From NCBI RefSeq assembly GCF_009856605.1, contig NZ_CP047242.1, positions 4,470,001-4,534,000 on the forward strand: 64,000 bases of DNA, in the 5' to 3' direction. The stretch comes from Trichormus variabilis 0441 (lineage in GTDB: Bacteria > Cyanobacteriota > Cyanobacteriia > Cyanobacteriales > Nostocaceae). Of the stretch, positions 1-64,000 are shown piece by piece; position 1 is the stretch's first letter, and each line of letters opens with the position of its first letter. Under the pieces are notes generated by a model. The model did no database searches. It was not told the DNA's origin and saw only the letters and a list, made by a program, of their open reading frames with translations. Both the position numbers and the translations under genes were made by a program.

Positions 1-609
1 GCCAAGGCTGCTGATATTAAGCGAGTTAAGTCTAGTGGGTTGCCTAAAGGTAGGGCGTTGTCTTCTGATGAGCTGGGAAAATTGCTCAATGTCTGCGTTG
101 AAGATGAATCAATATTTGGTGTTCGGGATGCGGCGATGTTGATGATACTCCGGGTGGGGTTGCGCCGGGGTGAAGTGGTGAACCTGGATTTAGCTGACCT
201 TGACTTGAATGAAGGGAGTGTGAAGGTCAGAGGGGGGAAGGGACGTAAGGATAGGGTGGTGTTTTTTCCTGAAAGTGCGATCGCATACTTGCAGAAATGG
301 GTGAAAATCAGGGGTGATGACTCTAGTCCGTTGCTACTCCCGATTAGCAAATCTGGTAATTTGGTGTGGCGACGGCTTTCTGATCAAGCTGTATTGTCAA
401 TCATGCTGGGACGGGGTGAAGAAGCAGGTATTGAGAATTTTACGCCCCACGATTTTAGAAGGACTTTTGCAGGTGACTTGCTGGATGCTGGGGTTGATAT
501 TGTGACTGTACAAAAGCTCATGGGTCATGCTGACCCGGCGACTACGGCGAAGTATGACAGGCGTGGGGATGCGGCGAAGAAACGGGCAGTTAACCTACTA
601 AAGCTGTGA
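1..609 (+). CDS. Tyrosine recombinase (XerC/D-like), 5' truncated by window edge
   Basis: The reading frame is open from base 1, so the gene starts left of the window; what is visible is the catalytic half of a tyrosine recombinase. The family cuts and rejoins DNA at specific sites to integrate, excise or resolve mobile DNA. The catalytic set is visible: GLRRGE (first Arg) near nt 155-175, HDFRR (His-x-x-Arg) near 448-462, MGHAD (His) near 520-534 and the nucleophile Tyr in KYDRRG near 550. It differs from the integrase at 17,092-18,198, so element 1 carries two recombinases. Its 3' end overlaps a convergent small gene by 20 nt. Family assignment is firm; the exact role (integration, dimer resolution or inversion) is not visible. 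Confidence 0.9.
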   Translation, partial: AKAADIKRVKSSGLPKGRALSSDELGKLLNVCVEDESIFGVRDAAMLMILRVGLRRGEVVNLDLADLDLNEGSVKVRGGKGRKDRVVFFPESAIAYLQKWVKIRGDDSSPLLLPISKSGNLVWRRLSDQAVLSIMLGRGEEAGIENFTPHDFRRTFAGDLLDAGVDIVTVQKLMGHADPATTAKYDRRGDAAKKRAVNLLKL

Positions 610-760
610 CATCCACTTCATAGTGAACACCTTTGATACGCACCCGGATGTAATACGGCGGCTTAACTCCATTTTGTTGCAATAGATTAATCTGTGCTTT
701 AACAGAGGCTTCATGCTTGTTTAGCCAGCTTTTTAAGGCTGATGGTAAGTGGGATTTCAT
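590..760 (-). CDS. Small hypothetical protein, 56 aa
   Basis: This is a short minus-strand frame starting MKSHLPSALKSW and ending VDVTALVG. Its ATG overlaps the TGA of the 103-aa gene upstream in an ATGA arrangement, which is typical of translationally coupled operon partners, and this is the main reason to believe it. It contains a basic, beta-rich second half (YYIRVRIKGVHYEVDV). It runs convergently into the end of the recombinase gene and overlaps it by 20 nt. I do not recognise the family. The two minus-strand genes probably form one transcript starting in the divergent region near 1,070-1,200. Confidence 0.5.
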   Translation of the reverse strand: MKSHLPSALKSWLNKHEASVKAQINLLQQNGVKPPYYIRVRIKGVHYEVDVTALVG

Positions 761-1068
761 TGCTCATCTTCTAAACTTTTCTTCCCCAATCTAGCCGCGA
801 TCGCATCCGCTAAATATTCTTCCGGCTCCTTATCAACCGCCGCCGCTTGAATTTTGATTTCATCTAAATGCTTCTCGGCGTTTCGCATAGTGTAGGTTTC
901 CAGCGCAGTACTGATGCAGGCGCTGATATCTTTTCTGGTGGCTAGTGATGCAATAACCAATCTCAAATACAACTGCGCTGGGAGCTTTGGCACCCCTGGG
1001 CGTTTGTCGATGATTTCGGTGATAATACCGCGCTGCTTGAGAACTTCAATTAGTTTATCTATATCCAC
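757..1068 (-). CDS. Hypothetical protein, 103 aa
   Basis: A 103-residue, mainly helical, charged protein beginning MDIDKLIEVLKQRG and ending KKSLEDEQ. The region LPAQLYLRLVIASLATRKD resembles a helix-turn-helix-sized helical bundle, but I cannot name a family. It is the first gene of a two-gene minus-strand unit (its stop overlaps the next ATG) and is divergent from the 70-aa gene at 1,216. The arrangement of a small regulator-like gene divergent from an operon suggests a DNA-binding or accessory role; that is inference only. Confidence 0.55.
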   Translation of the reverse strand: MDIDKLIEVLKQRGIITEIIDKRPGVPKLPAQLYLRLVIASLATRKDISACISTALETYTMRNAEKHLDEIKIQAAAVDKEPEEYLADAIAARLGKKSLEDEQ

Positions 1069-1215
1069 CTGCGATACCCTTACTATGCTTACCCTTGCTA
1101 CTGCTTAGTAGCTGAGACTATGGTATCATGCGTTTATTAAGGTATCGCCCCCAGTGCTGACACACCAGGGACTTCCCCTCAAGTAGTCGTAACCTACTAA
1201 AGGAGCAATTTTAGT
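1069..1215. promoter_or_regulatory. Divergent intergenic region with RBS for the 1,216 gene
   Basis: This 147-bp gap separates the minus-strand pair (ending at 1,068) from the plus-strand run that starts at 1,216. It must hold both promoters. A clear Shine-Dalgarno-like AAAGGAG lies at about 1,199-1,205, ten bases before the ATG at 1,216. No convincing operator palindrome was seen. Confidence 0.4.
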
Positions 1216-1428
1216 ATGCACCCAAGAGAGCTTCGAGAAAAGTACAATCTTTCATTAACACAGTTAGCTTTTTATATGACCTGCGATCGCAGAACAGCTG
1301 AAAGATATTGTTCGCACGCATCAGACGACCCGCGACCCCAGGTTTTTTTAACCTGCCAACTGCTTGATTTTTATTGGCAGACTATAGGTAGAGTGCAGCC
1401 CCCGCCTTTTCTTGTACCGGCAATTTGA
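1216..1428 (+). CDS. Small helix-turn-helix-like protein, 70 aa
   Basis: It starts MHPRELREKYNLSLTQLAF at an ATG preceded by AAAGGAG. The segment LSLTQLAFYMTCDRRTAERY has the spacing of a helix-turn-helix in which the second helix follows a short turn, so DNA binding is likely. Such small proteins are common next to mobile genes in filamentous cyanobacteria. It is monocistronic in appearance: a strong hairpin terminator follows at 1,456. It may regulate the transfer-like operon that begins at 1,520 or its own divergent neighbours; this is inferred from position only. Confidence 0.6.
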   Translation: MHPRELREKYNLSLTQLAFYMTCDRRTAERYCSHASDDPRPQVFLTCQLLDFYWQTIGRVQPPPFLVPAI

Positions 1429-1455
1429 CGGACGTAACTACGAAATTCAACCGCT

Positions 1456-1481
1456 ACCCCACACCTGGCTGTGGGGTTTTT
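1456..1481 (+). terminator. Rho-independent terminator after the 70-aa gene
   Basis: CCCCACA (1,457-1,463) pairs with TGTGGGG (1,470-1,476) across a CCTGGC loop and is followed by five T residues. It separates the small HTH gene from the operon that begins at 1,520. Confidence 0.75.
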
Positions 1482-1519
1482 AATTGGGAGTTGTTGACGA
1501 AATTTTGACGGAATTATGA

Positions 1520-1825
1520 ATGGTTGTTCTGGAATGCCCCAAAATTCTTTCACTGGATGATGTAGCGCCAGGGGTTGACTTCTTCCCCACCAAGACGATG
1601 TGTGCTGTATGCGGTGTTTCGCTCTCCACCTTAGAGAGATACCGCGATGACTTAATTAACTTGAAAGTGCCGAAGTTTGATTGGTACTTCTACAGCACAG
1701 GATTTGAACGCACCAGTGCAGAAATTATTTACCAATATGCCCAACTGGTAAAAATACAACGCAAAGACAGGGCAAAGAACTCAATTAAACAACACATGGA
1801 GGTTTTTTGGCGTGACAAATCGTAG
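1520..1825 (+). CDS. Hypothetical protein with putative HTH, 101 aa
   Basis: First gene of a run of closely packed plus-strand genes that leads into the FtsK/TraB-like translocase. Residues around CAVCGVSLSTLERYRDDLIN look like a helix-turn-helix of the MerR/excisionase sort (a recognition helix following a short turn), and the tail is basic (KIQRKDRAKNSIKQ). The ATG at 1,520 was chosen as the first codon giving the full conserved-looking start; an alternative ATG four bases upstream is in another frame. The 3' end overlaps the next gene by 14 nt. Candidate operon regulator or accessory DNA-binding protein; family not recognised. Confidence 0.55.
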   Translation: MVVLECPKILSLDDVAPGVDFFPTKTMCAVCGVSLSTLERYRDDLINLKVPKFDWYFYSTGFERTSAEIIYQYAQLVKIQRKDRAKNSIKQHMEVFWRDKS

Positions 1826-2156
1826 AACAGGTAGAGCCAACAGCGACAAACCAACAGACTCGCAGTCCCCAGAACAACCTAACGGCAGCGTTGACGACAC
1901 GATCATGTCGATGTCGCTGGACATGAAACGGACGATTAAAAAGGTTGTTGTCCATAATGCGATCGCAATGGCAATGCAGGATTTCGCCCTTGGTGACTAC
2001 GGCGATGTAGAACCAGCAATGTTTACTCCTTTTTCGGGAGGAATGCTTTCCCCTTTGGAGTCCAGGCACCAAGCCCTTCTGGAGGGCAAGGTGATCACAC
2101 CAGCACTGCTACCCTCCTCTGGCGAATCAACTGGTACATCTTCCTCTACTTGTTAG
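1812..2156 (+). CDS. Hypothetical protein, 114 aa
   Basis: Starts at GTG 1,812, overlapping the upstream gene by 14 nt. The N-terminal 30 residues are polar and probably disordered (NRRTGRANSDKPTDSQS); the middle contains a helix (MSLDMKRTIKKVVVHNAIAM). No domain is recognised. The tail is Ser/Thr rich. Its place in the overlapping gene run argues that it is translated and part of the same functional module as the translocase. Confidence 0.5.
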   Translation: MTNRRTGRANSDKPTDSQSPEQPNGSVDDTIMSMSLDMKRTIKKVVVHNAIAMAMQDFALGDYGDVEPAMFTPFSGGMLSPLESRHQALLEGKVITPALLPSSGESTGTSSSTC

Positions 2157-2164
2157 GAGTCCAA

Positions 2165-2434
2165 ATGCAGCCACACCCAGAAGTAGACCAAACCAACATG
2201 ATTGGCTGGCAACCCGTGTTCGCTACTAACCGTCCCCCGGCGACAACTTCCGCCAATCAAAACCTCATGCCCATGTTGGGTATAGGTGCGGCTGCTTTAT
2301 TTGTCGCCGCATCTGGAGGGGTCTTATTCAAACAACATCAAGAAATGAACTCACAAAAATCAATATGGCAACAAGAAGCAATCACCCAAGAACGCAGTCG
2401 AATCATGGAATGCGTACAGTCACCACCCAGATAA
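2165..2434 (+). CDS. Small single-pass membrane protein, 89 aa
   Basis: The ATG at 2,165 (MQPHPEVDQT) has TAGGAG just upstream and is preferred over an in-frame TTG at 2,150. Residues about 40-58 (MLGIGAAALFVAASGGVLF) form one clear transmembrane helix, followed by a charged, glutamine-rich tail. It lies in the packed run upstream of the FtsK/TraB-like gene together with other small membrane proteins. I do not know the family; by context it could help the translocase at the membrane, which is inference. Confidence 0.6.
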   Translation: MQPHPEVDQTNMIGWQPVFATNRPPATTSANQNLMPMLGIGAAALFVAASGGVLFKQHQEMNSQKSIWQQEAITQERSRIMECVQSPPR

Positions 2435-2673
2435 ATACAATCACCAATATTTTCTTGGCTAGTGTTGCAGCCACCAGTCTTTGGAGTACGGGATTTTTTG
2501 GAATAGGCGCGATTGGCTCATTAGGTGCGGAAATATTCACAACCAATGAGTACTGGCGACGACAGAAAGACCTCTTCACAGGCGCTGCATTAGTTTCATT
2601 GTCCATCCTGCTGGGGACTGGATTCACCAAAGGCACACTCACATTATTTGGAATTACTGACGAGGATGAGTAA
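2410..2673 (+). CDS. Small membrane protein, 87 aa
   Basis: ATG at 2,410 (MRTVTTQINT) overlaps the preceding gene by 25 nt. Two hydrophobic segments, one around TNIFLASVAATSLWSTGFFGIGAIG and one around LFTGAALVSLSILLGTGF, predict two transmembrane helices separated by a charged loop (NEYWRRQKD). The stop region overlaps the next ATG (ATGAGTAA), which fits translational coupling. Part of the small-membrane-protein cluster before the translocase; function unknown. Confidence 0.6.
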   Translation: MRTVTTQINTITNIFLASVAATSLWSTGFFGIGAIGSLGAEIFTTNEYWRRQKDLFTGAALVSLSILLGTGFTKGTLTLFGITDEDE

Positions 2674-2866
2674 TGCGTTGAAGCAAAAACTCAACGCTTT
2701 ATGTTTCATTGAGTTTGAGTTGGGTAGAAGATTTGAAGCGAGAATGCCTCTGTGCAACTGGGAGACATTCAAGCGGGAGAACGAAACAGAATATCAGCGA
2801 AGACAAATCTTAATGGATGAAATTTTGGAACTATGCAAGACACAACCCAAGCCGCCACAGCCATAG
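2666..2866 (+). CDS. Hypothetical protein, 66 aa
   Basis: The ATG at 2,666 overlaps the end of the upstream gene by 8 nt and gives MSNALKQKLNALCFIEFELG. The protein is soluble, charged and mostly helical, with two Cys. It overlaps the next gene by 34 nt. No family is recognised; it is supported by the packed operon arrangement. Confidence 0.5.
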   Translation: MSNALKQKLNALCFIEFELGRRFEARMPLCNWETFKRENETEYQRRQILMDEILELCKTQPKPPQP

Positions 2867-3438
2867 GCTTACACCTGACAACTGGTGACAACTACACCAA
2901 CCCTGCCAAACCGCAAAATCAGCGCCTTTCTGTGTCCCCTGGTGGAGTGACAAGCCAGGAAAAAGACATTCAAATTGCTAGATACAAAAACATTGGTAAC
3001 GCCTGGGATGTACTAGCCGCCGAACAAGACACCCTCAAGAAAAAGCACGTTGCCCATCAGAAATTATTTGAAGCTGGACAAGCCCAAATTACAGCTGCAA
3101 CTGCCCTTACCAAATCATCAACAACCTGGAATAAGTTTCAATCTGCCGTTGCTGAACATCGCATCTCTCGGAATGAAGCCAGAGTTGCGATCGCAGCCAT
3201 GCCGATTGAGATAGAGCGCCAAAATGTTGAACTGGAGAAGAAGCGGGAAAATCTCACTAAAGCCAAGATGGAACTTGAAGAGTTAATGATTAGTAATAAA
3301 GTCAAGCGCGAAGACTTAAGCCATCAAACAGTTCTGCGGCAACTCGACGGCATTGAGGTACAGGTAGCACTACCTGACCTGATGCAAAATATAAGCGGCT
3401 TATTGCCACCCACACCCGAACTTGTGATGATTCTGTAA
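2833..3438 (+). CDS. Coiled-coil protein, 201 aa
   Basis: Begins MQDTTQAATAIGLHL. The middle is rich in heptad-like charged helices; the stretch from about residue 130 to 165 (for example ERQNVELEKKRENLTKAKME) should form a coiled coil. The final residues are hydrophobic and Pro rich. Its stop shares a base with the next start, consistent with coupling. It is immediately followed by a small membrane protein and the FtsK/TraB-like translocase, which itself has a coiled coil, so the two may interact; that is a guess from context. Confidence 0.6.
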   Translation: MQDTTQAATAIGLHLTTGDNYTNPAKPQNQRLSVSPGGVTSQEKDIQIARYKNIGNAWDVLAAEQDTLKKKHVAHQKLFEAGQAQITAATALTKSSTTWNKFQSAVAEHRISRNEARVAIAAMPIEIERQNVELEKKRENLTKAKMELEELMISNKVKREDLSHQTVLRQLDGIEVQVALPDLMQNISGLLPPTPELVMIL

Positions 3439-3677
3439 TGTATTGGTTAACCCTTTACACCACTGTTTTTTCAGGTGCGGTGTTATCAGGCAGAATCACC
3501 CTGATATTCAAGCCGCACCTATTTTTTATCTTCACCGCCGTCAGCCTAGCTTTCTACGGCTGGTGGCACTGGCAAAGGAACTACGGCGAAATTAAACCAA
3601 GTGATCAGGAAATATGGCTCAAGTCAGGCGTGATACTAATCGCGGTACTGGGGTATGGAGTGGGGTGGTTCAGATAG
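3438..3677 (+). CDS. Small membrane protein, 79 aa
   Basis: MYWLTLYTTVFSGAVLSG begins the first of three hydrophobic segments; the others are LFFIFTAVSLAFYGWWHW and SGVILIAVLGYGVGWF. Two or three transmembrane helices are expected with a short charged loop (RNYGEIKPSDQE). It overlaps the preceding stop by one base and the translocase frame by up to 64 nt. It is the last of the small membrane proteins before the motor gene, an arrangement reminiscent of the spread (Spd) genes beside traB on actinomycete plasmids. Confidence 0.6.
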   Translation: MYWLTLYTTVFSGAVLSGRITLIFKPHLFFIFTAVSLAFYGWWHWQRNYGEIKPSDQEIWLKSGVILIAVLGYGVGWFR

Positions 3678-5569
3678 CAGCAGCCCACACTTTGATTATT
3701 GTGGGGCTGTATGAGCCAAGTGTCTTGTTGCCCACCACGGCTATTGGATTTTTTATTTCATCTTGGGTACTGGGAAAATTTCCAAATCCCTTACCCAGAA
3801 AGAATGAACTCATTGCCGCAGCGCACCGGGAAAATTGGCGGACATCGGCTTTAACCGAGGTGGAAAAATCGGCTCAGTCTAGGCTGGAAGAGATTGAGCA
3901 GAAGGCTGGCGTATTGGTAGAGATGCGATCGCAACTGCAAACTAAAAGCACTCAGTTGGCGCAATGGGAACAAAATCTATTGCAAGCTGAGGGGAAATTC
4001 CGCGAACTGCTGCAACAGACCGAAGACCACTACAAGGAATTACTGCAACAGCAAGCCGAACAGTACATGGCGGAGATACGGCTGCGGGAAGGGACTATCG
4101 TTGGCTTGCAGCAAAAAATCATGAGAATGGCAAACAGGCCAGACCCCAAGCAAGGGTTCGCGGCCTGGGTTGCTCAAATGCTGCTGGACGCTTTGGAACA
4201 AAACCAAGTTTACTGCCGGATGGTTGCTTTTCAAAAAGTCCCCGGTGTGCGTGAGGTTAGCGTCTGGGTGGAGTTGGAACCAATTGCGGTTGAACCGGGT
4301 TACGCCCGGAAACTGGAGGGGTTATCTAAAGAGGTAGCATCGCTGGTAAAGCTGGGTGAGCCGGCTATCCAGTGGGATGAGGATGAATGTATCTGGGAAT
4401 TTCGCTTTGCTCCCAGATACGAAACTGAAGAAAGTTTGCTGGCTAACGTCATCGACGACCCGAAAGAATTACCCGCCGTCATTGAACCCGATGACCCCGA
4501 TTGGTTCCGTCGAGCAATTCGTGTTTCCTTCAGCTGCTTAATTCACGGTGGGATGGGTGCGGGTAAGTCTGTACTGGTAAGTAACTTAATCTGCTGTGCC
4601 AATCAGGAGTTAGAACAGGTTTACAGTCTTGCACCAGAACTGGTAATCATTGACCCGAAATTCCCAGACAGTGAATGGATTATCGCCGGCAAGCGAATCA
4701 AACCAAACTATCGGGGGTGGGAAAATTCCATTACTGGCGTAGCCGACATGGGACAAGAAGTTGACCGCCGACTTGATGAAGCCAAAGCGATCGCAGAAGA
4801 AATCGACGAAGAACTATTTGCAGATCCTAATTACGTTCTACCCCTGCCAGAACGTACACCGACTATCTGGGTGATTGATGAGGCCGCAGCGCTGCATGAG
4901 CGATATGGTAATGAATTTTCCGAACCACTCAAGAATGCTTTTTGGGTCGGTCGTTCAACTCGTAATGTGGCGATCGCAATTGGCCAAAATCCCAACTGCT
5001 CTAACTATGGTTTACAGCGACCAGACGCAGAAAATGCCAGCCGCTTTTTCTTGGGTGCAGCAATGGCCTTGAAGGGACTGGATGAACTCAAAACCACCAG
5101 GGAACTGAAAACCAAACTCAGACAACAAATATATGCGCGGTTGGCATTGGTCAGACAAAGGAAGTTGCAAGGTATCGACAAGCCGGAGGAACAATACTTT
5201 GGCTTGGTGGCAATTCAAAATGAGATGCCATTTATTGCTCAGATGCCACCACCCAATGCTTTTGCTTTTGACGGCGAGGTGGAACTGAGGGAAGGGGAGG
5301 AAATTGAAACCATTGAAAACCTTATTGAACAAGCCGACTGGGAAGAAACGCTACGGGCCCTACCTGAAGAACTGCGAATCGTGGCTGAATACGCCAAACG
5401 CAAGCGGGGGGATTGGGTAACGGCGCGGGACATTAAGCGCGATCGCAACCGTGGGAAAATTTCCACCGCATCAACTGAAGAGGTGCGGCAATGGTTCACC
5501 CGGTTAGCAGCTATGGGTATAGGGGAGGTGACGGGTGGTGGTACAGCGCTCAAATACAAACTGGGATGA
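3614..5569 (+). CDS. FtsK/TraB-like membrane-anchored DNA translocase, 651 aa
   Basis: A RecA-fold motor of the FtsK/HerA/TraB superfamily that would pump DNA using ATP. From the N terminus: two hydrophobic segments in the first 60 residues (HTLIIVGLY; TTAIGFFISSWVLG), a long coiled coil at about 75-175, a Walker A motif GGMGAGKS at about 311-318, a Walker B motif TIWVIDEAAAL at about 416-426, and a C-terminal winged-helix-like region after about residue 585 (WVTARDIKRDRNRGK), comparable to the gamma domain that reads DNA sequence in FtsK and TraB. The first ATG is 3,614; a GTG at 3,665 would shorten the overlap with the upstream gene. No relaxase or type IV secretion genes are visible, so a single-motor transfer system is possible. 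Confidence 0.8.
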   Translation: MAQVRRDTNRGTGVWSGVVQIAAAHTLIIVGLYEPSVLLPTTAIGFFISSWVLGKFPNPLPRKNELIAAAHRENWRTSALTEVEKSAQSRLEEIEQKAGVLVEMRSQLQTKSTQLAQWEQNLLQAEGKFRELLQQTEDHYKELLQQQAEQYMAEIRLREGTIVGLQQKIMRMANRPDPKQGFAAWVAQMLLDALEQNQVYCRMVAFQKVPGVREVSVWVELEPIAVEPGYARKLEGLSKEVASLVKLGEPAIQWDEDECIWEFRFAPRYETEESLLANVIDDPKELPAVIEPDDPDWFRRAIRVSFSCLIHGGMGAGKSVLVSNLICCANQELEQVYSLAPELVIIDPKFPDSEWIIAGKRIKPNYRGWENSITGVADMGQEVDRRLDEAKAIAEEIDEELFADPNYVLPLPERTPTIWVIDEAAALHERYGNEFSEPLKNAFWVGRSTRNVAIAIGQNPNCSNYGLQRPDAENASRFFLGAAMALKGLDELKTTRELKTKLRQQIYARLALVRQRKLQGIDKPEEQYFGLVAIQNEMPFIAQMPPPNAFAFDGEVELREGEEIETIENLIEQADWEETLRALPEELRIVAEYAKRKRGDWVTARDIKRDRNRGKISTASTEEVRQWFTRLAAMGIGEVTGGGTALKYKLG

Positions 5570-5939
5570 TAGGTACGATAAGCGCTCCCAGGAATTGCAC
5601 GGCAAGCCCTGGAGTGATATTTCTTTGGAGGTGCGGCGGACTACTGGGAATAAATGTGTGTTGTGCAGCAAAAGAGCTACCTGCACCCATCACACCTGTT
5701 ACTTTGGCCCCTATAAGGCTGGGGTTGATTTATTTGGTTTGTGCAGTTCCTGTCATACCCAGGCGCATCTCGGCAGGAATTGGCGGCAGTATCGGTATCA
5801 GGGAGTGTGGCGAAACAAGAACACCCCGCAGTTTTACAAACGATTAAGACAGGGATGGTTATCGAAGCATGAGGCGGCCTCGAAGAAAATATCAAATACG
5901 ATTCACGACCGACGAAAATCAGCAACAAAATCTATTTGA
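5535..5939 (+). CDS. Cys/His-rich HNH-like protein, 134 aa
   Basis: Starts at GTG 5,535, overlapping the translocase by 35 nt. It carries CVLC near residue 41 and CSSCHTQAH near residue 69, with CTHH between them, an arrangement typical of zinc-bound HNH nucleases or related zinc-ribbon proteins. The tail is strongly basic (KSATKSI and upstream Lys/Arg), fitting nucleic-acid binding. HNH enzymes nick or cut DNA; placed right after the motor gene it might supply the nick or act at a transfer site. The classic HNH triad is not fully clear, so nuclease activity is only probable. Confidence 0.6.
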   Translation: MVVQRSNTNWDDRYDKRSQELHGKPWSDISLEVRRTTGNKCVLCSKRATCTHHTCYFGPYKAGVDLFGLCSSCHTQAHLGRNWRQYRYQGVWRNKNTPQFYKRLRQGWLSKHEAASKKISNTIHDRRKSATKSI

Positions 5940-6057
5940 TTTATGTGTGGGTATTGCAATGGTCATCATCATACTTTTGACCTTTAGCAATTGGAATTGG
6001 ACACAAGAGATACACAATCAGCTACAACGCCATGATTCCACCACTCAACCTAGATGA
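5869..6057 (+). CDS. Small single-pass membrane protein, 62 aa
   Basis: MRRPRRKYQIRFTTDENQ is basic and is followed by one hydrophobic helix (LCVGIAMVIIILLTF) and a polar tail. It overlaps the gene before by 71 nt and the gene after by 26 nt, unusually long but in keeping with the dense packing here. By the positive-inside rule the N terminus would be cytoplasmic. Function unknown. Confidence 0.45.
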   Translation: MRRPRRKYQIRFTTDENQQQNLFDLCVGIAMVIIILLTFSNWNWTQEIHNQLQRHDSTTQPR

Positions 6058-6814
6058 AGCCCAGAAATTTTGCTGCTGTCAACCATACGCCGACTATCAC
6101 ATTTGCATCTACGCCGGCGGTGGCAGTGGCAGTTATAACGAGCATGATATGTACTGGGCATTCATAATTTACAACAACGAAGGCTACCGCCGTCACGATG
6201 GGCGTTTACCTGATTGCTTAGATGTTGACGATGGTATGAGCCATTGCCGGGCAATTATTGATACCTGGAATCGTGGTGTAACTTATGAAGATGTTTTTCT
6301 GTGGCGGGCTATTTGTGAATATCTCTGGCTAACCAAAGGAAAGGTATCTTATTTTGACCCAACTCACCCGGCATACATCCTCATGGCGGTTCCTGGATGC
6401 TGTCTACACTTAATAGACACTGACCGCACCCACAGACAAATGCTTTGGGATAAGCACAAAATTCAACTCATCACCTGGACAAAAGCCAGTAGACACCATG
6501 AAGGCTGGTGCTTAAAGGGCAACTGGGAAGATAAAATCGATTTTCTCGAACAGGTTTACATCTTGGGGAGAAACCCAAACAGCCTACCGCGTCCTTGGAT
6601 CGAGAAGTGGGAGAGGAAGCAAAGACAGGAAAAACTTGAAGTTATTGACAAACACCTAAAAATCATTCTGTTTGGTTTTGAATGCCTGCAACGGAGTGTT
6701 GAGTGGGATTTGGGTTATGAGCGAATACGCCATCACCTAAGTGGGATTGCTTTGAAATGTAGAGAAACAAGGGAAGCGATCGCACTTCATTTTACAGACT
6801 TGACCCGTGGCTGA
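6032..6814 (+). CDS. Hypothetical protein, 260 aa
   Basis: Begins MIPPLNLDEAQKFCCCQ. It is soluble, Trp/Tyr/His rich, with several Cys (CCC near residue 14, CC near 123) but no motif that I can place. The second half is helical and basic. It is the last gene of the plus-strand run that contains the translocase, and a 98-bp gap follows. I do not recognise the family and see no catalytic signature. Confidence 0.55.
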   Translation: MIPPLNLDEAQKFCCCQPYADYHICIYAGGGSGSYNEHDMYWAFIIYNNEGYRRHDGRLPDCLDVDDGMSHCRAIIDTWNRGVTYEDVFLWRAICEYLWLTKGKVSYFDPTHPAYILMAVPGCCLHLIDTDRTHRQMLWDKHKIQLITWTKASRHHEGWCLKGNWEDKIDFLEQVYILGRNPNSLPRPWIEKWERKQRQEKLEVIDKHLKIILFGFECLQRSVEWDLGYERIRHHLSGIALKCRETREAIALHFTDLTRG

Positions 6815-6912
6815 TTAATTCACCAATTCTTCATGATGTAACGAGGGATTTTTCTGAGGCTTTATACAGCCAGAAAGACTTTGATGGAAAAAACACACAA
6901 AAACCATCTGCC

Positions 6913-7290
6913 ATGAAAAGGGTTCTGTCTGCTTTTGCTTTCTCTCTAGTTCTGTTACCCGCCGTCGCTAATGCCCAGGCTGTAATTATGGGTGGTGATG
7001 GTTCCTATCTGGGGTTGGTGAGTAGTGATAGTTACGCTGAAGAGTCTATTTGTAATAAATATGGAACTTATGGCAGTCCCTATCAGGAGAACAGCATTTT
7101 TAACCAGTATGGGACTTACGGTGGTACGTACTCTGAACTGGGTGCATACAACCCACGGGCAGGTAGACCACCGGCATTAGTAGAGAACGGACAGGTGGTG
7201 GACATCATTTCAAAAGACCGACGATTAAAACCCAGTTTAAGAATTGACCCTGATATGTTGCGGTTTCAGGTTTGTGGAGAAGCCTTGTAA
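6913..7290 (+). CDS. Exported repeat protein, 125 aa (YG-x-YG family)
   Basis: A clean signal peptide (KRVLSAFAFSLVLLPAVANA, cut after ANA-Q) starts the protein, so it is secreted to the periplasm. It then reads GDGSYLGLVSSD and has two imperfect repeats built on SICNKYGTYGSPY and SIFNQYGTYGGTY, a layout I know from small exported proteins of unknown function in many bacteria. The gene on the opposite strand at 7,364-7,822 encodes a divergent relative without the signal peptide. A strong terminator follows. Function unknown. Confidence 0.65.
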   Translation: MKRVLSAFAFSLVLLPAVANAQAVIMGGDGSYLGLVSSDSYAEESICNKYGTYGSPYQENSIFNQYGTYGGTYSELGAYNPRAGRPPALVENGQVVDIISKDRRLKPSLRIDPDMLRFQVCGEAL

Positions 7291-7307
7291 ATAGTTGATT
7301 TTGATTG

Positions 7308-7341
7308 GATGGGTAAATAAAAATTTTACCCATCTTTTTTT
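7308..7341 (+). terminator. Rho-independent terminator between convergent genes
   Basis: GATGGGTAAA (7,308-7,317) pairs with TTTACCCATC (7,325-7,334), followed by seven T. It ends the exported-protein gene at 7,290; the hairpin would also work for the convergent gene at 7,364. Confidence 0.85.
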
Positions 7342-7363
7342 ATGAGCAATTTTCCCAGAGTAT

Positions 7364-7822
7364 TTAAAACCCCAAGGTTTGATTCATTAGCCAGGCGCTC
7401 GTTGCTCGGTTTTGGCTATAGGAATCTAAGACAACTTCAGCCATTGACTTAGCTGAATACCTTGCACCCAGTAAGATACCTAAAATCATATTTAGGTCGT
7501 GTCTTTCCCGTTGTGGTAAATGTGGGTTGATACTGATTACACCAGCGTTCTGATTATTGACTATTAGCTGTGGCGGTTGGACGCAGTGCGGATTGTAGGG
7601 GCTATAAATTCCATGCGCTCCACCGTATAGAGAATTAGGGTTTTGTGTGCTGGTAGTTGAGTAGATGCTTCCGTAATTGCCTTGGGGGTTACAGATTGAT
7701 TCAGGGTGTGAAACATCGGCGGTTATTATCCCTAGATAGGTTCCATCGGCTGCAACTATTACCATTTGTCCGTCTAGAGCAATATAAGCTCTTATCCCTT
7801 GAATAATATCTTGGCTGTTCAT
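7364..7822 (-). CDS. YG-repeat family protein without signal peptide, 152 aa
   Basis: The core MVIVAADGTYLGIITAD, then PESICNPQGNYGSIYS, matches the layout of the exported protein at 6,913-7,290 (GDGSYLGLVSSD; ESICNKYGTYGSPY), so the two are paralogues in tail-to-tail orientation. This one replaces the signal peptide with a polar start (MNSQDIIQGIRAYIALDGQ) and adds a C-terminal helical extension with a hydrophobic patch (LNMILGILLGARYSA). It may therefore stay in the cytoplasm. Function is unknown; the family relationship is visible, the localisation is inferred. Confidence 0.6.
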   Translation of the reverse strand: MNSQDIIQGIRAYIALDGQMVIVAADGTYLGIITADVSHPESICNPQGNYGSIYSTTSTQNPNSLYGGAHGIYSPYNPHCVQPPQLIVNNQNAGVISINPHLPQRERHDLNMILGILLGARYSAKSMAEVVLDSYSQNRATSAWLMNQTLGF

Positions 7823-7995
7823 GGTTCACCCGGCTAACTTATCCCACCATAAAAACGGTGTTCTGGGTTGGGCTATCGGGGTGTTGCGGAATTAGTGTGA
7901 AATTTTCCCAAAGCCTGCGATCGCTCTAACCGCATTACCTATTGATATATGTGATGTGAACAAAAAGCCTCATTTATTCTATAGATTATGTTGCC

Positions 7996-8034
7996 TAAAA
8001 AAATACACTCACCAGTAGAAAGTGTGGCGAGTGT
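7996..8034 (-). terminator. Terminator of the Xre-type regulator gene
   Basis: Read on the minus strand, ACACTCGCC pairs with GGTGAGTGT (8,005-8,013 with 8,026-8,034, one G-T wobble) and is followed by a run of seven T. It lies just downstream of the gene ending at 8,048. The rest of the gap 7,823-8,047 shows nothing else. Confidence 0.8.
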
Positions 8035-8047
8035 TTCAATGGGCAAT

Positions 8048-8320
8048 TCATGCTACTGCTGTCTGCTCGTCAGCCTGTTCCTGCTTTTTTGTTTCAGGCA
8101 TCCATACCAGTAGCTCTCCAGGTTGGCATTTCAATGCTTCACAGTACTTTTCTAGGGTTTCGCTTTCTAGCCTTGAGGGCATGATTTTAGAGTTCTTGTG
8201 CTTACTGACTGTAACCGGGTGCATCCCCGTCATTTTTGCCAGGTCTTTATAGTCAACTTCTCTATCAGCCATCAATACAGCTAATCGCCACTTGATAGAC
8301 ATTGTTTGGGAAATTTTCAC
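8048..8320 (-). CDS. Xre/Cro-type helix-turn-helix repressor, 90 aa
   Basis: The protein has a standard Cro/CI fold signature: DYKDLAKMTGMHPVTVSKHKN is the helix-turn-helix, followed by LESETLEKYCEALKCQPGELLVW, the usual last two helices of this family. Start is either the GTG/ATG region at 8,320 or the in-frame ATG eight codons later (MSIKWRLAVLMADRE), which looks more typical. It lies divergent from the plus-strand block at 8,604, with a perfect palindrome between them (8,426-8,442), so it probably represses its own gene and the block. Likely controls the state of element 1. Confidence 0.85.
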   Translation of the reverse strand: MKISQTMSIKWRLAVLMADREVDYKDLAKMTGMHPVTVSKHKNSKIMPSRLESETLEKYCEALKCQPGELLVWMPETKKQEQADEQTAVA

Positions 8321-8425
8321 AGTACTACTCTTTCATATTAATCCTTTCCCCAATATACCCATAAGCTTTATCCACTAACCAGTTAACCTTTGCAAATAAT
8401 ATTTTAGTCACACGCATTGACACTG

Positions 8426-8442
8426 TTAATCGTAGCGATTAA
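8426..8442. promoter_or_regulatory. Palindromic operator candidate for the Xre regulator
   Basis: TTAATCG and CGATTAA form a perfect 7-bp inverted repeat around TAG. It lies in the 283-bp divergent gap (8,321-8,603) between the regulator and the plus-strand block, the expected place for an operator of a Cro-like dimer. The remaining gap is AT rich with no gene. Confidence 0.5.
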
Positions 8443-8603
8443 TATATTAGTTATAGAGGCAAACGGGAAAACTTCCCAAAGCTTCTTAGGTTAGATGTTC
8501 CACGGGTGCAGTGTCAGATGCACCCTTTCCAAAAAAAATCACCGCCGCGCCAACGGCAGTGCAACTTAAATCAAAACGAATTAATTAAAAACTTGAACTA
8601 ATC

Positions 8604-9158
8604 ATGACATATACAGACACAAAAAGCCAAGCCAAAAAGCGCTACACCCTCCGCGAAGTCCAAGCAATAGCCAAAACCTACGACCTACTTATTCAACCAA
8701 TCAACGCCAACTCCCGCGCACCCTACGGTATCTTCTTCGACGGTCAACTAGTAGCCGAAGTTAAAAAGCTGACAGATGCGATCGCAATCTTCCCCAATCT
8801 CTACACCGCAATCCAAGAGCAACTGGCAGAACAAGCAGCAGCCCAACAAACAACCGAAGTCAACAACAGCCAACCCGTAACACTACCCACCGTTGGCGAA
8901 TCCTACCAAATCGGCGGCTTGACCATCAAATGCGCCCAAATCGGAGGTGAGGTTGCGGTCACCTGGGAAGTGTTCGACGGTGGAACCCTCGTAGGAACAA
9001 TCAGCATGAAGTGGGACACCTTCTGGATAATTTCAATCCCTGATAGGGATTACTCAAATATCCCACCGAGTAAATGTTCTCACACAATTGTCTACGCCAC
9101 ACCCCAAGAAGCCACCTACGCCTTACTAGAGTCTCGTTCACTGGCGCTCATCACCTAA
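8604..9158 (+). CDS. Hypothetical protein, 184 aa
   Basis: Begins MTYTDTKSQAKKRYTLREVQAIAK. The N-terminal part (YTLREVQAIAKTYDLLIQP) suggests a short helical, possibly DNA-associated domain, the centre is Gln/Ala/Thr rich, and the second half is beta rich (YQIGGLTIKCAQIGGEVAVT). It is the first gene of the block under the putative operator at 8,426. No family recognised. A hairpin follows immediately. Confidence 0.55.
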   Translation: MTYTDTKSQAKKRYTLREVQAIAKTYDLLIQPINANSRAPYGIFFDGQLVAEVKKLTDAIAIFPNLYTAIQEQLAEQAAAQQTTEVNNSQPVTLPTVGESYQIGGLTIKCAQIGGEVAVTWEVFDGGTLVGTISMKWDTFWIISIPDRDYSNIPPSKCSHTIVYATPQEATYALLESRSLALIT

Positions 9159-9165
9159 AGTAAAA

Positions 9166-9191
9166 AGCCGGCTCCCCTATATGAGCCGGCT
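9166..9191. terminator. Hairpin after the 184-aa gene
   Basis: AGCCGGCTC (9,166-9,174) pairs with GAGCCGGCT (9,183-9,191). On the plus strand there is no T tract, while the minus strand reads five T after the stem, so it may be a weak or oppositely oriented terminator or an mRNA-stabilising hairpin. Confidence 0.55.
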
Positions 9192-9209
9192 ATCCATCAA
9201 ACAAACATT

Positions 9210-9404
9210 GTGAGTAAAAACATTATGAATTTAGAGCAGGCACTTGAACAAATTGAAATCGCCTACGCCGCCCTACAGGAAGTCAAAAAGTATCCGTTAT
9301 TGCATCAGGTACACAGTGACACTGTAACAGACCTAGAAGACGCAATCCATCATACCAACGAAGTTTGGGCAAGGCTCGAAGAGTGCATTAAAAAAGCCGA
9401 GTAG
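9210..9404 (+). CDS. Small acidic helical protein, 64 aa
   Basis: GTG at 9,210 or ATG at 9,225 (MNLEQALEQIEIAYAAL). The protein is acidic and almost wholly helical (LEDAIHHTNEVWARLEECIKKAE). It stands between two hairpins: one at 9,166-9,191 and one beginning in its stop codon at 9,404. No family recognised. Confidence 0.5.
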   Translation: MSKNIMNLEQALEQIEIAYAALQEVKKYPLLHQVHSDTVTDLEDAIHHTNEVWARLEECIKKAE

Positions 9405-9450
9405 AGCGAATGCCACCGCAACCCCTGAAAACGGTCGATGGCATTCGCTC
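9404..9450. repeat. 12-bp perfect inverted repeat
   Basis: GAGCGAATGCCA (9,404-9,415) is the exact reverse complement of TGGCATTCGCTC (9,439-9,450), with a 23-nt loop. The stem starts inside the stop codon of the 64-aa gene and ends before the small secreted-peptide gene at 9,485. It could act as a mRNA hairpin, or as a protein-bound DNA site such as a nick or transfer site. No T tract follows. Confidence 0.7.
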
Positions 9451-9484
9451 AGTTCACAAACACACATAAGTACACGTACACGCC

Positions 9485-9661
9485 ATGAAGTATATCCTAG
9501 TCATAATTATTTTGCTATCCAATCCCGCAGCCTACGCCGAAGACCATAGAGGCGCAAGCCGTAGACCAGGCAGTAATCCCCCAACAACTACTTACATACC
9601 GCCAAACCACGGTGGGCCAGTTTGTAACCCATGTATAGGAAGTGGAACCCGATGGAACTAA
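9485..9661 (+). CDS. Small exported protein, 58 aa
   Basis: ATG at 9,485 opens with a good signal peptide (KYILVIIILLSNPAAYA, cleavage after AYA). The mature 40 residues are Pro/Gly/Asn rich with a CNPC motif near the end, which could form a disulphide or bind metal after export. Its last bases overlap the start of the next gene by 10 nt (ATGGAACTAA), which supports real translation. Too short for most gene callers. Function unknown. Confidence 0.55.
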   Translation: MKYILVIIILLSNPAAYAEDHRGASRRPGSNPPTTTYIPPNHGGPVCNPCIGSGTRWN

Positions 9662-10008
9662 AAGATTACCCAGGTGCGATCGCATACATCCAAACCCAGA
9701 TTCTTGATCTTAACCAAGAGATTGAGCAAATTTCCCAGTCCCTTAACCGTATCTGCAATCAATTTGAATTACAGGTAGCCTTTGATCCAGAATTAAAAAA
9801 CGACTCTCAGCGCAAAGCCAAAAAGGCTGAACTAATTGCTTCCAGTGGAGACTATGAATATTTAAGCAAAGACCTTGCCGCTAGGATTTATGGACGCGAT
9901 CGCGCACAGATCCAACTAGAGCAATTAAAAAACGAATTTACCATCCTCAAGCTTCTCAAACGAGAAGAAACAGCCAGACTAGAAGCCTATAACGAAATCG
10001 GAGTATGA
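9652..10008 (+). CDS. Coiled-coil hypothetical protein, 118 aa
   Basis: The ATG at 9,652 (MELKDYPGAIAYIQTQIL) is preferred over an in-frame ATG at 9,631 because it overlaps the end of the small exported gene by only 10 nt. The protein is charged and helical throughout (DLNQEIEQISQSLNRI; QIQLEQLKNEFTILKLL), probably a coiled coil. It overlaps the next gene in an ATGA. No family recognised. Confidence 0.55.
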   Translation: MELKDYPGAIAYIQTQILDLNQEIEQISQSLNRICNQFELQVAFDPELKNDSQRKAKKAELIASSGDYEYLSKDLAARIYGRDRAQIQLEQLKNEFTILKLLKREETARLEAYNEIGV

Positions 10009-10424
10009 AAGGACTCTACCGAGTATTCAGCATGAACAATGACCAATTTCAACTCTTCATGACCGTCTTACTCCGCATCGCCGATGCCCTAGAACGCATT
10101 GCCCCAGCCACCCCCAAGGCTCCCAACTACCAATACCCAATCGAACAGTTTCTTACTTTTGACTGGGAATCTATAGGGGCAGTAGTCGAAAAACACGACC
10201 AATACGGCGCGGCTGTAGTCTCCTGGGGTGGACGCTCCTTCTTACGGCGTTCACCCGCTAATAAATACAGTGCAGCCATCTGGTTTAGTTGCGCCGTTGG
10301 CAAGGATGGCGAGAACACTATCTATGAACGCCTGATCACTTTCAAGCCGAGAAACAGCAACGCCGAACCTATACCCGAAAAAGTCACCAATTTAATTAGT
10401 TATCCACAGGGTAAAGAAGCATGA
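10005..10424 (+). CDS. Conserved hypothetical protein, 139 aa
   Basis: Start ATG 10,005 overlaps the upstream stop (ATGA); an alternative ATG lies nine codons in (MNNDQFQLFMTVLLRI). After a helical N terminus comes a compact alpha/beta domain with conserved-looking text FDWESIGAVVEKHDQYGAA and RRSPANKY, then FKPRN. I have a sense of seeing this pattern in filamentous cyanobacterial plasmid and phage-like regions but cannot name the family. The basic RRSPANKY patch suggests nucleic-acid binding. Overlaps the next gene by 4 nt. Confidence 0.55.
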   Translation: MKGLYRVFSMNNDQFQLFMTVLLRIADALERIAPATPKAPNYQYPIEQFLTFDWESIGAVVEKHDQYGAAVVSWGGRSFLRRSPANKYSAAIWFSCAVGKDGENTIYERLITFKPRNSNAEPIPEKVTNLISYPQGKEA

Positions 10425-10738
10425 ACTACACCGAATTGATGAAAGAAATTGATAACCAAATCCAGCGTCTTAACTTGTCATCTGAACAAGTACGGGAATA
10501 TTTAACCAAACACCACGACACATCAAGCCTTAACTTCTTACGCAACGAACAATTGCAAGACTTCTTAAACTACCTGCGACAACAACCATCACAACATCAC
10601 ATCACACTCCCATCCGGCCTGTTTGACCAGATGGAAAGGTATCTAGAAGCTCAAGCAGCCAATGCAGATCCAGAGGCATCCAGACTACTTATGGAACTAG
10701 AAGACCTGGAAATTGACCGCATAACAAAACAGGAGTGA
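10421..10738 (+). CDS. Helical hypothetical protein, 105 aa
   Basis: Begins MNYTELMKEIDNQIQRLN, overlapping the upstream stop by 4 nt. All helical and charged, with a glutamine-rich middle. It ends the plus-strand block; its stop codon is embedded in a terminator hairpin shared with the convergent gene. No family recognised. Confidence 0.5.
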   Translation: MNYTELMKEIDNQIQRLNLSSEQVREYLTKHHDTSSLNFLRNEQLQDFLNYLRQQPSQHHITLPSGLFDQMERYLEAQAANADPEASRLLMELEDLEIDRITKQE

Positions 10739-10758
10739 GTCCTGTTGCTCACTCCTGT
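10729..10758. terminator. Bidirectional hairpin between convergent genes
   Basis: ACAGGAGTGAG (10,729-10,739) pairs with CTCACTCCTGT (10,748-10,758). The 11-bp stem lies between the ends of converging genes and includes the stop codon of the 105-aa gene. Confidence 0.65.
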
Positions 10759-10910
10759 ACATTGATCTGCTTTAACAGTCGCTGATAAAAATCAATTTTT
10801 TCTTCTAGCGACTGGTTCATGGACTGCAAGGTGTCGATGATTTGATTGTTGCCAGCTATTTGCTCCTTGCAATCTTCAACTAGCTGGCTAAGGGTTCCCC
10901 CAAAAGTTTC
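10749..10910 (-). other. Possible frameshifted coiled-coil extension of the RHH gene
   Basis: In the frame next to the 82-aa ribbon-helix-helix gene, and overlapping its end, the minus strand encodes a plausible coiled coil (TLSQLVEDCKEQIAGNNQ, then SLEEKIDFYQRLLKQIN) that runs to the terminator at 10,758. No start codon of its own sits at a sensible position, since the frame upstream of about 10,910 is just a shadow of the RHH gene. It is either the C-terminal half reached by a frameshift, or a decayed remnant. Confidence 0.35.
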
Positions 10911-11128
10911 GCCTCCTGGGGTGAAATCATTCCCCTCGCGAACCTCTCCACTAGTTCGCTGCGGCTGATGCCGAACCTGTCCGAGAGTGAATCCAACTCC
11001 GCGATCGCACTGGGGGTTATCGAAATCACCACATTCTTCTTGTTCTCCCCATATTCCGCGTGCCGGGTTTTCGCGCCCTTGTGAGGCTGAGGTCTGCTTG
11101 GCATTGTCCTGTTCCACTTGATGTCCAC
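10880..11128 (-). CDS. Ribbon-helix-helix-like DNA-binding protein, 82 aa
   Basis: The segment KNVVISITPSAIAELDSLSD followed by RFGISRSELVERFARG has the form of a ribbon-helix-helix domain: a short beta strand, then two helices, the second beginning with SRSELVE. Such proteins are plasmid copy-number, partition or operon repressors. Start ATG at 11,128, though the ninth residue is also Met (MPSRPQPHKG). It is divergent from the winged-helix gene at 11,383, with an 11-bp inverted repeat between them, so it may regulate that gene. A coiled-coil frame overlaps its 3' end. Confidence 0.65.
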   Translation of the reverse strand: MDIKWNRTMPSRPQPHKGAKTRHAEYGENKKNVVISITPSAIAELDSLSDRFGISRSELVERFARGMISPQEAKLLGEPLAS

Positions 11129-11162
11129 CTAATTTTACATATGTAATGCAGTGAATCCTGTA

Positions 11163-11213
11163 AACATTTCATAAATAACCATCTTCTATAGATGTTTTTA
11201 TATATGAAATGTT
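11163..11213. promoter_or_regulatory. Inverted repeat, candidate RHH operator
   Basis: AACATTTCATA (11,163-11,173) and TATGAAATGTT (11,203-11,213) are perfect inverted copies 29 bp apart in the 254-bp divergent gap 11,129-11,382. Two half-sites at this distance, roughly five turns centre to centre when the arms are included, fit binding by RHH dimers or looping. Confidence 0.45.
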
Positions 11214-11262
11214 AACATTCACACTGGGAAGATTACATAGATAATGTACTGGGTAAAACCAT

Positions 11263-11288
11263 AAAAAAACTGCCCTGTGGAGGGGCAG
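11263..11288 (-). terminator. Minus-strand terminator upstream of the winged-helix gene
   Basis: Read on the minus strand CTGCCC (11,283-11,288) pairs with GGGCAG (11,270-11,275), then comes a run of seven T. No minus-strand coding sequence lies just upstream of it (11,289-11,382), so it may end a short antisense RNA against the leader of the gene at 11,383. Confidence 0.6.
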
Positions 11289-11382
11289 CTAACAATAGTA
11301 AGGATCGGATTATGCCTGATTTACAAAAAGTTTTTCTAGTCGTTAATCATAAAAATCTATCGCTCGACAGAGGAGGCAGGCT

Positions 11383-12408
11383 ATGACCTCCTTTGTCAGA
11401 ACTGATTTAAGACTGTTCAACCTAATACCCCCTGATAATATCACGACTCACATTAGGCGTTGTGCAGCCGACTTGCTCGGTATGTTTCAAAACTGGGCAA
11501 CGAAAGAACAGCCAGGGTATTACTTCAAGGTGAGAGTACAGGATTTAGTTGATTATCTTGGAGGACTATACGGCAAGGCAACTGTCTCCAAATCTGCAAA
11601 ATTACTTCATGAATTGGGGCTAGTTCTACAGGAAAAGCACAACAAAGACAGACAAGTACACACATACTACTATAGATTTCAAAGCCAAGTCCTAGATAGG
11701 CTTTTGCAAAATCAGCCTTCCCAAGAGCAAATCGAATCATCCGATGCTCAAGTTGAACCTTCCGATGTTCAAAGTGAGGTTTTCACCTTATATACAGATC
11801 CACAGAAAACTGATCAAGCATCTTTAGATCCACCAACAAACGAGTGTGTGGTGGAAGCTGAAGAAGAAATGAGTGAGGAAGAAATTCAAGCGGCCATCAG
11901 CGCATCTCTTGGGGTAGTATTTGAACCCTCACCACAAGAACAACCCGCCGCAGATTCGGCAGACACTGACTGCCAAATTGAGCAACCCAAGAAAAGCCGC
12001 GACCTCACCCCATTCTTCAACCGCCTGCGCGCCATCGATGTTCCCCTATCTGGGCAAATCCGCGAACTTCTTGTCAAAAAACCAGAAGACCAACTATCCC
12101 GCAACATCGCCGCCCTAGAAGAAGAAGCTGGCAAAAACGGGCTGAAAAACCCAATCGCCAGCGCTATTGCCGCCATCACTCGCAACTGGCAGCCGCGCAT
12201 GGATGCAGCTGCTTGGTGGGAGACAGCAGCGCGAACGTGGGGACGAGAGCGCCGGGATAGCTTGATTCAAAACGTCAGCCGGCTTTTTTCTCCTTCATCT
12301 GGACGGGAAGAGTTTTTTATCATCTACAAAACAGGAAAAATGCTCAAATTGTCTGAAGCCTACAACATGAACTGGGATGAACTCGCCGCCTATGGGGGTC
12401 AGTCATGA
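11383..12408 (+). CDS. Winged-helix protein, possible replication or maintenance protein, 341 aa
   Basis: AGGAGG at 11,371-11,376 precedes the ATG. Residues about 1-110 look like a winged helix (VRVQDLVDYLGGLYGKATVS; KLLHELGLVLQEK, a beta wing then YYYRF), reminiscent of plasmid replication initiators and primosomal DnaD-like proteins. A long acidic, low-complexity linker follows (about 115-200), then a helical C-terminal domain (FFNRLRAIDVPLSGQIRELL; NPIASAIAAITRNWQP). It heads an operon whose next gene overlaps by 4 nt. The divergent RHH gene and antisense terminator upstream resemble a copy-control region, but a replication role is inference. Confidence 0.6.
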   Translation: MTSFVRTDLRLFNLIPPDNITTHIRRCAADLLGMFQNWATKEQPGYYFKVRVQDLVDYLGGLYGKATVSKSAKLLHELGLVLQEKHNKDRQVHTYYYRFQSQVLDRLLQNQPSQEQIESSDAQVEPSDVQSEVFTLYTDPQKTDQASLDPPTNECVVEAEEEMSEEEIQAAISASLGVVFEPSPQEQPAADSADTDCQIEQPKKSRDLTPFFNRLRAIDVPLSGQIRELLVKKPEDQLSRNIAALEEEAGKNGLKNPIASAIAAITRNWQPRMDAAAWWETAARTWGRERRDSLIQNVSRLFSPSSGREEFFIIYKTGKMLKLSEAYNMNWDELAAYGGQS

Positions 12409-14918
12409 TGAAACCAGGAACAGAAGTAAAAATCACCAAAGGCGACCACAAGGGGAAACGCGGGAAAATTGGCTCTAACCGTCCTAGTAACTCCCTGCAA
12501 AAAGGTAAAGTCCCTGTAGTCGTTGGCAATAAAAATCAAGTCATCTGGACTCGCCCCGACTGGGTTTCAGAAATCATCTCCTCCAATCCCCATTACCCCT
12601 TATCCCCAGAGGGGGCCTCACCTTCCCCAGTCCCCAATCCCCAATCCCCAATCCCCAATCCCCGATCCGAAACAGAAAAACGCATCCTGGGATACCTAAA
12701 GACCCGAATAATTGCTCGTTCCCAAACAGAGATTGCGATCGCACTTGAAGCCTCCATGTTGGAAATTGGCATGGCTCTCAAGGACCTAGAGCGAGACGGA
12801 CTAGTTTGTAACAACGGTGCAGATTATTATCACCTGCCAAAATTTCAAGTTGGGCAGTACGTTACAGACGGAACACGCACCGGGTTAATCAGCAGTGAAG
12901 ACAAAAACATTTTCACCATCACTTTTGGCGAAGATGAACTGCAATGCACCATTGAAGACTTAAGGGAAAATTTCCAAGTATGCGGCAACCAATTAGAACT
13001 ATTGGACTCTTTGAAGGCATCGGCGGATTCTGTAGAGCAGCCGAACTCATCGGCGGATTTGAATGGGTTGAGTCAGTCGAACTTGATAACGATGCCGTCC
13101 AAGTCCTCAGAGATAATTTTACCCACCACATCTACCACGGCGACATCCGAGACTACCACCCCCAACCAGGAGCCGCCGACCTCTACACAATCGGGTTCCC
13201 CTGCGACAACACAAGTAACGCCGGCGACAGAACAGGATTACTCGGAGACAAATCAGGACTGTGGTTGGAAGCGCTCCGTTGCGTTGTTGAGGGATTACCT
13301 AAATTCGCCATTATCGAGCAGCCAGAAGGAATTATTCATAGAGGCCTGCGAGGAATCCTTGGCGGACTGCGAATGGCAGGATATCAGTGGGAAGATCCGA
13401 TCCTCCTACCGAGCGCTAGTGTTGGAGCAACGCAACGCCGCACCAGACTTTTTACAATTGCCTACCTTAACAGCCTTGGATGGGAAAACTTCCCGACCGG
13501 GTGGAACGACCAAGTGCGATCGCACTGCGAGGAAGTTAGGGCTAATTACAGATTCCCAACTATTGAGCGTAGAGGCGATGGCAGCCATCTCTGGATTCCC
13601 GACGAACTGGACGAAGTGCCTTTCGGGGTTGAACCTAGAACTCAATCAGGAAGACTACAATCAAGAATCCTTTACGGCAGAACAGTCATCCCCCAGCAAG
13701 CTGCAATTGCCCTCCAGCGAGTCAAATACCTGTGGGAAACAATGGATCGACCCCAAGAAAATCATTCTCAAACATGGGACACAGTATCGTTACTACGTTG
13801 ATGCAGCCTACGCCGCTAATGTCAAAGTAGTGCAGGGATTTGCTGAAGTAATGCAGGAAGATTTATGGGATTGGTATCGTGAGCCTTTGCCTGTAGCCTT
13901 CCTTTCATCTGAGGGGAAAATCTATGTAGGCGATGGGCATCACCGGGTATCAGCCGCCCATACTGTTAAAAAACAAATTTACGTTGACCTGCGACCGGGC
14001 GAACTCGTAGATGCTATTTTATTTAGCTGTCAGTCAAACACTGACCACGGCTACCAACTCCGGGCTAAAGACCAACGTAAACGGATAGAGATGTTCTTGG
14101 ATACTCTGGATGGGCTGGATGAAGTGCGATCGCGCCAACTACTAGAATCCGTTCCTGGTTTAAGCGAGATTGAGCGCCGTAACTGCCAGGGTGGTAAATG
14201 GTCAGCGCGGGTAGTTGCTAAATATTTACGGTTGACAGAATCCGGCTACCGCACTGTTATCAACATCCAGCAAGAACGGGAAATGGTCGGGTATTTTTCC
14301 CAGTTCAGTGAAGGTGACTGGGTGCGGGTACAAGAGAGTATCGCTGATGGGACTGATTTCCCTTGGGGGACAATCGCCCAAATCCAAAACCTTGATAAGC
14401 GTAAAGGTGTTTTCATTATTCCTTTACCCGGTGCAACTGATAGGGAAGGAAGAATATTGCCGAGTGGTTATATTCATCCTCGGTGCTTAGAAAAAACCGA
14501 AGCTCCCCAATTGCTAGATACTGGGAAAATTACTCAACCAGAAGCTATCACCTCAATCGAGCAAGAGGTGGAGCAGCAAGCAACCGAGTTAGGGTTGAGT
14601 AATCGCTCACAGATATTACCTGACGTAGAACGCAACCAAGGCGAACCCCATAGCCTAGTAGATGACAGACCTTTTACTGGTGAAGGCGATCAACTCAGTA
14701 CCTGGATTAATGATCTACCAGAAGAAAATTTCCAAAAGGTATGGAGTGCGATTAACCAAAGGCAACCTGAAGATGTTAGTGGTTTTGTCAAACACCTTTC
14801 TGATGAGCAACTTTGGAGTGCGATCGCATCCCGAAGCGATGAAACCTTAGAAAAACTAATCGCTTGGGCAACCGAGATTTTAGAACAGCGCCGGGAGGAA
14901 ATGCCCCATGCCTCGTAG
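12405..14918 (+). CDS. ParB-like multidomain protein, 837 aa, containing an overlapping gene
   Basis: Start overlaps the upstream stop in an ATGA. The N terminus has a KOW-like beta segment (GTEVKITKGDHKGKRGKIG), then a Pro-rich linker made by CCCCAAT repeats, then a winged-helix-like part (RILGYLKTRIIARSQTEIAI). Residues about 190-465 lie opposite a complete C5 methyltransferase in another frame; this frame nevertheless stays open and includes GFPTNWTKC, a text typical of the target-recognition end of C5 methylases. After about residue 465 comes a ParB/sulfiredoxin-like domain (EGKIYVGDGHHRVSAAHTV) and a helical C terminus. Role in partition, regulation or modification is uncertain. Confidence 0.65.
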   Translation: MMKPGTEVKITKGDHKGKRGKIGSNRPSNSLQKGKVPVVVGNKNQVIWTRPDWVSEIISSNPHYPLSPEGASPSPVPNPQSPIPNPRSETEKRILGYLKTRIIARSQTEIAIALEASMLEIGMALKDLERDGLVCNNGADYYHLPKFQVGQYVTDGTRTGLISSEDKNIFTITFGEDELQCTIEDLRENFQVCGNQLELLDSLKASADSVEQPNSSADLNGLSQSNLITMPSKSSEIILPTTSTTATSETTTPNQEPPTSTQSGSPATTQVTPATEQDYSETNQDCGWKRSVALLRDYLNSPLSSSQKELFIEACEESLADCEWQDISGKIRSSYRALVLEQRNAAPDFLQLPTLTALDGKTSRPGGTTKCDRTARKLGLITDSQLLSVEAMAAISGFPTNWTKCLSGLNLELNQEDYNQESFTAEQSSPSKLQLPSSESNTCGKQWIDPKKIILKHGTQYRYYVDAAYAANVKVVQGFAEVMQEDLWDWYREPLPVAFLSSEGKIYVGDGHHRVSAAHTVKKQIYVDLRPGELVDAILFSCQSNTDHGYQLRAKDQRKRIEMFLDTLDGLDEVRSRQLLESVPGLSEIERRNCQGGKWSARVVAKYLRLTESGYRTVINIQQEREMVGYFSQFSEGDWVRVQESIADGTDFPWGTIAQIQNLDKRKGVFIIPLPGATDREGRILPSGYIHPRCLEKTEAPQLLDTGKITQPEAITSIEQEVEQQATELGLSNRSQILPDVERNQGEPHSLVDDRPFTGEGDQLSTWINDLPEENFQKVWSAINQRQPEDVSGFVKHLSDEQLWSAIASRSDETLEKLIAWATEILEQRREEMPHAS
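12625..12666 (+). repeat. Heptamer CCCCAAT repeat inside a coding region
   Basis: Four exact CCCCAAT units (12,632-12,659) flanked by CCCCAGT and CCCCGAT variants. This is a Nostoc-type short tandem repeat, normally intergenic, here translated as a Pro/Asn/Ser linker of the ParB-like protein. Confidence 0.8.
12980..13801 (+). CDS. DNA (cytosine-5) methyltransferase, 273 aa, nested in another frame
   Basis: Transfers a methyl group from S-adenosylmethionine to cytosine in DNA. Motif I is GLFEGIGGFCRAAE (residues about 8-21), the SAM acid is in SVELDNDAV, motif IV is GFPCDNTSNAG with the catalytic Cys, motif VI is the variant IEQPEG (usual ENV), motif VIII is GATQRRTRLF and motif X lies near the end (PQQAAIALQRV). 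The target-recognition domain is short, so the protein is compact at 273 residues. It lies wholly within the 837-aa frame starting at 12,405, shifted by two bases. No partner endonuclease is adjacent, so it is probably a solitary methylase protecting or marking the element. Confidence 0.85.
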   Translation: MRQPIRTIGLFEGIGGFCRAAELIGGFEWVESVELDNDAVQVLRDNFTHHIYHGDIRDYHPQPGAADLYTIGFPCDNTSNAGDRTGLLGDKSGLWLEALRCVVEGLPKFAIIEQPEGIIHRGLRGILGGLRMAGYQWEDPILLPSASVGATQRRTRLFTIAYLNSLGWENFPTGWNDQVRSHCEEVRANYRFPTIERRGDGSHLWIPDELDEVPFGVEPRTQSGRLQSRILYGRTVIPQQAAIALQRVKYLWETMDRPQENHSQTWDTVSLLR

Positions 14919-15147
14919 TAATTTGCTACAGGTTGACTTATCACAGTTGGTCACCATTGCCGAAGCATCAAGCCAGCTTGGGCGCGGGTATAGCCGCCGG
15001 AGTATCATCCGCCGGATTGATTCCGGTGAATGGAAGGAAGGTATTCACTGGGTGGATGACCGCCGCGACGGGGCGCTTAAACGCATTATCAAAATCAATT
15101 TAGTGGAAGTGAATAAACTCAGGCAAGTGCCGGCGGGAAGAAGATGA
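14908..15147 (+). CDS. Small HTH/excisionase-like protein, 79 aa
   Basis: Starts MPRSNLLQVDLSQLVTIAEA and overlaps the upstream stop by 11 nt. LVTIAEASSQLGRGYSRRSI followed by RRIDSGEWKEGIHWVDDR is the pattern of MerR-like or excisionase-like winged helices, in which a short HTH is followed by a strand and a GxW stretch. Excisionases of this size steer integrase towards excision, and the element integrase lies 2 kb downstream; but a general DNA-binding role is equally possible. Overlaps the next gene by 4 nt. Confidence 0.6.
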   Translation: MPRSNLLQVDLSQLVTIAEASSQLGRGYSRRSIIRRIDSGEWKEGIHWVDDRRDGALKRIIKINLVEVNKLRQVPAGRR

Positions 15148-15428
15148 CTTATTTGGAAACCTACTTAATCAACCCTGATAAAACAGGAAATTTACACTAC
15201 GACGACTGGCACAGGGGATACGGGGACTGTTGTGACAAAAAATTCCCACAACATATAGGCAATCAAGCATATATGACTGGGTGGTGCTACGCACTGGGTA
15301 TGGAGGCTGGATACCAAAACCTTCCTGCTTTGCTTGACCGCGAAAGCTTCATGACCGGGTACAAGGCTGCTCAATACGAAAGGTATTGCCACGGGAATGG
15401 GACTTTGCTCAATTTTGAAAAATTGTAA
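15144..15428 (+). CDS. Hypothetical protein, 94 aa
   Basis: ATGA overlap with the preceding gene. Rich in aromatic residues, Cys and Gly (HRGYGDCCDKKFPQHIGNQA; MTGWCYALGMEAGYQNLPAL), with two near-repeats built on YMTGW/FMTGY about 45 residues apart. No known domain is evident. Two bases separate it from the HNH gene, so it is in the same operon. Confidence 0.5.
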   Translation: MTYLETYLINPDKTGNLHYDDWHRGYGDCCDKKFPQHIGNQAYMTGWCYALGMEAGYQNLPALLDRESFMTGYKAAQYERYCHGNGTLLNFEKL

Positions 15429-15430
15429 TC

Positions 15431-15802
15431 ATGCCCATGCAACGTGAGCGATACCCAGACGATTGGGATGCGATCGCTCTACAGATAAAAACCGAAGCTG
15501 GCTGGAAGTGCCAGGAATGCGGTAGAGAATGTAGGCGATCTGGTGAAACCCTGAGCGATTTTATTGACCGAGTTGTGACAGAAACACCATCCCAGTTGCT
15601 TGATGAAATCATTGATAAACCTGCTCGGTTTATTCTCACGGTTGCCCACCTCAATCACATTCCTGAAGACTGCCGGAGGGAAAACCTGAAGGCACTGTGC
15701 AGCGTCTGCCATTGCCGGTATGACTTGAAGGCAATGGCACGAAAAAAGCGACTTAAGCGCGAGTACCACGGACAGCAAAGATTATTTGATTTAGATAATT
15801 AA
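15431..15802 (+). CDS. HNH endonuclease, 123 aa
   Basis: A metal-dependent DNA-cleaving HNH protein. CQECGRECRR (about residue 26) is the first zinc knuckle, LTVAHLNHIPEDCRRENL (about 77) holds the HNH His/Asn residues, and CSVCHCRYD (about 97) is the second knuckle. The basic C terminus (RKKRLKREYHG) would contact DNA. It belongs to a family frequent in filamentous cyanobacterial mobile DNA. Start MPMQRERYPDDW; a second Met three codons in is possible. Could supply defence, nicking or packaging activity; context does not decide. Confidence 0.8.
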   Translation: MPMQRERYPDDWDAIALQIKTEAGWKCQECGRECRRSGETLSDFIDRVVTETPSQLLDEIIDKPARFILTVAHLNHIPEDCRRENLKALCSVCHCRYDLKAMARKKRLKREYHGQQRLFDLDN

Positions 15803-15803
15803 T

Positions 15804-16577
15804 ATGCGACTAGCTTCTAGTATTCGTTACGGCGGTCAACTGATTGATGCAGTTGATGTTGATTACGATGATTACAAACGTCTGGGATTGATTTGCCCTG
15901 AGTGCAAGTCAGGAGTATTTCTGAGGCAAAAATCAGAAAGAGCAGCAGCACATTTTGCTCACTTCAAAGCTTCAGATCCAGCACTTGTCAAACAGTGTGA
16001 ACTCAGAGTTTCCAGTTACACCAAAGAAGAGTTAGAGCGCAAAGCAAGGGAAGCTAAAAACCAACGACTTAAACTATTACAAACTTGGTTTTGGGATATC
16101 TATTTTAAACACGCATTCCGTGAAGGTAGAACAAAGCAAGCGATTGTTGAGAACAAGTCAATAGAACGGGCAAAAGAACGCTACCCTATTGACGGTTCTT
16201 GCTTTTGGTTTCGCAAACTTATCACTGCCGATAACGTACAAGAAGCAATTGACAATGCCATTTTGAGCATTAATCCTGAAGACTTAAGGTCGGATAGAGT
16301 GCGTTTTCTGCGAGAAAATTTGGTTAAATCTGAGATTGAATTACACAGGTTGATTTGTGGAGAAATAGTTGATTTTCTCAAAGTCAAGCGCAATTTGCCA
16401 TTGCTTCAGAAAGTAATTGCCGCTAGTTTTATCATGATTGAATTTAGTCCCACCGCCCAATCACAGATCATCGCAGGAAGATGGGAAGTGCCTTTAACGA
16501 ACGCCGTGGTGGTGCTGTGTATGATTCCTTGGGGTGAAGAGTTTCAATCGTTGGATAAAAAAGCACATGAGCAGTAA
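15804..16577 (+). CDS. CoiA-like protein with N-terminal zinc ribbon, 257 aa
   Basis: One base after the HNH stop codon. The N-terminal text LICPECKSGVFLRQKSERAA followed by HFAHFKASDP resembles the start of competence protein CoiA: a CPxC half-knuckle followed by a His/Phe-rich loop introducing a restriction-like nuclease fold. The rest is helical with a hydrophobic C-terminal segment (TNAVVVLCMIPWG). The catalytic residues of a nuclease core are not obvious to me, so the call is CoiA-like rather than a firm nuclease. CoiA family members act on incoming single-stranded DNA. Confidence 0.55.
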   Translation: MRLASSIRYGGQLIDAVDVDYDDYKRLGLICPECKSGVFLRQKSERAAAHFAHFKASDPALVKQCELRVSSYTKEELERKAREAKNQRLKLLQTWFWDIYFKHAFREGRTKQAIVENKSIERAKERYPIDGSCFWFRKLITADNVQEAIDNAILSINPEDLRSDRVRFLRENLVKSEIELHRLICGEIVDFLKVKRNLPLLQKVIAASFIMIEFSPTAQSQIIAGRWEVPLTNAVVVLCMIPWGEEFQSLDKKAHEQ

Positions 16578-16652
16578 CCTCATTATCGATTAGATTTTCG
16601 GTAAGGAAGATTGAAATCTAACGTTCCACTGATCTGAGAAAATTTCCTAACC

Positions 16653-17006
16653 ATGAAGAATAAATTTTTAGTAACGTTATTAAAAAGTATTCCTGAAAAT
16701 TTGGTAATAGAAATAGAGTTGCCAAACACACCAGAAAATTGCGTAGATGACCGTGAGCATTGGCTGAGGCACGTTCAAGCTGAATTGGAAATCATAGAAC
16801 TTCACGCGGAATATAGCGAACCCTACGAGGGGGATGAGGATACAGAACCCGAAACAGAAATGACTGTTAAAGAACTTTTGGAATTTTTACTGAACTTTGA
16901 CGCAGATTTAGAAGTGAAAATACTGCATCCCTACGGGGAATATTTCGATGTTGAATCTGTAGGGGTTCAGGCTAGAACCCTCATAATTACAGGCAAAACC
17001 GTTTAA
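16653..17006 (+). CDS. Acidic hypothetical protein, 117 aa
   Basis: Starts MKNKFLVTLLKSIPENLVIE. The sequence is strongly acidic (YEGDEDTEPETEMTVKELLE), with a compact C-terminal alpha/beta part (FLLNFDADLEVKILHPYGEY). It lies alone, 76 bp after the CoiA-like gene and convergent with the integrase. A DNA-mimic (anti-restriction or anti-defence) role is conceivable from the charge, but nothing proves it. Confidence 0.5.
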   Translation: MKNKFLVTLLKSIPENLVIEIELPNTPENCVDDREHWLRHVQAELEIIELHAEYSEPYEGDEDTEPETEMTVKELLEFLLNFDADLEVKILHPYGEYFDVESVGVQARTLIITGKTV

Positions 17007-17051
17007 CTTAAGTCATACTAAACAAAGACGTGTCATTGATTATCTAGGGGG

Positions 17052-17106
17052 CTACCCGCTAGGTAATTAATCTACCCACTAGGTAATTAATCTACCCACT
17101 AGGTAA
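17052..17106. repeat. Three direct repeats of a 20-bp unit at the integrase 3' end
   Basis: The unit CTACCCACTAGGTAATTAAT occurs at 17,052-17,071 (one G variant), 17,072-17,091 and partly at 17,092-17,106, where it covers the integrase stop codon. Within each unit CTACC and GGTA flank a 5-bp centre as an imperfect palindrome. Perfect 20-bp phasing (about two helical turns) suggests arm-type binding sites for the integrase or excisionase, or an operator. Confidence 0.65.
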
Positions 17107-18198
17107 ACAGGGTGGCTTCGGTCGATCACTCCGATTGATCACCAACTCATAAGCCCGTCGATAGGTGGCCTCATCAATCCAAGCCCTATAAGTCTTGAGA
17201 TGCACAGGTAGGGAGTGTCCCATCAACCCAGCCGCCCAATCGGGAGCTAATCCAAATTCAAAACACCGCCGGGCGTAGCAGTGGCGTAAATCATAAGACC
17301 TGAACGGAACTTTACGATCATAAAACCACCCAGACACCTTAGTCCCAAGCTTGGCATTGCTGAAACTCTTGTCAATTTCTGGTGGCTGGAAATCCTGTAG
17401 GTTCCACTTATCAGCCCATTCAGGATACAAGGGGTAAACAAATCGTTCTCCTGTTTTCCCCTTCAGTACCCGCACCACTGGGAAATCTTCCAAGTCCAGA
17501 TGGAATACTTCATGCGATCGCAAACCATAAGTCGCCAGCATCCCATACACCCAACGCCAAGACTCGGTTTTAATAGTCTCTCTATACTCAGCGATAAGCT
17601 TATCACTGGGAAGCTTACGCGGCTGCACGGCATCGGCTGAGTAGTTACCAGCTAATTCCTTGATTGCTTCCACTCCATCGAGGGATGCAAATCTTCCTAA
17701 TTTATATAGATAGGTGCAGGTTTTCTTACGGGTTCTGGAGTCAGGTTCTGTGCTTTTTACTACTTCTAGTAGAGCTTCAAGGGTGAGAGTGCGATCGCCT
17801 GGGAGCTTACCAAAAATAATCCGGTAATCCTTCCAGGTAGTCATCGCCGCATCTGTTCGCTTGGTTCTCTGCCAGTGGTCATCCTCGAATTTCTCCAACC
17901 ACTGGGAGATAGTTTGCTCCTCCCCTGGTGTTTCGATCCAGTTATCCCAAGAAAATTTCCCAGAGTCCAGCGCCACTCCCATCGACTTGGCTTTAATGAT
18001 GGCTGATTGCAAGCCGGCTGGCGTAGCATTTAAGTCAAGCGATACCTTCTGTTGATAAGGTTGCTGCTTATCAATGTGGGGTTTGGGTGGCAACGTCGCC
18101 CGTAACCATAGCTTATTACCCCGCCGCTCAATGGATACCCTGGTGTTAGCTGCTTTTAGTTTCGCGTTGGCTTCGTCGATTTTCTCGTCAATTGTCAC
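17092..18198 (-). CDS. Tyrosine integrase of element 1, 368 aa
   Basis: Start GTG 18,198 (ACAATTGACGAG follows) gives an N-terminal arm-binding region and SAM-like core domain, then the catalytic domain: YGLRSHEVF (first Arg), YDLRHCYARR (the usual HxxR box, here with Leu-Arg-His order), MGHSLPVHLKTYRAW (His and nucleophile Tyr). It lies 168 bp from the 3' end of the tRNA-Cys gene, the classical place for an integrase that uses a tRNA 3' end as its attachment site, so it should be the integrase of element 1. The second half of that att site is not in the window. Full length and intact. Confidence 0.9.
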   Translation of the reverse strand: MTIDEKIDEANAKLKAANTRVSIERRGNKLWLRATLPPKPHIDKQQPYQQKVSLDLNATPAGLQSAIIKAKSMGVALDSGKFSWDNWIETPGEEQTISQWLEKFEDDHWQRTKRTDAAMTTWKDYRIIFGKLPGDRTLTLEALLEVVKSTEPDSRTRKKTCTYLYKLGRFASLDGVEAIKELAGNYSADAVQPRKLPSDKLIAEYRETIKTESWRWVYGMLATYGLRSHEVFHLDLEDFPVVRVLKGKTGERFVYPLYPEWADKWNLQDFQPPEIDKSFSNAKLGTKVSGWFYDRKVPFRSYDLRHCYARRCFEFGLAPDWAAGLMGHSLPVHLKTYRAWIDEATYRRAYELVINRSDRPKPPCLPSG

Positions 18199-18323
18199 TA
18201 GATTTGTAACTATGTCATTGGCATACCTCGCCGTATTTTGACATAATTTGGCATATTCTGGACTATGCTTGTCTACCCCAGTTTTACCCCAGATGCCTTA
18301 CTGTGATTTAACATAGAAACAAC

Positions 18324-18347
18324 AAATCCCTTGATGGGCAAGGGTTT
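18324..18347 (-). terminator. Hairpin downstream of tRNA-Cys
   Basis: CCCTTG (18,328-18,333) pairs with CAAGGG (18,339-18,344), with A/T pairs extending it. It lies 20 bp beyond the tRNA 3' end on the minus strand and may end the tRNA transcript. Confidence 0.4.
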
Positions 18348-18366
18348 GTGACAAATAGTTTGTTAA

Positions 18367-18443
<77 letters not shown>

Positions 18444-18549
18444 GGCTTTCTGGCGTTTGCTTTGTCTACATCTGCGCTAACAGGAGCCAAACAGGAGCCA
18501 TAAGTCACTAGCTTACCTAATATAACTCACCCATAACGTAAAAGCAACT

Positions 18550-18846
18550 TTACTTTGTTAGCTTACAATCAGGCTGAAGTGTGGCGGTACACGAGTCATG
18601 TCTTACGCTCTCTACTTGGGGCTTCTGCCTAAAGATGTGTAGTTTGCTGAGTCCTTTAGTGACCAGTATAGGAAGCTTAGGAGTCACGAAAGCTAGACCT
18701 GCTATCAGTAGAGCTAACAATTTACTGCGTAAACTTTTACCTATAGCGCCTTTCTGTACCGTTAACCCTTCTTCTGGTGGCTCTGAACCAGCAACTATTC
18801 TTTTGTTTCCGTGTTTTCGTTGGTAGTATCGTTCGTAGTTATCCAT
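18550..18846 (-). CDS. Hypothetical protein with hydrophobic segment, 98 aa
   Basis: Starts MDNYERYYQRKHGNKRIVAG; a basic N terminus is followed by one hydrophobic stretch (KLLALLIAGLAFVTPKLPILV) that may span the membrane and a basic Cys-containing tail. It is the last minus-strand gene of element 2, lying between the iteron cluster and the tRNA. No family recognised; being downstream of everything else it may have its own promoter near 18,850-18,940. Confidence 0.45.
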   Translation of the reverse strand: MDNYERYYQRKHGNKRIVAGSEPPEEGLTVQKGAIGKSLRSKLLALLIAGLAFVTPKLPILVTKGLSKLHIFRQKPQVESVRHDSCTATLQPDCKLTK

Positions 18847-18946
18847 ACAACTTAAGGCTTTTGGTGTAGCAGATAACTAAAGTATGCTCTTGTAGTTTAC
18901 AGGCTGTCTACAGACTCTCACTAACCTTTACATAATCTGCGTTTGC

Positions 18947-19250
18947 TGTCCCAAGGTTGCAGGTGTCTCCACGTTGGGACAACTACAAGGGACAGGCTGA
19001 AAGTCTTGCTGTAACTGGGTTGTCCCAGGTGTACCTAGTTGTCCCCAGGTTTTGCAGACTTTGGACAACTTTCTATCTTCGGTTGTCTCTGCCCCTCTGA
19101 TGCGTAACTACTACACATACTCTTATACTCTTATAACTCCTTGGGACAGTGGGGACAGAAGGGACAGAAAGCTGAGGTGTAGTCATACTAAGGTTTTAGG
19201 TGTCCCTAGCAAGTTGTCCCCAGGTGAAGACGACAGCTTAGGCTGGGACA
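18947..19250. repeat. Iteron-like cluster of TGTCCC/GGGACA motifs (candidate origin)
   Basis: Eleven copies of TGTCCC in either orientation lie in 304 bp: plus at 18,947, 19,021, 19,040, 19,201 and 19,215; minus at 18,976, 18,989, 19,143, 19,152, 19,161 and 19,245. Several share the longer form TTGTCCC(C)AGGT. The region 18,847-19,366 has no convincing gene and lies directly downstream of the primase-helicase, the usual place of an initiator-bound replication origin in such islands. Confidence 0.65.
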
Positions 19251-19366
19251 AGGAGGCAAGGCACAAAGAAGCCAACACCTGTTGCTAACAAGTGCTGGCT
19301 TTACGTAAATGTCAACTAAGGCTGGCTTGCGGAGGCTTCTGCCTGCTTAGTAAGTTTCCACCTAAC

Positions 19367-21460
19367 TTAGTAAAGGTCTTCTGAGTATTCTATGTTTTCT
19401 TCGGCAGGGATGTTGTCTCTAGTTACCCTTACGTCGTCAGTGCTAGTGTTTTCTAGGGTTGGGCGATACCAGTACCTAGCTTTTACACCGTTAAGCCGCT
19501 TCTGTTCTTTTGTGTAACCAAGTTGACGAAGGATAGCTGTAACATCTCCCTGTGCTTTCTTATCGTTCAGTTTGCTCACGTCGAAGCCTAAAGCGTTTTC
19601 CATGATGTCAGCAACAGTACAAGGGTTGTGACGCGCTGTGTAGGCTGTTATTTTCTCTGTCCAAGGGTTATCTTGTTCGTATTGGGCTGTATCTTCTGCT
19701 GCTTTCTCGACTTCCTCGCCTTCCAAGTGCCAGCGTTCACCAGCCAAGAACAGAGCTAACACGGCTGACCAGACATCATCTCTCATGTCTTCTACGGCTT
19801 TGGTGTCTACTCGTTGGTCTAAGTTGACAACCCAAAACCTACGATTACCTGTGCTGTCTGTTAGAAATTCGCTCTGGTTCGTTGTTCCGCAAATAACAAA
19901 ATGTCTTGGGTAGGTGTCAGGCTCACTGGCGTAAGGTCTACGGTAGGTGTCACGCTCTATGCTCATGAATGACTTAATGGCTGACACGGCTTTCTTACTG
20001 AATGCGTTCTCTATCTCGCCCCACTCGATACACCAGCTACGAGTCATGGCTAACAGTTGGTCTACGTCGCTCTTGTGTTCCCCTAGCGTCTGGAAGGACT
20101 CACCGAATAGACTGCTAAAGAATGTTGTCTTACCTATGCCTTGCTTACCCTGTAGCACAAGCGCGCAATCAGCCTTGCATCCTGGGTTAAGCGCACGAGC
20201 AACAGCAGACACAAGCCAACGACGAACATACAGCCTATGTAAACGGTTGGTGATTCCCATTGCTTGGTAGAGGGCAGACAGAATAGGCTCTGGGTCTTCT
20301 GCGGCTGTGAGGCTCTGGAGGTAAGAACGGACAGCATGATACGGGTTGTCTTGTGCAATCACAGAGGCAATCCTACGGAAGTTATCGAACGGTAGGTCTA
20401 GGTCTAACTCTCTTTCACAGATATCATGTAGCTTCTCTATGCTCATGTGAATGCCTCTGAACCTAAGCTTATTCTGCATCTCATCCCACTGTAAGCTGTT
20501 GCCAAATAACTGCTCTAAGGTATCCCGCATAAGGTTACTCTTGCTTCGTTTGCCTCCGTTGCTAGTTAGTGTAATCGGCTTACTGGCTCCTGTGTTTGCA
20601 CTGGCTAACGTTGCTCTGGTTTCCTCTTCAGACAAACCTAGACACTCGGTTGCAACAGTGAATAGACAGTTGTCAATGTCTTCGAGTTTGTCAGGGAACA
20701 AGCCAGCTAAGGTGTACTTGGTAGAGTTCAGAGTGCTGTTACGTTCGCCTTCCTTGGCTTGCTTTAGTTTGTTGGCAAAATGTTCTAGTTTCTCTCTGAA
20801 GTTCGCATCAGAGTAGTTAGGCTTAGGCTGGTTTACCTTGGCTGGCTTGCCAACTTCTGGTAACCCATCCATAATCTCATCTACTGCATACCGTGTACCC
20901 GAAGCCTCGAAGATAGTTACCAGCTTGGGTTCGCCTTTCTTGTGCAGTAGCCCTGGTAGCCTCATGACTCGCGCCAAGTCCTTCACAGCTTTGTCTGAGC
21001 CATAGTGAGCAATCAGCCTTTCTTGCCAACCTCTGAACTCATCGGCTGACGCTTGCACAGACTCATCTAGCAACCAGTAAGCATGACACTTGTCAGCACT
21101 GGTAGAGACAATCAGACTGGGCTGCAAATGCCAGCTATCGGGTATACCGTTATCACAGTCGATGAACAACGCGCGTACTTGGACTACGTTTGCTGTCTTG
21201 CGCTCTCCTGTGCCGTCTGTCTCTTGCACTGTGACAAATACGCCAGCACCTTTGTTGTTCAGTCGTTGCAGTTTGTTCCACGAGCTTGCTAACGTATCGT
21301 GCCAGCACTGGGCTAGTGTTCTATCTTTCTGTTCGCTGTCGCTGTCGTCAAAGGTTTGCCAAGTGACGGCTGTTTCTGAGTCTCCACATAGCAAGCTTAA
21401 GAAGGTTTCAGCTTGCGCGTAGTCAGAGTTTTGGTGTAGAATTGGGTTAATAGATTTCAT
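19367..21460 (-). CDS. Primase-helicase (RepB-like primase plus VapE/VirE-type helicase), 697 aa
   Basis: The N-terminal part resembles primases of small replicons (ALFIDCDNG near residue 100, HAYWLLDES near 125, VMRLPGLLHKKG near 160). The C-terminal part is a superfamily-3-like helicase of the VapE/VirE family: Walker A GKQGIGKTTFF near 437, Walker B WCIEWGEIE near 473, GTTNQSEFLTDSTGNRRFW near 520. Such fusions start replication of phage satellites and integrative plasmids. It is followed by the TGTCCC iteron cluster, which I take as the origin. The start ATG 21,460 is preceded by GGGAGG held in the loop of a small hairpin. Full length, no damage seen. Confidence 0.85.
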   Translation of the reverse strand: MKSINPILHQNSDYAQAETFLSLLCGDSETAVTWQTFDDSDSEQKDRTLAQCWHDTLASSWNKLQRLNNKGAGVFVTVQETDGTGERKTANVVQVRALFIDCDNGIPDSWHLQPSLIVSTSADKCHAYWLLDESVQASADEFRGWQERLIAHYGSDKAVKDLARVMRLPGLLHKKGEPKLVTIFEASGTRYAVDEIMDGLPEVGKPAKVNQPKPNYSDANFREKLEHFANKLKQAKEGERNSTLNSTKYTLAGLFPDKLEDIDNCLFTVATECLGLSEEETRATLASANTGASKPITLTSNGGKRSKSNLMRDTLEQLFGNSLQWDEMQNKLRFRGIHMSIEKLHDICERELDLDLPFDNFRRIASVIAQDNPYHAVRSYLQSLTAAEDPEPILSALYQAMGITNRLHRLYVRRWLVSAVARALNPGCKADCALVLQGKQGIGKTTFFSSLFGESFQTLGEHKSDVDQLLAMTRSWCIEWGEIENAFSKKAVSAIKSFMSIERDTYRRPYASEPDTYPRHFVICGTTNQSEFLTDSTGNRRFWVVNLDQRVDTKAVEDMRDDVWSAVLALFLAGERWHLEGEEVEKAAEDTAQYEQDNPWTEKITAYTARHNPCTVADIMENALGFDVSKLNDKKAQGDVTAILRQLGYTKEQKRLNGVKARYWYRPTLENTSTDDVRVTRDNIPAEENIEYSEDLY

Positions 21461-21465
21461 GAGTT

Positions 21466-21483
21466 AACCGCCTCCCTGCGGTT
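21466..21483 (-). promoter_or_regulatory. RBS-bearing hairpin before the primase-helicase gene
   Basis: On the minus strand AACCGC and GCGGTT pair around the loop AGGGAG, which is part of the ribosome-binding site, seven bases before the ATG. The Shine-Dalgarno is thus presented in or hidden by a stem-loop. Functional meaning is a guess. Confidence 0.35.
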
Positions 21484-21608
21484 TGCTTTTGTTTTGGATT
21501 TCTAGAGCCGTCATGTGTTCGCTGCACTGGCGGCTCTTTGGTTTGCTTAGAACTTCCAGTTCGCAAAGCTGGTTCACTTTCGTACTCGCTTTGCTTCGGT
21601 CGGTTTAC
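21484..21608. other. Short intergenic stretch upstream of primase-helicase
   Basis: No gene seen. It should contain the promoter or leader of the primase-helicase if that gene is not read through from 21,609. One CTTAAG motif lies at its right edge (21,608). Confidence 0.3.
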
Positions 21609-21845
21609 TTAAGATTTGGACAAGTGAGAGAGAGCTTGTGTGAGCTTGTTAATTGTCTGTTCTAAGATTTCTGTAGCCTGTGCCTTAGTCATTTCTTGCC
21701 ACTCTAGACACCAAGCCAGCCAAAGTAAGTAAGCTTCTGTAGCTGTCTCAGGTTTGGGGTTAGCTGCCAGATGGTAGGTTAGCTCTAGACGTGCTGCTTC
21801 TGTAAGCTCAGTACGGACGGAGTTCTTCTGTGCTTTGTTAGCCAC
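21609..21845 (-). CDS. Small helical protein, 78 aa
   Basis: GTG at 21,845 shares a base with the TAG of the upstream 51-aa gene (TAGTG), good evidence for coupled translation. The protein (MANKAQKNSVRTELTEAARL) is helical, with a Trp-rich middle (AYLLWLAWCLEWQEMTKAQ). No family recognised. Confidence 0.55.
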   Translation of the reverse strand: MANKAQKNSVRTELTEAARLELTYHLAANPKPETATEAYLLWLAWCLEWQEMTKAQATEILEQTINKLTQALSHLSKS

Positions 21846-22000
21846 TAATTTGTCTCCTTACCCTCAGTAAGCTCTGTGACGATAGCCAGCTTACAAAGCG
21901 TTCCAATGCGTACTTCTTTCGCTTTCGCTTGTGCTTTCAGTTGCTCGTATAACTCGTTGCTAACGTAGAACTGAACCTTAGTTGTCTTTCGGTCTGCCAT
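21845..22000 (-). CDS. Ribbon-helix-helix protein, 51 aa
   Basis: A very short gene (ATG 22,000) that most callers miss. RKTTKVQFYVSNELYEQLKA followed by QAKAKEVRIGTLCKLAIV is a textbook ribbon-helix-helix: a beta strand with alternating residues (TKVQFYV), helix A (NELYEQLKAQA) and helix B. Such proteins bind DNA as dimers and act as repressors or antitoxins. It overlaps the following 78-aa gene by one base, so the pair could be a toxin-antitoxin-like couple or simply co-expressed regulators. Confidence 0.7.
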   Translation of the reverse strand: MADRKTTKVQFYVSNELYEQLKAQAKAKEVRIGTLCKLAIVTELTEGKETN

Positions 22001-22153
22001 AGTCGCTTTGCTCCTGCTCCTAAGTTTTCTTTAGATGTCATCAGAGGTTCGTTTGACCTCTACTAGTTTTTCTTGTGGACTGTAAAACTGTAGCGTGTGA
22101 TACAGAAATAGTTAGTTTGCAAATATCCTCCTTTAGACATAGAACAGCTAATG

Positions 22154-22393
22154 CTAGTCCTTCAGCCCGTCTAATAGTTGCTGCACCTCATCTATGGCTA
22201 ACTTAAAGCGTTCATGTCTTGGGCTAGTTGGGTGAAGTTCTGCCTTCCAAGCGGAAAGCAACGAGCGCAAGTCTTCAGTTAGCTGAACAAGAGCGTCAGC
22301 GTCCATATCTTCAGGCACTCTTACAACTTTTGTTTTCTTCCCGTTGTACTTGCTTCTGCGGTCGCCACCCCAAGCCTTCTTTAGACTTTCCAT
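22154..22393 (-). CDS. Putative DNA-binding protein, 79 aa
   Basis: The ATG at 22,393 (MESLKKAWGGDRRSKYNGKK) fits the typical start of small RHH-like phage and plasmid proteins, in which a glycine/arginine-rich arm precedes a strand (TKVVRVPEDM) and helices. An upstream alternative start at 22,414 adds seven residues. Likely another small regulator of element 2. The gap to the next gene left (22,001-22,153) holds no gene that I can see. Confidence 0.5.
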   Translation of the reverse strand: MESLKKAWGGDRRSKYNGKKTKVVRVPEDMDADALVQLTEDLRSLLSAWKAELHPTSPRHERFKLAIDEVQQLLDGLKD

Positions 22394-22462
22394 ATTCTTG
22401 TTTGTTACGACCAAGTTTTGTTAGTTGTTCAGAGTTCCCGTCTGCTCGAAGTCAAACAAGAG

Positions 22463-22645
22463 TCATCTATTCGAGGCTTGTTTGTTGTCTTCGGAACTCC
22501 GCGCAGCCAGTAGTCTCTCTAGCCAATCTCGTTTCTTCTGCCAACTTCCGCCGCGCTTCTGTCCTAGCTTCTGCTCTAAGATGGCTACTACACTCCAACT
22601 CTCTGTATACAAACTTCTTAAGCTCTCTAAAGCGTGCTGTGTCAA
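22463..22645 (-). CDS. Hypothetical protein, about 60 aa
   Basis: From TTG 22,645 the frame reads MTQHALESLRSLYTESWSVV and ends in a basic stretch. The same frame is open up to a stop near 22,845 but without a usual start codon, so the true N terminus may lie further upstream (non-standard start, or a frameshift from the 56-aa gene at 22,806-22,976). Helical and basic; function unknown. Confidence 0.4.
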   Translation of the reverse strand: MTQHALESLRSLYTESWSVVAILEQKLGQKRGGSWQKKRDWLERLLAARSSEDNKQASNR

Positions 22646-22805
22646 CTCGATTCCTGTAAGCGGTTGTTCGTTCAGCAGTTCACTTACAGCATTTACTTGT
22701 GTTTGCTGGGTGTTTTCGTAGTCGGCTGAACGTTCGTGAACAGGCGAACGCTGGCTTGCTGTAAGGCTTTCAGCGTTTTCTGAGGCTGAACTTAAGGTGA
22801 ACTGG

Positions 22806-22976
22806 TCAGTCAGTTGCGAACGAGAATAGACAGATGAGGGTAGCTAATGCGGCTGATAGGTTGCCGTGTCCCTCAGAGTCAGCGAACGCTTGCAAGGCTT
22901 CTGCTTGCTTTGGGTTAACGTCTAAGCGAGAACGCCTCGAATAGCTGGCTTGTTCTTGACTTCGAGTTCTAGGCAT
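22806..22976 (-). CDS. Small hypothetical protein, 56 aa
   Basis: ATG 22,976 overlaps the end of the nuclease gene by 8 nt. It begins MPRTRSQEQASYSRRSRLDV, a basic arm, and ends with a hydrophobic helix (LSAALATLICLFSFATD). Gene size and overlap support coding. The frame stops (TGA) inside the open frame of the next small gene. Function unknown. Confidence 0.5.
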   Translation of the reverse strand: MPRTRSQEQASYSRRSRLDVNPKQAEALQAFADSEGHGNLSAALATLICLFSFATD

Positions 22977-23799
22977 AGTTATCTACCTCCTCTACTAAGT
23001 CTCCTAGTGTGCAGAAGCAATCACGGTAAGCCTTGTAAGCCCAGTAATAGCGTTCTCTGTTGCAGGTTTCTTCCTCTTCCCACTCATCACTGAGGGCAGA
23101 TGGTAAGTATACAAGCCCGTAGACAGTGCGCTTTTCATCAGACAACCTACCGATAGGGCATAAGACAATACAACCAAGCAGTGTCTCGCCTCTTCGCTTG
23201 CAAGCCTCAGCTTTCGCGTCCCAGGCAGAACATGAGTCAACCCAAAGACTCTGAGGATAGCGGCGATAGCCAGCAAGATGACTGCTGCTGTCTTTAGGTA
23301 GACCTAGTGTGCAGCCAGCGTACCGAGCCTCTTTCACTTCCAAGGCAAACTTGCGCCCGTTAGCGTTAGTTATTATGATGTCTGCTTGCTTGCTCTTAGT
23401 GTCTCCATCGGCTACCGCAGGCAACACGACGGCATTCAGACCTTGCCTAGCGAGTTCTTGGACGACTAAGTTCTCTAGCTTGTGTGACCGTTGGTAAGTG
23501 TCGGCATAAGTTAACAGGCGTTCGTGGGTCATATAGTCTGCTACCTTCCCTTTACGTTTGTCTTGTCTCAGTTTCTCAGGACTGCTAACGCTAACGTGAG
23601 AACTACCTAAATGAACGAGTGTTTGCCCACCCAAGTCAACTTTCGTGTGAGGCTCCACAGGTGAACTAAGTACCAACCATTCGTTAGCTTGGGCTATCGC
23701 TTCCTCTTCGCTTAAGTTCTCGTATGGGTAAGTTGGCTGGAGCGTTGGTTCTAGCTCCAGTAGATGACCTTCTATAATCCGTTGCTTTCTCACTTTCAT
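22969..23799 (-). CDS. PD-(D/E)XK nuclease-like protein, 276 aa
   Basis: In the middle (about residues 110-155), ENLVVQELARQGLNAVVLPA leads into QADIIITNANGRKFALEVKE: the helix, Asp, and ExK arrangement of the PD-(D/E)XK nuclease superfamily, which includes restriction enzymes, Holliday-junction resolvases and phage nucleases. The N terminus is charged and Pro rich; the C-terminal half has a Trp/Cys-rich part (RRYPQSLWVDSCSAWDAKAE) and an acidic tail. In element 2 it could resolve replication products or act against competing phages. Nuclease fold is likely; target unknown. Confidence 0.65.
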   Translation of the reverse strand: MKVRKQRIIEGHLLELEPTLQPTYPYENLSEEEAIAQANEWLVLSSPVEPHTKVDLGGQTLVHLGSSHVSVSSPEKLRQDKRKGKVADYMTHERLLTYADTYQRSHKLENLVVQELARQGLNAVVLPAVADGDTKSKQADIIITNANGRKFALEVKEARYAGCTLGLPKDSSSHLAGYRRYPQSLWVDSCSAWDAKAEACKRRGETLLGCIVLCPIGRLSDEKRTVYGLVYLPSALSDEWEEEETCNRERYYWAYKAYRDCFCTLGDLVEEVDNYA

Positions 23800-23910
23800 T
23801 CTCCTACTTAGTAATTTGTCTGATAAGCCAGCTTAGGTTCGCAGCCTTGGCTGGCTTTTTGCTTTCCTTAGTCTTCAGGGCTTTCTTGCGTAAGTCCGAA
23901 GCGGCTAACT

Positions 23911-24171
23911 TTAGTTATCTGTTTGCGACTTCGGAAGCTTGTGTGTCTTACCATCGAAGGTTAGCTTGTCCAGGTTCTCTAGAAGTTCTCGTACGAGTTC
24001 ACTTAGGCTTCTGTAGCCCAAGTCCTTAGCCATGTCCTTATACCGTTTACCTAATGTCGGATTGCCTAAGTAAACCTCTACCGTTCCGTAAGTTGTCCTC
24101 TTGGTTAGGAGACAATAATCATCGTCTACTGGTAAAAGAAGGTTGTCTTGTCGTTGCTTTCTTCTGCTCAC
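23911..24171 (-). CDS. Small RHH-like protein, 86 aa
   Basis: Begins MSRRKQRQDNLLLPVDDDYC. After a strand-rich start, KRYKDMAKDLGYRSLSELVR then ELLENLDKL matches the two helices of a ribbon-helix-helix (G-Y-x-S-x-S-E-L-V-R-E-L-L is typical). It probably binds DNA as a dimer and could recognise the CTTAAG array or other repeats nearby. A gap of 111 bp separates it from the nuclease gene. Confidence 0.6.
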   Translation of the reverse strand: MSRRKQRQDNLLLPVDDDYCLLTKRTTYGTVEVYLGNPTLGKRYKDMAKDLGYRSLSELVRELLENLDKLTFDGKTHKLPKSQTDN

Positions 24172-24192
24172 TGCCTTAAGTCTCCGTTTTCT

Positions 24193-24363
24193 TTAGTTCT
24201 CTGCGCTGTGTAGTGCTTTCACGTAATCCTTAGCTGCCCAGATTTCCTGCTGTATGCTTCTGCGTTCTTTGTCTGTTCTGGCTATCTGTAGCTGGCTGTA
24301 TAGGTCTGCTAAGTGTAGATAAGCTGCACACAGAGCTTGTCTCACTAGCTGGCTTGTTTCCAC
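24193..24363 (-). CDS. Small helical protein, 56 aa
   Basis: GTG 24,363 follows AGGAGG at a spacing of seven bases, an excellent ribosome-binding site, and the frame (METSQLVRQALCAAYLHLAD) stays helical to its stop at 24,193. Too short for most callers. It precedes the RHH-like gene by 21 bp. Function unknown. Confidence 0.5.
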   Translation of the reverse strand: METSQLVRQALCAAYLHLADLYSQLQIARTDKERRSIQQEIWAAKDYVKALHSAEN

Positions 24364-24432
24364 TGGCTCACCTCCTCTTCGGTTAACTTATCCGGGTATT
24401 CTCTAGAAAAGCTGTGGGGTAAACTTGGAGGG

Positions 24433-25164
24433 CTTAAGCGAACAAAAGCAGAGGTAATTTGTAGTGATAACCGTACCTCTGTTGTTCGGGAAGTCCGAGT
24501 CAATAGATAACTTAAGTGTGCTGTTGACTTCGGTTGGTTGACCCAAAGTAAGAAAGACAAAGACAAAGTAAGAAACGAGTAAGAAACGCTTGCTTAAGCT
24601 AACGTGAACCCTATACAGCGTAAGCATAAGGGAAGCCATTACTGAGCAAACCTCTTGCTTACTTGTAGCTTGCTACTGACAACAGCAGTAAACTGCCTGA
24701 CCCCTCCCCTTCCTTACTTTTGTGACCCTCTACTTAGCAGCTTGGGAAACGAAAGAAGAAAACCTTAGTCGGCTGTAGCTTAAGTGCTGGCTAACTATAA
24801 TTGACCAACTGCTGTCTAAGGCTTGCTTGGTGCTTAGACAAAGACTTTCTCGCTCCAGCACAAGTGCGCTTAAGCCTCCGGGGGGAGTGAACTTTTGGCT
24901 GGCACTGGCAGTAGTTTTCTCTAGCAAATAGCCAACGTTTACCCGGACACTTAAGCCTTCTTCAGTCCACATAACAGACAAAGCCAACCGCAGATAACAA
25001 AAGCCTGTAAAGCTTACAGTGCTTAAGTTCCAGGCTCACTTCTATTCTATTTGTCTCTCCACAAAGGAAAACAAACGCTGAGAACCTTGCAAACTAAGGA
25101 AAGCGTTGGTGTATTCGTGCGCTGTGGACTTGGATACCCTAAGTTTACTTAGTTCTCACTTAAG
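24433..25164. repeat. Array of eight CTTAAG palindromes
   Basis: CTTAAG starts at 24,433, 24,511, 24,593, 24,779, 24,869, 24,950, 25,022 and 25,159. Steps are 78, 82, 186, 90, 81, 72 and 137 bp, mostly near 80 bp or about twice that. About nine more copies are scattered through the rest of element 2 (for example 18,851, 21,396, 21,608, 22,617, 22,791, 23,711, 24,175 and 27,964). Flanks are not otherwise conserved. Confidence 0.6.
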
Positions 25165-25216
25165 TCAACCCAAAGCAAACAGGCGCAAGGTTGCTGAAGT
25201 GTACCCGCGCCCAACT

Positions 25217-25312
25217 GATAAGCCTCAGAAGGGTAGCTCTTATCTGGCTTCTGAGATTTACTTGCTTGCTGAATAAGCTTTCAGAAGAGTTCTCTTATTC
25301 TGACTTCTGAAG
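25217..25312. repeat. Tandem pair of covarying pseudoknot-like repeats
   Basis: Each unit has two interleaved inverted repeats in the order A-B-A'-B'. Unit 1: A GATAAG (25,217)/CTTATC (25,239), B CTCAGAAG (25,224)/CTTCTGAG (25,248). Unit 2: A GAATAAG (25,271)/CTTATTC (25,294), B TTCAGAAG (25,280)/CTTCTGAA (25,304). Differences between units occur on both sides of each stem, so pairing is kept. As RNA this is an H-type pseudoknot or two mutually exclusive hairpins. Confidence 0.65.
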
Positions 25313-26362
25313 CTGTCAACCGTTGTTGGTTCTTAGGTTGGCAGGAGGTAAGCTCTTTCAGAGCGAACGAAGTTCTTTTGTACTAACTTCGGTAGACTGG
25401 CTGTGACGAGTAAGGCTGTATACAACAAGCGTTTTCTTGGCGTGTCTTAGTGTGCAGCATATTTGGTGATACTCGTTGCTAGTTGTTGGTAGCTGTCGTT
25501 TGTATTCTTCCAAGTGTGCAATAGCTAACCATAAGCGCCCTGAGATGTCAGTAAGCTGTATTTCGCTGTCACTGTTCCACCTCTGAAAACAAGCAGTACT
25601 TTAGGTTATCCGGTGATTCGTTCACTTCGTTCATAGTTATTCTCTCTGTAAGTCCCAAAGTCTGGCACACCGTAGTTCTTCTAATATACTGGTACTTCAT
25701 GGTCACTGATACAGCCTGCGTAGTGTCTCATGATTACCTCTGGACTGTTCCCAACCCAACGAGCTATCTGCGGGATAGGGACACCTGCCTCTATACACTG
25801 GCTAATGAAAGTGTGCCTAGTGTTGTAAGGGCTTCTGTATCATCGTACTTTGCCCTCGTCCACGAGCGTAGCGAGTATGCCTCTGTAAACCTTCTGACCG
25901 CTTCTACACCCACGCCACACCTGATTCGTAAACTTACCGTTGTCTATCGGTTTACCGTTTGGACTGGTGAACACCAGTGAGTCAGGGCTAGTGTTAGCTG
26001 GACGAATTGACAAAAGTAGACTAGAGAGCTTCTGATTACATGGGAACTTTCTAGGTTTTCCAGTCTTCGTAGTCTTCCTTATGTCTAGCTGGCTATCATA
26101 AGACTCGCAGAAGGTTATCTGAGTACAGTCTAGGCTGACGTGTTGCCACCGTAACCCAATAGCTTCACCAGTCCGGCATCCAGTAAGAAATAGAAACTGG
26201 ACAAAAAATAAGTAATGCGGTCGTTTGTCTGCGAAAGCCTGAATGATTGTGTCTCGTTCTGCTGCTGTGAACGCATTGGTCACAAGTTAAAAGTCAGGAA
26301 ATTTTGTCAATACATCTTTGAGCATAAATATTTCTGTATAAGAATGATAATCGTATCGAAGG

Positions 26363-26393
26363 GGAAGGGTGCGAGAGACGCTCGCACCCTTCC
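26363..26393 (+). terminator. Strong hairpin near the IS left end
   Basis: GGAAGGGTGCGAG (26,363-26,375) pairs perfectly with CTCGCACCCTTCC (26,381-26,393). It lies between the left inverted repeat and the transposase and would block transcription or translation from outside, as IS elements commonly do. Confidence 0.7.
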
Positions 26394-26503
26394 ACACCCC
26401 TATTTTTGATGATCATTATTGTGCTGGTTTGCTAGGATGATTTGCTTGCCAAAAAATTATGTGAAACTCAGTTAAGACAAATACTTGAGCAATGTAAAAA
26501 ACC

Positions 26504-27877
26504 GTGAGTAGCAGCCGTAAGACTAATCGAGATCATGCCAAAAAGAAGCAACGGCCGATGGTGGAAGACGAAGTAATAGCATCGCATCTGTCGGCATTAC
26601 TAACACCAGCCATTACATCCCAAGAAAATTACTATCGGCAACTGGGATTAAGAGATAGGATTCTCAACTTACCATTAATGGTGGCGGCGGTGCTAACTCT
26701 ACTCTGGCGTGATGTTGCAGGAGTCACGGAACTGACAAGAATGTTAGCCAGAGAAGGCTTTCTATGGTGTAGACCCCTGGAGGTTAGCCAGCAAGCAATA
26801 TCTCAAAGGTTTTTAACTTTTCCGGCTCAATTATTTGAGAAAGTATTTAAAGATTTATTGCCACATTTACAAGCTTCTTGGCAAAGAAGAAATCAACGTA
26901 AAATCCCCCCAAGTGTTCAATTTACTTTGACGAAATTTGAAAAGATATGGATAGTAGACTGTTCAATCTTAGAAGCGTTATTTCAGAAGCTTGATAGCTT
27001 AAAAGATGCGCCCCAAGGACAATTAGCCGGAAAAATTGGCACGGTCATAAATTTAGTAAATCTTCTACCTGTAGAAATCTGGTTTTGTGAGAATCCCAGA
27101 ACTGCTGATACAAAGTTTGAAGCAGATATTTTAAATTTAGTTACACCCCATACGTTGCTGTTACTAGATAGAGGATTCTATCACTTTAACTTTTGGCTAC
27201 AATTAATTGCTCAGAATGTAAATTTTATTACTCGGTTGAAGAAGGGAGCAGCAATTCATGTCCAGCAAGTATTTACAGATAGCTTTGCGCTAAGAGACCG
27301 TTTGGTGCGTCTTGGTTCTGGCACAAAGAAAACTACGTTTATTACTTTACGTCTCGTTGAAATTCGTTCAGATAAAACATGGCATTCTTATTTAACTAGT
27401 GTACTTGACCCAGAAGTTTTACCTCCATACGTTGTAGCTGATTTATACCGCCGCAGATGGCGAATTGAAGATGCTTTTAATACTGTAAAGCGACTTTTGG
27501 GTTTAAGTTATTTATGGACTGGTTCTGTTAATGGTGTTCAATTGCAAGTTTGGGGTACTTGGTTATTTTATGCTGTATTGGTTGATTTAGGTGATGCTGT
27601 CGCTGACGAACTTTCTCTACCTTTTGACTCCATTTCTTTAGAGATGATTTATCGTGGACTTTATCATTTTTATGTAGCCCATCAACAAGGCAAGGCAACT
27701 GACCCTATTAAATATTTTGCATCTCCTGAAAATCAAGACTTAGGGATTGTTAAACGGCAACGAAAACCAAATATGAAGCTCATTGTTGCACCCTTCCCTG
27801 ATCAACAACGAGGAACTGAGGAATTTTTCTTTCAACCTCCTTCTAAAATCCCCTTGACAACTGGCTCACAACATTAA
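26504..27877 (+). CDS. IS4-family DDE transposase, 457 aa
   Basis: Starts at GTG 26,504. The DDE triad is visible: WIVDCSILEAL (first Asp, about residue 150), LLLDRGFYHF (second Asp, about 221) and RRRWRIEDAFNTVKRLLG (Glu, about 321), the last in the Y-x2-R-x3-E-x6-K arrangement that marks IS4-type enzymes. The N terminus is basic and helical, suited to binding the inverted repeats. The frame is intact. It catalyses cut-and-paste movement with 9-bp target duplication in this case. Confidence 0.92.
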   Translation: MSSSRKTNRDHAKKKQRPMVEDEVIASHLSALLTPAITSQENYYRQLGLRDRILNLPLMVAAVLTLLWRDVAGVTELTRMLAREGFLWCRPLEVSQQAISQRFLTFPAQLFEKVFKDLLPHLQASWQRRNQRKIPPSVQFTLTKFEKIWIVDCSILEALFQKLDSLKDAPQGQLAGKIGTVINLVNLLPVEIWFCENPRTADTKFEADILNLVTPHTLLLLDRGFYHFNFWLQLIAQNVNFITRLKKGAAIHVQQVFTDSFALRDRLVRLGSGTKKTTFITLRLVEIRSDKTWHSYLTSVLDPEVLPPYVVADLYRRRWRIEDAFNTVKRLLGLSYLWTGSVNGVQLQVWGTWLFYAVLVDLGDAVADELSLPFDSISLEMIYRGLYHFYVAHQQGKATDPIKYFASPENQDLGIVKRQRKPNMKLIVAPFPDQQRGTEEFFFQPPSKIPLTTGSQH

Positions 27878-28604
27878 CTTGTGACCAATGCTGTGAACGG
27901 GTCTATACTCTTGTCGCTCTTGGGCTTTCTTATACTGCTTGCCATCCCCGCAAACGGATTCGACTTAAGTAACCCAGATGACTCAGCCCATCTGCAACAA
28001 GCTGCAAAGTGAGTTAGCAAACGTTTAGCTGTGCTGGCACTTAGCGTCTGTAATAAGAAATCACGAATAGCTACAGCGTCCCTGATGTCTTTGCTAGGTA
28101 AGCTATCGATGTGATGAGCGAACTTTCTTATGTAATCTCGCTGATAGGTTGTAGGGGCAAGCTGAGGTCTTTTGTAATCGCAGTAGCTAACCCATAATTC
28201 TGATAGGTCAACTTTCTTAGCTACCGTTATCTTAGGTCTGAACTGAAGCTTATAGCGGTCGAGAGTTGGGTCTAGCTGGTCAGTCCTAATGTCTTCTTCT
28301 ATCTGCCAAGCGACTACCTGGGCTTTCTTCTGGTTGTCTGTTGTTGCGTCTAACCCAGTGTAAATATAACGAGAGCTACCGTCTGCAATACGCCTCGGTA
28401 GCCTTAGTCTTAGTTTGCCTTGCTTATCTTCTACTGCAACATCAGCTTTGGAGGACTTTCCGCGAAGCGGAGACTTCTGGAGTTTGGTCTGCTTTGGTTT
28501 GCTGTTGTTTTCTTCAGGAGCCATATAGGAGCCAACTAGCGTTTTCTCTCAGTCGCTAGTTTCCTAAAGGCTTAATCTGGCGTTGTCAGCGATGCGGAGC
28601 CAGC

Positions 28605-28647
<43 letters not shown>

Positions 28648-29073
28648 CTACAGTCAACCATCATAGCATAGGTTTGCTTTGTATTGCATCCCCAAGCTGC
28701 AAAATTTTTGCTATCGCTAGTGTAACTTTCAACGGATAGGCAGTGTTAAGTTAAAAAAATATAAGTTATAAACTAGTCTTATGAGAGAGAAGCATTTACA
28801 CTTCTATTTATGAGTTATGAGTGTCGTAAAATACAAAAAAAATATAATTTACTCCTTAAGATAGATGAAAATCTGAAAGTAGCTATAAAAGTATAAAAAG
28901 AAACAAAAATTTCCCTATATTTATTTACCTAGATATAGTAGCAAGCCGTTAATTATATACCTGAGATGAGATAGCCTATTGCTTCATTGATAAGTTAAAA
29001 AATGAATTTACTACTCATTTCACGTTGTTAGGGAGAATCTAGTATCAATACGCATAAGTGGCTAAACGTAAAA
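28648..29073. other. AT-rich intergenic region
   Basis: 426 bp between the element 2 end and the phosphoesterase gene, very AT rich, with no gene, repeat or RNA that I can recognise. It probably holds the abandoned promoter of tRNA-Cys and the promoter for 29,074. Confidence 0.4.
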
Positions 29074-29874
29074 ATGAACGAAAAGTTACCCATCTCAATT
29101 GCTCAAATAACGGACATACATCTGTTGGCTTCAGAAAGCCAAAGGCTACAAGGAATATCTACAATAGAGTCTTTTTTAGCTGTGATGAAGCGGCTAGAGG
29201 AACTACGACCAGAGTTAGACTTGCTGCTGATGACGGGAGATTTATCCGAAGATGGGACACCAGAATCTTATGAAAACCTACAACACTATTTAAATTCATT
29301 GCAAATAGCCGCTTATTGGCTCCCAGGAAATCATGACTGTGCGATCGCAATGGATAAAATATTAAATCTAGGCATGGTTTCCCGACGTAAGTCTTTTCAA
29401 CGTGGAAATTGGAATTTCATTTTGCTTAACTCTAGTATTCCTGATTGTGTATATGGTTATCTCTCAGCTACTACACTAGATTGGCTGGATTCTGAGTTAA
29501 GAATGCTACCTAATAACCCCACATTAATAGCGTTGCATCATCCTCCTGTATCAGTCAATTCCGCATGGATAGATGGTAGCTGTCTCCGGAATTCTCAAGA
29601 GTTATTTGCTGTGATTGATCGTTACCCGCAGGTCAAGCTAGTCTTGTTTGGTCATATTCACCAAGAATTTCGACATCAGCGCCACAATGTTCATTACTTG
29701 GGATCTCCCTCAACTTGCTATCAGTTCCAGTCGCAAAGCCCCATTTTTGCGATTAACCAAGAACTACCAGGTTTTCGTTTGTTGAAACTATACGCCGATG
29801 GCACATGGACAACTAAAATTGAGCGAGTGCCTTATTCCCTCCCAATAGAGTCGGCGGTAACGGTATCTTACTAA
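29074..29874 (+). CDS. CpdA-like metallophosphoesterase, 266 aa
   Basis: A calcineurin-type phosphoesterase with binuclear metal centre. In order: AQITDIHLL (D-x-H), LLMTGDLSEDG (GDxxxxG), LPGNHDC (GNHD), LIALHHPP, and LFGHIHQEF (GHxH). The pattern and length (about 270) fit cyclic-nucleotide or class III phosphodiesterases of the CpdA/Icc family. Start ATG 29,074. In Anabaena the homologous gene lies next to the bilin lyase gene as here, so it marks the return to chromosomal gene order. Substrate (cAMP or another phosphodiester) cannot be told from sequence. Confidence 0.85.
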   Translation: MNEKLPISIAQITDIHLLASESQRLQGISTIESFLAVMKRLEELRPELDLLLMTGDLSEDGTPESYENLQHYLNSLQIAAYWLPGNHDCAIAMDKILNLGMVSRRKSFQRGNWNFILLNSSIPDCVYGYLSATTLDWLDSELRMLPNNPTLIALHHPPVSVNSAWIDGSCLRNSQELFAVIDRYPQVKLVLFGHIHQEFRHQRHNVHYLGSPSTCYQFQSQSPIFAINQELPGFRLLKLYADGTWTTKIERVPYSLPIESAVTVSY

Positions 29875-29981
29875 GTACCTGACAGTAATTTTATGGATAA
29901 AGAAAGCGCAGAGGGACGCAGAATATTACCAAGTTATACTCAAAACTGAGAAAGCTGCTCAACATCCCACTACAGCTAATA

Positions 29982-30581
29982 TCACTCGGCACTTATTTTG
30001 ACCTCATCGGCAAAATTCCGCAAACGTACAAAGTAGAACGGCCCAGCAACAGAACCCCAGATGTGTGCATCGGTTTCTAAATCTCGCCCTCTATCAAGAC
30101 TGATAAATTTCTCTTCGTTAATTTCAAATTCGCTATCTAAGTAGGTCTTTTGACCTTTACGAACAACAATACAACCTTTTCCTGGTTCTACCGTACCTTT
30201 AAAGCTGTTACCAGTCCACTCAACAATCATGTTACAGCCTGGTAATTTTTCCAAAGATTCGCTAGTTAAAGTTTTCAACCGATTAAGGTCACGGGATGCA
30301 CCGTAAAAATTCTCTTCTTGCTTAACTATATAATTTTCAATATGGATGCGATCGCCTACGGTCATTAGCTTGAGTACCCGCAAACGATAGGGATCATTCA
30401 GCATATAATCATAAGCTTGTTCAACGAAAAAACCTACTCCAGACAATACTTCCCACGGTAGGGGACGCATACACACACGAATATGGGCGTAAAAAGGTGG
30501 GTTTTCAAAAGCTTGTGCTTGATTACTAAAATCGGCTGCCATCCACCGTGCTAAGGTGGCTATGTCTGTAGAATGAGTCAT
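29982..30581 (-). CDS. cpcT: CpcT/CpeT-type chromophore lyase, 199 aa
   Basis: Attaches phycocyanobilin to a Cys of the phycocyanin beta subunit (Cys-153 type), acting on phycobilisome proteins in the cytoplasm. The text LARWMAADFSNQAQAFENPP, then FFVEQAYDYMLNDPYRLRVL, and CNMIVEWTGNSFKGTVEPGK is characteristic of this family, and 199 residues is its normal length. In Anabaena PCC 7120 the gene at this place next to the hgl island (all5339 as I recall) is the proven lyase CpcT1. Divergent from the TPR gene. Confidence 0.85.
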   Translation of the reverse strand: MTHSTDIATLARWMAADFSNQAQAFENPPFYAHIRVCMRPLPWEVLSGVGFFVEQAYDYMLNDPYRLRVLKLMTVGDRIHIENYIVKQEENFYGASRDLNRLKTLTSESLEKLPGCNMIVEWTGNSFKGTVEPGKGCIVVRKGQKTYLDSEFEINEEKFISLDRGRDLETDAHIWGSVAGPFYFVRLRNFADEVKISAE

Positions 30582-30599
30582 TACATCAGATTTATTAAA

Positions 30600-30665
30600 A
30601 ATATCTGAGAGTATTTTAAAGCTTAATGGGGATTGGAGACTGGGGATGAGGAATTGGGGATATTT
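30600..30665. repeat. Short tandem repeat, GGGGATTGG type
   Basis: Degenerate units of GGGGAnTGGGGA between the divergent cpcT and TPR genes. This is the Nostoc short tandem repeat class and has no visible coding role; the frame upstream of the true TPR start at 30,771 is open only by chance here. Confidence 0.5.
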
Positions 30666-30770
30666 ATTTCAGTTGATGCGTCTAATGGATTTGCAGTTAA
30701 AGTTATTAGGCAGCAACTTGTACCCATTATCGGTTACTTACCTTCATACCCACAAAATCGTCAAATCCTT

Positions 30771-31997
30771 ATGCTAAGGCGCTTAAGTCTCTTTATTACG
30801 ACTGTGATTATTTGGCAACTTACCAGTTCTGTAACTCTAGCCAGGAGTAACGATCCTCAACAAGCAGACAGGTTTCCTCCTAGTCCATTGGAAATTACTA
30901 AGCCTGATCCGCTTGTACCCACTTTGCGAGATAAACAGCAGTTAACTGTTCCAGAAAGACAAAAGTTGGAAGCGGCGCTAGATGAGTTGAATCAACAAGC
31001 AACGGCAAAGTTGCAAGCTGGGGATAATTTAGGGGCGTTTGAAATTTGGAACCGTGAACTACGCTTGCGCCGTTATTTAGGGGCTGTTACTGAAGTAAAA
31101 GCCCTGTCGCGGGTTGGTGAGATTGCATGGAATCAAAACGATAGCCAAGAGCTACTATATATTACTCAAAGATTACAAGCAATTCAAAAACAGGTACAAC
31201 TGCAAAACAAAAATGTGCAGCAAAGTGTTGACTTACCACTACTACAAGCCTTGGGCGAAGCTTATCAGAAAGTGCGATCGCTAAAAGGTGCCATTACAGT
31301 TTATAGCGAAGTTTTAGCCACAGTTCGGGAAAAACAAGATTTAGTTGCCCAAGTAAATACTCTCACAACCATAGGGGAACTCAATCTCAATTGGTTTGAT
31401 TATCCCCAAGCTGCTACCGCCTACGAGGAGTTGCTTAGATTAGCTACCTCTGGGGGTGAAAATCAAAATCAAGAGTTCACATACTTGCAAAAGCTAGCTT
31501 ATATTTATCAACAGTCTAAGCAAGCACAAAAATCTATTGATGTTTTAAACAAAATAAAAGCTATTTATTCCCAGAATAATAATTTTACTCAATTGCCAAC
31601 CTTACAGCTAGCGATCGCCGCTAATTATGAAACTTTAGCGCGAGAAAATCCTGCTTTAATCGAAGCAGCTTTTAAAAACTATCAAGAAGCTTATATAACT
31701 GCATGGCAATTGCAACAGTATCCTAGTGCGGCGGAAGCTGTACAGAAATTAATCTCACTGTACCGTTCTCAAGGACAGCTAGATGAAGCTTTGCAAGCCA
31801 GCGAAATTCTTTTAGAAATACAAACACGAGCCGTCAATTTTTATGGTTTGATGGAGGCTTACGACCAAATAGGGAAATTATACTTAGAGCGGAAAGACTC
31901 CTCAGCCGCACTCGCAGCATTTCAAAAGGGTTTAGAACTGGCGAGACAATTAAAACATCAAGAAGCTTATTTCACACAGCAAATTAACAGTATTTAA
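30771..31997 (+). CDS. Exported TPR-repeat protein, 408 aa
   Basis: The ATG at 30,771 (MLRRLSLFITTVIIWQL) gives a good signal peptide cleaved after TLARS-N; an in-frame upstream extension to 30,633 would bury it and runs through repeat DNA. After a Pro-rich linker come several helical pairs of tetratricopeptide type (LGAFEIWNRELRLRRYLGAV; ALGEAYQKVRSLKGAITVYS; AALAAFQKGLELARQL). TPR proteins are assembly scaffolds. It lies beside the hgl island in Anabaena too; a role in the cell envelope is possible but not shown. Confidence 0.75.
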   Translation: MLRRLSLFITTVIIWQLTSSVTLARSNDPQQADRFPPSPLEITKPDPLVPTLRDKQQLTVPERQKLEAALDELNQQATAKLQAGDNLGAFEIWNRELRLRRYLGAVTEVKALSRVGEIAWNQNDSQELLYITQRLQAIQKQVQLQNKNVQQSVDLPLLQALGEAYQKVRSLKGAITVYSEVLATVREKQDLVAQVNTLTTIGELNLNWFDYPQAATAYEELLRLATSGGENQNQEFTYLQKLAYIYQQSKQAQKSIDVLNKIKAIYSQNNNFTQLPTLQLAIAANYETLARENPALIEAAFKNYQEAYITAWQLQQYPSAAEAVQKLISLYRSQGQLDEALQASEILLEIQTRAVNFYGLMEAYDQIGKLYLERKDSSAALAAFQKGLELARQLKHQEAYFTQQINSI

Positions 31998-32086
31998 TAT
32001 TGGTGATTGGTAATTGGTAATTGGTGATCGAGCATTACCCATTACCCATTACCCACCATATTTTCAGTTAGTAACTGAACTTAATA
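31998..32086. repeat. Short tandem repeats (TTGGTAA / TTACCCA type)
   Basis: Several TTGGTAA-like units followed by TTACCCA units form an imperfect large hairpin between convergent genes. It is a Nostoc-type repeat and may act as a terminator for both the TPR and HglT genes. Confidence 0.6.
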
Positions 32087-33352
32087 TTACACAGAAGTTA
32101 CTTCTTGCTTGTCGGAAGATTGTACTAATTCATACAGCTTGCTTTCAAACTTTTCCATACAAGCTGACCAATCGTAACCCAGTATGGAAGGGCGGGCTTG
32201 TTCACTCAAGGCAGATTTGAGTTCAGGATTTTCCAAAATTGTAATTATCTTTTGAGCAAAATCTTCTGGACTATTAGGTTCTGCTAAAAGACCATTCAGA
32301 CCAGGGAAAACTTGTTCTGAAGTTGATGGTGCGATCGCTGCAACTACGGGAGTACCAGAAGCTAAGGCTTCGTTGGTTGTAGTGCAGAAGTTTTCTGTTA
32401 CAGAAGGATTGACAAAAACATCGGCGCGGGCGAACCAACCTAAAAGTTCTGTACCGTGAGACTCACCCCAGAAGGTAATACCGGAAGGAAATTTTTGCAC
32501 GCGTCTGCGGATTTCTTCATCTAGAGGCCCACTACCAATAATTACCAAATGCACATCAGGAATTTTGGCAGCAATCAGAGGATACATATCTATGAGTTGC
32601 GTGACATTTTTCTCGGCGGTGATGCGTCCTACAAATAATAGAGTTGGTCTACTATCGTCGGGAATTGGGTTGTGAGTGATGTTGCGGGGATGAAATTTCT
32701 CGCAATCAATTCCTTGATAAGGCACATATTCGCTACGCTGACATTTTAAGTTGTGGTATTTCTTGAGTTGTTCTCGTGAAGGAAACACATTCAAGTCATA
32801 ATTGTCACTAAACTGTTTTACTAAAAGTGGAATCAGAGGGCGCACCAAGCTAAAGAAGATATCACCAAAGTAATATTTGATATAGGCAACAATGTCTGTG
32901 TGGAAGACAGAAATAATGGGTGTATGGGTGCGTTTAGCATATTTTACACCTACAGGACGACCATAACCCTGCAACAAACCTGAGTATAAACCCCGCATTT
33001 GTGCTGCTTCTTCCACTACGATTATATCTGGTTGGAAGTCTGAAAGTAACTTAGTATCACTCCAATGGCGATAGCTTAAAGGTTGGGGAAGAGACTTATA
33101 AAATATCAGTGGTTGTGTGGGAAATGCAAAGGAAGAAAAATTGGGGAAAGGTTTTAGTTCTTCTAGTCCCGCCATTGGGCGGCTTCCTACTTTTTTGGGG
33201 AACTTGTCGTTAATTTGGGGGTGAACAAGTAATACTTCATGACCTTGTTTTAACAACCAATGAACCCTCTGGTGTACCGCAACTGAGACTCCAGTTAAAA
33301 AAGGTGCATATAATCCGCTAAACAGCGCAATGCGAAGCTTTGATTTTTGCAT
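32087..33352 (-). CDS. hglT: Heterocyst glycolipid glycosyltransferase HglT (GT4), 421 aa
   Basis: Transfers glucose to the long-chain polyol alcohol made by the hgl synthase, giving the heterocyst glycolipid. The GT4 signature is clear: GLYAPFLTGVSVAV at the N terminus (acceptor side), LLFVGRITAEKNV and LVIIGSGPLDEEI in the donor domain, and VTENFCTTTNEALASGTPVV with the E-x7-E motif. In Anabaena PCC 7120 all5341, at the same place, was shown to be HglT. It ends the minus-strand cluster; 87 bp separate it from the GT2 gene upstream. Confidence 0.85.
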   Translation of the reverse strand: MQKSKLRIALFSGLYAPFLTGVSVAVHQRVHWLLKQGHEVLLVHPQINDKFPKKVGSRPMAGLEELKPFPNFSSFAFPTQPLIFYKSLPQPLSYRHWSDTKLLSDFQPDIIVVEEAAQMRGLYSGLLQGYGRPVGVKYAKRTHTPIISVFHTDIVAYIKYYFGDIFFSLVRPLIPLLVKQFSDNYDLNVFPSREQLKKYHNLKCQRSEYVPYQGIDCEKFHPRNITHNPIPDDSRPTLLFVGRITAEKNVTQLIDMYPLIAAKIPDVHLVIIGSGPLDEEIRRRVQKFPSGITFWGESHGTELLGWFARADVFVNPSVTENFCTTTNEALASGTPVVAAIAPSTSEQVFPGLNGLLAEPNSPEDFAQKIITILENPELKSALSEQARPSILGYDWSACMEKFESKLYELVQSSDKQEVTSV

Positions 33353-33439
33353 ACTTTTAGTAAATTCCTGTATTTCTTAGGGAAATTTGGTATTTGCAAG
33401 CGCCCTATTGTTTATTAGTCAATAGTCAGGAGTTATGGG

Positions 33440-34669
33440 TTAATTCAATGGTTGATAAGGACGATAATCAGCTAGGCGAATATTCACAGGCCCGTTAACT
33501 TCATAGGTGACACCACACCAATTAACTGTTTGCATCCGTAGAGAGGCTATCATTGCCCAGCCATAAACCCAGTGTGTAAGTGGTATTCCCATCGCTATTC
33601 TCAAGATGAGCGATGCTGACAGTTGAGTTACAGGTTTACCTTGTGAACGTATGATTGGTTGTACACCCAACTCTAAAAACAGGATGAGCATAGTTAATGC
33701 CAATATATAAATGACATACCAGCTCAAAGCAAAAATGGCTGTATCTCCTTGCCCACTAAAAAATGAGATAAACCACACAAACAATAGAAGTTGAGGTAGA
33801 CCTATTGTTAAAACCGCTTCACCTACTAACACCCACCACCAAGGATGATAAAGTCGGAACGAAAGTAGTTGGCGCTGGAACGAGTATTTTAAATTTGGTA
33901 AATCACACTCTTGTGGATTGACCATAATCAGAGAAGGTACAAACTTGACCTGAAGATTATATTTAGCCATGACGCTAGATAGCATCGTATCCTCACTCAG
34001 GGTATGTTCCCACCTCTCTAACAACCCTGTTCGGTGCAGTACTTCCGTTTTTATTGCTAAACTTCCACCCCAAGGAATGCCGTATAGATACATCTGGACG
34101 ATCGCCGAGATATTGCCAATGTACCGAACCACAGTCCCCCAATAGGTTCCTGTAGGTACATACCAATGATTACCTGTAGTTACTCCTACCGTCGGATTTG
34201 TCAGAGGGCTAACTAATTCTCGTAACCAATTGGCATGAACGATAGTCTCAGCATCTACTAAAGCCACTACCTGATAAGAATCATCTAATTCTGAAACAGC
34301 TTGCACTAAGGAACTGCATTTGAGACTACAAGTTTGGTTGATAGTCCGCAAATAATTAATTTGAAAATTATTTGCCCCGATTTCTTTAATAGTCTCGTTG
34401 ACAACTTGCCAAGCTGGGTCTTGTTCACTATCGACGATCAGCTTTAAATCATAGCGTGGATAGTTTTGCTGGAGGAGCGATCGCAAACAATCAGGTAATA
34501 ACGGATCTGCCCCCCGCAAATATAACAATACTGCCGTTTTTGGCAACTTCTCATCAGGTAAGCTATGGGATCGTAAGTTCAAAGACCACAAAAATTTGAG
34601 TACCAAGCCCACCTGAACAACTAACCAAATCACCAATAACTTAGATATTGATATCGCCAATTCGTCCAT
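33440..34669 (-). CDS. GT2-family membrane glycosyltransferase, 409 aa
   Basis: The start at 34,669 (MDELAISISKLLVIWLV) aligns with that of its neighbour and is preferred over an in-frame ATG 45 nt upstream. N-terminal membrane helix, then a GT-A domain with the DxD-like text ALVDAETIVHANWL, the acceptor ED pattern HTLSEDTMLSS, and three or four C-terminal transmembrane helices. It is a clear paralogue of the next gene (CSLKCSSLVQAVSELDDSYQ versus CSLKCSSLIQAISDLDDSYQ), so the pair arose by tandem duplication. Inverting family acting on the cytoplasmic face; substrate probably envelope polysaccharide or glycolipid. Confidence 0.8.
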   Translation of the reverse strand: MDELAISISKLLVIWLVVQVGLVLKFLWSLNLRSHSLPDEKLPKTAVLLYLRGADPLLPDCLRSLLQQNYPRYDLKLIVDSEQDPAWQVVNETIKEIGANNFQINYLRTINQTCSLKCSSLVQAVSELDDSYQVVALVDAETIVHANWLRELVSPLTNPTVGVTTGNHWYVPTGTYWGTVVRYIGNISAIVQMYLYGIPWGGSLAIKTEVLHRTGLLERWEHTLSEDTMLSSVMAKYNLQVKFVPSLIMVNPQECDLPNLKYSFQRQLLSFRLYHPWWWVLVGEAVLTIGLPQLLLFVWFISFFSGQGDTAIFALSWYVIYILALTMLILFLELGVQPIIRSQGKPVTQLSASLILRIAMGIPLTHWVYGWAMIASLRMQTVNWCGVTYEVNGPVNIRLADYRPYQPLN

Positions 34670-34756
34670 TTTATTGATTACCTCTACGCGATTTCTTAAT
34701 TGGCGTGATGGCAAAGGCGTTATAATGCAACGCCTCTACCTAGCATTTTGGTAATC

Positions 34757-36019
34757 TCACAGAGACATTTTGCTATCAATAGGTTGATCCAAAAAATCAT
34801 AGGCATGATACTCAACTAAGCGGATATCGTCATGGCTATGAATCCGATAAATAATACCCCGCCATTTAACAGTTGATATCCACACAGAAGATAGCATTGC
34901 TAACCCATACACCCATTGTGTTAGGGGAATTGCTAGTAACATTTTGCCCATCCTGGTAATTGATAACTGTGTCCCTGGCTGACCTTGAGCACAAATTACT
35001 GGTTGTAGCCCTATCTCCATCACCACCATGAGTAAGAGCAATCCCAGGGTATAAATGCTGTAGGAATTTAACAATAAACCTGCTACATCCCATTGAGCAT
35101 CACCCAAAGACAACAGAAACACAATAATGCTTAAAGTGGGGAACAAAATGCTAGAAACAGCTTCACTAACTATAGCTAGCCACTGGGGATGATAAAGCCG
35201 AGAATAAAGCAGAAAGCGCTGGAGATATTCGATAATTCCCAACAAATCGCACTCTTCACGATTAACCATAATCAAAGAAGGCACAAATTTAACCCGTAAA
35301 CCATGCTTTTTCAGCACATTGGGCATCATTAAATCCTCGCCAAAGGATTGCGCCCACTTTTCCAGCAGTCCTGTTTGACGCAACACCTGTGTTTTCACAG
35401 CTAGAGTCCCACCCCAGGGAATACCAAATAGGTACATCTGCACAACAGTAGCTATATTCCCGGTGTAACGTACCAAAGAACCCCAATAGCGGTTAGTAGG
35501 AACATACCAACGATTACCAGTCGTCGCCCCAATTTTGGGGTCACCCAGAGGGCTAACTAATTCCCGCAACCAATGAGGATGAACGATTGTATCTGCATCG
35601 GCTAAAGCAACTACTTGATAAGAATCATCCAAATCGGAAATAGCTTGAATTAGAGAACTGCACTTAAGACTACAGTTGTGGCGAATAACTCGCAAATGGT
35701 TAATTTGAGCGTTAGTTGCGGCTAATTTATCGATGCTATCACTAGCAATCTTCCAAGCAGGGTCATCCTGACTATCAACAACTACCTTTAAATCGTAATT
35801 TGGGTAATTTTGCTGTAATAATGCTTCTAAGCAGTTGGGTAAAAAAGGGTCTGCTCCCCGTAAACAAATAATTACCGCCGCTTTTGGTAACTGCTCATCA
35901 GGTATGTTTTTAGACCGCCATGTCCGCACATACAGCAAAAATACTAACGAAAGACACATCTGAATAACTAACCACCCCAGCAAAGACTTAGACAAGAAAA
36001 TTGCCAACTCTTTCATCAC
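34757..36019 (-). CDS. GT2-family membrane glycosyltransferase, 420 aa
   Basis: Paralogue of the gene at 33,440-34,669. N-terminal transmembrane helix, GT-A domain with AAVIICLRGADPFLPNCLEA (donor-binding start), ALADADTIVHPHWL (DxD region), FGEDLMMPNVL (acceptor ED), then C-terminal membrane helices. The equivalent pair in Anabaena PCC 7120 (all5342 and all5343 as I recall) sits beside hglT. The two may make a heterodimer or act on successive sugars of the heterocyst envelope; this is inferred from position. Confidence 0.8.
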   Translation of the reverse strand: MMKELAIFLSKSLLGWLVIQMCLSLVFLLYVRTWRSKNIPDEQLPKAAVIICLRGADPFLPNCLEALLQQNYPNYDLKVVVDSQDDPAWKIASDSIDKLAATNAQINHLRVIRHNCSLKCSSLIQAISDLDDSYQVVALADADTIVHPHWLRELVSPLGDPKIGATTGNRWYVPTNRYWGSLVRYTGNIATVVQMYLFGIPWGGTLAVKTQVLRQTGLLEKWAQSFGEDLMMPNVLKKHGLRVKFVPSLIMVNREECDLLGIIEYLQRFLLYSRLYHPQWLAIVSEAVSSILFPTLSIIVFLLSLGDAQWDVAGLLLNSYSIYTLGLLLLMVVMEIGLQPVICAQGQPGTQLSITRMGKMLLAIPLTQWVYGLAMLSSVWISTVKWRGIIYRIHSHDDIRLVEYHAYDFLDQPIDSKMSL

Positions 36020-36118
36020 ATCTTTGTCTCCGGCAAATTTTGTCTTGCTTGTGTAATGGTCAAGATATGGGGGAGTGAGGAGTAAACATATATATCCCCA
36101 ATCCCCAATCTCTACTCC

Positions 36119-36586
36119 TTATGGATCAAGTGAGTATTTAACGGAAATATTAACGCTGGTGCTTTTTGTGACTGTAAAACTTGACTTGCTAAATGCTGGT
36201 GTTCCTGTTTGGATAGAAACGATGGGATTATTAGAAATTCCAAAACCTTCTTTGGGAATACCAAAAAAGTCTGTATCTAACTTGCGATTGCCATTTTCAT
36301 CATGGACGATCGCCACAGCATATTTGCCTGGTTTCAAGCCGTAGAAACTTTTGGTTACAGTCTTACCTGTAACTCTTGTACAGCCACTTTGGATTTCGCT
36401 AGTATCACTCATGGGAAATCCTTTTTCACTGGCGTACACCCGGAAGCATATTGCGCCTTTTTGTTGGCGTATCCCGTTGACTACAACAGTTAATTTAGTT
36501 GTAGTTTCTGCGTTCGCTGTTTTTAAGGAAACGATACTTAATAAAGCAGCTAATAAAAAGTAGCGCAAACGTGAAATACTCAACAT
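36119..36586 (-). CDS. Exported DUF2141 protein, 155 aa
   Basis: Signal peptide RYFLLAALLSIVSLKTANA, then a beta-sandwich typical of DUF2141: KLTVVVNGIRQQKGAICFRV, LKPGKYAVAIVHDENGNRKL, DTDFFGIPKEGFGISNN. The HDENGNxKLDTxxxGxPxEGxGxSN text is the family hallmark. Periplasmic or outer membrane-facing, function unknown. It lies in the glycolipid export cluster, so an envelope role in heterocysts is plausible. Confidence 0.85.
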   Translation of the reverse strand: MLSISRLRYFLLAALLSIVSLKTANAETTTKLTVVVNGIRQQKGAICFRVYASEKGFPMSDTSEIQSGCTRVTGKTVTKSFYGLKPGKYAVAIVHDENGNRKLDTDFFGIPKEGFGISNNPIVSIQTGTPAFSKSSFTVTKSTSVNISVKYSLDP

Positions 36587-36699
36587 AATTGCTATTCCTC
36601 AGATTATTTGAGATGGTTAATTCTAGAAAAATGCAGTCAGAGAAATGAGCAGGGAATTATTTTGCTCACGTCTGTCAATTTTCTAATCTATCCAGACCA

Positions 36700-37701
36700 C
36701 TATTTAACTAACTTTTGAATGTCGGTATTTTGCAACCAAATTTTTGTTTGACTTAAACCTTGTTCTAGGTCAACTTTTGGTTTATAGTCTAATATTGTTT
36801 GGGCTTTAGTGATGGAATAGGCATAGGGACGAGTCATGAAGTCCACTGATTCTGGCAGGATATCGGCTTTTTTGCGAAATAGTTTTTGTCCCTGATTTCG
36901 CAGTTTTAAAAACAACTTCATTTCATCCTTTGGGATAGACATAGGGGCAGATGCACCTTCCATTGCCGCTAGGCGCATGAAGTATTCTTTCCAAGAAGTT
37001 TCTTCGCCATCGGTGATATTAAAGATTTCACCATAGGCATCTTTTTCTACTGCTAAAAAGATGGCATCAATTAAGTTATCGATATACACATGATTGATAA
37101 CTCCTTGACCTTCGTTAGCATAGGCGAATAATTTCTGCCGCATCATTAATATTGGTCTGACTATCCAGGGAATACTTCCCGGCCCGTAAATATCTCCAGC
37201 GCGAATGATAATTAAGCCAAAATCGGGTGGAGAATTTAGGGGTAAAAGTTCGGTTTCAGCTTCGATTTTGGTTTGACAATAGGGATTGTTATCACCGGAG
37301 AGTGTCCCAGATTCAGTGATGCGATCGCTATAATTAAACCCATAAACCATAACGCTGGAAAGATGCACAAAGCATTTCACACCAGCATTTTTGGCAGCCT
37401 TAGCCATATTGACTGCACCATTCACATTAATTTCCCGAAAATTCTTGATGGGGCCTGCTTCTTCTGTCAATTGTTCTGTATGTAGAACAATGTCCACTCC
37501 TTGACAAGCCTTGTGGGCGATCGCTGCATCAGTGATACTACCAACAATCACCTCAGCGCCTAATTTCTGCGCTTTATCTTTATTAGTGGAAGTTTGCAGT
37601 CCACGCACTTTCATTCCCTGGGTGATCGCCAACTCAGCTGCACGCAAACCGATAAATTCATCAATCCCAGTAATCAGCAGAGTTTTATTTTGCAAATCCA
37701 T
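36700..37701 (-). CDS. NAD(P)-dependent epimerase/dehydratase (extended SDR), 333 aa
   Basis: Rossmann N terminus LLITGIDEFIGLRAAELAI (variant of the TGxxGxxG loop), acid-free NADP-type second strand GLQTSTNKDKAQ, FVHLSSVMVYGF (catalytic Ser), and YCQTKIEAE (Tyr-x3-Lys). The C-terminal half binds the sugar- or sterol-like substrate (NHVYIDNLIDAIFLAVEK). Related to 3-beta-hydroxysteroid dehydrogenase/NDP-sugar epimerases. In Anabaena the same gene (all5345) is needed for, or linked to, the heterocyst glycolipid layer as I recall. It may modify the keto or hydroxy groups of the glycolipid or its sugar. Confidence 0.8.
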   Translation of the reverse strand: MDLQNKTLLITGIDEFIGLRAAELAITQGMKVRGLQTSTNKDKAQKLGAEVIVGSITDAAIAHKACQGVDIVLHTEQLTEEAGPIKNFREINVNGAVNMAKAAKNAGVKCFVHLSSVMVYGFNYSDRITESGTLSGDNNPYCQTKIEAETELLPLNSPPDFGLIIIRAGDIYGPGSIPWIVRPILMMRQKLFAYANEGQGVINHVYIDNLIDAIFLAVEKDAYGEIFNITDGEETSWKEYFMRLAAMEGASAPMSIPKDEMKLFLKLRNQGQKLFRKKADILPESVDFMTRPYAYSITKAQTILDYKPKVDLEQGLSQTKIWLQNTDIQKLVK

Positions 37702-37767
37702 AATACAGAGTTATTTTTTTACTAAAATTTCCATTCTCAACCCAGGAGAGAAATTACTCTCTACTCC

Positions 37768-38946
37768 CTAAAAAATATCAGCCGGGTCAGCCGAACGAAG
37801 TTTGTTAATAGCTAATGCGCCAGAAGTGATGCACATTAAGACTACAGATACAAAGACAATGAGGGCATTATTTGCCGTCATCACAATGGGTAACTTAGTA
37901 GCTGTCATCGCAAAATCATATAAGCCTACTGCAAATAAAAATCCTGGGATGTAAGCTAATAATGCCAAGATTAAAGCCTGTTGAAATACCACATTTAAAA
38001 GGTAAATGTTAGGATAACCAATAGCTTTTAAGGTGGCATAAGCGATAAATTGGGTGGCAATATTACTGTAGAGAATTTGATAAACAATCACCACACCCAC
38101 AACAGAAGCCATTGTTAGCATTATGTTCAAAATAAAACCAATTGGTGTTCTGACTGACCAATATTGTTTTTCAAAATCGATAAATCCTTTACGAGTGAAA
38201 ACTCTCACATCATTAGGTAAATTAGCTTCCAAATTGGCAACAATTCTCTCTTGATCCGCACCTGCTTTAAGAGTGATTGCACCAATATCAATTTTCTCTG
38301 CGGGGCGGGTATTAGGATTGATGCGGAGAAATGTGGAATCGCTGACAATTAAGTTACCATCAACACCAAAAGAAGGGCCTAAACTGAATAGTCCACCTAC
38401 TCTGACTTTGTAGCCAATAGGCGCATCGAAGGGAAAAATTTCAATTGTCTGCTCTGTATCTCCTTTGTTAAAATTGGCAGCGATTGGGCCAAATTCTGGC
38501 CGGGAATCTCTGTCAAAAAGCATGACATCAGGAATTTTGAGCTTGTCTAAATTTTCTTCGACTTCGGGAATATTCATCACTGGCTGACCGGGGTCAAAAC
38601 CAATTACATAGATGGAATATTTTTCTCCAGTTTCCGGATTTTTTAATTTTGCAAACTGCAAATACATGGGGCTAACTGATTCTACTCCATCAAACCCTAA
38701 AGCTTGATACAATCGAGTGCGAGAAAAACTTTGACTTGCCGTCAAAGATTTATATTGTGAACTGACTAAGAATAAGTCACCACGTAGATTTTGATGTACT
38801 GCGGTAGCACTAGAGTAAAGCGCATCTTGGAAACCAAGCTGCACAAACATCAGTAAGACAATAAAAGCAATGCCAGCTACAGCTATAAGAAAACGAATTT
38901 TCTGTTGGACTAGCTGTAGCCATGCTAAAGGAATTTTAAAATTCAT
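37768..38946 (-). CDS. DevC-like ABC exporter permease, 392 aa
   Basis: An FtsX/MacB-type permease: N-terminal helix (IRFLIAVAGIAFIVLLMFVQ), large periplasmic domain, then three C-terminal helices (PIGFILNIMLTMASVVGVVI; LILALLAYIPGFLFAVGLYD; NALIVFVSVVLMCITSGALA). Text LGFQDALYSSATAVHQNLRG is typical for the cyanobacterial DevC group, which moves heterocyst glycolipids out of the cell together with DevB, DevA and TolC. It is followed and preceded by cluster members; DevB-like lies directly upstream. No DevA-like ATPase gene is adjacent. Confidence 0.85.
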   Translation of the reverse strand: MNFKIPLAWLQLVQQKIRFLIAVAGIAFIVLLMFVQLGFQDALYSSATAVHQNLRGDLFLVSSQYKSLTASQSFSRTRLYQALGFDGVESVSPMYLQFAKLKNPETGEKYSIYVIGFDPGQPVMNIPEVEENLDKLKIPDVMLFDRDSRPEFGPIAANFNKGDTEQTIEIFPFDAPIGYKVRVGGLFSLGPSFGVDGNLIVSDSTFLRINPNTRPAEKIDIGAITLKAGADQERIVANLEANLPNDVRVFTRKGFIDFEKQYWSVRTPIGFILNIMLTMASVVGVVIVYQILYSNIATQFIAYATLKAIGYPNIYLLNVVFQQALILALLAYIPGFLFAVGLYDFAMTATKLPIVMTANNALIVFVSVVLMCITSGALAINKLRSADPADIF

Positions 38947-38975
38947 ATTGATTGTGTCAATTGATAGTTGTCAGA

Positions 38976-38993
38976 GACGCGATCAATCGCGTC
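38976..38993. repeat. Dispersed palindrome GACGCGAN4TCGCGTC
   Basis: GACGCGA-TCAA-TCGCGTC in the 113-bp gap between the DevC-like and DevB-like genes, followed by further ATCGCGTCTGTAC text. The same palindrome with another loop occurs at 42,550-42,567 and 60,598-60,615. It is a Nostoc-type interspersed repeat. Confidence 0.7.
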
Positions 38994-39059
38994 TGTACTT
39001 TTCAGATATGCGGTTAATCGCGTCTGTACAGTCGTCCATAATCTAATGACTAATGACAA

Positions 39060-40262
39060 TTAAATTTGAATTGATACATCAACTTGTAGGTTAGTTAAAC
39101 GTGCGACCTTTTCGCTATCTGCGGGATTGTCAATGGAGACTTTAACTTCAATGATTCTCCGGTCGGTATCTGATCTGGGGTTGAGGCTGAAGATGCTTTG
39201 TTTATCAACTTGCCAACCAATCTCCTTAACAGTTCCTTGGAGTTTGCCAGAAAATGCTGTGCTGGTAATTGTTGCTTTTTGACCTACACGCACTTTTTGA
39301 ATGTCAGTTTGGTAAACTTCGGCAATTACATACATCTGCGATGTCTTACCAATATCAGCAAATCCACTACTGGGGATAACTTCCCCTGTTTTGGCATGAG
39401 TTTTTAAAATTCTGCCATCGATGGGAGCTTTTATGTAAGTTAACTCCTGGTCGGCTTTGGCTTGTTTGACGGCTGTTACGGCGCTTCTCACTTCCATCTG
39501 GGCTAAGTCTACATCTACAGCCCGTACTTCTTTGACGCTGCTGAGTTTAGCTTTAGCTTCTTTGATTTGGTCAGCTAGGGTGTTTTGAGAGCGACTGAGA
39601 GAGGCTTTGGCTTCTGTGAGTTGTTGTTCAACAGTTTTGAGTTGTAAGGCTTTACTGTCAGATACAGATGCAGAAACAGCGCCTTCTTTGAATAATTTTT
39701 GATAGCGATCGTTTTCGGTTTGGGCGTTGTTGAGTTCAGCGTTGATCCGATTAATTGTTGCTTGTTGGGTAGCAACTTCTCCTTTTAGTTGCGACTCTAA
39801 ACGAGCAACAGTTGCTTTTTGAGCATCAATGTCTCCAGGTTTAGCACCTGCTTTTACTTGTGCAAGTCTGATTTTGGCAATTTGCAGTTTATCTAAAGCT
39901 TGTTCTAGGGCTGAGGTTGCACGGCTATAGTCTTCCAGATATGCCAATACTTGTCCTGCTTGTACTTCGTCACCTTCTTTCACCAGTAATCTATCTACAC
40001 GGATACCGTTGGTGGAACTAGGCGCAGATAAAGTAGTGATTTGACCTTGTGGTTGCAAGCGTCCTAGAGCGGTGACAGCAACTCTCACTGGTGCTGCTTT
40101 GGGAGTATTGGCAACAGGGGTTTTCACTGGTGCGGAAAATCGATTGGAGGACAAACTATAGAGGGATATTAGCCCAGCAGCTAAGGTGAGGGATGCTGCC
40201 AAAATCAACCGCCACCGACCTTGGGGTTTGATAAATAATTGGCGTTCTTTATTTACTGCCAT
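39060..40262 (-). CDS. DevB-like membrane fusion protein, 400 aa
   Basis: HlyD-type periplasmic adaptor: one N-terminal membrane helix (WRLILAASLTLAAGLISLYS), a lipoyl half (LLVKEGDEVQAGQVLAYLED), a long alpha hairpin (about residues 115-260), and the second lipoyl half plus beta barrel (YIKAPIDGRILKTHAKTGEV; QKATITSTAFSGKLQGTVKE). It would link the DevC-like permease to TolC for glycolipid export in heterocysts. First gene of the minus-strand cluster; its promoter must be in the 856-bp gap to 41,118. Confidence 0.87.
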   Translation of the reverse strand: MAVNKERQLFIKPQGRWRLILAASLTLAAGLISLYSLSSNRFSAPVKTPVANTPKAAPVRVAVTALGRLQPQGQITTLSAPSSTNGIRVDRLLVKEGDEVQAGQVLAYLEDYSRATSALEQALDKLQIAKIRLAQVKAGAKPGDIDAQKATVARLESQLKGEVATQQATINRINAELNNAQTENDRYQKLFKEGAVSASVSDSKALQLKTVEQQLTEAKASLSRSQNTLADQIKEAKAKLSSVKEVRAVDVDLAQMEVRSAVTAVKQAKADQELTYIKAPIDGRILKTHAKTGEVIPSSGFADIGKTSQMYVIAEVYQTDIQKVRVGQKATITSTAFSGKLQGTVKEIGWQVDKQSIFSLNPRSDTDRRIIEVKVSIDNPADSEKVARLTNLQVDVSIQI

Positions 40263-41118
40263 ATTTTCATTCCATTTTCTAATTGTAATTATTGAGGAAA
40301 TAGCCCAGATGGCTATGTTGGTAAACTGCTAATCATCGGCAATTCGCCAAAGACTCTTTTCTTAAATGGTTTTTTGAAAACAGGGTGTAGGAGTGTAGGG
40401 GAAAGACTTTTTCATGTTTGGTGGTGAGATTTTTTGTGCGAGACTGACTTGAAAGAGGGTGTAGGGGTGTAAGGGTATGGGGGTGTAGGGGGAAGGATAT
40501 CTTTTATCTATGACTGTGAAATTTTTTCATCGGGACTGTCTGGAAAATGCTGTTAATGTAGTGGCCTTGCTGAGTGAAAATTCCAGTCCCTAGAGTTGAC
40601 CAACCCAAAATTTCTCGGCTAGGGGGAAGCGGGTGGAGAAAGAGGTTTTTTTGATGTGATTAACCTTACAAAGTTGACTTGCCAGCCTACTAAATCAATG
40701 TGAATGGACTGGCCTGTATTTAAAAGTAAAGCATTTAAGTCCTGAGAACCGAGAGGACGCAACGAAGGTATTTATGCTCTTTTGATCAGCGATCGCCTGT
40801 GAATATCTAGCAAAAAACTCTACCGTCAAGAATGGCGCTGACATTAGCTGATTGACCACTGTATTATCGACGCATTATTCTTACCCTAGCTGTGTAGTAT
40901 AAGACATTCTCATAGATTTTGGAGAGAAAATCATCATTTCTGGATACTGATGAAACTTATTAGGTGTATCTTAGTCGTATTTGCTTGGTGTGATAATTGA
41001 CTGCACTGAAAAATAGTAATACCAATTTGAGAAAATAATGGGACAGATACATACTCCAAAACCATAATTCAGCTTGGCTTCCTTAATTTTGAATTTTGAA
41101 TTTTGAATTGGTATAACT
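40263..41118. promoter_or_regulatory. Divergent intergenic region with promoters and GTGTAGGGG repeats
   Basis: 856 bp between the divergent DevB-like and ParB-like genes. It holds several GTGTAGGGG/GTGTAAGGG units near 40,383-40,495, one HIP1 site near 40,790, and TTTTGAA heptamer repeats just before 41,119. I found no perfect NtcA site (GTAN8TAC) by eye. No gene of convincing quality is present; the open frame on the minus strand at 40,971-41,237 overlaps the ParB start and looks spurious. Confidence 0.45.
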
Positions 41119-42462
41119 ATGCCTACAGTACCCATAGACCAAATTAAAATCGGTCGCAACCGCCGTCCGGTCAAGGGTGAGAAAGTTGACGAATTGAAGG
41201 AGTCCATCAAAACGAATGGTCTATTAAACCCTATCACGGTAGATCAACGCCTTACCTTGATTGCTGGACTACATCGGCTGACAGCTTGTAAGTTGTTGGG
41301 GTTAGAGGCCATTGAGTGCAATATTGTTAATTACGATGATGCTGACCAAGCCAGGTTAGCCGAAATCGATGAGAATTTGATTCGCAATGAGTTAGAACCT
41401 TTAGAGCGTTCAGAATTGTGGTTGGAACGTGACCAAATTCTAGCACGTATGGGACTGCGGGCGAAAGTTGGAGATAATCAACATACTTTTAAAGGTGGTG
41501 AAATGGTTTCACCACCTAAAAGAACAATAGAGTTAGCGAAAGAGGCTGGTTACTCGGAACGCACCTTTCAGCATGGTAAGCAAATTGCCAAAAGTATTCA
41601 TCCAGAAGTCAAGCAGTTAATTAAGGGTACACCCATTGCGGATAGTCCCACAGCCTTGTTACAGGTGGCAAGGGCGGGGACGCAGGAGCGAAATTTGGCA
41701 GAGTCAGCACAGCAGGCTTGGGAGTTAGCCAAAACTCAGGGTGATCAAGAAGAGGCGGAACGACAAGCAAAGCTGATAGAAGAGTTAAAGGTAAAGCAAA
41801 AAGCCGCGCAGTTATTGGCTTATAAAAGTGCGATCGCCCAAAAGGAAGCGAAGTTAGCAGCGAAGAAAACTCAACACCAAGCAGAACCAGTCACCGCCGA
41901 TGAACCCACGACTCAAATTGGTGATGAATGGATTTTAGGCAGACATTTAGTCTATTGCGGCGACACAGCCCAGGCGGAATTCCGCAATTTGTTACCTTCA
42001 GATGCAGCATTGGCGATCGCTACTCTCTCACCCACCTGGGAGCATAATTACTTGGTAGATGAAGCCAAAGTTGTGGCGGTTATCCGTTCGGAAGGGCATA
42101 TTTACGAATTTTACAAGCGTAGTCAAATGCCCTTTCAATATGAATTATTACTAGGAAATCTTTACGTAGGAATTTTTTCTCATCAGGTAATAGCTAAACC
42201 CCAAACACCAATTAATATTGAGGGCGTTGAAGGAATTGTTAACTATTTGATCAATTTGTACACCAGTCCCAATCATTTTGTGATTGCTCCATTTATGGGA
42301 CATGGTGAAATTTTAGTTACTTGTGAAAGGATGGGCAGAATTTGTTTTATTGGCGACAGCAATGCAGAATTAGTTGGTCGAGGTATTGGCAGATGGCAAA
42401 AATGGACTAGTAAAAAAGCCATAAAATCAGTTACTAGTGAAACCAAAATTAAAAAAGCATAA
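41119..42462 (+). CDS. ParB-like protein fused to a degenerate DNA methylase domain, 447 aa
   Basis: Residues 1-120 are a ParB/Srx-type domain (VPIDQIKIGRNRRPVKGEKV; LIAGLHRLTACKLLGLEAIE; ENLIRNELEPLERSELW), followed by an HTH-like region and a coiled coil (about 205-260). The C-terminal third follows an adenine or N4-cytosine methylase plan (EWILGRHLVYCGDT; APFMGHGEILVTCERMGR; GRGIGRWQKW), but the catalytic DPPY-type motif is replaced (TLSPTWEHNY) and the DPFxGSGT motif is altered. It is probably catalytically dead and kept as a DNA- or SAM-binding regulator. In Anabaena the equivalent gene is also upstream of hglE. Confidence 0.75.
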   Translation: MPTVPIDQIKIGRNRRPVKGEKVDELKESIKTNGLLNPITVDQRLTLIAGLHRLTACKLLGLEAIECNIVNYDDADQARLAEIDENLIRNELEPLERSELWLERDQILARMGLRAKVGDNQHTFKGGEMVSPPKRTIELAKEAGYSERTFQHGKQIAKSIHPEVKQLIKGTPIADSPTALLQVARAGTQERNLAESAQQAWELAKTQGDQEEAERQAKLIEELKVKQKAAQLLAYKSAIAQKEAKLAAKKTQHQAEPVTADEPTTQIGDEWILGRHLVYCGDTAQAEFRNLLPSDAALAIATLSPTWEHNYLVDEAKVVAVIRSEGHIYEFYKRSQMPFQYELLLGNLYVGIFSHQVIAKPQTPINIEGVEGIVNYLINLYTSPNHFVIAPFMGHGEILVTCERMGRICFIGDSNAELVGRGIGRWQKWTSKKAIKSVTSETKIKKA

Positions 42463-43181
42463 TCACTCATCAATACACCAAGATAAATGACCATAAAAGC
42501 ATTAATACCAATTTGAAAAAAAGAATGTGATAAATAAACCATCTGTAGAGACGCGATTCATCGCGTCTTCACCCAAGGATGTGCTGCAATCATTAATTGA
42601 ATTGGTATAAGTTGGTATTGCCCCAAGCTATTACGAATTAAAATTTATTCTGTAGCTTGTTTACCAAATACTAATTTAGGTAGATGCAATTTAGGTAATT
42701 CCTAACAAGCCTTTTATATGTTTATTATGCACAATCAATAAAATCGATATTTGCTTGATAAATACTTATGCTTGTTCATAGGTCATTTATATTAAAAAAC
42801 CCTCAAAAATGACAGCTTAATTATGTCGTTATGCTGAAAAATTAATCTATAGATTTAAGTCATTAAATTTATTTGTTTCCAGAATGATTACTGATGTAAC
42901 AAATAGCTGAAATTCCCTGTATATCAAGATATAGTTAGCCTTACAGCTTGGATCAAGCAAATTAACCGTTTATATTTATGGGTTCTTAGTTATACCTTTC
43001 TACTATATCTAAACTGTAAATTTCATCAACAAACAACTAGTTTTTTTATAAAAATAATTTAAACAAATGATTTAGTTTCCATGAACTGTGCTATTGTTTG
43101 TATTAATTCAACGTTAAAAAGTGGCAAGGCAAATTAGTTATTTAATCGCATCTGTAACAGTAAAAACTAACCCCGGTGAGA
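42463..43181. other. AT-rich intergenic region with a dispersed palindrome
   Basis: 719 bp without a gene. GACGCGA-TTCA-TCGCGTC lies at 42,550-42,567 within a CTGTAGAGACGCG repeat unit, and the sequence ATACCAATTTGA/AATTGGTAT flanks it on both sides (about 42,508 and 42,600), giving a small MITE-like element. The rest is AT rich and may hold the promoter for the small genes at 43,182 and 43,418. Confidence 0.5.
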
Positions 43182-43301
43182 ATGGTAGAAATAACTACTC
43201 AATGGAAAAAGCTACAAGACTTTATTTCCCTTCTGCCTGCTGTTACCGACTTCCTGCCTTCTAATGACTGCATCACCATCACCTTTTATATGCTTGATTA
43301 G
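43182..43301 (+). CDS. Very small protein, 39 aa
   Basis: ATG 43,182 follows GGTGAG and opens a frame reading MVEITTQWKKLQDFISLLPA and ending FYMLD. Amphipathic helical start, hydrophobic middle. In PCC 7120 I recall two small genes between the ParB-like gene and hglE, which supports this one. Too short for statistical confidence; function unknown. Confidence 0.35.
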   Translation: MVEITTQWKKLQDFISLLPAVTDFLPSNDCITITFYMLD

Positions 43302-43417
43302 TCTTTCAAATAATGGTGTGAATTCGGAGTTAAGGTGATGTTCTTTCTGTAACTAACTTGTCAACTTTTCTGGGTCAAATCCCATAACATATATTATCCT
43401 GGACGCTGAAACTGGCT

Positions 43418-43696
43418 ATGGCATTCATCAAGATACAGAACGTTGTCATTAATACCAGCTACGTGGCTGCGGTGAAGCTAGAAAATCAAACTAGTTTGGG
43501 AGAAAAAAGCGTTTCTGTCCTAATAGCTACTCCTCAGTTGCCATCGTTCCAGTGGGATACAATTGCTCAAAATCTCTACCATTACGAATGGATAGAATTT
43601 ACTGGTCAAGCAGCTACCGTGATCCAAGATTATTTTACCAGTTTCAACAACGTGATTGACCTATTACCACAATATCAAGAGTCAAGCGTTGGATAA
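43418..43696 (+). CDS. Conserved small protein upstream of hglE, 92 aa
   Basis: Begins MAFIKIQNVVINTSYVAAVK, a beta-rich protein with alternating hydrophobic residues (KSVSVLIATPQLPSFQWDTI; WIEFTGQAATVIQDYFTSF). The start VVINTSYVAAVKLE resembles small cyanobacterial proteins of unknown function in which the first strand reads IxxxxIxxV. Conserved position before the hgl operon in Anabaena (asr5350 as I recall). Function unknown. Confidence 0.6.
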   Translation: MAFIKIQNVVINTSYVAAVKLENQTSLGEKSVSVLIATPQLPSFQWDTIAQNLYHYEWIEFTGQAATVIQDYFTSFNNVIDLLPQYQESSVG

Positions 43697-43803
43697 CATT
43701 CTACTGATTCAGGGTATAGGGGTGCATGGGTATAGGGGTATATGTGTAGGTTATAAAAATTTTCAACCCTTACACCAATTTTTTATAAAGCTGCATAGAA
43801 TCA

Positions 43804-43888
43804 GATCCCCCCTAGCCCCCCTTCAAAAGGGGGGAACCGGAAAAACACATATCAAAGTCCCCCTTAAAAAGGGGGATTTAGGGGGATC
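43804..43888. repeat. MITE-like palindromic repeat, GATCCCCCCTA ends
   Basis: Ends GATCCCCC and GGGGGATC are inverted; inside are two smaller hairpins, CCCCCTTCAAAAGGGGG and CCCCCTTAAAAAGGGGG. This is a well-known type of Nostoc interspersed element without genes. It lies in the 667-bp leader of hglE. Confidence 0.75.
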
Positions 43889-44178
43889 GAAATATGTGCA
43901 ACTTCACATTAAATTGGTATTACACCCCCACACCCTCAGACTCCTATACCCTTCAAATTAACAGGGTTGAATGACCAGTATGTATAGTGTGGTGTTTCAA
44001 AAAAGCATTTAGCCTGACCTACAGCAATAGCAATTCTCCAAAATTCAGTCATAAATTCAAGCTCGAAAACCTGAGAGAAGATTGGTTTTTAAATTCTAAA
44101 TTTTGAATTTTGTTGGCGTTCGCGGTAGCGTCTCGTAGAGAAGCCTTTCCGTAGGGTATTTTGAATTTTGAATTTTGC

Positions 44179-44220
44179 GGAAAGTTCTGTAGGCGGGTTT
44201 CCCGCCGTAGAAAACTTTCC
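44179..44220. repeat. Nested-hairpin repeat, copy 1
   Basis: GGAAAGTT (44,179-44,186) pairs with AACTTTCC (44,213-44,220); inside, GGCGGG-TTT-CCCGCC forms a second stem. TTTTGAA heptamer repeats flank it on both sides, as does another repeat near 44,115-44,156 (GTAGCGTCTCGTAGAGAAG). Related copies are at 49,728-49,771 and 60,523-60,565. Confidence 0.7.
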
Positions 44221-44363
44221 AAGACGAATTTTGAATTGATACACGCTGTGCCAACGCACATAGGATAGCTAGTTGCTAACAAGAACGAATCGATTATTTT
44301 AACTGAGCAACAGAAACTACTGTAGCTGCAATTTTCACAGTACTTCAGAACAGTATATGTCCT

Positions 44364-47300
44364 ATGTCTGCTAATCCAATTGATACAGCCTTAGCGGAGT
44401 TAGAAGCCCAAATAAATAACTGCGAAAAGGCTTTGTTGAGGTGTATTGAGGAAAAGAAAATGAAATCAGAAAAACCAATGTCAATCAACAAAATTAATAG
44501 ACAGCTACAACATAATCCTATTGCCATTATTGGCATGGCTTCCCTACTACCCGAAGCGAGAAATTTACGGGAGTATTGGCAAAATATAGTTAACAAAATT
44601 GATTGTATTACTGATGTTCCCTCTACTCACTGGAGCGTTGAAGATTACTACGACCCCAACCCCAGAACCACCGAAGATAAAACCTATTGTAAACGGGGTG
44701 GCTTTATTCCGGAGGTTGATTTTAACCCAATGGAATTTGGGATTCCTCCCAGCATCTTGGAAGTAACCGACGTTTCCCAACTATTAAGTTTAGTAGTTGC
44801 GAAAGAAGCAATGGAAGATGCAGGTTACGGCGAATCCCGCGAATTTAACCGCGATTTGGTGGGGGTAATCTTAGGTGTGGCGATGGCGAAACAATTGGGT
44901 ATGCCATTGTCTGCACGGTTAGAATATCCAATTTGGGAAAAAGTTCTCAAAAATAGCGGACTCTCCGACGAAGACACCAAAAAAATCGTCGATAAAATCA
45001 AAAGTGCTTACGTCAAGTGGGATGAAAACGCCTTCCCCGGTATGCTGGCTAACGTTGTGGCTGGACGCATCGCCAACCGCTTGAACTTTGGCGGGATGAA
45101 CTGCGTTGTGGATGCAGCTTGTGCGAGTTCCTTCGGTGCATTGAAGATGGCGATTAGTGAACTAGTCGAACATCGCGCCGATATGATGCTGACTGGTGGT
45201 GTGGATACAGATAACACCATCATGGCTTATATTTCCTTCAGCAAAACCCCAGCCGTATCTCCTGGTGATAACGTCAAACCCTTCGACGCTAAATCCGACG
45301 GGATGATGTTAGGTGAAGGTATTTGTATGCTGGTGCTGAAGCGCTTGGAAGATGCAGAACGTGATGGCGATCGCATTTACGCAGTCATCAAAGGGATTGG
45401 TACTTCTAGCGATGGTCGCTACAAGAGTATATATGCACCCCGTAAGGAAGGACAAGTCAACGCCCTACGCCGTGCTTATGAAGATGCAGGTTTCTCTCCC
45501 GCAACCGTTGGTCTAATGGAAGCCCACGGTACTGGGACAATGGCTGGCGACCCCACCGAGTTCGGTTCTTTAAGAGATTTCTTTGGCGAACACGACAAGA
45601 AAAAGCAGCATATTGCTTTGGGTAGTGTGAAATCCCAAATCGGTCACACCAAAGCGGCGGCTGGTGCAGCCAGCTTGGTTAAAACAGCTTTGGCGCTGCA
45701 TCATAAAGTATTACCAGCGACAATTAACATCACTGAGCCTAACCCCAAGCTCAACATTACAGAATCCGCTTTTTATCTCAATACTGAAACCAGACCTTGG
45801 ATTCGTCCAGAAGGGGAACCACCAAGAAGGGCTGGGGTGAGTTCCTTCGGTTTTGGTGGAACAAACTACCACGTAGTTCTCGAAGAACACGAAGCCGAAC
45901 AAAATCGCCCTTACCGCTTACACAACAGCGCCAGCGAAATCTTACTGTTTGCGGCGAACCCGGCGGAACTCCTCAAACAATGTGAGGAAGTTTTAGGTAA
46001 GTTGCAATCAGAGGGTGGTGACAAGCACTATTCCCAATTAGTTCGGGATTGTCAAGCGTTACAAATTCCGCAAAATGCAGCTAGGGTCGGCTTTGTCGCG
46101 GAGAACTTGCAGGAAGCTTGCAAGTTCATGCAAACCAGCATTGACTGGCTAAAACATAAGGCTGGTGTAGCAAATTGGGAACATCCCCAAGGGATTTATT
46201 ACCGCGCTTCCGGGATGGAATTAAACGGTAAAGTCGTCTCCCTGTTCTCCGGTCAAGGTTCCCAATACCTGGAAATGGGACGGGAACTGGTGATGAACTT
46301 CCCCACCTTGCGCCGTTTGTTTGGTTACATGGATGGGTTGTTGCTCAAAGATAACTTACGCCCCCTATCTGAGATTGTTTTCCCCCATCCTGTGTTCTCT
46401 GAAGCCGAGAAAAATGCTCAAGTTGCTGCACTGCAACGCACAGAATATGCACAGCCAGCGATTGGGGCATTTAGCGCCGGATTGTATGCCATCCTGAAGC
46501 AAGCTGGATTTAAATCTGACTTTGTCGCCGGACACAGCTTTGGGGAAATCACCGCTTTGTGGGCTGCGGGTGTGTTGAGTGACGCAGATTATATGTACCT
46601 AGTGAAAGCTAGGGGTCAAGCAATGGCTGCGCCAGAAGACCCAGACCATGATGCGGGGACAATGTTGGCGGTGAAGGAAGACCTGAGCAAAATTGAACCC
46701 ATCCTCAAGCAGTTTCCTCAAGTTAGCATCGCTAATTACAATTCTCCCACCCAGATTGTTTTAGCAGGGCCGACCGCCGAAATCGCTAAAGTCCGTCAAG
46801 CTTTACAAGCCCAAGGTTACGCGGCTGTACCCTTACCAGTGTCCGCCGCCTTCCACACCTCACTGATTGCTTTCGCCCAAAAATCCTTTGCGATCGCCAC
46901 TAAGTCAGTCCAATTCAATGAGCCGAAAATCCCTGTATTCACCAACGTTACAGGTAAGCCTTATCCCAAAGAACCCCAAGCGATTCAAAAAATCCTAGAA
47001 ACTCACCTGGCTAACTCGGTGTTGTTCAAACAGGAAATTGAAAATATCTATGCGGCTGGTGGTCATTGCTTCGTAGAATTTGGGCCGAAGCGGATTCTTA
47101 CCAACTTGGTGAAAGATATTCTCGGCGATCGCCCCCACATCACCGTATCTTTGAACCCCAGCACCCAAAAGAACAGCGATCGCTCTTTGCGGGAAGCAGC
47201 CGTACAAATGCGCGTGATTGGGATGCAGTTGCAGAACCTCGACCCATATCAAGCCCCACCTGCACTACCCCCAACTGAGACCAAGAAAGGTCTGAGTGTC

Positions 47301-49658
47301 ACCTTACGGGGTATCAACTACAGATCGGAAAAAACCAAAAAGGCATGGGAAGACGCAATGAACGATGGGTTCAAAGTCTCCTTACCTCCTGCACCCACTG
47401 TCACAGTTCCCCCCGTCAAAGAGACAAACGGTAACGGACACAGCAAAATTTCCGAACTGCCGAAAATTATTAATAACTCTACTAGTGTTACCCCTGTCAA
47501 ACCTGAAATGAATTCTGCGATCGTTTCACCTCAACTAGTCGAAGAAAAGAAGATGCAAACACCAGAAAAACTGGACAACTACAAGCGAGTGCTAGAAAGC
47601 CTAGAGTACCTGACAACTCAGTTTCAACAAAACCAAACTGAGAATCTCCAAGTTCATGGTACTTACCTCAACCATCAGATGGAATACACCAAAGCATTCT
47701 TCCAACTGATGCAGCAACAAAACACCTTGTTTGCAAACGCTAAATCTTCCCAAGAAGCTGCCCAGCTAAAACTAGTGGTGATGGAAAGTTTAGAGCGCAG
47801 CATGATGCAGTTTCACTCCCAACAAGGCGAAACCCTCCGCATCCATGAAAAATATCTCCAGGAACAGGTAGCATACGCCAGAGAATTTTTTGAACTGATT
47901 CAACAACAATACTCAATGGTGTTGTCTGGTCAGGTGAATCCCCCAGCAACTCCAACACCAGTCAAGGAAGTTCCTGCTTTCACCATCGAAGCACCTGTAA
48001 CTCCCACCCCCAAAATAGTTGAGCCTCAACCTGAGTCTGTAGTCAAAAATGGCTTTAGCATAGTTGACGCACCCATTCCCCCTGCACCCACAACCTGGGA
48101 AATTCAGTCTGAGCTTGTGGTGACAGCACCCGCTTCTGTCGTCTCTACAATTGAGCCTGAGCCAGTAATTGCCGCACCTGTAGTCAACCAAGTTGCAGAA
48201 TTTACTCCTGCACCTGCACCTGTAGTCGCTCCTGTCATTACACCAGCTATTGATGTTGCTGACTTGGATAAGAATCTTCTAGCAATCATCAGTGATAAGA
48301 CTGGTTACCCAGTGGAAATGCTGGAACTGGAAATGGACATGGAGGCGGACTTAGGGATTGACTCCATCAAGCGGGTAGAAATCTTAGGCGGATTACAAGA
48401 AGTGTATCCCGACCTACCCAAGCCCAACTTAGAAGAACTGGCAGAAAAACGCACCATCGGACAGATTGTCGATTATCTCAAAGCTAACACCGCTATTAGC
48501 CAATCTGTAGGCATTGCCATTCAGCAAGCGCAACAAGCAGCCGAGATGCCAACACTGGTAGTCACTGCAAGTATACCTACACCAGCCCCCGTAGTTGTGC
48601 CTGAGCCTGTAGCTATCCCCGCAACTCCAGCACCGGCAGCCCCAACCGACACCTCAGACTACGCAGACTTAGGACAAACCCTACTCAACATTACTAGCGA
48701 TAAGACTGGCTACCCAGTAGAAATGCTAGAACTCGATATGGACATGGAAGCAGACCTGGGGATTGACTCCATCAAACGGGTAGAAATCCTGGGAGCAATG
48801 CAGGAAGCGTACCCCAACCTACCCAAGCCCAACATCGAGGAATTAGGCGACCTCCGCACCATTCGGCAAATTGTTGACTACCTCCAGAAGCTGGCGGGAG
48901 GTGAAAAAAAAAAGTCTCAGTCTGAGCGGGACTGGCAACCAGTCAGCATAATCGGCAACGTTCCTCGCTGTCCAGCCAAACTCAAATACCTACCAACACC
49001 GGATAGCTTAGACTTTTCTTTACCAGAGGGACACATCTGTTTAATTACCGATGATGGTTCCCTCACCACCTCCCAAGTAGCCCAATCTCTGACAGAGCGT
49101 GGTTGGAAAGTTGTAGTCCTAAGCTTCCCCCAATCCCTAGTTCCCCATCAGTCCACCTTACCCGCCAGCGTCCACCGCGTCACCCTCGCAGATATGAGTG
49201 AAGAACTACTCCAACACAAATTATCTGCGATCGCCACCAACTACGGCAAGATTGGCGCTTTCATCCACATCCACCCAGTGTTCCAAAACTTGGGAATTTA
49301 CATACCACAAGAAAAGTCAATTGTCAAGCACGTATTTTTCCTGGCGAAACATTTGAAAAAATCCCTCACGGAAGCCGGACGCTATGAGCGCAGTTGTTTT
49401 GTGACGGTGACTCGATTGGATGGAGCCTTTGGCTTAGAGCATAACACCAATTTTGGCGCGATCGCCGGTGGGTTGTTTGGACTAGTGAAAACTCTCAGAT
49501 GGGAATGGCCGAATGTCTTCACCAGAGGGATTGACTTAAGCCCCGCGTTGAACCCTCAGCAGTCAGCACAGTTTATTCTCGACGAATTACACGACTCCAA
49601 CCTCTATATCCCTGAAGTCGCTTACGGTTCTCAAGGCCGTGTCACCCTCATCAGTTAA
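44364..49658 (+). CDS. hglE: Heterocyst glycolipid synthase HglE: KS-AT-ACP-ACP-psiKR, 1,764 aa
   Basis: Iterative type I polyketide synthase of the PUFA-synthase (PfaA) kind that builds the heterocyst glycolipid chain. Order: short N-terminal helix; KS (about 50-500) with active Cys 253 in DAACASS and His in EAHGTGT and GHTKAA; AT (about 615-930) with Ser 725 in GHSFGE; a helical linker; two ACPs with phosphopantetheine serines 1334 and 1469 (LGIDSIK in both), separated by Pro/Ala-rich linkers; then the structural, non-catalytic half of a KR (CLITDDGSLTTSQVAQSL onward). The protein ends there, and the catalytic KR follows in the next gene. HetI should charge the ACPs. Confidence 0.93.
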   Translation: MSANPIDTALAELEAQINNCEKALLRCIEEKKMKSEKPMSINKINRQLQHNPIAIIGMASLLPEARNLREYWQNIVNKIDCITDVPSTHWSVEDYYDPNPRTTEDKTYCKRGGFIPEVDFNPMEFGIPPSILEVTDVSQLLSLVVAKEAMEDAGYGESREFNRDLVGVILGVAMAKQLGMPLSARLEYPIWEKVLKNSGLSDEDTKKIVDKIKSAYVKWDENAFPGMLANVVAGRIANRLNFGGMNCVVDAACASSFGALKMAISELVEHRADMMLTGGVDTDNTIMAYISFSKTPAVSPGDNVKPFDAKSDGMMLGEGICMLVLKRLEDAERDGDRIYAVIKGIGTSSDGRYKSIYAPRKEGQVNALRRAYEDAGFSPATVGLMEAHGTGTMAGDPTEFGSLRDFFGEHDKKKQHIALGSVKSQIGHTKAAAGAASLVKTALALHHKVLPATINITEPNPKLNITESAFYLNTETRPWIRPEGEPPRRAGVSSFGFGGTNYHVVLEEHEAEQNRPYRLHNSASEILLFAANPAELLKQCEEVLGKLQSEGGDKHYSQLVRDCQALQIPQNAARVGFVAENLQEACKFMQTSIDWLKHKAGVANWEHPQGIYYRASGMELNGKVVSLFSGQGSQYLEMGRELVMNFPTLRRLFGYMDGLLLKDNLRPLSEIVFPHPVFSEAEKNAQVAALQRTEYAQPAIGAFSAGLYAILKQAGFKSDFVAGHSFGEITALWAAGVLSDADYMYLVKARGQAMAAPEDPDHDAGTMLAVKEDLSKIEPILKQFPQVSIANYNSPTQIVLAGPTAEIAKVRQALQAQGYAAVPLPVSAAFHTSLIAFAQKSFAIATKSVQFNEPKIPVFTNVTGKPYPKEPQAIQKILETHLANSVLFKQEIENIYAAGGHCFVEFGPKRILTNLVKDILGDRPHITVSLNPSTQKNSDRSLREAAVQMRVIGMQLQNLDPYQAPPALPPTETKKGLSVTLRGINYRSEKTKKAWEDAMNDGFKVSLPPAPTVTVPPVKETNGNGHSKISELPKIINNSTSVTPVKPEMNSAIVSPQLVEEKKMQTPEKLDNYKRVLESLEYLTTQFQQNQTENLQVHGTYLNHQMEYTKAFFQLMQQQNTLFANAKSSQEAAQLKLVVMESLERSMMQFHSQQGETLRIHEKYLQEQVAYAREFFELIQQQYSMVLSGQVNPPATPTPVKEVPAFTIEAPVTPTPKIVEPQPESVVKNGFSIVDAPIPPAPTTWEIQSELVVTAPASVVSTIEPEPVIAAPVVNQVAEFTPAPAPVVAPVITPAIDVADLDKNLLAIISDKTGYPVEMLELEMDMEADLGIDSIKRVEILGGLQEVYPDLPKPNLEELAEKRTIGQIVDYLKANTAISQSVGIAIQQAQQAAEMPTLVVTASIPTPAPVVVPEPVAIPATPAPAAPTDTSDYADLGQTLLNITSDKTGYPVEMLELDMDMEADLGIDSIKRVEILGAMQEAYPNLPKPNIEELGDLRTIRQIVDYLQKLAGGEKKKSQSERDWQPVSIIGNVPRCPAKLKYLPTPDSLDFSLPEGHICLITDDGSLTTSQVAQSLTERGWKVVVLSFPQSLVPHQSTLPASVHRVTLADMSEELLQHKLSAIATNYGKIGAFIHIHPVFQNLGIYIPQEKSIVKHVFFLAKHLKKSLTEAGRYERSCFVTVTRLDGAFGLEHNTNFGAIAGGLFGLVKTLRWEWPNVFTRGIDLSPALNPQQSAQFILDELHDSNLYIPEVAYGSQGRVTLIS

Positions 49659-49820
49659 TTACTCCGCGTACCTTTGCGTTCCTCTGCGTTGAGAAATATG
49701 CTTTTTTATCTCACGCAGAGACGCAGCGAAAAGTTCCTCGAAGCCGGGTTTCCCGGCGTAGGAAACTTTTCAAGACAGAGGCGCAGAGAGATAAATGAGA
49801 TACTTTTAGAATTCAAGTAT
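49659..49820. repeat. Repeat-filled gap between hglE and the KR-DH gene (nested-hairpin copy 2)
   Basis: 162 bp built almost wholly of dispersed repeat text: TGCGTTCCTCTGCGTT, then CACGCAGAGACGCAG, and, at 49,728-49,771, the second nested hairpin (GAAAAGTT/AACTTTTC around GCCGGG-TTT-CCCGGC), then AGAGGCGCAGAGAG. An open frame passes through it by chance, but no conserved protein text is encoded. Confidence 0.65.
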
Positions 49821-51533
49821 ATGACTACACTCACTCAAGTTCGTCCTGCTTCGGTTTTTGTTGTAAGTGGCGGTGCGAAAGGCATTACGGCGCAATGTGT
49901 GATTGAATTGGCGCAGCACCAGCCTTGTCGTTTTATTCTCCTTGGTCGGTCGGAAGTTATTGAAAGTGAGCCGGATTTTGCTCGTGATTGTGTTGAGGAG
50001 TCGGTTTTAAAAAAAGCGATTATGCAGCACCTGGTGGCGCAAGGGGAAAAGCCTACGCCGATGAGTGTACAGAAGGTTTATCACAAGATTGTTTCTAGTC
50101 GGGAAATTAAGGCGACTTTGGAGGCGATCGCAGCGACGGGGTCACAGGTAGAATATATTGATGTTGATGTGACTAATGTGGCTGAGTTACGCCAAAAGTT
50201 AGCGGCTGTGGGGAAAATAACAGGTATTATCCACGGTGCGGGTAATTTGGCGGATAAGTTAATTGAGAAGAAGACAGACCAGGATTTTGAGAAGGTTTAC
50301 ACGGCGAAGGTGCAAGGTTTAGAAAATCTGCTGTCTTGTGTGGATGCTAATCAGTTAGAACATTTGGTGTTATTTTCCTCGGTGGCTGGTTTTTATGGGA
50401 ATATGGGGCAATCGGATTATGCGATCGCTAATGAAATTCTCAATAAGTCTGCCCATTTAATTAAGAAAAACTATCCCCAGTGTCACGTTGTGGCTATCAA
50501 TTGGGGTGGTTGGGATAGTGGGATGGTGACACCAGAACTGAAAAAAGCTTTTGCAGAACGGGGAATTGATATTATCCCTGTGGATGTAGGGACAAAGATG
50601 CTGGTGAATGAATTACATCCTAGTCACCATGATTCTACACAAGTAGTCATTGGTAGCCCTATTATCCCCGCACCAGGAAACATTGACCCCCAGTTACGCA
50701 GCTATCGCATCCGTCGCCGCATGACTGTAGAGGCTAATCCCTTTCTCCTAGACCATGTGATTGCTGGTACTCCAGTATTACCAGCTACCTGTGGGATGTC
50801 TTGGATGATTAATGCTTGTGAGGAGTGTTATCCCGGTTACAGGTATTTCCGTTGTCAAGATTTTAAAATTTTGAAGGGTATTACTTTCAATGACAAGGTA
50901 GCTACCGAACATATTTTAGAAATACAAGAAGTTGCGAAACATGGTTCTGAATCCATTGAATTTCAGACCAAGATACTCAGCAAGACACCGGAAGGGAAAA
51001 TTCATTATCACTTCAGCGCTCACATCACCATAGTGCGGGATTTACCACCAGCGCCAGTGTATGAATCTCTCGACCTCACAGAAGATCATACCATTGGGGC
51101 GATCAGTAAAGATTTTTATCAAAAGGGGGGTTTATCCCTATTTCATGGTACTTCTTTCCAAGAAATCACCAGAGTTTTAAATATCAATTCCCGGAAAATT
51201 ACTGTTGAATGTTGTTGGGCAGAAATTCCCCTCGAAGTTCAAGGACAATTCCCCGTCAAATGGCACAATCCGTACGCCACAGATTTGAGTACACAACCCC
51301 TATGGTTATGGTTGAGTCATGTACATCAAGAAGTATGCTTACCCGGACAAATAACTAAATCAGAACAGTTTCGAGCCATCCCTCGCAACAAACCATTTTA
51401 TGTTTCTTGCGAAATCGAAAACAAAACACCATCTGGTGTCACAGCTGATATCATCTTGCATGACCGAGAAGGAAAAATCTACTTCCGTATTTACCAAGCG
51501 AAAGCAATCATTGCACCGATGAATTTACACTAA
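49821..51533 (+). CDS. Heterocyst glycolipid synthase subunit: ketoreductase-dehydratase, 570 aa
   Basis: ATG 49,821 (MTTLTQVRPASVFVVSGGAK) starts directly at the catalytic KR: VVSGGAKGITAQ (NADPH loop), LVLFSSVAGFYGN (Ser), GQSDYAIANE (Tyr and Asn), about residues 10-290. After it come two hot-dog folds of a dehydratase: LLDHVIAGTPVLPATC holds the His-x3-Gly-x4-Pro motif near 305-320, and SLFHGTSFQE marks the second hot-dog. It reduces the beta-keto group and removes water in each cycle. In PfaA-type enzymes this half is fused to the preceding psiKR. Probably hglF of Anabaena; I leave the symbol open. Confidence 0.85.
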   Translation: MTTLTQVRPASVFVVSGGAKGITAQCVIELAQHQPCRFILLGRSEVIESEPDFARDCVEESVLKKAIMQHLVAQGEKPTPMSVQKVYHKIVSSREIKATLEAIAATGSQVEYIDVDVTNVAELRQKLAAVGKITGIIHGAGNLADKLIEKKTDQDFEKVYTAKVQGLENLLSCVDANQLEHLVLFSSVAGFYGNMGQSDYAIANEILNKSAHLIKKNYPQCHVVAINWGGWDSGMVTPELKKAFAERGIDIIPVDVGTKMLVNELHPSHHDSTQVVIGSPIIPAPGNIDPQLRSYRIRRRMTVEANPFLLDHVIAGTPVLPATCGMSWMINACEECYPGYRYFRCQDFKILKGITFNDKVATEHILEIQEVAKHGSESIEFQTKILSKTPEGKIHYHFSAHITIVRDLPPAPVYESLDLTEDHTIGAISKDFYQKGGLSLFHGTSFQEITRVLNINSRKITVECCWAEIPLEVQGQFPVKWHNPYATDLSTQPLWLWLSHVHQEVCLPGQITKSEQFRAIPRNKPFYVSCEIENKTPSGVTADIILHDREGKIYFRIYQAKAIIAPMNLH

Positions 51534-52090
51534 CCAAAGTCAGAGTTGTGGGGAGCAGGTGATGAATGAAAGTTCAAACTCTTAATCCTCTCTGCGCCTC
51601 TGCGTGATAGAAATCATCAACCCTGACACACTCCCCAATTCTTAAAATAAAACCCTCAAAATATCCTAAATGATTTAGGATTGCTATAGTAGGCCGAAAT
51701 GAAATCAGCCTCATATCTTTGCTTGTCTGTAAAGTAGCGTAAATCCTGTAAGACTGCGATTTGATTTTTGCCAAAAATGCGGAGAATCCAAAAGGTTTCT
51801 TTCTTACTTCCTAACTATAGCGATTTGCAGTTGAGTCAAATACAGACCTAACCCCCAACCCCTTCCCTACAAGGGAAGGGGAGTAAGAATCAAAGCTTAT
51901 TTCCTTGTAGGAGAGAGGCTTTAAAACCCAATTTTTCGCTGATATTTAACTCTTTACTCCCCTCTCCGCGTCGGAGAGGGGCTGGGGGAGAGGTCAAAAA
52001 AGACTTGTCGAACTCAAGTTATATTAAGTCTGGGGAATAGCGTAAATCCAATAATTCGTAATTCGTTATACCCTAACGAGGATATCAGTA
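51534..52090. other. Intergenic region with MITE-like repeat (51,845-51,995)
   Basis: 557 bp before the KS gene. The 151-bp element runs between inverted ends GACCTAACCCCCA and TGGGGGAGAGGTC (imperfect), with inner hairpins CCCCTTCCCTACAAGGGAAG and CCCCTCTCCGCGTCGGAGAG. Further left is CTCTGCGCCTCTGCGT repeat text. No gene. The KS gene may be expressed from its own promoter here. Confidence 0.6.
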
Positions 52091-53452
52091 GTGGAAAAAA
52101 TCGCCATCATTGGCTTATCATGCCTGTTTCCTGATGCTAATAATCCTGAGCAATTTTGGCAGAATCTCACCGAGCAGAAAGATTCGACATCATCTGTAAC
52201 TGTTGCCCAAATGGGTGTAGATCCCACAATATTTTACGACCCGGTAAAAGGCAAGCCGGAAAAATTTTATTTTCTCAAAGGTGGATTTATTCAAAACTTC
52301 CAATTTGATGCTAGTGAATACAATCTGCCATCAGAATATGTGGAAAGCTTGGATAATACCTTCAAATGGTCGCTATATGCGGCTAAACAAGCAATAAAAC
52401 ATAGTGGTTATTGGGGAAATCAAGATGTCCTATCTAAATGTGGAGTCATTTTAGGTACTCTCTCTTTCCCAACTAAGCTTTCTACTCAACTGGTTACACC
52501 TATTTATCGACAAACTATAGAACCTGCTGTTGCCGAACTTTTACAAAATCAAGATTTTCATCTGGCTGCTTTACCTACAGCAACTAAACCATCTCTACAT
52601 AATGCGATGATATCTGGTTTACCAGCCGCATTAGTTGCTCAGGCTTTCTCTCTATCAGGTACTCATTTCTGTATCGATGCGGCTTGTTCTTCTGCTTTCT
52701 ACGCTATCAAGTTAGCATCTCATTATCTGTGGACAGGTAAGGCTGATGTAATGTTAGCTGGTGCTATTAGTTGCTCAGACCCTTTGTTTTTGCGGATGTT
52801 GTTTTCTGGGATTCAAGGCTATCCAGAAAATGGGATTAGCTCTCCTTTAGATAAATCATCCAGAGGCTTAGTTACATCCGAAGGCATTGGTATGGTAATG
52901 CTAAAACGATATAGCGATGCTGTGAGGGATGGGGATAAAATTCTGGCTACAGTTTGTGGTAATGGTCTTTCTAATGATGGGAAGGGTAAGCATTTGCTCA
53001 GTCCCAACACGAAAGGGCAAGTTACAGCTTTTGAGAGAGCCTATAAAGAAGCCCAACTTAGCCCCAAAGCTATAGATTATATGGAGTGTCACGCTACCGG
53101 CACTTTGTTAGGAGATACGACGGAATTTAATTCCATCGAAAGCTTTTTTGGAGAACATCAAGCCGCACCATTAATAGGTTCAAGCAAAGCTAATGTAGGT
53201 CACTTGTTAGTTGCGGCGGGGATGGTGAGTTTAACGAAGGCGATTTACGGCATGAATTATGGTGTGATTCCACCCACGATTAATGTCAATGACCCTATAG
53301 GTACTGAAAACAATGTCATTTCTCCCCAAAACATTGTTCGGACTCCCACAGCCTGGCCTATCAATACCGGAACTAAACACGCGGCTTTAAGTGCTTTCGG
53401 TTTTGGTGGTACAAACTCCCATCTGATTTTGGAAAAAGCAGCAGATTTGTAG
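52091..53452 (+). CDS. hglD: Ketosynthase HglD (stand-alone KS), 453 aa
   Basis: A complete condensing enzyme in a protein of its own: active Cys 199 in DAACSSAFYA, His in ECHATGTLLGD and in KANVGHLLVAAG, and the terminal GFGGTNSHLIL. It makes carbon-carbon bonds by decarboxylative condensation. Starts at GTG 52,091 (GKIAII-like text EKIAIIGLSCLFPD). Together with the neighbour CLF-AT protein it corresponds to the KS-CLF pair of PUFA synthase subunit PfaC, here separated into two genes. Name from the Anabaena hgl cluster order. Confidence 0.85.
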   Translation: MEKIAIIGLSCLFPDANNPEQFWQNLTEQKDSTSSVTVAQMGVDPTIFYDPVKGKPEKFYFLKGGFIQNFQFDASEYNLPSEYVESLDNTFKWSLYAAKQAIKHSGYWGNQDVLSKCGVILGTLSFPTKLSTQLVTPIYRQTIEPAVAELLQNQDFHLAALPTATKPSLHNAMISGLPAALVAQAFSLSGTHFCIDAACSSAFYAIKLASHYLWTGKADVMLAGAISCSDPLFLRMLFSGIQGYPENGISSPLDKSSRGLVTSEGIGMVMLKRYSDAVRDGDKILATVCGNGLSNDGKGKHLLSPNTKGQVTAFERAYKEAQLSPKAIDYMECHATGTLLGDTTEFNSIESFFGEHQAAPLIGSSKANVGHLLVAAGMVSLTKAIYGMNYGVIPPTINVNDPIGTENNVISPQNIVRTPTAWPINTGTKHAALSAFGFGGTNSHLILEKAADL

Positions 53453-53634
53453 CCATAACTTGAGGGCTGAGGGAACACCAAAAAATAGGCGTTGCTGATT
53501 AGTTTAGTAGAGTGCGTCAGTATGAATAATTTCTGAGTATGTTTAGGTTTTATTGCACTGACGCACCTTACATCTACTCACTTCTGCCTCCTGCCTTTCT
53601 TCTATCAATTCAACCTTGACAGGCTAATAGTAAA
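53453..53634. other. Short spacer in the hgl operon
   Basis: 182 bp between hglD and hglC. It contains GTGCGTCA repeated as an inverted pair (AGTGCGTCAGTA near 53,512 and CTGACGCAC near 53,557) but no gene. Confidence 0.4.
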
Positions 53635-56600
53635 GTGATGTTTGCAGCAGAAAATAACAACACAGCAAAAATCGCCATTGTAGGTATGGATGCCTTCTTT
53701 GGTGAGTGCAATGGCTTAGATGCTTTTGAACGCAGTATTTATGATGGTAAGCAGCATTTCATTACCCTACCGCCGAAAAGATGGTACGGTATTGACGAGC
53801 AGAAAGACTTACTGCAAGAGTATGGTTTAACTGATGGTAAAGCCCCTGTAGGTGCTTATATCAAAGACTTTGATTTAGACACTCTCGCTTATAAGATTCC
53901 TCCTAACGAAGTCGAAAAACTCAACCCTCAACAATTGCTACTGTTGACAGTGGCCGATCGCGCCCTGAAAGATGCGAAAATTCCTGAAGGTGGCAATGTA
54001 GCTGTGATTATTGCGGCTGAAGCCGAATTGTCTGTACACAAGCTACAGCAACGGTGGGATTCATCTTGGCAAGTTAAAGATGGTTTGAATGCGGCGGAAA
54101 TTACCTTACCATCAACCCAAGTTTCCCAACTGGAAAGTATTGTTAAAGACAGTGTTCACCATCAGGTAGAAATTGGTGAGTATTTGAGCTACATCACCAA
54201 TATCATGGCTAGTCGGATTTCCTCTTTGTGGAATTTCACCGGCCCTTCTTTCACCCTTACGGCTGTAGAAAGTTCGGCTTTTAAGGCGGTGGAAGTTGCC
54301 CAAATGCTGTTGATGACTCAAGAAGTGGATGCAGTGGTTGTGGGTGCGGTAGATTTGGCTGGCGGTGTGGAAAACGTATTATTACGTAGTCAAACCGCAC
54401 CAATTAATACTGGCGCTAATACTCTCAGCTATGACCAAAAAGCCAATGGTTGGACGGTGGGAGAAGGGGCGGGTGCTGTTGTTCTCAAGCGTCATCAGCA
54501 AGCGATAGAAAATGGCGATCGCATTTATGCTGTAATTGATGCTATTAGTATTGGGCAATCCCACACCAAAGTCTATGGGGGCAGTGTTAACCAAGCCTGT
54601 CAGCAAGCCTTAAAGATGGCGGGTGTGCCACCTGAGCAAGTCAAGTATGTGGAGGTTTGCGCTAGTGGGATTCCCCAGGAAGATGAGGCAGAAATCGCTG
54701 GTTTAGTTCAGGCTTATCCATCGGTGGGTGATGGTTTGCACTGTGCAATTGGCAGTGTCAAAGCGAACATTGGTCATACTTTTGTGGCTTCGGGAATTGC
54801 CAGTTTAATTAAAACTGCTCTGTGTTTGTATTACAGATATATCCCGGCTACTCCTAACTGGTCTGGTGTGAAGACTCCCCAAGCATTTGAGGGTAGCCCC
54901 TTCTATGTAGTTACAGAATCTAGACCTTGGTTTCTCAGCAAGAACGCCTCCCGACGTATTGCGGCGATTAATGGTATGGGGTGTGATGGTAGTTATGCCC
55001 ATGTCATCTTGTCGGAAGAAACTAATCAAGCCGAACGCCCGAATCAGTATTTGGAACAGATGCCCTTTTTGCTGTTCCCGGTGGCTGGTGATGACCGGAC
55101 AAGCCTTTTAGAGGCTTTGGATAAGCTGCAAAAGAGTATTGCTGAGAGTGCTGATTTTTCTCGTAGTGCTAGCCTGGCTTTTACTACTTTCCAGCAGCAA
55201 TCACAAGCTAACTACGCGGTATCAATTACGGGGCGGAACAAAAAAGAACTCCTCCGAGAAATCGAATCGGCACGGAAAGGTATTAACACAGCTTTTGATA
55301 AGGGTACAGATTGGCAAACCCCTGTAGGTAGTTATTTCACAGCCCAACCCTTGGGTAAAAAGGGTGAAGTGGCTTACGTGTATCCGGCGGCGGTTAATTC
55401 TTATATAGGTATCGGGCGCAATCTTTTCCGCCTCTTTCCCAAACTCCACGATAATTCTTTTGTTAAGAGCCTCTACAAACGGGCTGCGGATATTGAACGC
55501 TTAGTTTTCCCCAGAAGCTTAAGTAAGTTATCTACTAGGCAGTTAGAACAGCTAGAGAAAAAACTCTTGAGCGATTCCCTAGCGATGTTTGAAGCAGAAA
55601 TTTTCTGCACCAGATTGCTGACGACAATTATTCGGGATGATTTTCAAGTCCACCCCAAATATGTGTTTGGCTACAGCTTGGGTGAAACCAGTATGATGGT
55701 TGCTCAAGGGATTTGGAGCAATTTTTCGGAAGTTAGTAACTCTTTTAACTCATCAACTTTATTTGGTGATAGGTTATCCGGGCCGAAAAATTCGGTGCGT
55801 GAGTATTGGGGATTACCAAAAGCTGCTACGGCTTCAGGTGATAATTTATGGGGTAATTATGTGCTGATGGCTAGTCCTGTCCAAGTGCGGGATGCTATCC
55901 GAAACGAACCCCGTGTTTATCTGACGCAAATTAATACACCGGAAGAGGTATTAATTGCCGGTGACCCAGCAGCTTGTCAAAGGGTGATTAAAACCATTGG
56001 CTGTAATTCTTTCACAGCGCCCTTTGATCATGTAATTCATTGTCAGGCCATGCGATCGGAGTATGATGAGTTTGTGCAATTAAATAGCTTACCAGTCCAA
56101 GATATTGCTGATATCACCTTCTACTCTGCGGCGGAGTATCAACCTATAAAACTGGAGACTGGAGTTGTGGCTAAAAGTCTGGCGACTGGGTTATCCCAAG
56201 AACTGGATTTTCCCAAATTAGTAAACCGCATCTACGACGACGGGGCAAAAATCTTTATTGAGGCTGGCCCTGGTAGTGTTTGTTCTCGTTGGATTGACAA
56301 AATTTTAGAAGACAAAGAACACATCACCGTTTCCCTCAATCGTCGAGGAATTGATGACCATACTTCTTTCGTGAAAGCTTTAGCTAAACTTGTCAGTCAT
56401 CGGGTGAATGTGGATTTGTCACCACTGTACAGCCCAGTGATTGAAACTAGCAACTTAAATAAAGTCACACTGCGGAAGATAACCGTCGGTGGTGACTCCA
56501 TCAGTGGCAAAATCTTGAGTCCAGAAAACCTCCAGCTATTTGCAGAAATTAGGGAGAAAAAGCAACAAAATATAGCACCCTCTGGTAATGCTTTAGGTAT

Positions 56601-56967
56601 TAATTCAACGTATTTATCTCATCAAAAAAGTCTACCAAAGCCAAAACCATTTTCCGCAGAAAATATCATTGAACACGGTTTAAAGCCAGAAGAACCATTA
56701 AAATCGTCTGAGTTAACTGCAACTCAACCAGCCAAACCGTCAGATTTTCTCTCCAATACCACCACCGATATCGAATTTGCCACCATCATCAATATGTTGG
56801 ATTTAAATAAGGCTCAGTATCAAAAACTGAATGCGAATAATCTGCAAATAACGCAAAATCACACAGCCTTCTTAAAAGCCAGACAAGATTTTAGTCAGCA
56901 AATGAGCGAAATTATTCAATTACAAATGGTTTGTGCCGAAGATTTATTGCAGGAAGACGGTAACTAG
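53635..56967 (+). CDS. hglC: HglC: chain-length-factor-like KS plus acyltransferase, 1,110 aa
   Basis: The N-terminal 430 residues have a KS fold, but the active Cys is replaced by Glu 212 (LTAVESSAFKAVE) and the HATGT His by Ser (VCASGIPQ), while NIGHTFVASG keeps the last His. This is the mark of a chain-length factor (KS-beta) that pairs with an active KS, here HglD. The second half is an acyltransferase with Ser 681 in VFGYSLGET. The C-terminal 150 residues form a low-complexity and helical tail. The layout matches PUFA synthase CLF and PfaB-like AT parts. GTG 53,635 or ATG 53,638 start. Confidence 0.87.
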   Translation: MMFAAENNNTAKIAIVGMDAFFGECNGLDAFERSIYDGKQHFITLPPKRWYGIDEQKDLLQEYGLTDGKAPVGAYIKDFDLDTLAYKIPPNEVEKLNPQQLLLLTVADRALKDAKIPEGGNVAVIIAAEAELSVHKLQQRWDSSWQVKDGLNAAEITLPSTQVSQLESIVKDSVHHQVEIGEYLSYITNIMASRISSLWNFTGPSFTLTAVESSAFKAVEVAQMLLMTQEVDAVVVGAVDLAGGVENVLLRSQTAPINTGANTLSYDQKANGWTVGEGAGAVVLKRHQQAIENGDRIYAVIDAISIGQSHTKVYGGSVNQACQQALKMAGVPPEQVKYVEVCASGIPQEDEAEIAGLVQAYPSVGDGLHCAIGSVKANIGHTFVASGIASLIKTALCLYYRYIPATPNWSGVKTPQAFEGSPFYVVTESRPWFLSKNASRRIAAINGMGCDGSYAHVILSEETNQAERPNQYLEQMPFLLFPVAGDDRTSLLEALDKLQKSIAESADFSRSASLAFTTFQQQSQANYAVSITGRNKKELLREIESARKGINTAFDKGTDWQTPVGSYFTAQPLGKKGEVAYVYPAAVNSYIGIGRNLFRLFPKLHDNSFVKSLYKRAADIERLVFPRSLSKLSTRQLEQLEKKLLSDSLAMFEAEIFCTRLLTTIIRDDFQVHPKYVFGYSLGETSMMVAQGIWSNFSEVSNSFNSSTLFGDRLSGPKNSVREYWGLPKAATASGDNLWGNYVLMASPVQVRDAIRNEPRVYLTQINTPEEVLIAGDPAACQRVIKTIGCNSFTAPFDHVIHCQAMRSEYDEFVQLNSLPVQDIADITFYSAAEYQPIKLETGVVAKSLATGLSQELDFPKLVNRIYDDGAKIFIEAGPGSVCSRWIDKILEDKEHITVSLNRRGIDDHTSFVKALAKLVSHRVNVDLSPLYSPVIETSNLNKVTLRKITVGGDSISGKILSPENLQLFAEIREKKQQNIAPSGNALGINSTYLSHQKSLPKPKPFSAENIIEHGLKPEEPLKSSELTATQPAKPSDFLSNTTTDIEFATIINMLDLNKAQYQKLNANNLQITQNHTAFLKARQDFSQQMSEIIQLQMVCAEDLLQEDGN

Positions 56968-56997
56968 TTTAGTAAGAGTTTTAGTTTGAGGGGGATT

Positions 56998-57064
56998 TGG
57001 TAATAGATAATTGGTCATTCTCTACCCCCCATTACCTATTACCCATTACCCATTACCAATAGGT
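56998..57064. repeat. TTACCCA short tandem repeats
   Basis: Units of TTACCCA and related text between hglC and the enoyl reductase gene, followed by TTACCAATAGGTAG. A similar array is at 31,998-32,086 and 58,757-58,916. Confidence 0.65.
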
Positions 57065-57098
57065 AGTAATTCATTGCTAATCGTGCGAGGGAACGACC

Positions 57099-58757
57099 GT
57101 GACCACTGTTGATGCGTTGATAAATAAATATGATAATGGCTTAGGCTTTTTAGCTTATACCTCATATCAAAATCTAGCTTGGAAAGGTTCTTTAGACTGC
57201 ATATCTTTTGACCACACAGCCATAAAAAATAAATTACTGGCTTTAGATAAACCTTGTTATATTGTGAAGGTTGCTGGCAAGATTGGTCTCACAAATGACG
57301 GTTATTTATCTGCGGCCGAACTTGGGACACCAGGACAAGTAGAACTTTTAACATCTCTACCATCTATCCGCATTCAACAATTAGGTGACCCCAATTTTCT
57401 CTCTTTTTACGGCGTACAATCTGCCTATATGACTGGAGCGATGGCTGGTGGTATTGCTTCTGAGGAAATGGTCATTGCTTTAGGTAGAGAAAAAATTCTC
57501 GGTTCTTTTGGTGCAGGTGGTTTACCTCCAGAACGTTTAGAAGTAGCTATTAATCGCATTCAACAAGCGCTACCTCACGGCCCCTATGCCTTCAATTTAA
57601 TTCACAGCCCCAACGATATGGCGATTGAACGCCGGGCAGTGGATTTATACCTCAAATATGAGGTAACAACTGTAGAAGCTTCAGCATTTTTAGATTTAAC
57701 CGCCAACATTGTTTATTATCGGGTGGCGGGGTTAAGTTTAAATGATGCCAATCAAATTCAAATTAAAAATAAAGTCATTGCCAAAATTTCTCGCCGGGAA
57801 GTTGCGAGTAAGTTTATGCAGCCTGCACCAGCCAGAATTATTAAAGAACTGCTGGAACAAGGTTTAATTACGGAGTTGCAAGCCAAGCTGGCTGCTAATG
57901 TACCGATGGCGGATGATATTACTGTAGAAGCTGATTCTGGCGGTCATACAGATAATCGTCCCTTAGTTTGCTTGCTGCCTTCTATTATTGCTTTGCGGGA
58001 TGAAATTCAAAGACAATATAATTACTCGCAACCTATTAGAGTCGGTGCAGCCGGAGGAATTGCCACACCAGAATCAGCATTAGCAGCTTTTATCATGGGT
58101 GCTGCTTATGTGGTGACTGGTTCGGTGAATCAAGCTTGTATTGAATCGGGTGCTTGTGACCATACCAAGCAATTATTAGCGCAAGCGGAAATGGCTGATG
58201 TAATTATGGCTCCCGCCGCCGATATGTTTGAAATGGGAGTGAAATTACAAGTCCTCAAACGGGGGACAATGTTTGCTATGCGGGCGCAAAAATTGTATGA
58301 ACTATACCGCACTTATGACTCGATTGAAGCGATTCCTCCAGCAGAAAGAGAGAAGTTAGAAAAACAAGTTTTTCGCAAGACAATTGCTGAGGTTTGGGAA
58401 GGAACTGCGGCTTATTTATCTCAGAGAAATCCTGAGAAATTGGGTAAGGCAGTTAATAATCCTAAATTAAAAATGGCGTTGATTTTCCGTTGGTATTTAG
58501 GTTTGTCTTCTCGTTGGTCTAGTGCTGGAGAAAAAGGGAGAGAAGTAGATTATCAAATTTGGTGCGGCCCGGCAATGGGCGGGTTTAATGACTGGGTGCG
58601 CGGTTCTTATTTGGCAGAAGCAAATAATCGGCGGGTTGTGGATGTGGCTCATCATATTATGACTGGTGCGGCATTCTTATATCGCATTCAAAGTTTGAAA
58701 ATTCAAGGAATGCAAATTCCCGATTACTACTGTCAATATCATCCGGTTCGTTACTAG
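57099..58757 (+). CDS. PfaD-type trans-acting enoyl reductase, 552 aa
   Basis: FMN-dependent TIM-barrel of the nitronate monooxygenase/PfaD family that reduces the enoyl intermediates of the synthase in trans. Visible: ILGSFGAGGLPPERLEVAIN and GPYAFNLIHSPNDMAIERRA in the first half; TVEADSGGHTDNRPLVCLLP with the HTD text; GAAGGIATPESALAAFIMGA, the phosphate-binding loop for FMN; and the PfaD-specific tail (MAPAADMFEMGVKLQVLKRG; GFNDWVRGSYLAE). GTG 57,099 start. In Anabaena it lies at the same place (alr5356, called hglA by some, as I recall). Confidence 0.88.
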   Translation: MTTVDALINKYDNGLGFLAYTSYQNLAWKGSLDCISFDHTAIKNKLLALDKPCYIVKVAGKIGLTNDGYLSAAELGTPGQVELLTSLPSIRIQQLGDPNFLSFYGVQSAYMTGAMAGGIASEEMVIALGREKILGSFGAGGLPPERLEVAINRIQQALPHGPYAFNLIHSPNDMAIERRAVDLYLKYEVTTVEASAFLDLTANIVYYRVAGLSLNDANQIQIKNKVIAKISRREVASKFMQPAPARIIKELLEQGLITELQAKLAANVPMADDITVEADSGGHTDNRPLVCLLPSIIALRDEIQRQYNYSQPIRVGAAGGIATPESALAAFIMGAAYVVTGSVNQACIESGACDHTKQLLAQAEMADVIMAPAADMFEMGVKLQVLKRGTMFAMRAQKLYELYRTYDSIEAIPPAEREKLEKQVFRKTIAEVWEGTAAYLSQRNPEKLGKAVNNPKLKMALIFRWYLGLSSRWSSAGEKGREVDYQIWCGPAMGGFNDWVRGSYLAEANNRRVVDVAHHIMTGAAFLYRIQSLKIQGMQIPDYYCQYHPVRY

Positions 58758-58916
58758 GAATGGGTAATGGGTGATGGTTAATGGTAATGGGCTGTGGGCT
58801 TGTCGAAGAGTCGAAGTAGTTCTCACGCTGAAGTCCGAATGGTAATGGGTAATAGTTGAAAGATTCATGGTAAACCACCAATTACCAATGACCAATTACC
58901 AATTACCAAGATTATA
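58757..58916. repeat. Short tandem repeats, GGTAATGG / TTACCAA types
   Basis: GGTAATGG-type units on the left and CCAATTACCAA-type units on the right make a long imperfect hairpin that spans the gap before hglB. A short repeat with CTTGTCGAAGAGTCGAAG sits in the middle. Confidence 0.6.
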
Positions 58917-58957
58917 AATCGACAACTTGACTTACTAAATAATTCGGAGATTTCATA

Positions 58958-60478
58958 ATGAGTCTAAAACAAAATTATAGTGCAGCAGATATTCAAGCTT
59001 GGATGATAGCTAATCTAGCTGAATTGTTGGGGGTGGATGGTGATGAAATCGATGCTACTGTCAATTTAGAAAGCTATGGTTTAGATTCGGCACAGGCAAT
59101 GGTTCTAGTTAGTAAACTAGAGCAATTGTTGGGATTTCAACCTTCACCTTTATTGTTGTGGCATTACCCTACTATTGAGTCATTGTCTGAACGTTTAGCT
59201 GAAGAGTTGGCAGAACAATCAGAGGAACAAGATACAGATTCTGCTACTGCTAGCCACAGCAATGGTACACCAGTCCTCGACTTACAAGCTGAGGTGGTTC
59301 TTGACCCCACAATTCATCCTGGTGGTGCTATCCCGGTTGATTTTCCGGTAACTCAACCTAAGAAAGTATTTCTGACTGGGGGGACTGGGTTTTTAGGCGC
59401 TTTCTTAATTCGGGAACTGCTACAGCAAACTCAGGCTGATGTATATTGTTTGGTACGCGCTGCTGATGCCCAAGCTGGTAAAGCAAAAATCCAAACTAAT
59501 CTGGAAGGTTACGCGATTTGGCAGGAAGAATATGCGTCGAGAATTATTCCTGTTGTTGGTGATTTAGCGGAACCACTTTTGGGTTTAAGTTCCACACAGT
59601 TCCAGACTTTGGCGGCGGAAATTGACACTATTTATCATAGTGGCGCATTGTTGAATTATGTTTTCCCTTACTCAGCTTTGAAGGCGGCGAATGTATTGGG
59701 AACTCAAGAGGTTTTACGATTGGCTTGCCAAATTAAAGTTAAGCCGGTGCATTATGTTTCTAGTGTGGCGGTGTTTGAATCACCTGTCTATGCTGGTAAG
59801 GTAGTCAAGGAAAGTGATGATTTTAGCCATTGGGAAGGGATTTTCCTTGGTTATTCCCAAACCAAATGGGTGGCAGAAAAGTTGGTGAAGATTGCGAGCG
59901 ATCGCGGTTTACCTGTTACTATCCATAGACCACCCTTAATTGGTGGAGATAGTGCCACTGGTATCGGTAACACCCACGACTTTATCAATTTGATGGTTAA
60001 GGGTTGTTTGCAAATGAAATGCTTTCCCGATGTAGAGTATATGCTAGATATGTCTCCTGTAGATTATGTCAGCAAAGCGATTGTGCATCTATCGATGCAA
60101 AAGGAATCGCTAGGTAAAGCTTTCCACCTACAACACCCAGAACCAGTATCTTTAAGTGTCTTAGTTGACTGGGTACGTTCATTTGGCTACGAGATTAAAA
60201 CCCTTCCCTACGAAGAATGGCAAGCAGAGTTAATTGCAAATGCCACTTCTGTAGATAATCCCTTATACACCTTGCGTCCTTTCCTCCTAGAACGCTGGTC
60301 TGATGAACAACTCACTATCCCTGATTTGTACCTCAAAGCCAGAAGACCCCACATTAGCTGTCAAGACACCCTCAAAGCCCTAGCTGGTACTTCTATTGGT
60401 TGCCCACCGATTGATGGCAAATTATTCATGACTTACACAGCTTACTTGATTCAAACTGGGTTCTTGACCTTGGCTTGA
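58958..60478 (+). CDS. hglB: HglB (HetM): acyl carrier protein with thioester reductase, 506 aa
   Basis: ATG 58,958 follows TTCGGAG. N-terminal ACP with Ser 44 in YGLDSAQAM (4'-phosphopantetheine site, probably charged by HetI), then a Pro/Ser linker and a thioester reductase of the extended SDR type: [19 protein letters not shown] binds NADPH near residue 130, [12 protein letters not shown] and [12 protein letters not shown] supply Ser and Tyr-x3-Lys. It releases the finished chain as an alcohol or aldehyde, the step before glycosylation by HglT. Length 506 equals what I remember of HetM in Anabaena PCC 7120. Confidence 0.92.
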
Positions 60479-61051
60479 GGAGAAGACGCGATGCCAGTCG
60501 CTACAACGGGGGGAACCCCAACGGACAGTTCGCTCAAGTCGGGAAACCCGCCCACGCAACTGTCCTCCGCAACGCGCTGGCTCATGAATCGGGTGAAGAC
60601 GCGATTCATCGCGTCTCTACAGATGGTTTATTTCATGCGTGTAACCCAGTTTCTCAGAAAAACTGGGTTTTTCCTGTTGCATGATATTAAATAAGGTTTA
60701 TCAATAACACTACCCCCCTTAAATAAATGCTATAAATGGAGTTGAATTCAGGTTAAACCTCATTGAACAAATCCCTAGCTTAAATAAATGAATGCCTGTT
60801 CTGCAACATAGGCGATCAACACTGTTATGAGTGAGTTATCCTAGTTTTTGCCAAACAAGTGCAGTCTACGCGCGTAAGTTCTATGAGCGAGTTTGAAGTG
60901 TAGCTGTCTTTATCGCATTTAGTTGTGGATGGGTGGGTAGTTTGATGGTTTCAAATATCTGTGGTCATGTCTAAATTAGGCTACACAGAGTTTACCCAAG
61001 ATATCGATGCGTAAATCCTGCGGCTCAGAATTTGGAGACTAGCAGGTTACA
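60479..61051. other. hetN upstream region with dispersed repeats
   Basis: 573 bp. The left third is repeat DNA: nested-hairpin copy 3 at 60,523-60,565 (GGACAGTT/AACTGTCC around GGGAAACCC) and palindrome GACGCGA-TTCA-TCGCGTC at 60,598-60,615; then a terminator-like CCCAGTTTCTCAGAAAAACTGGG hairpin near 60,645. The right part is AT rich and must carry the hetN promoter. Open frames through the repeats are not genes. Confidence 0.55.
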
Positions 61052-61915
61052 ATGACAACTCTTACAGGTAAGACAGTACTGTTAACCGGCGCTTCACGCG
61101 GTCTTGGTGTCTACATTGCTCGTGCTTTGGCGAAAGAACAGGCAACGGTAGTTTGTGTTTCTCGTTCTCAATCAGGATTAGCTCAAACCTGTAATGTAGT
61201 TAAGGCTGCGGGTGGTAAAGCGATCGCTATTCCTTTTGATGTGAGGAACATATCACAATTATCGGCTCTTGTCCAGCAGGCTCAAGATATTGTCGGCCCT
61301 ATTGATGTCTTGATTAACAATGCTGGCATAGAAATTAACGCAGCTTTTGCGAATTATTCTCTAGCGGAAATTCAATCAATATTCAACACTAATCTATTGG
61401 CTGTTATGGAATTAACACGTTTGTTACTACCCAGCATGATGGAACGCGGTAGTGGTCGAATTGTCAATATTGCTTCTTTAGCTGGTAAAAAGGGCGTTGC
61501 TTTCAACAGCGTTTACTCAGCTAGCAAAGCAGGTTTGATTATGTGGACTGATGCGATGCGTCAGGAATTAGTTGGTACTGGTGTCAACATTTCGGTGGTT
61601 TGTCCAGGCTATGTCTCGCAAACTGGGATGACTGTTGATACTCGTGTCTCTGCGCCCAAGTTAGCAGGTATTTCTACGCCCAAAAGTGTAGCAAATGCCG
61701 TCGTCAAAGCTATTAAAAAGAAAACATCTGAAGTTGTTGTCAATCAAAATCCCATCACGGAAAGTTTGACAAAATTCATGTTGGCTATAGGGCAAATTTC
61801 TCCCACTTCGGTGGATAGAATTTATCGTTGGTTGGGGGTAGTGGATTTCAATCAAAAACGAGCTGAAAATAGAGTCAAAGACGGCTATGTAGCTGTCGAG
61901 TCTCATCGCTCATGA
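61052..61915 (+). CDS. hetN: HetN, heterocyst pattern inhibitor (SDR family), 287 aa
   Basis: A short-chain dehydrogenase with LTGASRGLGVYIAR (cofactor loop), INNAGIEIN, IASLAGKKG (Ser) and YSASKAG (Tyr-x3-Lys). Residues 131-136 are ERGSGR, the short motif that in Anabaena HetN is needed to suppress HetR-dependent differentiation near existing heterocysts; the position matches what I know from PCC 7120, as does the length of 287. The protein thus unites a reductase-like fold with a morphogen-source peptide. It lies downstream of hglB, divided from it by a 573-bp regulatory region, and converges on hetI. Confidence 0.95.
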   Translation: MTTLTGKTVLLTGASRGLGVYIARALAKEQATVVCVSRSQSGLAQTCNVVKAAGGKAIAIPFDVRNISQLSALVQQAQDIVGPIDVLINNAGIEINAAFANYSLAEIQSIFNTNLLAVMELTRLLLPSMMERGSGRIVNIASLAGKKGVAFNSVYSASKAGLIMWTDAMRQELVGTGVNISVVCPGYVSQTGMTVDTRVSAPKLAGISTPKSVANAVVKAIKKKTSEVVVNQNPITESLTKFMLAIGQISPTSVDRIYRWLGVVDFNQKRAENRVKDGYVAVESHRS

Positions 61916-61951
61916 CACCGCAGTTGCTTAGGGAATGAGGTTTTGATTATA

Positions 61952-62665
61952 TCAATACTGCCAGAATTTTGGCTGCCAGCCAAAACCCGCCACGGCAACA
62001 GCAGCAACACAATTATCATCTGGCACTAGCTCTAGGAGACTCCACGCTGGAGTTGTCTGTAACTTAGCTGGTTCTGTGGGAGTTAGTGCTATTTCAATTT
62101 CTTCTAATTTAGCGATGCCGTCACCCGTTGCTTTAAGATAAGCCTCTTTACAAGTCCAGTAACGAAAGAAAATTTTTTGTTTTTGCTCATCGGGTAGCGA
62201 TCGCAATAATTCATATTCTCGCGGTAAAAAGAACCTTTTGGCAAGGGATTCTAAATCAGATGTGGGGCGGAGATATTCTAAATCGATGCCGATTTGACGC
62301 GTGTAATTGACTGCACACAAACCCAAATTCTGGGAGTGTGACAAGTTAAATAATAAACCACTGTCGGCAAAGCGATCGCCTAATACTGGTTTACCACGGG
62401 ATTCATATTCAAATTTAACTTGCTTTGGTTCCACCCCCAAATAAAGTCCCAAAATACTGCGGAGAATACCACGACCAGCAGTAAAACGCTGGCGATGTTC
62501 GGGAAAATAAAATCTGTTTGCACGGGCTAATTCGTCACTAGATAAAGTGGCTGCTAAATGCTGTAGTTGTGATTCTGGTCGGTCAAGGGGAATGCGCCAG
62601 AGATGAACTTCATCTGATAATAAGGTTAAATTTGGGGGTTTTGGTAGCCAAGTATGCTGCAACAA
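61952..62665 (-). CDS. hetI: HetI, phosphopantetheinyl transferase (Sfp type), 237 aa
   Basis: Moves the phosphopantetheine arm from CoA onto carrier-protein serines, here most likely those of HglE and HglB and also other carrier proteins of the cell. Signature: IGIDLEYL (Mg-binding Asp and Glu) near residue 128 and FRYWTCKEAYLKATGDG (W-x2-KEA-x3-K) near 168-183. N-terminal half contains FTAGRGILRSILGLYLG. 237 residues is the Anabaena HetI length that I remember. Convergent with hetN, 36 bp apart. Confidence 0.95.
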   Translation of the reverse strand: MLQHTWLPKPPNLTLLSDEVHLWRIPLDRPESQLQHLAATLSSDELARANRFYFPEHRQRFTAGRGILRSILGLYLGVEPKQVKFEYESRGKPVLGDRFADSGLLFNLSHSQNLGLCAVNYTRQIGIDLEYLRPTSDLESLAKRFFLPREYELLRSLPDEQKQKIFFRYWTCKEAYLKATGDGIAKLEEIEIALTPTEPAKLQTTPAWSLLELVPDDNCVAAVAVAGFGWQPKFWQY

Positions 62666-62776
62666 TTAACAATTAAAAATAAATGAATGCAATTATTAAT
62701 ATAAGATTTTTATTAAACTTTTGTCGTAGAGACTTATATTAAGTTACTAAAATGACTACACCTCGAAAGGCAGTAT

Positions 62777-63826
62777 ATGCAGCAAGACTTTAGCCGGCGT
62801 AAATTTGTATCATATGGTGCAGCTACTTTTACTACTACTCTATTACTAAAAGCTTGCAGTAGTAATCAAACTTCTACGCCAACGGCTAGTAGTGGACAGG
62901 AAAAGTTTAAAATAGCGATCGCCCTACCTGGTGCAATCACAGACCAAGCTTGGAATCAGTCTGGCTATGAAGGACTAAACTTAGCTAAACAAAAGCTCAA
63001 TGCAGAAGTCGCCTATGTGGAACAAGTCGCCCAAACTGACCAAACAGAAGCATTAACAGACTTTGCCCGTAAGGGTTATAATCTTATATTCGCCCACGGT
63101 GGACAATTTGATGCAGCGATAGAACAAGTCGCGCCGCAATTTCCCAATACATTTTTTGTGGGTGTAAATGGTAATACCAAAGCAGAAAATATCGCCTCTT
63201 TGCGAATCGACCACTTGCAAGGTAGTTATTTATGTGGCATTATTGGCGCGTCTGTAACTAAATCTAATAAATTAGCTTATATTGCTGGACAAGAATTTCC
63301 CGCCACACAGGAAGAACTAAGAGGATTTGAATTAGGAGCAAAATCCGTTAACCCCAAGATACAAGTTATCTCTACATTTACGGGCGATTGGAGTGATGTT
63401 GCTAAGGCAAAAGAAGCGACACTAGCTTTAATCTCCTCTGGGGTTGATGTCATTTATCAATGGTTTGATAGCGCCTCACCCGCAGTTTTACAAACAGCTA
63501 GCGATAAGGGTGTTTATGCTTTTGGGAATACCAAAGACCAGTTAGATATTGCCCCCAAAGCAGTGTTAACCAGTGTAGTTAAACGCTTAGATATAGCTAT
63601 AGCTTATTTAGCGGAACTCGCCCAGCAAAAACAACTGAAAGGGCAGATATATACTATCGGTTTGGAACGAGAAGATATATTATCTTTAGGTAAATTTGGC
63701 GTAGCAGTGCCGGAAACTATAAAACAAAATACTTTAAAAATAAAACAGGAAATTGTCGATCAGACAATCACCTTTGTAACTTGTCAGGAAGCTGGTAAAA
63801 ATACACGTTGTATCAAAAAAGCCTAA
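62777..63826 (+). CDS. BMP-family ABC transporter substrate-binding lipoprotein, 349 aa
   Basis: Binds a substrate outside the membrane for import; BMP (Med/PnrA-like) proteins usually bind nucleosides. N terminus has a twin-arginine-like RRKFVS and a lipobox LLLKAC-S, so it is lipid anchored. Then KIAIALPGAITDQAWNQSGY, FAHGGQFDAAIEQVAPQFPN, LRIDHLQGSYLCGIIGASVT and DVIYQWFDSASPAVLQTASD match the family. Its stop is followed without a gap by the ATPase start (63,827). Transporter operon, as at this place in Anabaena. Confidence 0.88.
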   Translation: MQQDFSRRKFVSYGAATFTTTLLLKACSSNQTSTPTASSGQEKFKIAIALPGAITDQAWNQSGYEGLNLAKQKLNAEVAYVEQVAQTDQTEALTDFARKGYNLIFAHGGQFDAAIEQVAPQFPNTFFVGVNGNTKAENIASLRIDHLQGSYLCGIIGASVTKSNKLAYIAGQEFPATQEELRGFELGAKSVNPKIQVISTFTGDWSDVAKAKEATLALISSGVDVIYQWFDSASPAVLQTASDKGVYAFGNTKDQLDIAPKAVLTSVVKRLDIAIAYLAELAQQKQLKGQIYTIGLEREDILSLGKFGVAVPETIKQNTLKIKQEIVDQTITFVTCQEAGKNTRCIKKA

Positions 63827-64000
63827 ATGTATTTACGTTTAGAAAATATTAGTAAACGATTTAATTCATTTATTGCTAATGATAATATCAGCTTGAGTGT
63901 TGATGCTGGTAAAATTCATGGAATTCTAGGTGAAAATGGTGCTGGTAAAACCACTTTAATGAATATTATTGGTGGTCTATATCAGCCTGATGCAGGAGAA
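63827..64000 (+). CDS. ABC transporter ATPase, 3' truncated by window edge
   Basis: ATG at 63,827 directly after the stop of the BMP gene. The 58 visible residues (MYLRLENISKRFNSFIANDN; GILGENGAGKTTLMNIIGG) include the Walker A motif GENGAGKTT, so this is the nucleotide-binding subunit of the same importer, likely of the ribose/nucleoside (RbsA/YufO) type with two ATPase halves. The rest lies outside the window. Confidence 0.9.
   Translation, partial: MYLRLENISKRFNSFIANDNISLSVDAGKIHGILGENGAGKTTLMNIIGGLYQPDAGE

Follow-up and report, generated by a model that had tools for sequence, protein, structure and literature searches.

Palindromic restriction sites are well known to be avoided. In actinomycetes, integrative and conjugative elements combine a tyrosine integrase, a tRNA target, a primase-type replication protein and an FtsK-like ATPase, and some of them move double-stranded DNA. 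Phage satellites that carry an integrase and a VapE-type helicase also exist. According to excerpts of one article, nearly all cyanobacteria other than those of one group carry dmtA (GATC) and some have GATC nucleases, and Anabaena PCC 7120 has methylases for GATC and GGCC, All0061 and Alr1052 (PMC4390886). Sections of a study of host genomes report equally frequent avoidance of asymmetric Type II sites and of palindromes (PMC4687349), and the corresponding part of a virus survey, whose main tables treat palindromes, did not find systematic avoidance of Type I and III sites (PMC6286503). A restriction-modification (R-M) specificity for an asymmetric 4-bp word, GATG/CATC, has been described in Mycoplasma hominis, and an excerpt of that work calls the motif virtually unknown in the literature (PMC12898733). 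Here we describe the loss of short words from an integrated element in a 64,000-nucleotide window of the Trichormus variabilis 0441 genome, from its relatives and from cyanobacterial phages.

Element anatomy and palindromic words

The integrated element (18444..28604) has exact ends, bounded by a 43-bp direct repeat whose left att copy (18401..18443) and right att copy (28605..28647) flank it, and which overlaps the end of the tRNA-Cys (GCA) gene predicted by ARAGORN on the reverse strand (18367..18438), the integration target. The integrase, direct repeats and tRNA end of a tRNA-targeted integrative element are thus all present. The tyrosine integrase gene, on the reverse strand, is interrupted by an insertion sequence (IS; 26274..27890, forward strand) with inverted ends, a transposase gene (26504-27877) and a 9-bp target duplication (26265-26273 and 27891-27899). 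Its C-terminal part (25840..26273; PF00589) shares 82% identity with the related element L041, and its N-terminal part (27891..28524), which gave weak arm-binding and SAM-like domain matches, shares 68%. Also on the reverse strand are a 697-aa RepB-type primase and VapE-type helicase (19367..21460; PF16793 and PF05272), which served as the query for finding relatives, a 60-aa remnant (22463..22645) and a 276-aa protein (22969..23799). The remnant is all that the window element retains of an FtsK-like ATPase gene and resembles the ATPase C-terminus of some related elements (67% identity over 46 aa to L041 12531-13820); the ATPases of L041 and L043 gave FtsK_SpoIIIE matches below the Pfam cut-off. 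The 276-aa protein is nuclease-like by eye only, with nothing above cut-off in Pfam, nothing in PHROGs and a single weak PADLOC match (E 0.022), and has homologues in three of the seven relatives compared (L041, L046 and L004).

The first-pass annotation had claimed that GATC, GGCC, GGWCC and RCCGGY are absent outside the IS. A recount over the element without its IS (18444-26264 plus 27900-28604, 8,526 bp) bore this out, with zero copies of each and five of CCGG; CYCGRG and ATGCAT, which had also seemed to be missing, were at zero too, as was GGNCC. First-order Markov expectations for the same DNA were 14.0 GATC, 19.4 GGCC, 8.4 GGWCC, 3.6 RCCGGY, 11.2 CCGG, 4.3 CYCGRG and 0.8 ATGCAT, which for GATC and GGCC is lower than the 20-35 copies each that had been supposed. 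These two are the only zero-copy words among the 136 strand-merged 4-mers, and neither reached zero in any of 500 synonymous-codon shuffles of 4,716 coding bases (means of 9.5 GATC and 11.2 GGCC). For RCCGGY, CYCGRG and ATGCAT the expected counts are too low to convince alone. Since GGWCC (1 versus 70.0 expected), CYCGRG (0 versus 26.4) and ATGCAT (0 versus 19.9) are also all but missing from the remainder of the window, they are uninformative about the element. The contrast in GATC between chromosome and element is partly due to HIP1 (GCGATCGC), which supplies 7.4 of the 18.1 GATC per 8.5 kb of chromosome.

The IS serves, as had been proposed, as an unpurged internal control, with 3 GATC, 1 GGCC, 22 TTGAA/G/T and 12 TTTAT. 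Equal depletion of unrelated palindromes was not seen: AGCT (78 versus 79.2 expected), CATG (18 versus 17.8) and GCGC (21 versus 26.3) are near expectation, and some others are mildly low, most so AATT (10 versus 24.8 at first order and 13.1 by the highest-order expectation).

Asymmetric words in the element and its relatives

A word count that was not limited to palindromes, run on the element without its IS, found the greatest depletion in non-palindromic words, beyond the palindromes that had been named. TTGAA, TTGAG and TTGAT together number 0 against 58.7 expected, TTGAC is at its normal level (19 versus 19.6), and TTTAT and GTGGT have zero copies too. The pattern that would have supported the earlier view, depletion confined to the targets of cyanobacterial R-M or methylation systems already known, does not hold: the strongest purges fall on asymmetric words, and three of the sites that had been named are missing throughout the host.

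The relatives form a family of integrative replicons of filamentous cyanobacteria, roughly 9-12 kb in length, whose boundaries were drawn from GATC/GGCC-free runs and ORFs, independently of the asymmetric words. Coverage was 2.95 kb for L006 and 4.8 kb for L040; L036, whose match coordinates are identical to those of L006, was treated as one stretch of contig with it and was not counted separately. Nine of the ten members examined, window included, show an asymmetric-word purge, of TTGA (or TTGAA/G/T) in four and of GATT in five, and some have additionally lost GTTG or CTGA. The nine hold 0-3 GATC and 0-2 GGCC, with one or two asymmetric 4-5-bp words absent or nearly so. GATT numbers 2 against 244 expected in the four longest GATT-purged relatives, and GATA and GATG are abundant in the GATT-free set. 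No asymmetric purge was found in L045, a full-length relative, or in three Nostoc plasmids. Among 61 overlapping control windows, drawn from the chromosome flanks, these plasmids and L045 in full, which contains a distant relative, none had an asymmetric 4-mer at or below a tenth of expectation.

The purged words lie far below both Markov and codon-aware expectation, and codon shuffles of chosen genes confirm the purge in the window, L041, L004, L043, L044, L046 and the phages A-4L and LPP-2. Both strands are purged alike in the window (TTGAA 0/TTCAA 0, TTGAG 0/CTCAA 0, TTGAT 0/ATCAA 0), L043 (GATT 0/AATC 0) and A-4L (GATT 0/AATC 0), which argues for selection on DNA rather than on mRNA. Selection at the mRNA level, by toxin RNases or codon use, was rejected because the words are missing from both strands and return when codons are shuffled.

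The purge also persists across divergence: elements whose VapE is 58-78% identical to that of the window retain the TTGA type. The VapE genes of the window and L006, at 72.6% DNA identity, both have 0 TTGAA/G/T, whereas relaxed synonymous drift over half of that divergence would give about 8 in each. In a recombinase gene common to L043 and L004 (82.7% DNA identity), the eight TTGAA/G/T of L043 have all gone in L004, by differing substitutions. A second gene of this pair (78.2% identity) has two TTGAA/G/T in L043 and one in L004, at one shared place. That lost sites were altered in differing ways makes it very improbable that composition or mutation bias of the elements, rather than selection against cutting, emptied them. 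The window element does have odd dinucleotides (AT 0.50 and AG 1.41 of expectation) and A/T runs are low in the TTGA group (AAAAA 20 versus 99), but the expectations were built on the element's own dinucleotides, the shuffles keep its own codons, and one-base neighbours of the lost words are normal (TTGAC in the window; GATA and GATG).

A general trait of VapE-type elements was considered and rejected: of 26 further VapE loci (2.4-4.3 kb), one was low in an asymmetric word (L029, CGGA 2 versus 20.5), and ten were low in GATC or GGCC. A viral-contig search with a single VapE sequence gave no match, and one with a VapE alignment gave seven distant loci; the six of these that were listed showed no purge of GATC, GGCC or an asymmetric word, and CTAG was low in three.

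Purged phages and a gene shared with the elements

Phage A-4L of Anabaena variabilis has lost the word that five of the elements have lost (GATT 0 versus 244 expected) together with GATC (0 versus 88) and GGCC (0 versus 57), and TTGA is mildly low in its shuffled genes (146 versus 196). Two Leptolyngbya phages are almost without the trinucleotide AAT/ATT (4 versus 551 and 1 versus 407); by strand, LPP-2 holds four AAT and no ATT. LPP-1 and LPP-2 have the same listed host strain and different purges. Six other Nostocales-host phages, N1, A-1(L), YongM, Dfl-JY23, CL131 and CHP58 (18-49 kb each), show no GATT purge; some asymmetric 5-mers are low in other phages, as with CCTCG in N1 (2 versus 26.7) and A-1(L) (0 versus 20.2). 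These counts cover 41,000 of 41,750 nucleotides of A-4L, 49,000 of 64,960 of N1, the whole of CHP58, and 18-30 kb of each of the other ten phages, including 30,000 of 42,319 of LPP-2 and 24,001 of 43,249 of Pf-WMP3. The purge is not a general phage trait: among the 83 IMG/VR loci that were 4 kb or longer, out of 87 fetched, a palindrome was absent in 32 and an asymmetric 3- or 4-mer was purged in two, which by length and word are A-4L and Pf-WMP3 themselves.

The first gene in the order of A-4L (L050 432-1085) is common to A-4L, L004 and L043, at 34-43% identity, and was not found in L006, L041, L042 or the window. In the DNA compared it occurs only in these three and, with a different C-terminus, in L044; further unplaced proteins also match it. 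The shared gene implies that DNA has been exchanged. As a determinant of GATT loss it was rejected, since none of 17 weaker-match loci with its N-terminal domain was GATT-free, and L046 is GATT-free without the gene.

Both of these observations also weigh against an explanation that we consider unlikely, in which phages, or the helpers of satellite elements, encode a nuclease, or a protein that binds DNA, directed against one short word in all DNA but their own. The makers would be immune because they are without the word, and satellites would have to match the missing word of their helper. The fingerprints do track the lineage of the mobile element and not the listed host (LPP-1 versus LPP-2), L004 and L043 have their gene in common with A-4L, and nuclease genes of the HNH and GIY-YIG types occur in L043 and L046, respectively. 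Host chromosomes, however, are full of the words, so that such a nuclease would be lethal unless silent, and the 276-aa protein has no counterpart in L042 (one other L042 protein was domain-scanned). An element-encoded nuclease as the common cause is likewise unsupported, as no nuclease family was found to unite the GATT-free elements or the TTGA-free ones.

Restriction as the proposed cause, and comparison with known systems

We lean towards restriction by the hosts, through systems whose targets are short and often asymmetric, as what purges these mobile DNAs. On entering a new cell in double-stranded form, the element would be cut by host endonucleases specific for these short words, and only variants without the words would survive. 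GATC and GGCC are targets of known cyanobacterial methylases. The asymmetric words would be recognised by short-word restriction systems yet to be characterised. In the window's group the target would be TTGA, or that word with A/G/T after it; in the second group and A-4L it would be GATT, perhaps GAT with C/T after it; and single lineages would have met GTTG or CTGA. Integration and methylation would then protect the element, which may be why the later IS is unpurged. Repeated passage through restricting hosts, as the first-pass annotation proposed, is still the best account of the purging, although depletion is not confined to known targets, as its supporting test required.

Restriction is favoured by near-zero counts against large expectations (TTGAA/G/T and GATT in particular), by a purge kept across diverged relatives where relaxed drift would recreate sites, and by the loss of GATT in A-4L as in five relatives. 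Against it stand the host chromosome, which shows no depletion of TTGA or GATT, the six Nostocales-host phages without a GATT purge, the differing purges of LPP-1 and LPP-2, the unpurged Nostoc plasmids and L045, and the second L043/L004 gene, which does not show the site loss. In addition, no nuclease or methylase matching the asymmetric words was identified in searches that covered two methylase families. The host genome encodes two full-length D12-type domains and one full-length N6/N4 methylase domain, with three partial matches. Fused adenine methylases were rejected, since the full-length PF02086 domains of 13 genomes from the genus lie in 272-351-aa frames, none of which looks fused. 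The literature titles and abstract openings listed named no R-M system or methylase for TTGA, GATT, GTTG, CTGA or AAT. To our knowledge, no cyanobacterial system matches TTGAA/G/T, GATT, GTTG or CTGA, and AAT is shorter than any known Type II target. Phosphorothioation was set aside as a source, as the PMC passages on it name only GAAC/GTTC.

Like PAMs, the words are asymmetric, short and in part degenerate, and they could in principle be PAMs of CRISPR systems common in the hosts, all of which the elements would have lost; we rate this as quite improbable. PAM depletion has been reported for phages of Streptococcus (PMC4246573) and Pseudomonas aeruginosa (PMC12174588), but excerpts of both articles speak of frequencies below expectation rather than of near-total loss. 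Tens to hundreds of sites would be hard to wipe out in this way because one spacer threatens one site, and the co-purged GATC and GGCC are methylase targets.

A broader proposal, on which we are close to evenly divided and slightly sceptical, is that cyanobacteria hold undescribed defences that read asymmetric 3-5-bp words, such as AAT, GATT, TTGA, GTTG, CTGA and others, and drive mobile genomes to near zero. If so, each mobile genome would record in readable form which defences its lineage had met, and a genome alone would reveal the defences faced by a mobile element. Were restriction the cause, the purged words would be the specificities of enzymes still to be isolated, including rare 4-bp asymmetric specificities that would be useful as tools. 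The loss of GATT in both A-4L and five elements makes the idea directly testable in laboratory Anabaena. The open-licence titles and abstract openings listed contained no near-total loss of asymmetric tetranucleotides or of a trinucleotide.

The cyanobacterial family resembles actinomycete elements in its integrase, tRNA target, primase-type protein and putative FtsK-like ATPase, and differs in that it is cyanobacterial, its ATPase match is weak and the window element keeps only a remnant of that gene. Phage satellites are similar in size, integrase and primase-helicase, and one gene is common to a phage and two elements; among the element proteins scanned no clear packaging or capsid gene was seen (a PHROGs scan of ten gave one weak terminase-like match, E 0.00044, and none that is clearly a packaging gene). 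As in the depletion of PAMs in phages, at least as described in those excerpts, short asymmetric words are lost, but the loss is partial there and nearly absolute here. MhoVII (GATG/CATC) reads a 4-bp word that differs between strands, both of which are methylated, and so demonstrates that a specificity of this kind exists, although the word differs from those found here (PMC12898733). In the avoidance of Type II R-M sites, as in our data, short palindromes methylated or cut by hosts (GATC and GGCC) are strongly depleted or entirely lost, whereas the strongest losses here fall on asymmetric 4-5-mers and, in two phages, on a trinucleotide.

Words missing from the integrated element

The element at 18,444-28,604, with its insertion sequence (IS) at 26,274-27,890, lies between copies of a 43-bp direct repeat (18401 and 28605) that overlaps the end of a tRNA-Cys gene. 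Besides several small ORFs, it has a tyrosine integrase interrupted by the IS, a protein that joins a RepB primase to a VapE helicase, and a 276-aa protein whose nuclease-like look was judged by eye only. A 60-aa remnant is left of an FtsK-like ATPase, which is whole in the related loci L041, L043 and L044 and in two pieces in L042. The IS ends reveal a 9-bp duplication on both sides. Among the element's dinucleotides, AT occurs half as often as expected and AG 1.41 times as often.

The first-pass annotation had described the element as free of GATC, GGCC, GGWCC and RCCGGY outside the IS, and direct counts over these 8,526 bp bear this out: all four are absent, against 14.0, 19.4, 8.4 and 3.6 copies expected under a first-order Markov model built on the element itself. 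GATC and GGCC are the only 4-mers without any copy, and synonymous-codon shuffles of 4,716 coding bases gave means of 9.5 GATC and 11.2 GGCC, with zero for either in none of 500. The IS does differ from the rest of the element, containing three GATC and one GGCC. GGWCC, CYCGRG and ATGCAT are indeed missing, but their absence is host-wide rather than element-specific (1 vs 70.0, 0 vs 26.4 and 0 vs 19.9 observed vs expected in the rest of the window), and that of RCCGGY is unconvincing, the word being too rare in 8.5 kb.

An unbiased count of palindromic and non-palindromic words alike showed that the non-palindromic purge exceeds the palindromic one. TTGAA, TTGAG and TTGAT (together TTGAA/G/T) are absent (0 vs 58.7), with each strand counted separately and both empty; TTGAC is present as expected (19 vs 19.6). 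Also missing are TTTAT (0 vs 12.5), GTGGT (0 vs 14.6) and GGNCC (0 vs 15.6). The rest of the window is rich in asymmetric words (TTGAA/G/T 585 vs 508), and the IS holds 22 TTGAA/G/T and 12 TTTAT, so DNA already resident in the current host escapes the purge. The original observation is confirmed and widened beyond palindromes.

Related elements and probable continuing selection

Relatives found by VapE protein searches occur in Nostocales and neighbours, and we examined ten loci, including the window, for the purge. TTGA is lost in four (window 19 vs 78, L006 8 vs 30, L041 8 vs 102, L042 4 vs 77), the residual copies in the window and L006 being exclusively TTGAC. GATT is lost in five others (L004 1 vs 50, L043 0 vs 61, L044 0 vs 76, L046 1 vs 57, and 0 vs 29.5 in the 4.8 kb of L040). 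Additional lost words are GTTG in L044 (5 vs 95) and L040 (2 vs 40), CTGA in L046 (1 vs 78), and AGTNC in L043 and L004. Each of these nine loci has 0-3 GATC and 0-2 GGCC. The tenth, L045, probably from Chroococcidiopsis, shows no purge apart from the absence of GGCC, which extends over its whole 19 kb, flanks as well as element. No asymmetric 4-mer fell to one tenth of expectation or below in any of 61 overlapping control windows. The window genome also houses L004, purged of GATT where the window element is purged of TTGAA/G/T.

Beyond GATT and GTTG, A-N-A/G-G-G words and ACACG are strongly depleted in L044 1-12500 (e.g., ACAGG 0 vs 25.5, ACACG 0 vs 19.9, AAAGG 4 vs 26.4). L044 also encodes a candidate defence protein (2873-3469) that matches PADLOC model PDC-S22 (E 5e-9). 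A serine recombinase is encoded in two elements of the TTGA group (L041 15637-16323, L042 14782-15480), and a second tyrosine recombinase in three of the GATT group (L004 13999-14934, L043 13302-14360, L044 851-1807).

The VapE DNA of the window and L006 is 72.6% identical and devoid of TTGAA/G/T in both, whereas half that divergence, under relaxed drift at synonymous positions, would create about eight in each. A recombinase gene common to L043 and L004 (82.7% DNA identity) has eight TTGAA/G/T in L043 and none in L004, where the sites were altered by differing changes, which is unlike the effect of one mutational bias. A second, shorter common gene (78.2%) has two in L043 and keeps one in L004, so loss is not shown there. 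The whole L004 element (7420-15900) is nearly GATT-free and has TTGAA/G/T at 21 vs 58; it is perhaps in the course of losing TTGAA/G/T as a second word.

Cyanophages and a gene in common with the elements

Among thirteen cyanophage records, partly or wholly read, an asymmetric 3- or 4-mer is purged in three: Anabaena phage A-4L (GATT 0 vs 244, with GATC 0 vs 88 and GGCC 0 vs 57), Leptolyngbya phage LPP-2 (AAT/ATT 4 vs 551 in 30 kb, L056 1-30000) and Pf-WMP3 (AAT/ATT 1 vs 407 in the 24 kb of L059). ATT is unused in the LPP-2 part, and all four AAT lie within its first 3.2 kb. GATC and GGCC are the only 4-mers lost from LPP-1 (GGCC 2 vs 112, GATC 3 vs 57) and from Pf-WMP4, Lbo240-yong1 and TR020 (0 of each). 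N1 lacks GGCC and GGACC; no 4-mer purge was seen in A-1(L), YongM, Dfl-JY23, CL131 or CHP58, and GGACC is missing from A-1(L), YongM and CHP58. The asymmetric 5-mer CCTCG/CGAGG is low in N1 (L051, 2 vs 26.7) and A-1(L) (L053, 0 vs 20.2). Among 83 IMG/VR loci found by capsid or VapE alignment, the only two with an asymmetric purge are once more A-4L and Pf-WMP3. Asymmetric purge is rare in this phage sample, and the word that A-4L has lost, GATT, is the very one missing from half of the element family.

L043 (12843-13259) and L004 (13211-13726) carry homologues of the gene that stands first in A-4L (L050 432-1085), the identities being 43% across 95 aa and 34% across 56 aa, and L044 (34-633) has its N-terminus in common; DNA comparison did not find it in the TTGA group or L046. 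This homology indicates that phage and elements exchanged DNA, and it is probable that the two encounter each other within the same cells. The product has an N-terminal part that looks SAP-like by eye, a proline-rich linker, a likely membrane helix and a tail that three of the four conserve. The N-terminal domain alone was rejected as a companion of GATT loss, as none of 17 other loci with it is GATT-free.

Possible causes of the word loss

An external cause is the simplest account of the purge. Element or phage DNA would enter a cell, host nucleases recognising short words would cut it, and only word-free copies would become established. The annotation had likewise proposed a purge by restricting hosts, which is partly supported. 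GATC and GGCC have matching cyanobacterial methylases, with nucleases described for GATC (PMC4390886), while for asymmetric words we infer the cutting enzyme. Host genomes are reported to avoid orthodox Type II sites equally often whether these are asymmetric or palindromic (PMC4687349).

Against host restriction, a search that took in two MTase families found no enzyme for the asymmetric words, and these words are not depleted in the host chromosome. GATT is kept by six other phages of Nostocales hosts (N1, A-1(L), YongM, Dfl-JY23, CL131 and CHP58), and the purges of LPP-1 and LPP-2 differ despite the same listed host strain. To our knowledge, a 3-bp target falls outside Type II practice, which counts against host restriction for AAT/ATT. 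Self-avoidance is a possible alternative, in which a phage nuclease spares its own word-free DNA and satellites follow their helper; loss of CRISPR PAMs is another possible cause.

For host restriction of asymmetric words, known systems offer a 4-bp example, GATG/CATC, described in 2026 (PMC12898733); for Type I and III sites, one account reports no systematic avoidance by phages (PMC6286503). Among the matches listed from the open-licence literature, we found no earlier account of such loss. What is new here is that the words are asymmetric, that their loss is near-complete, and that GATT loss is common to a phage and integrative elements.
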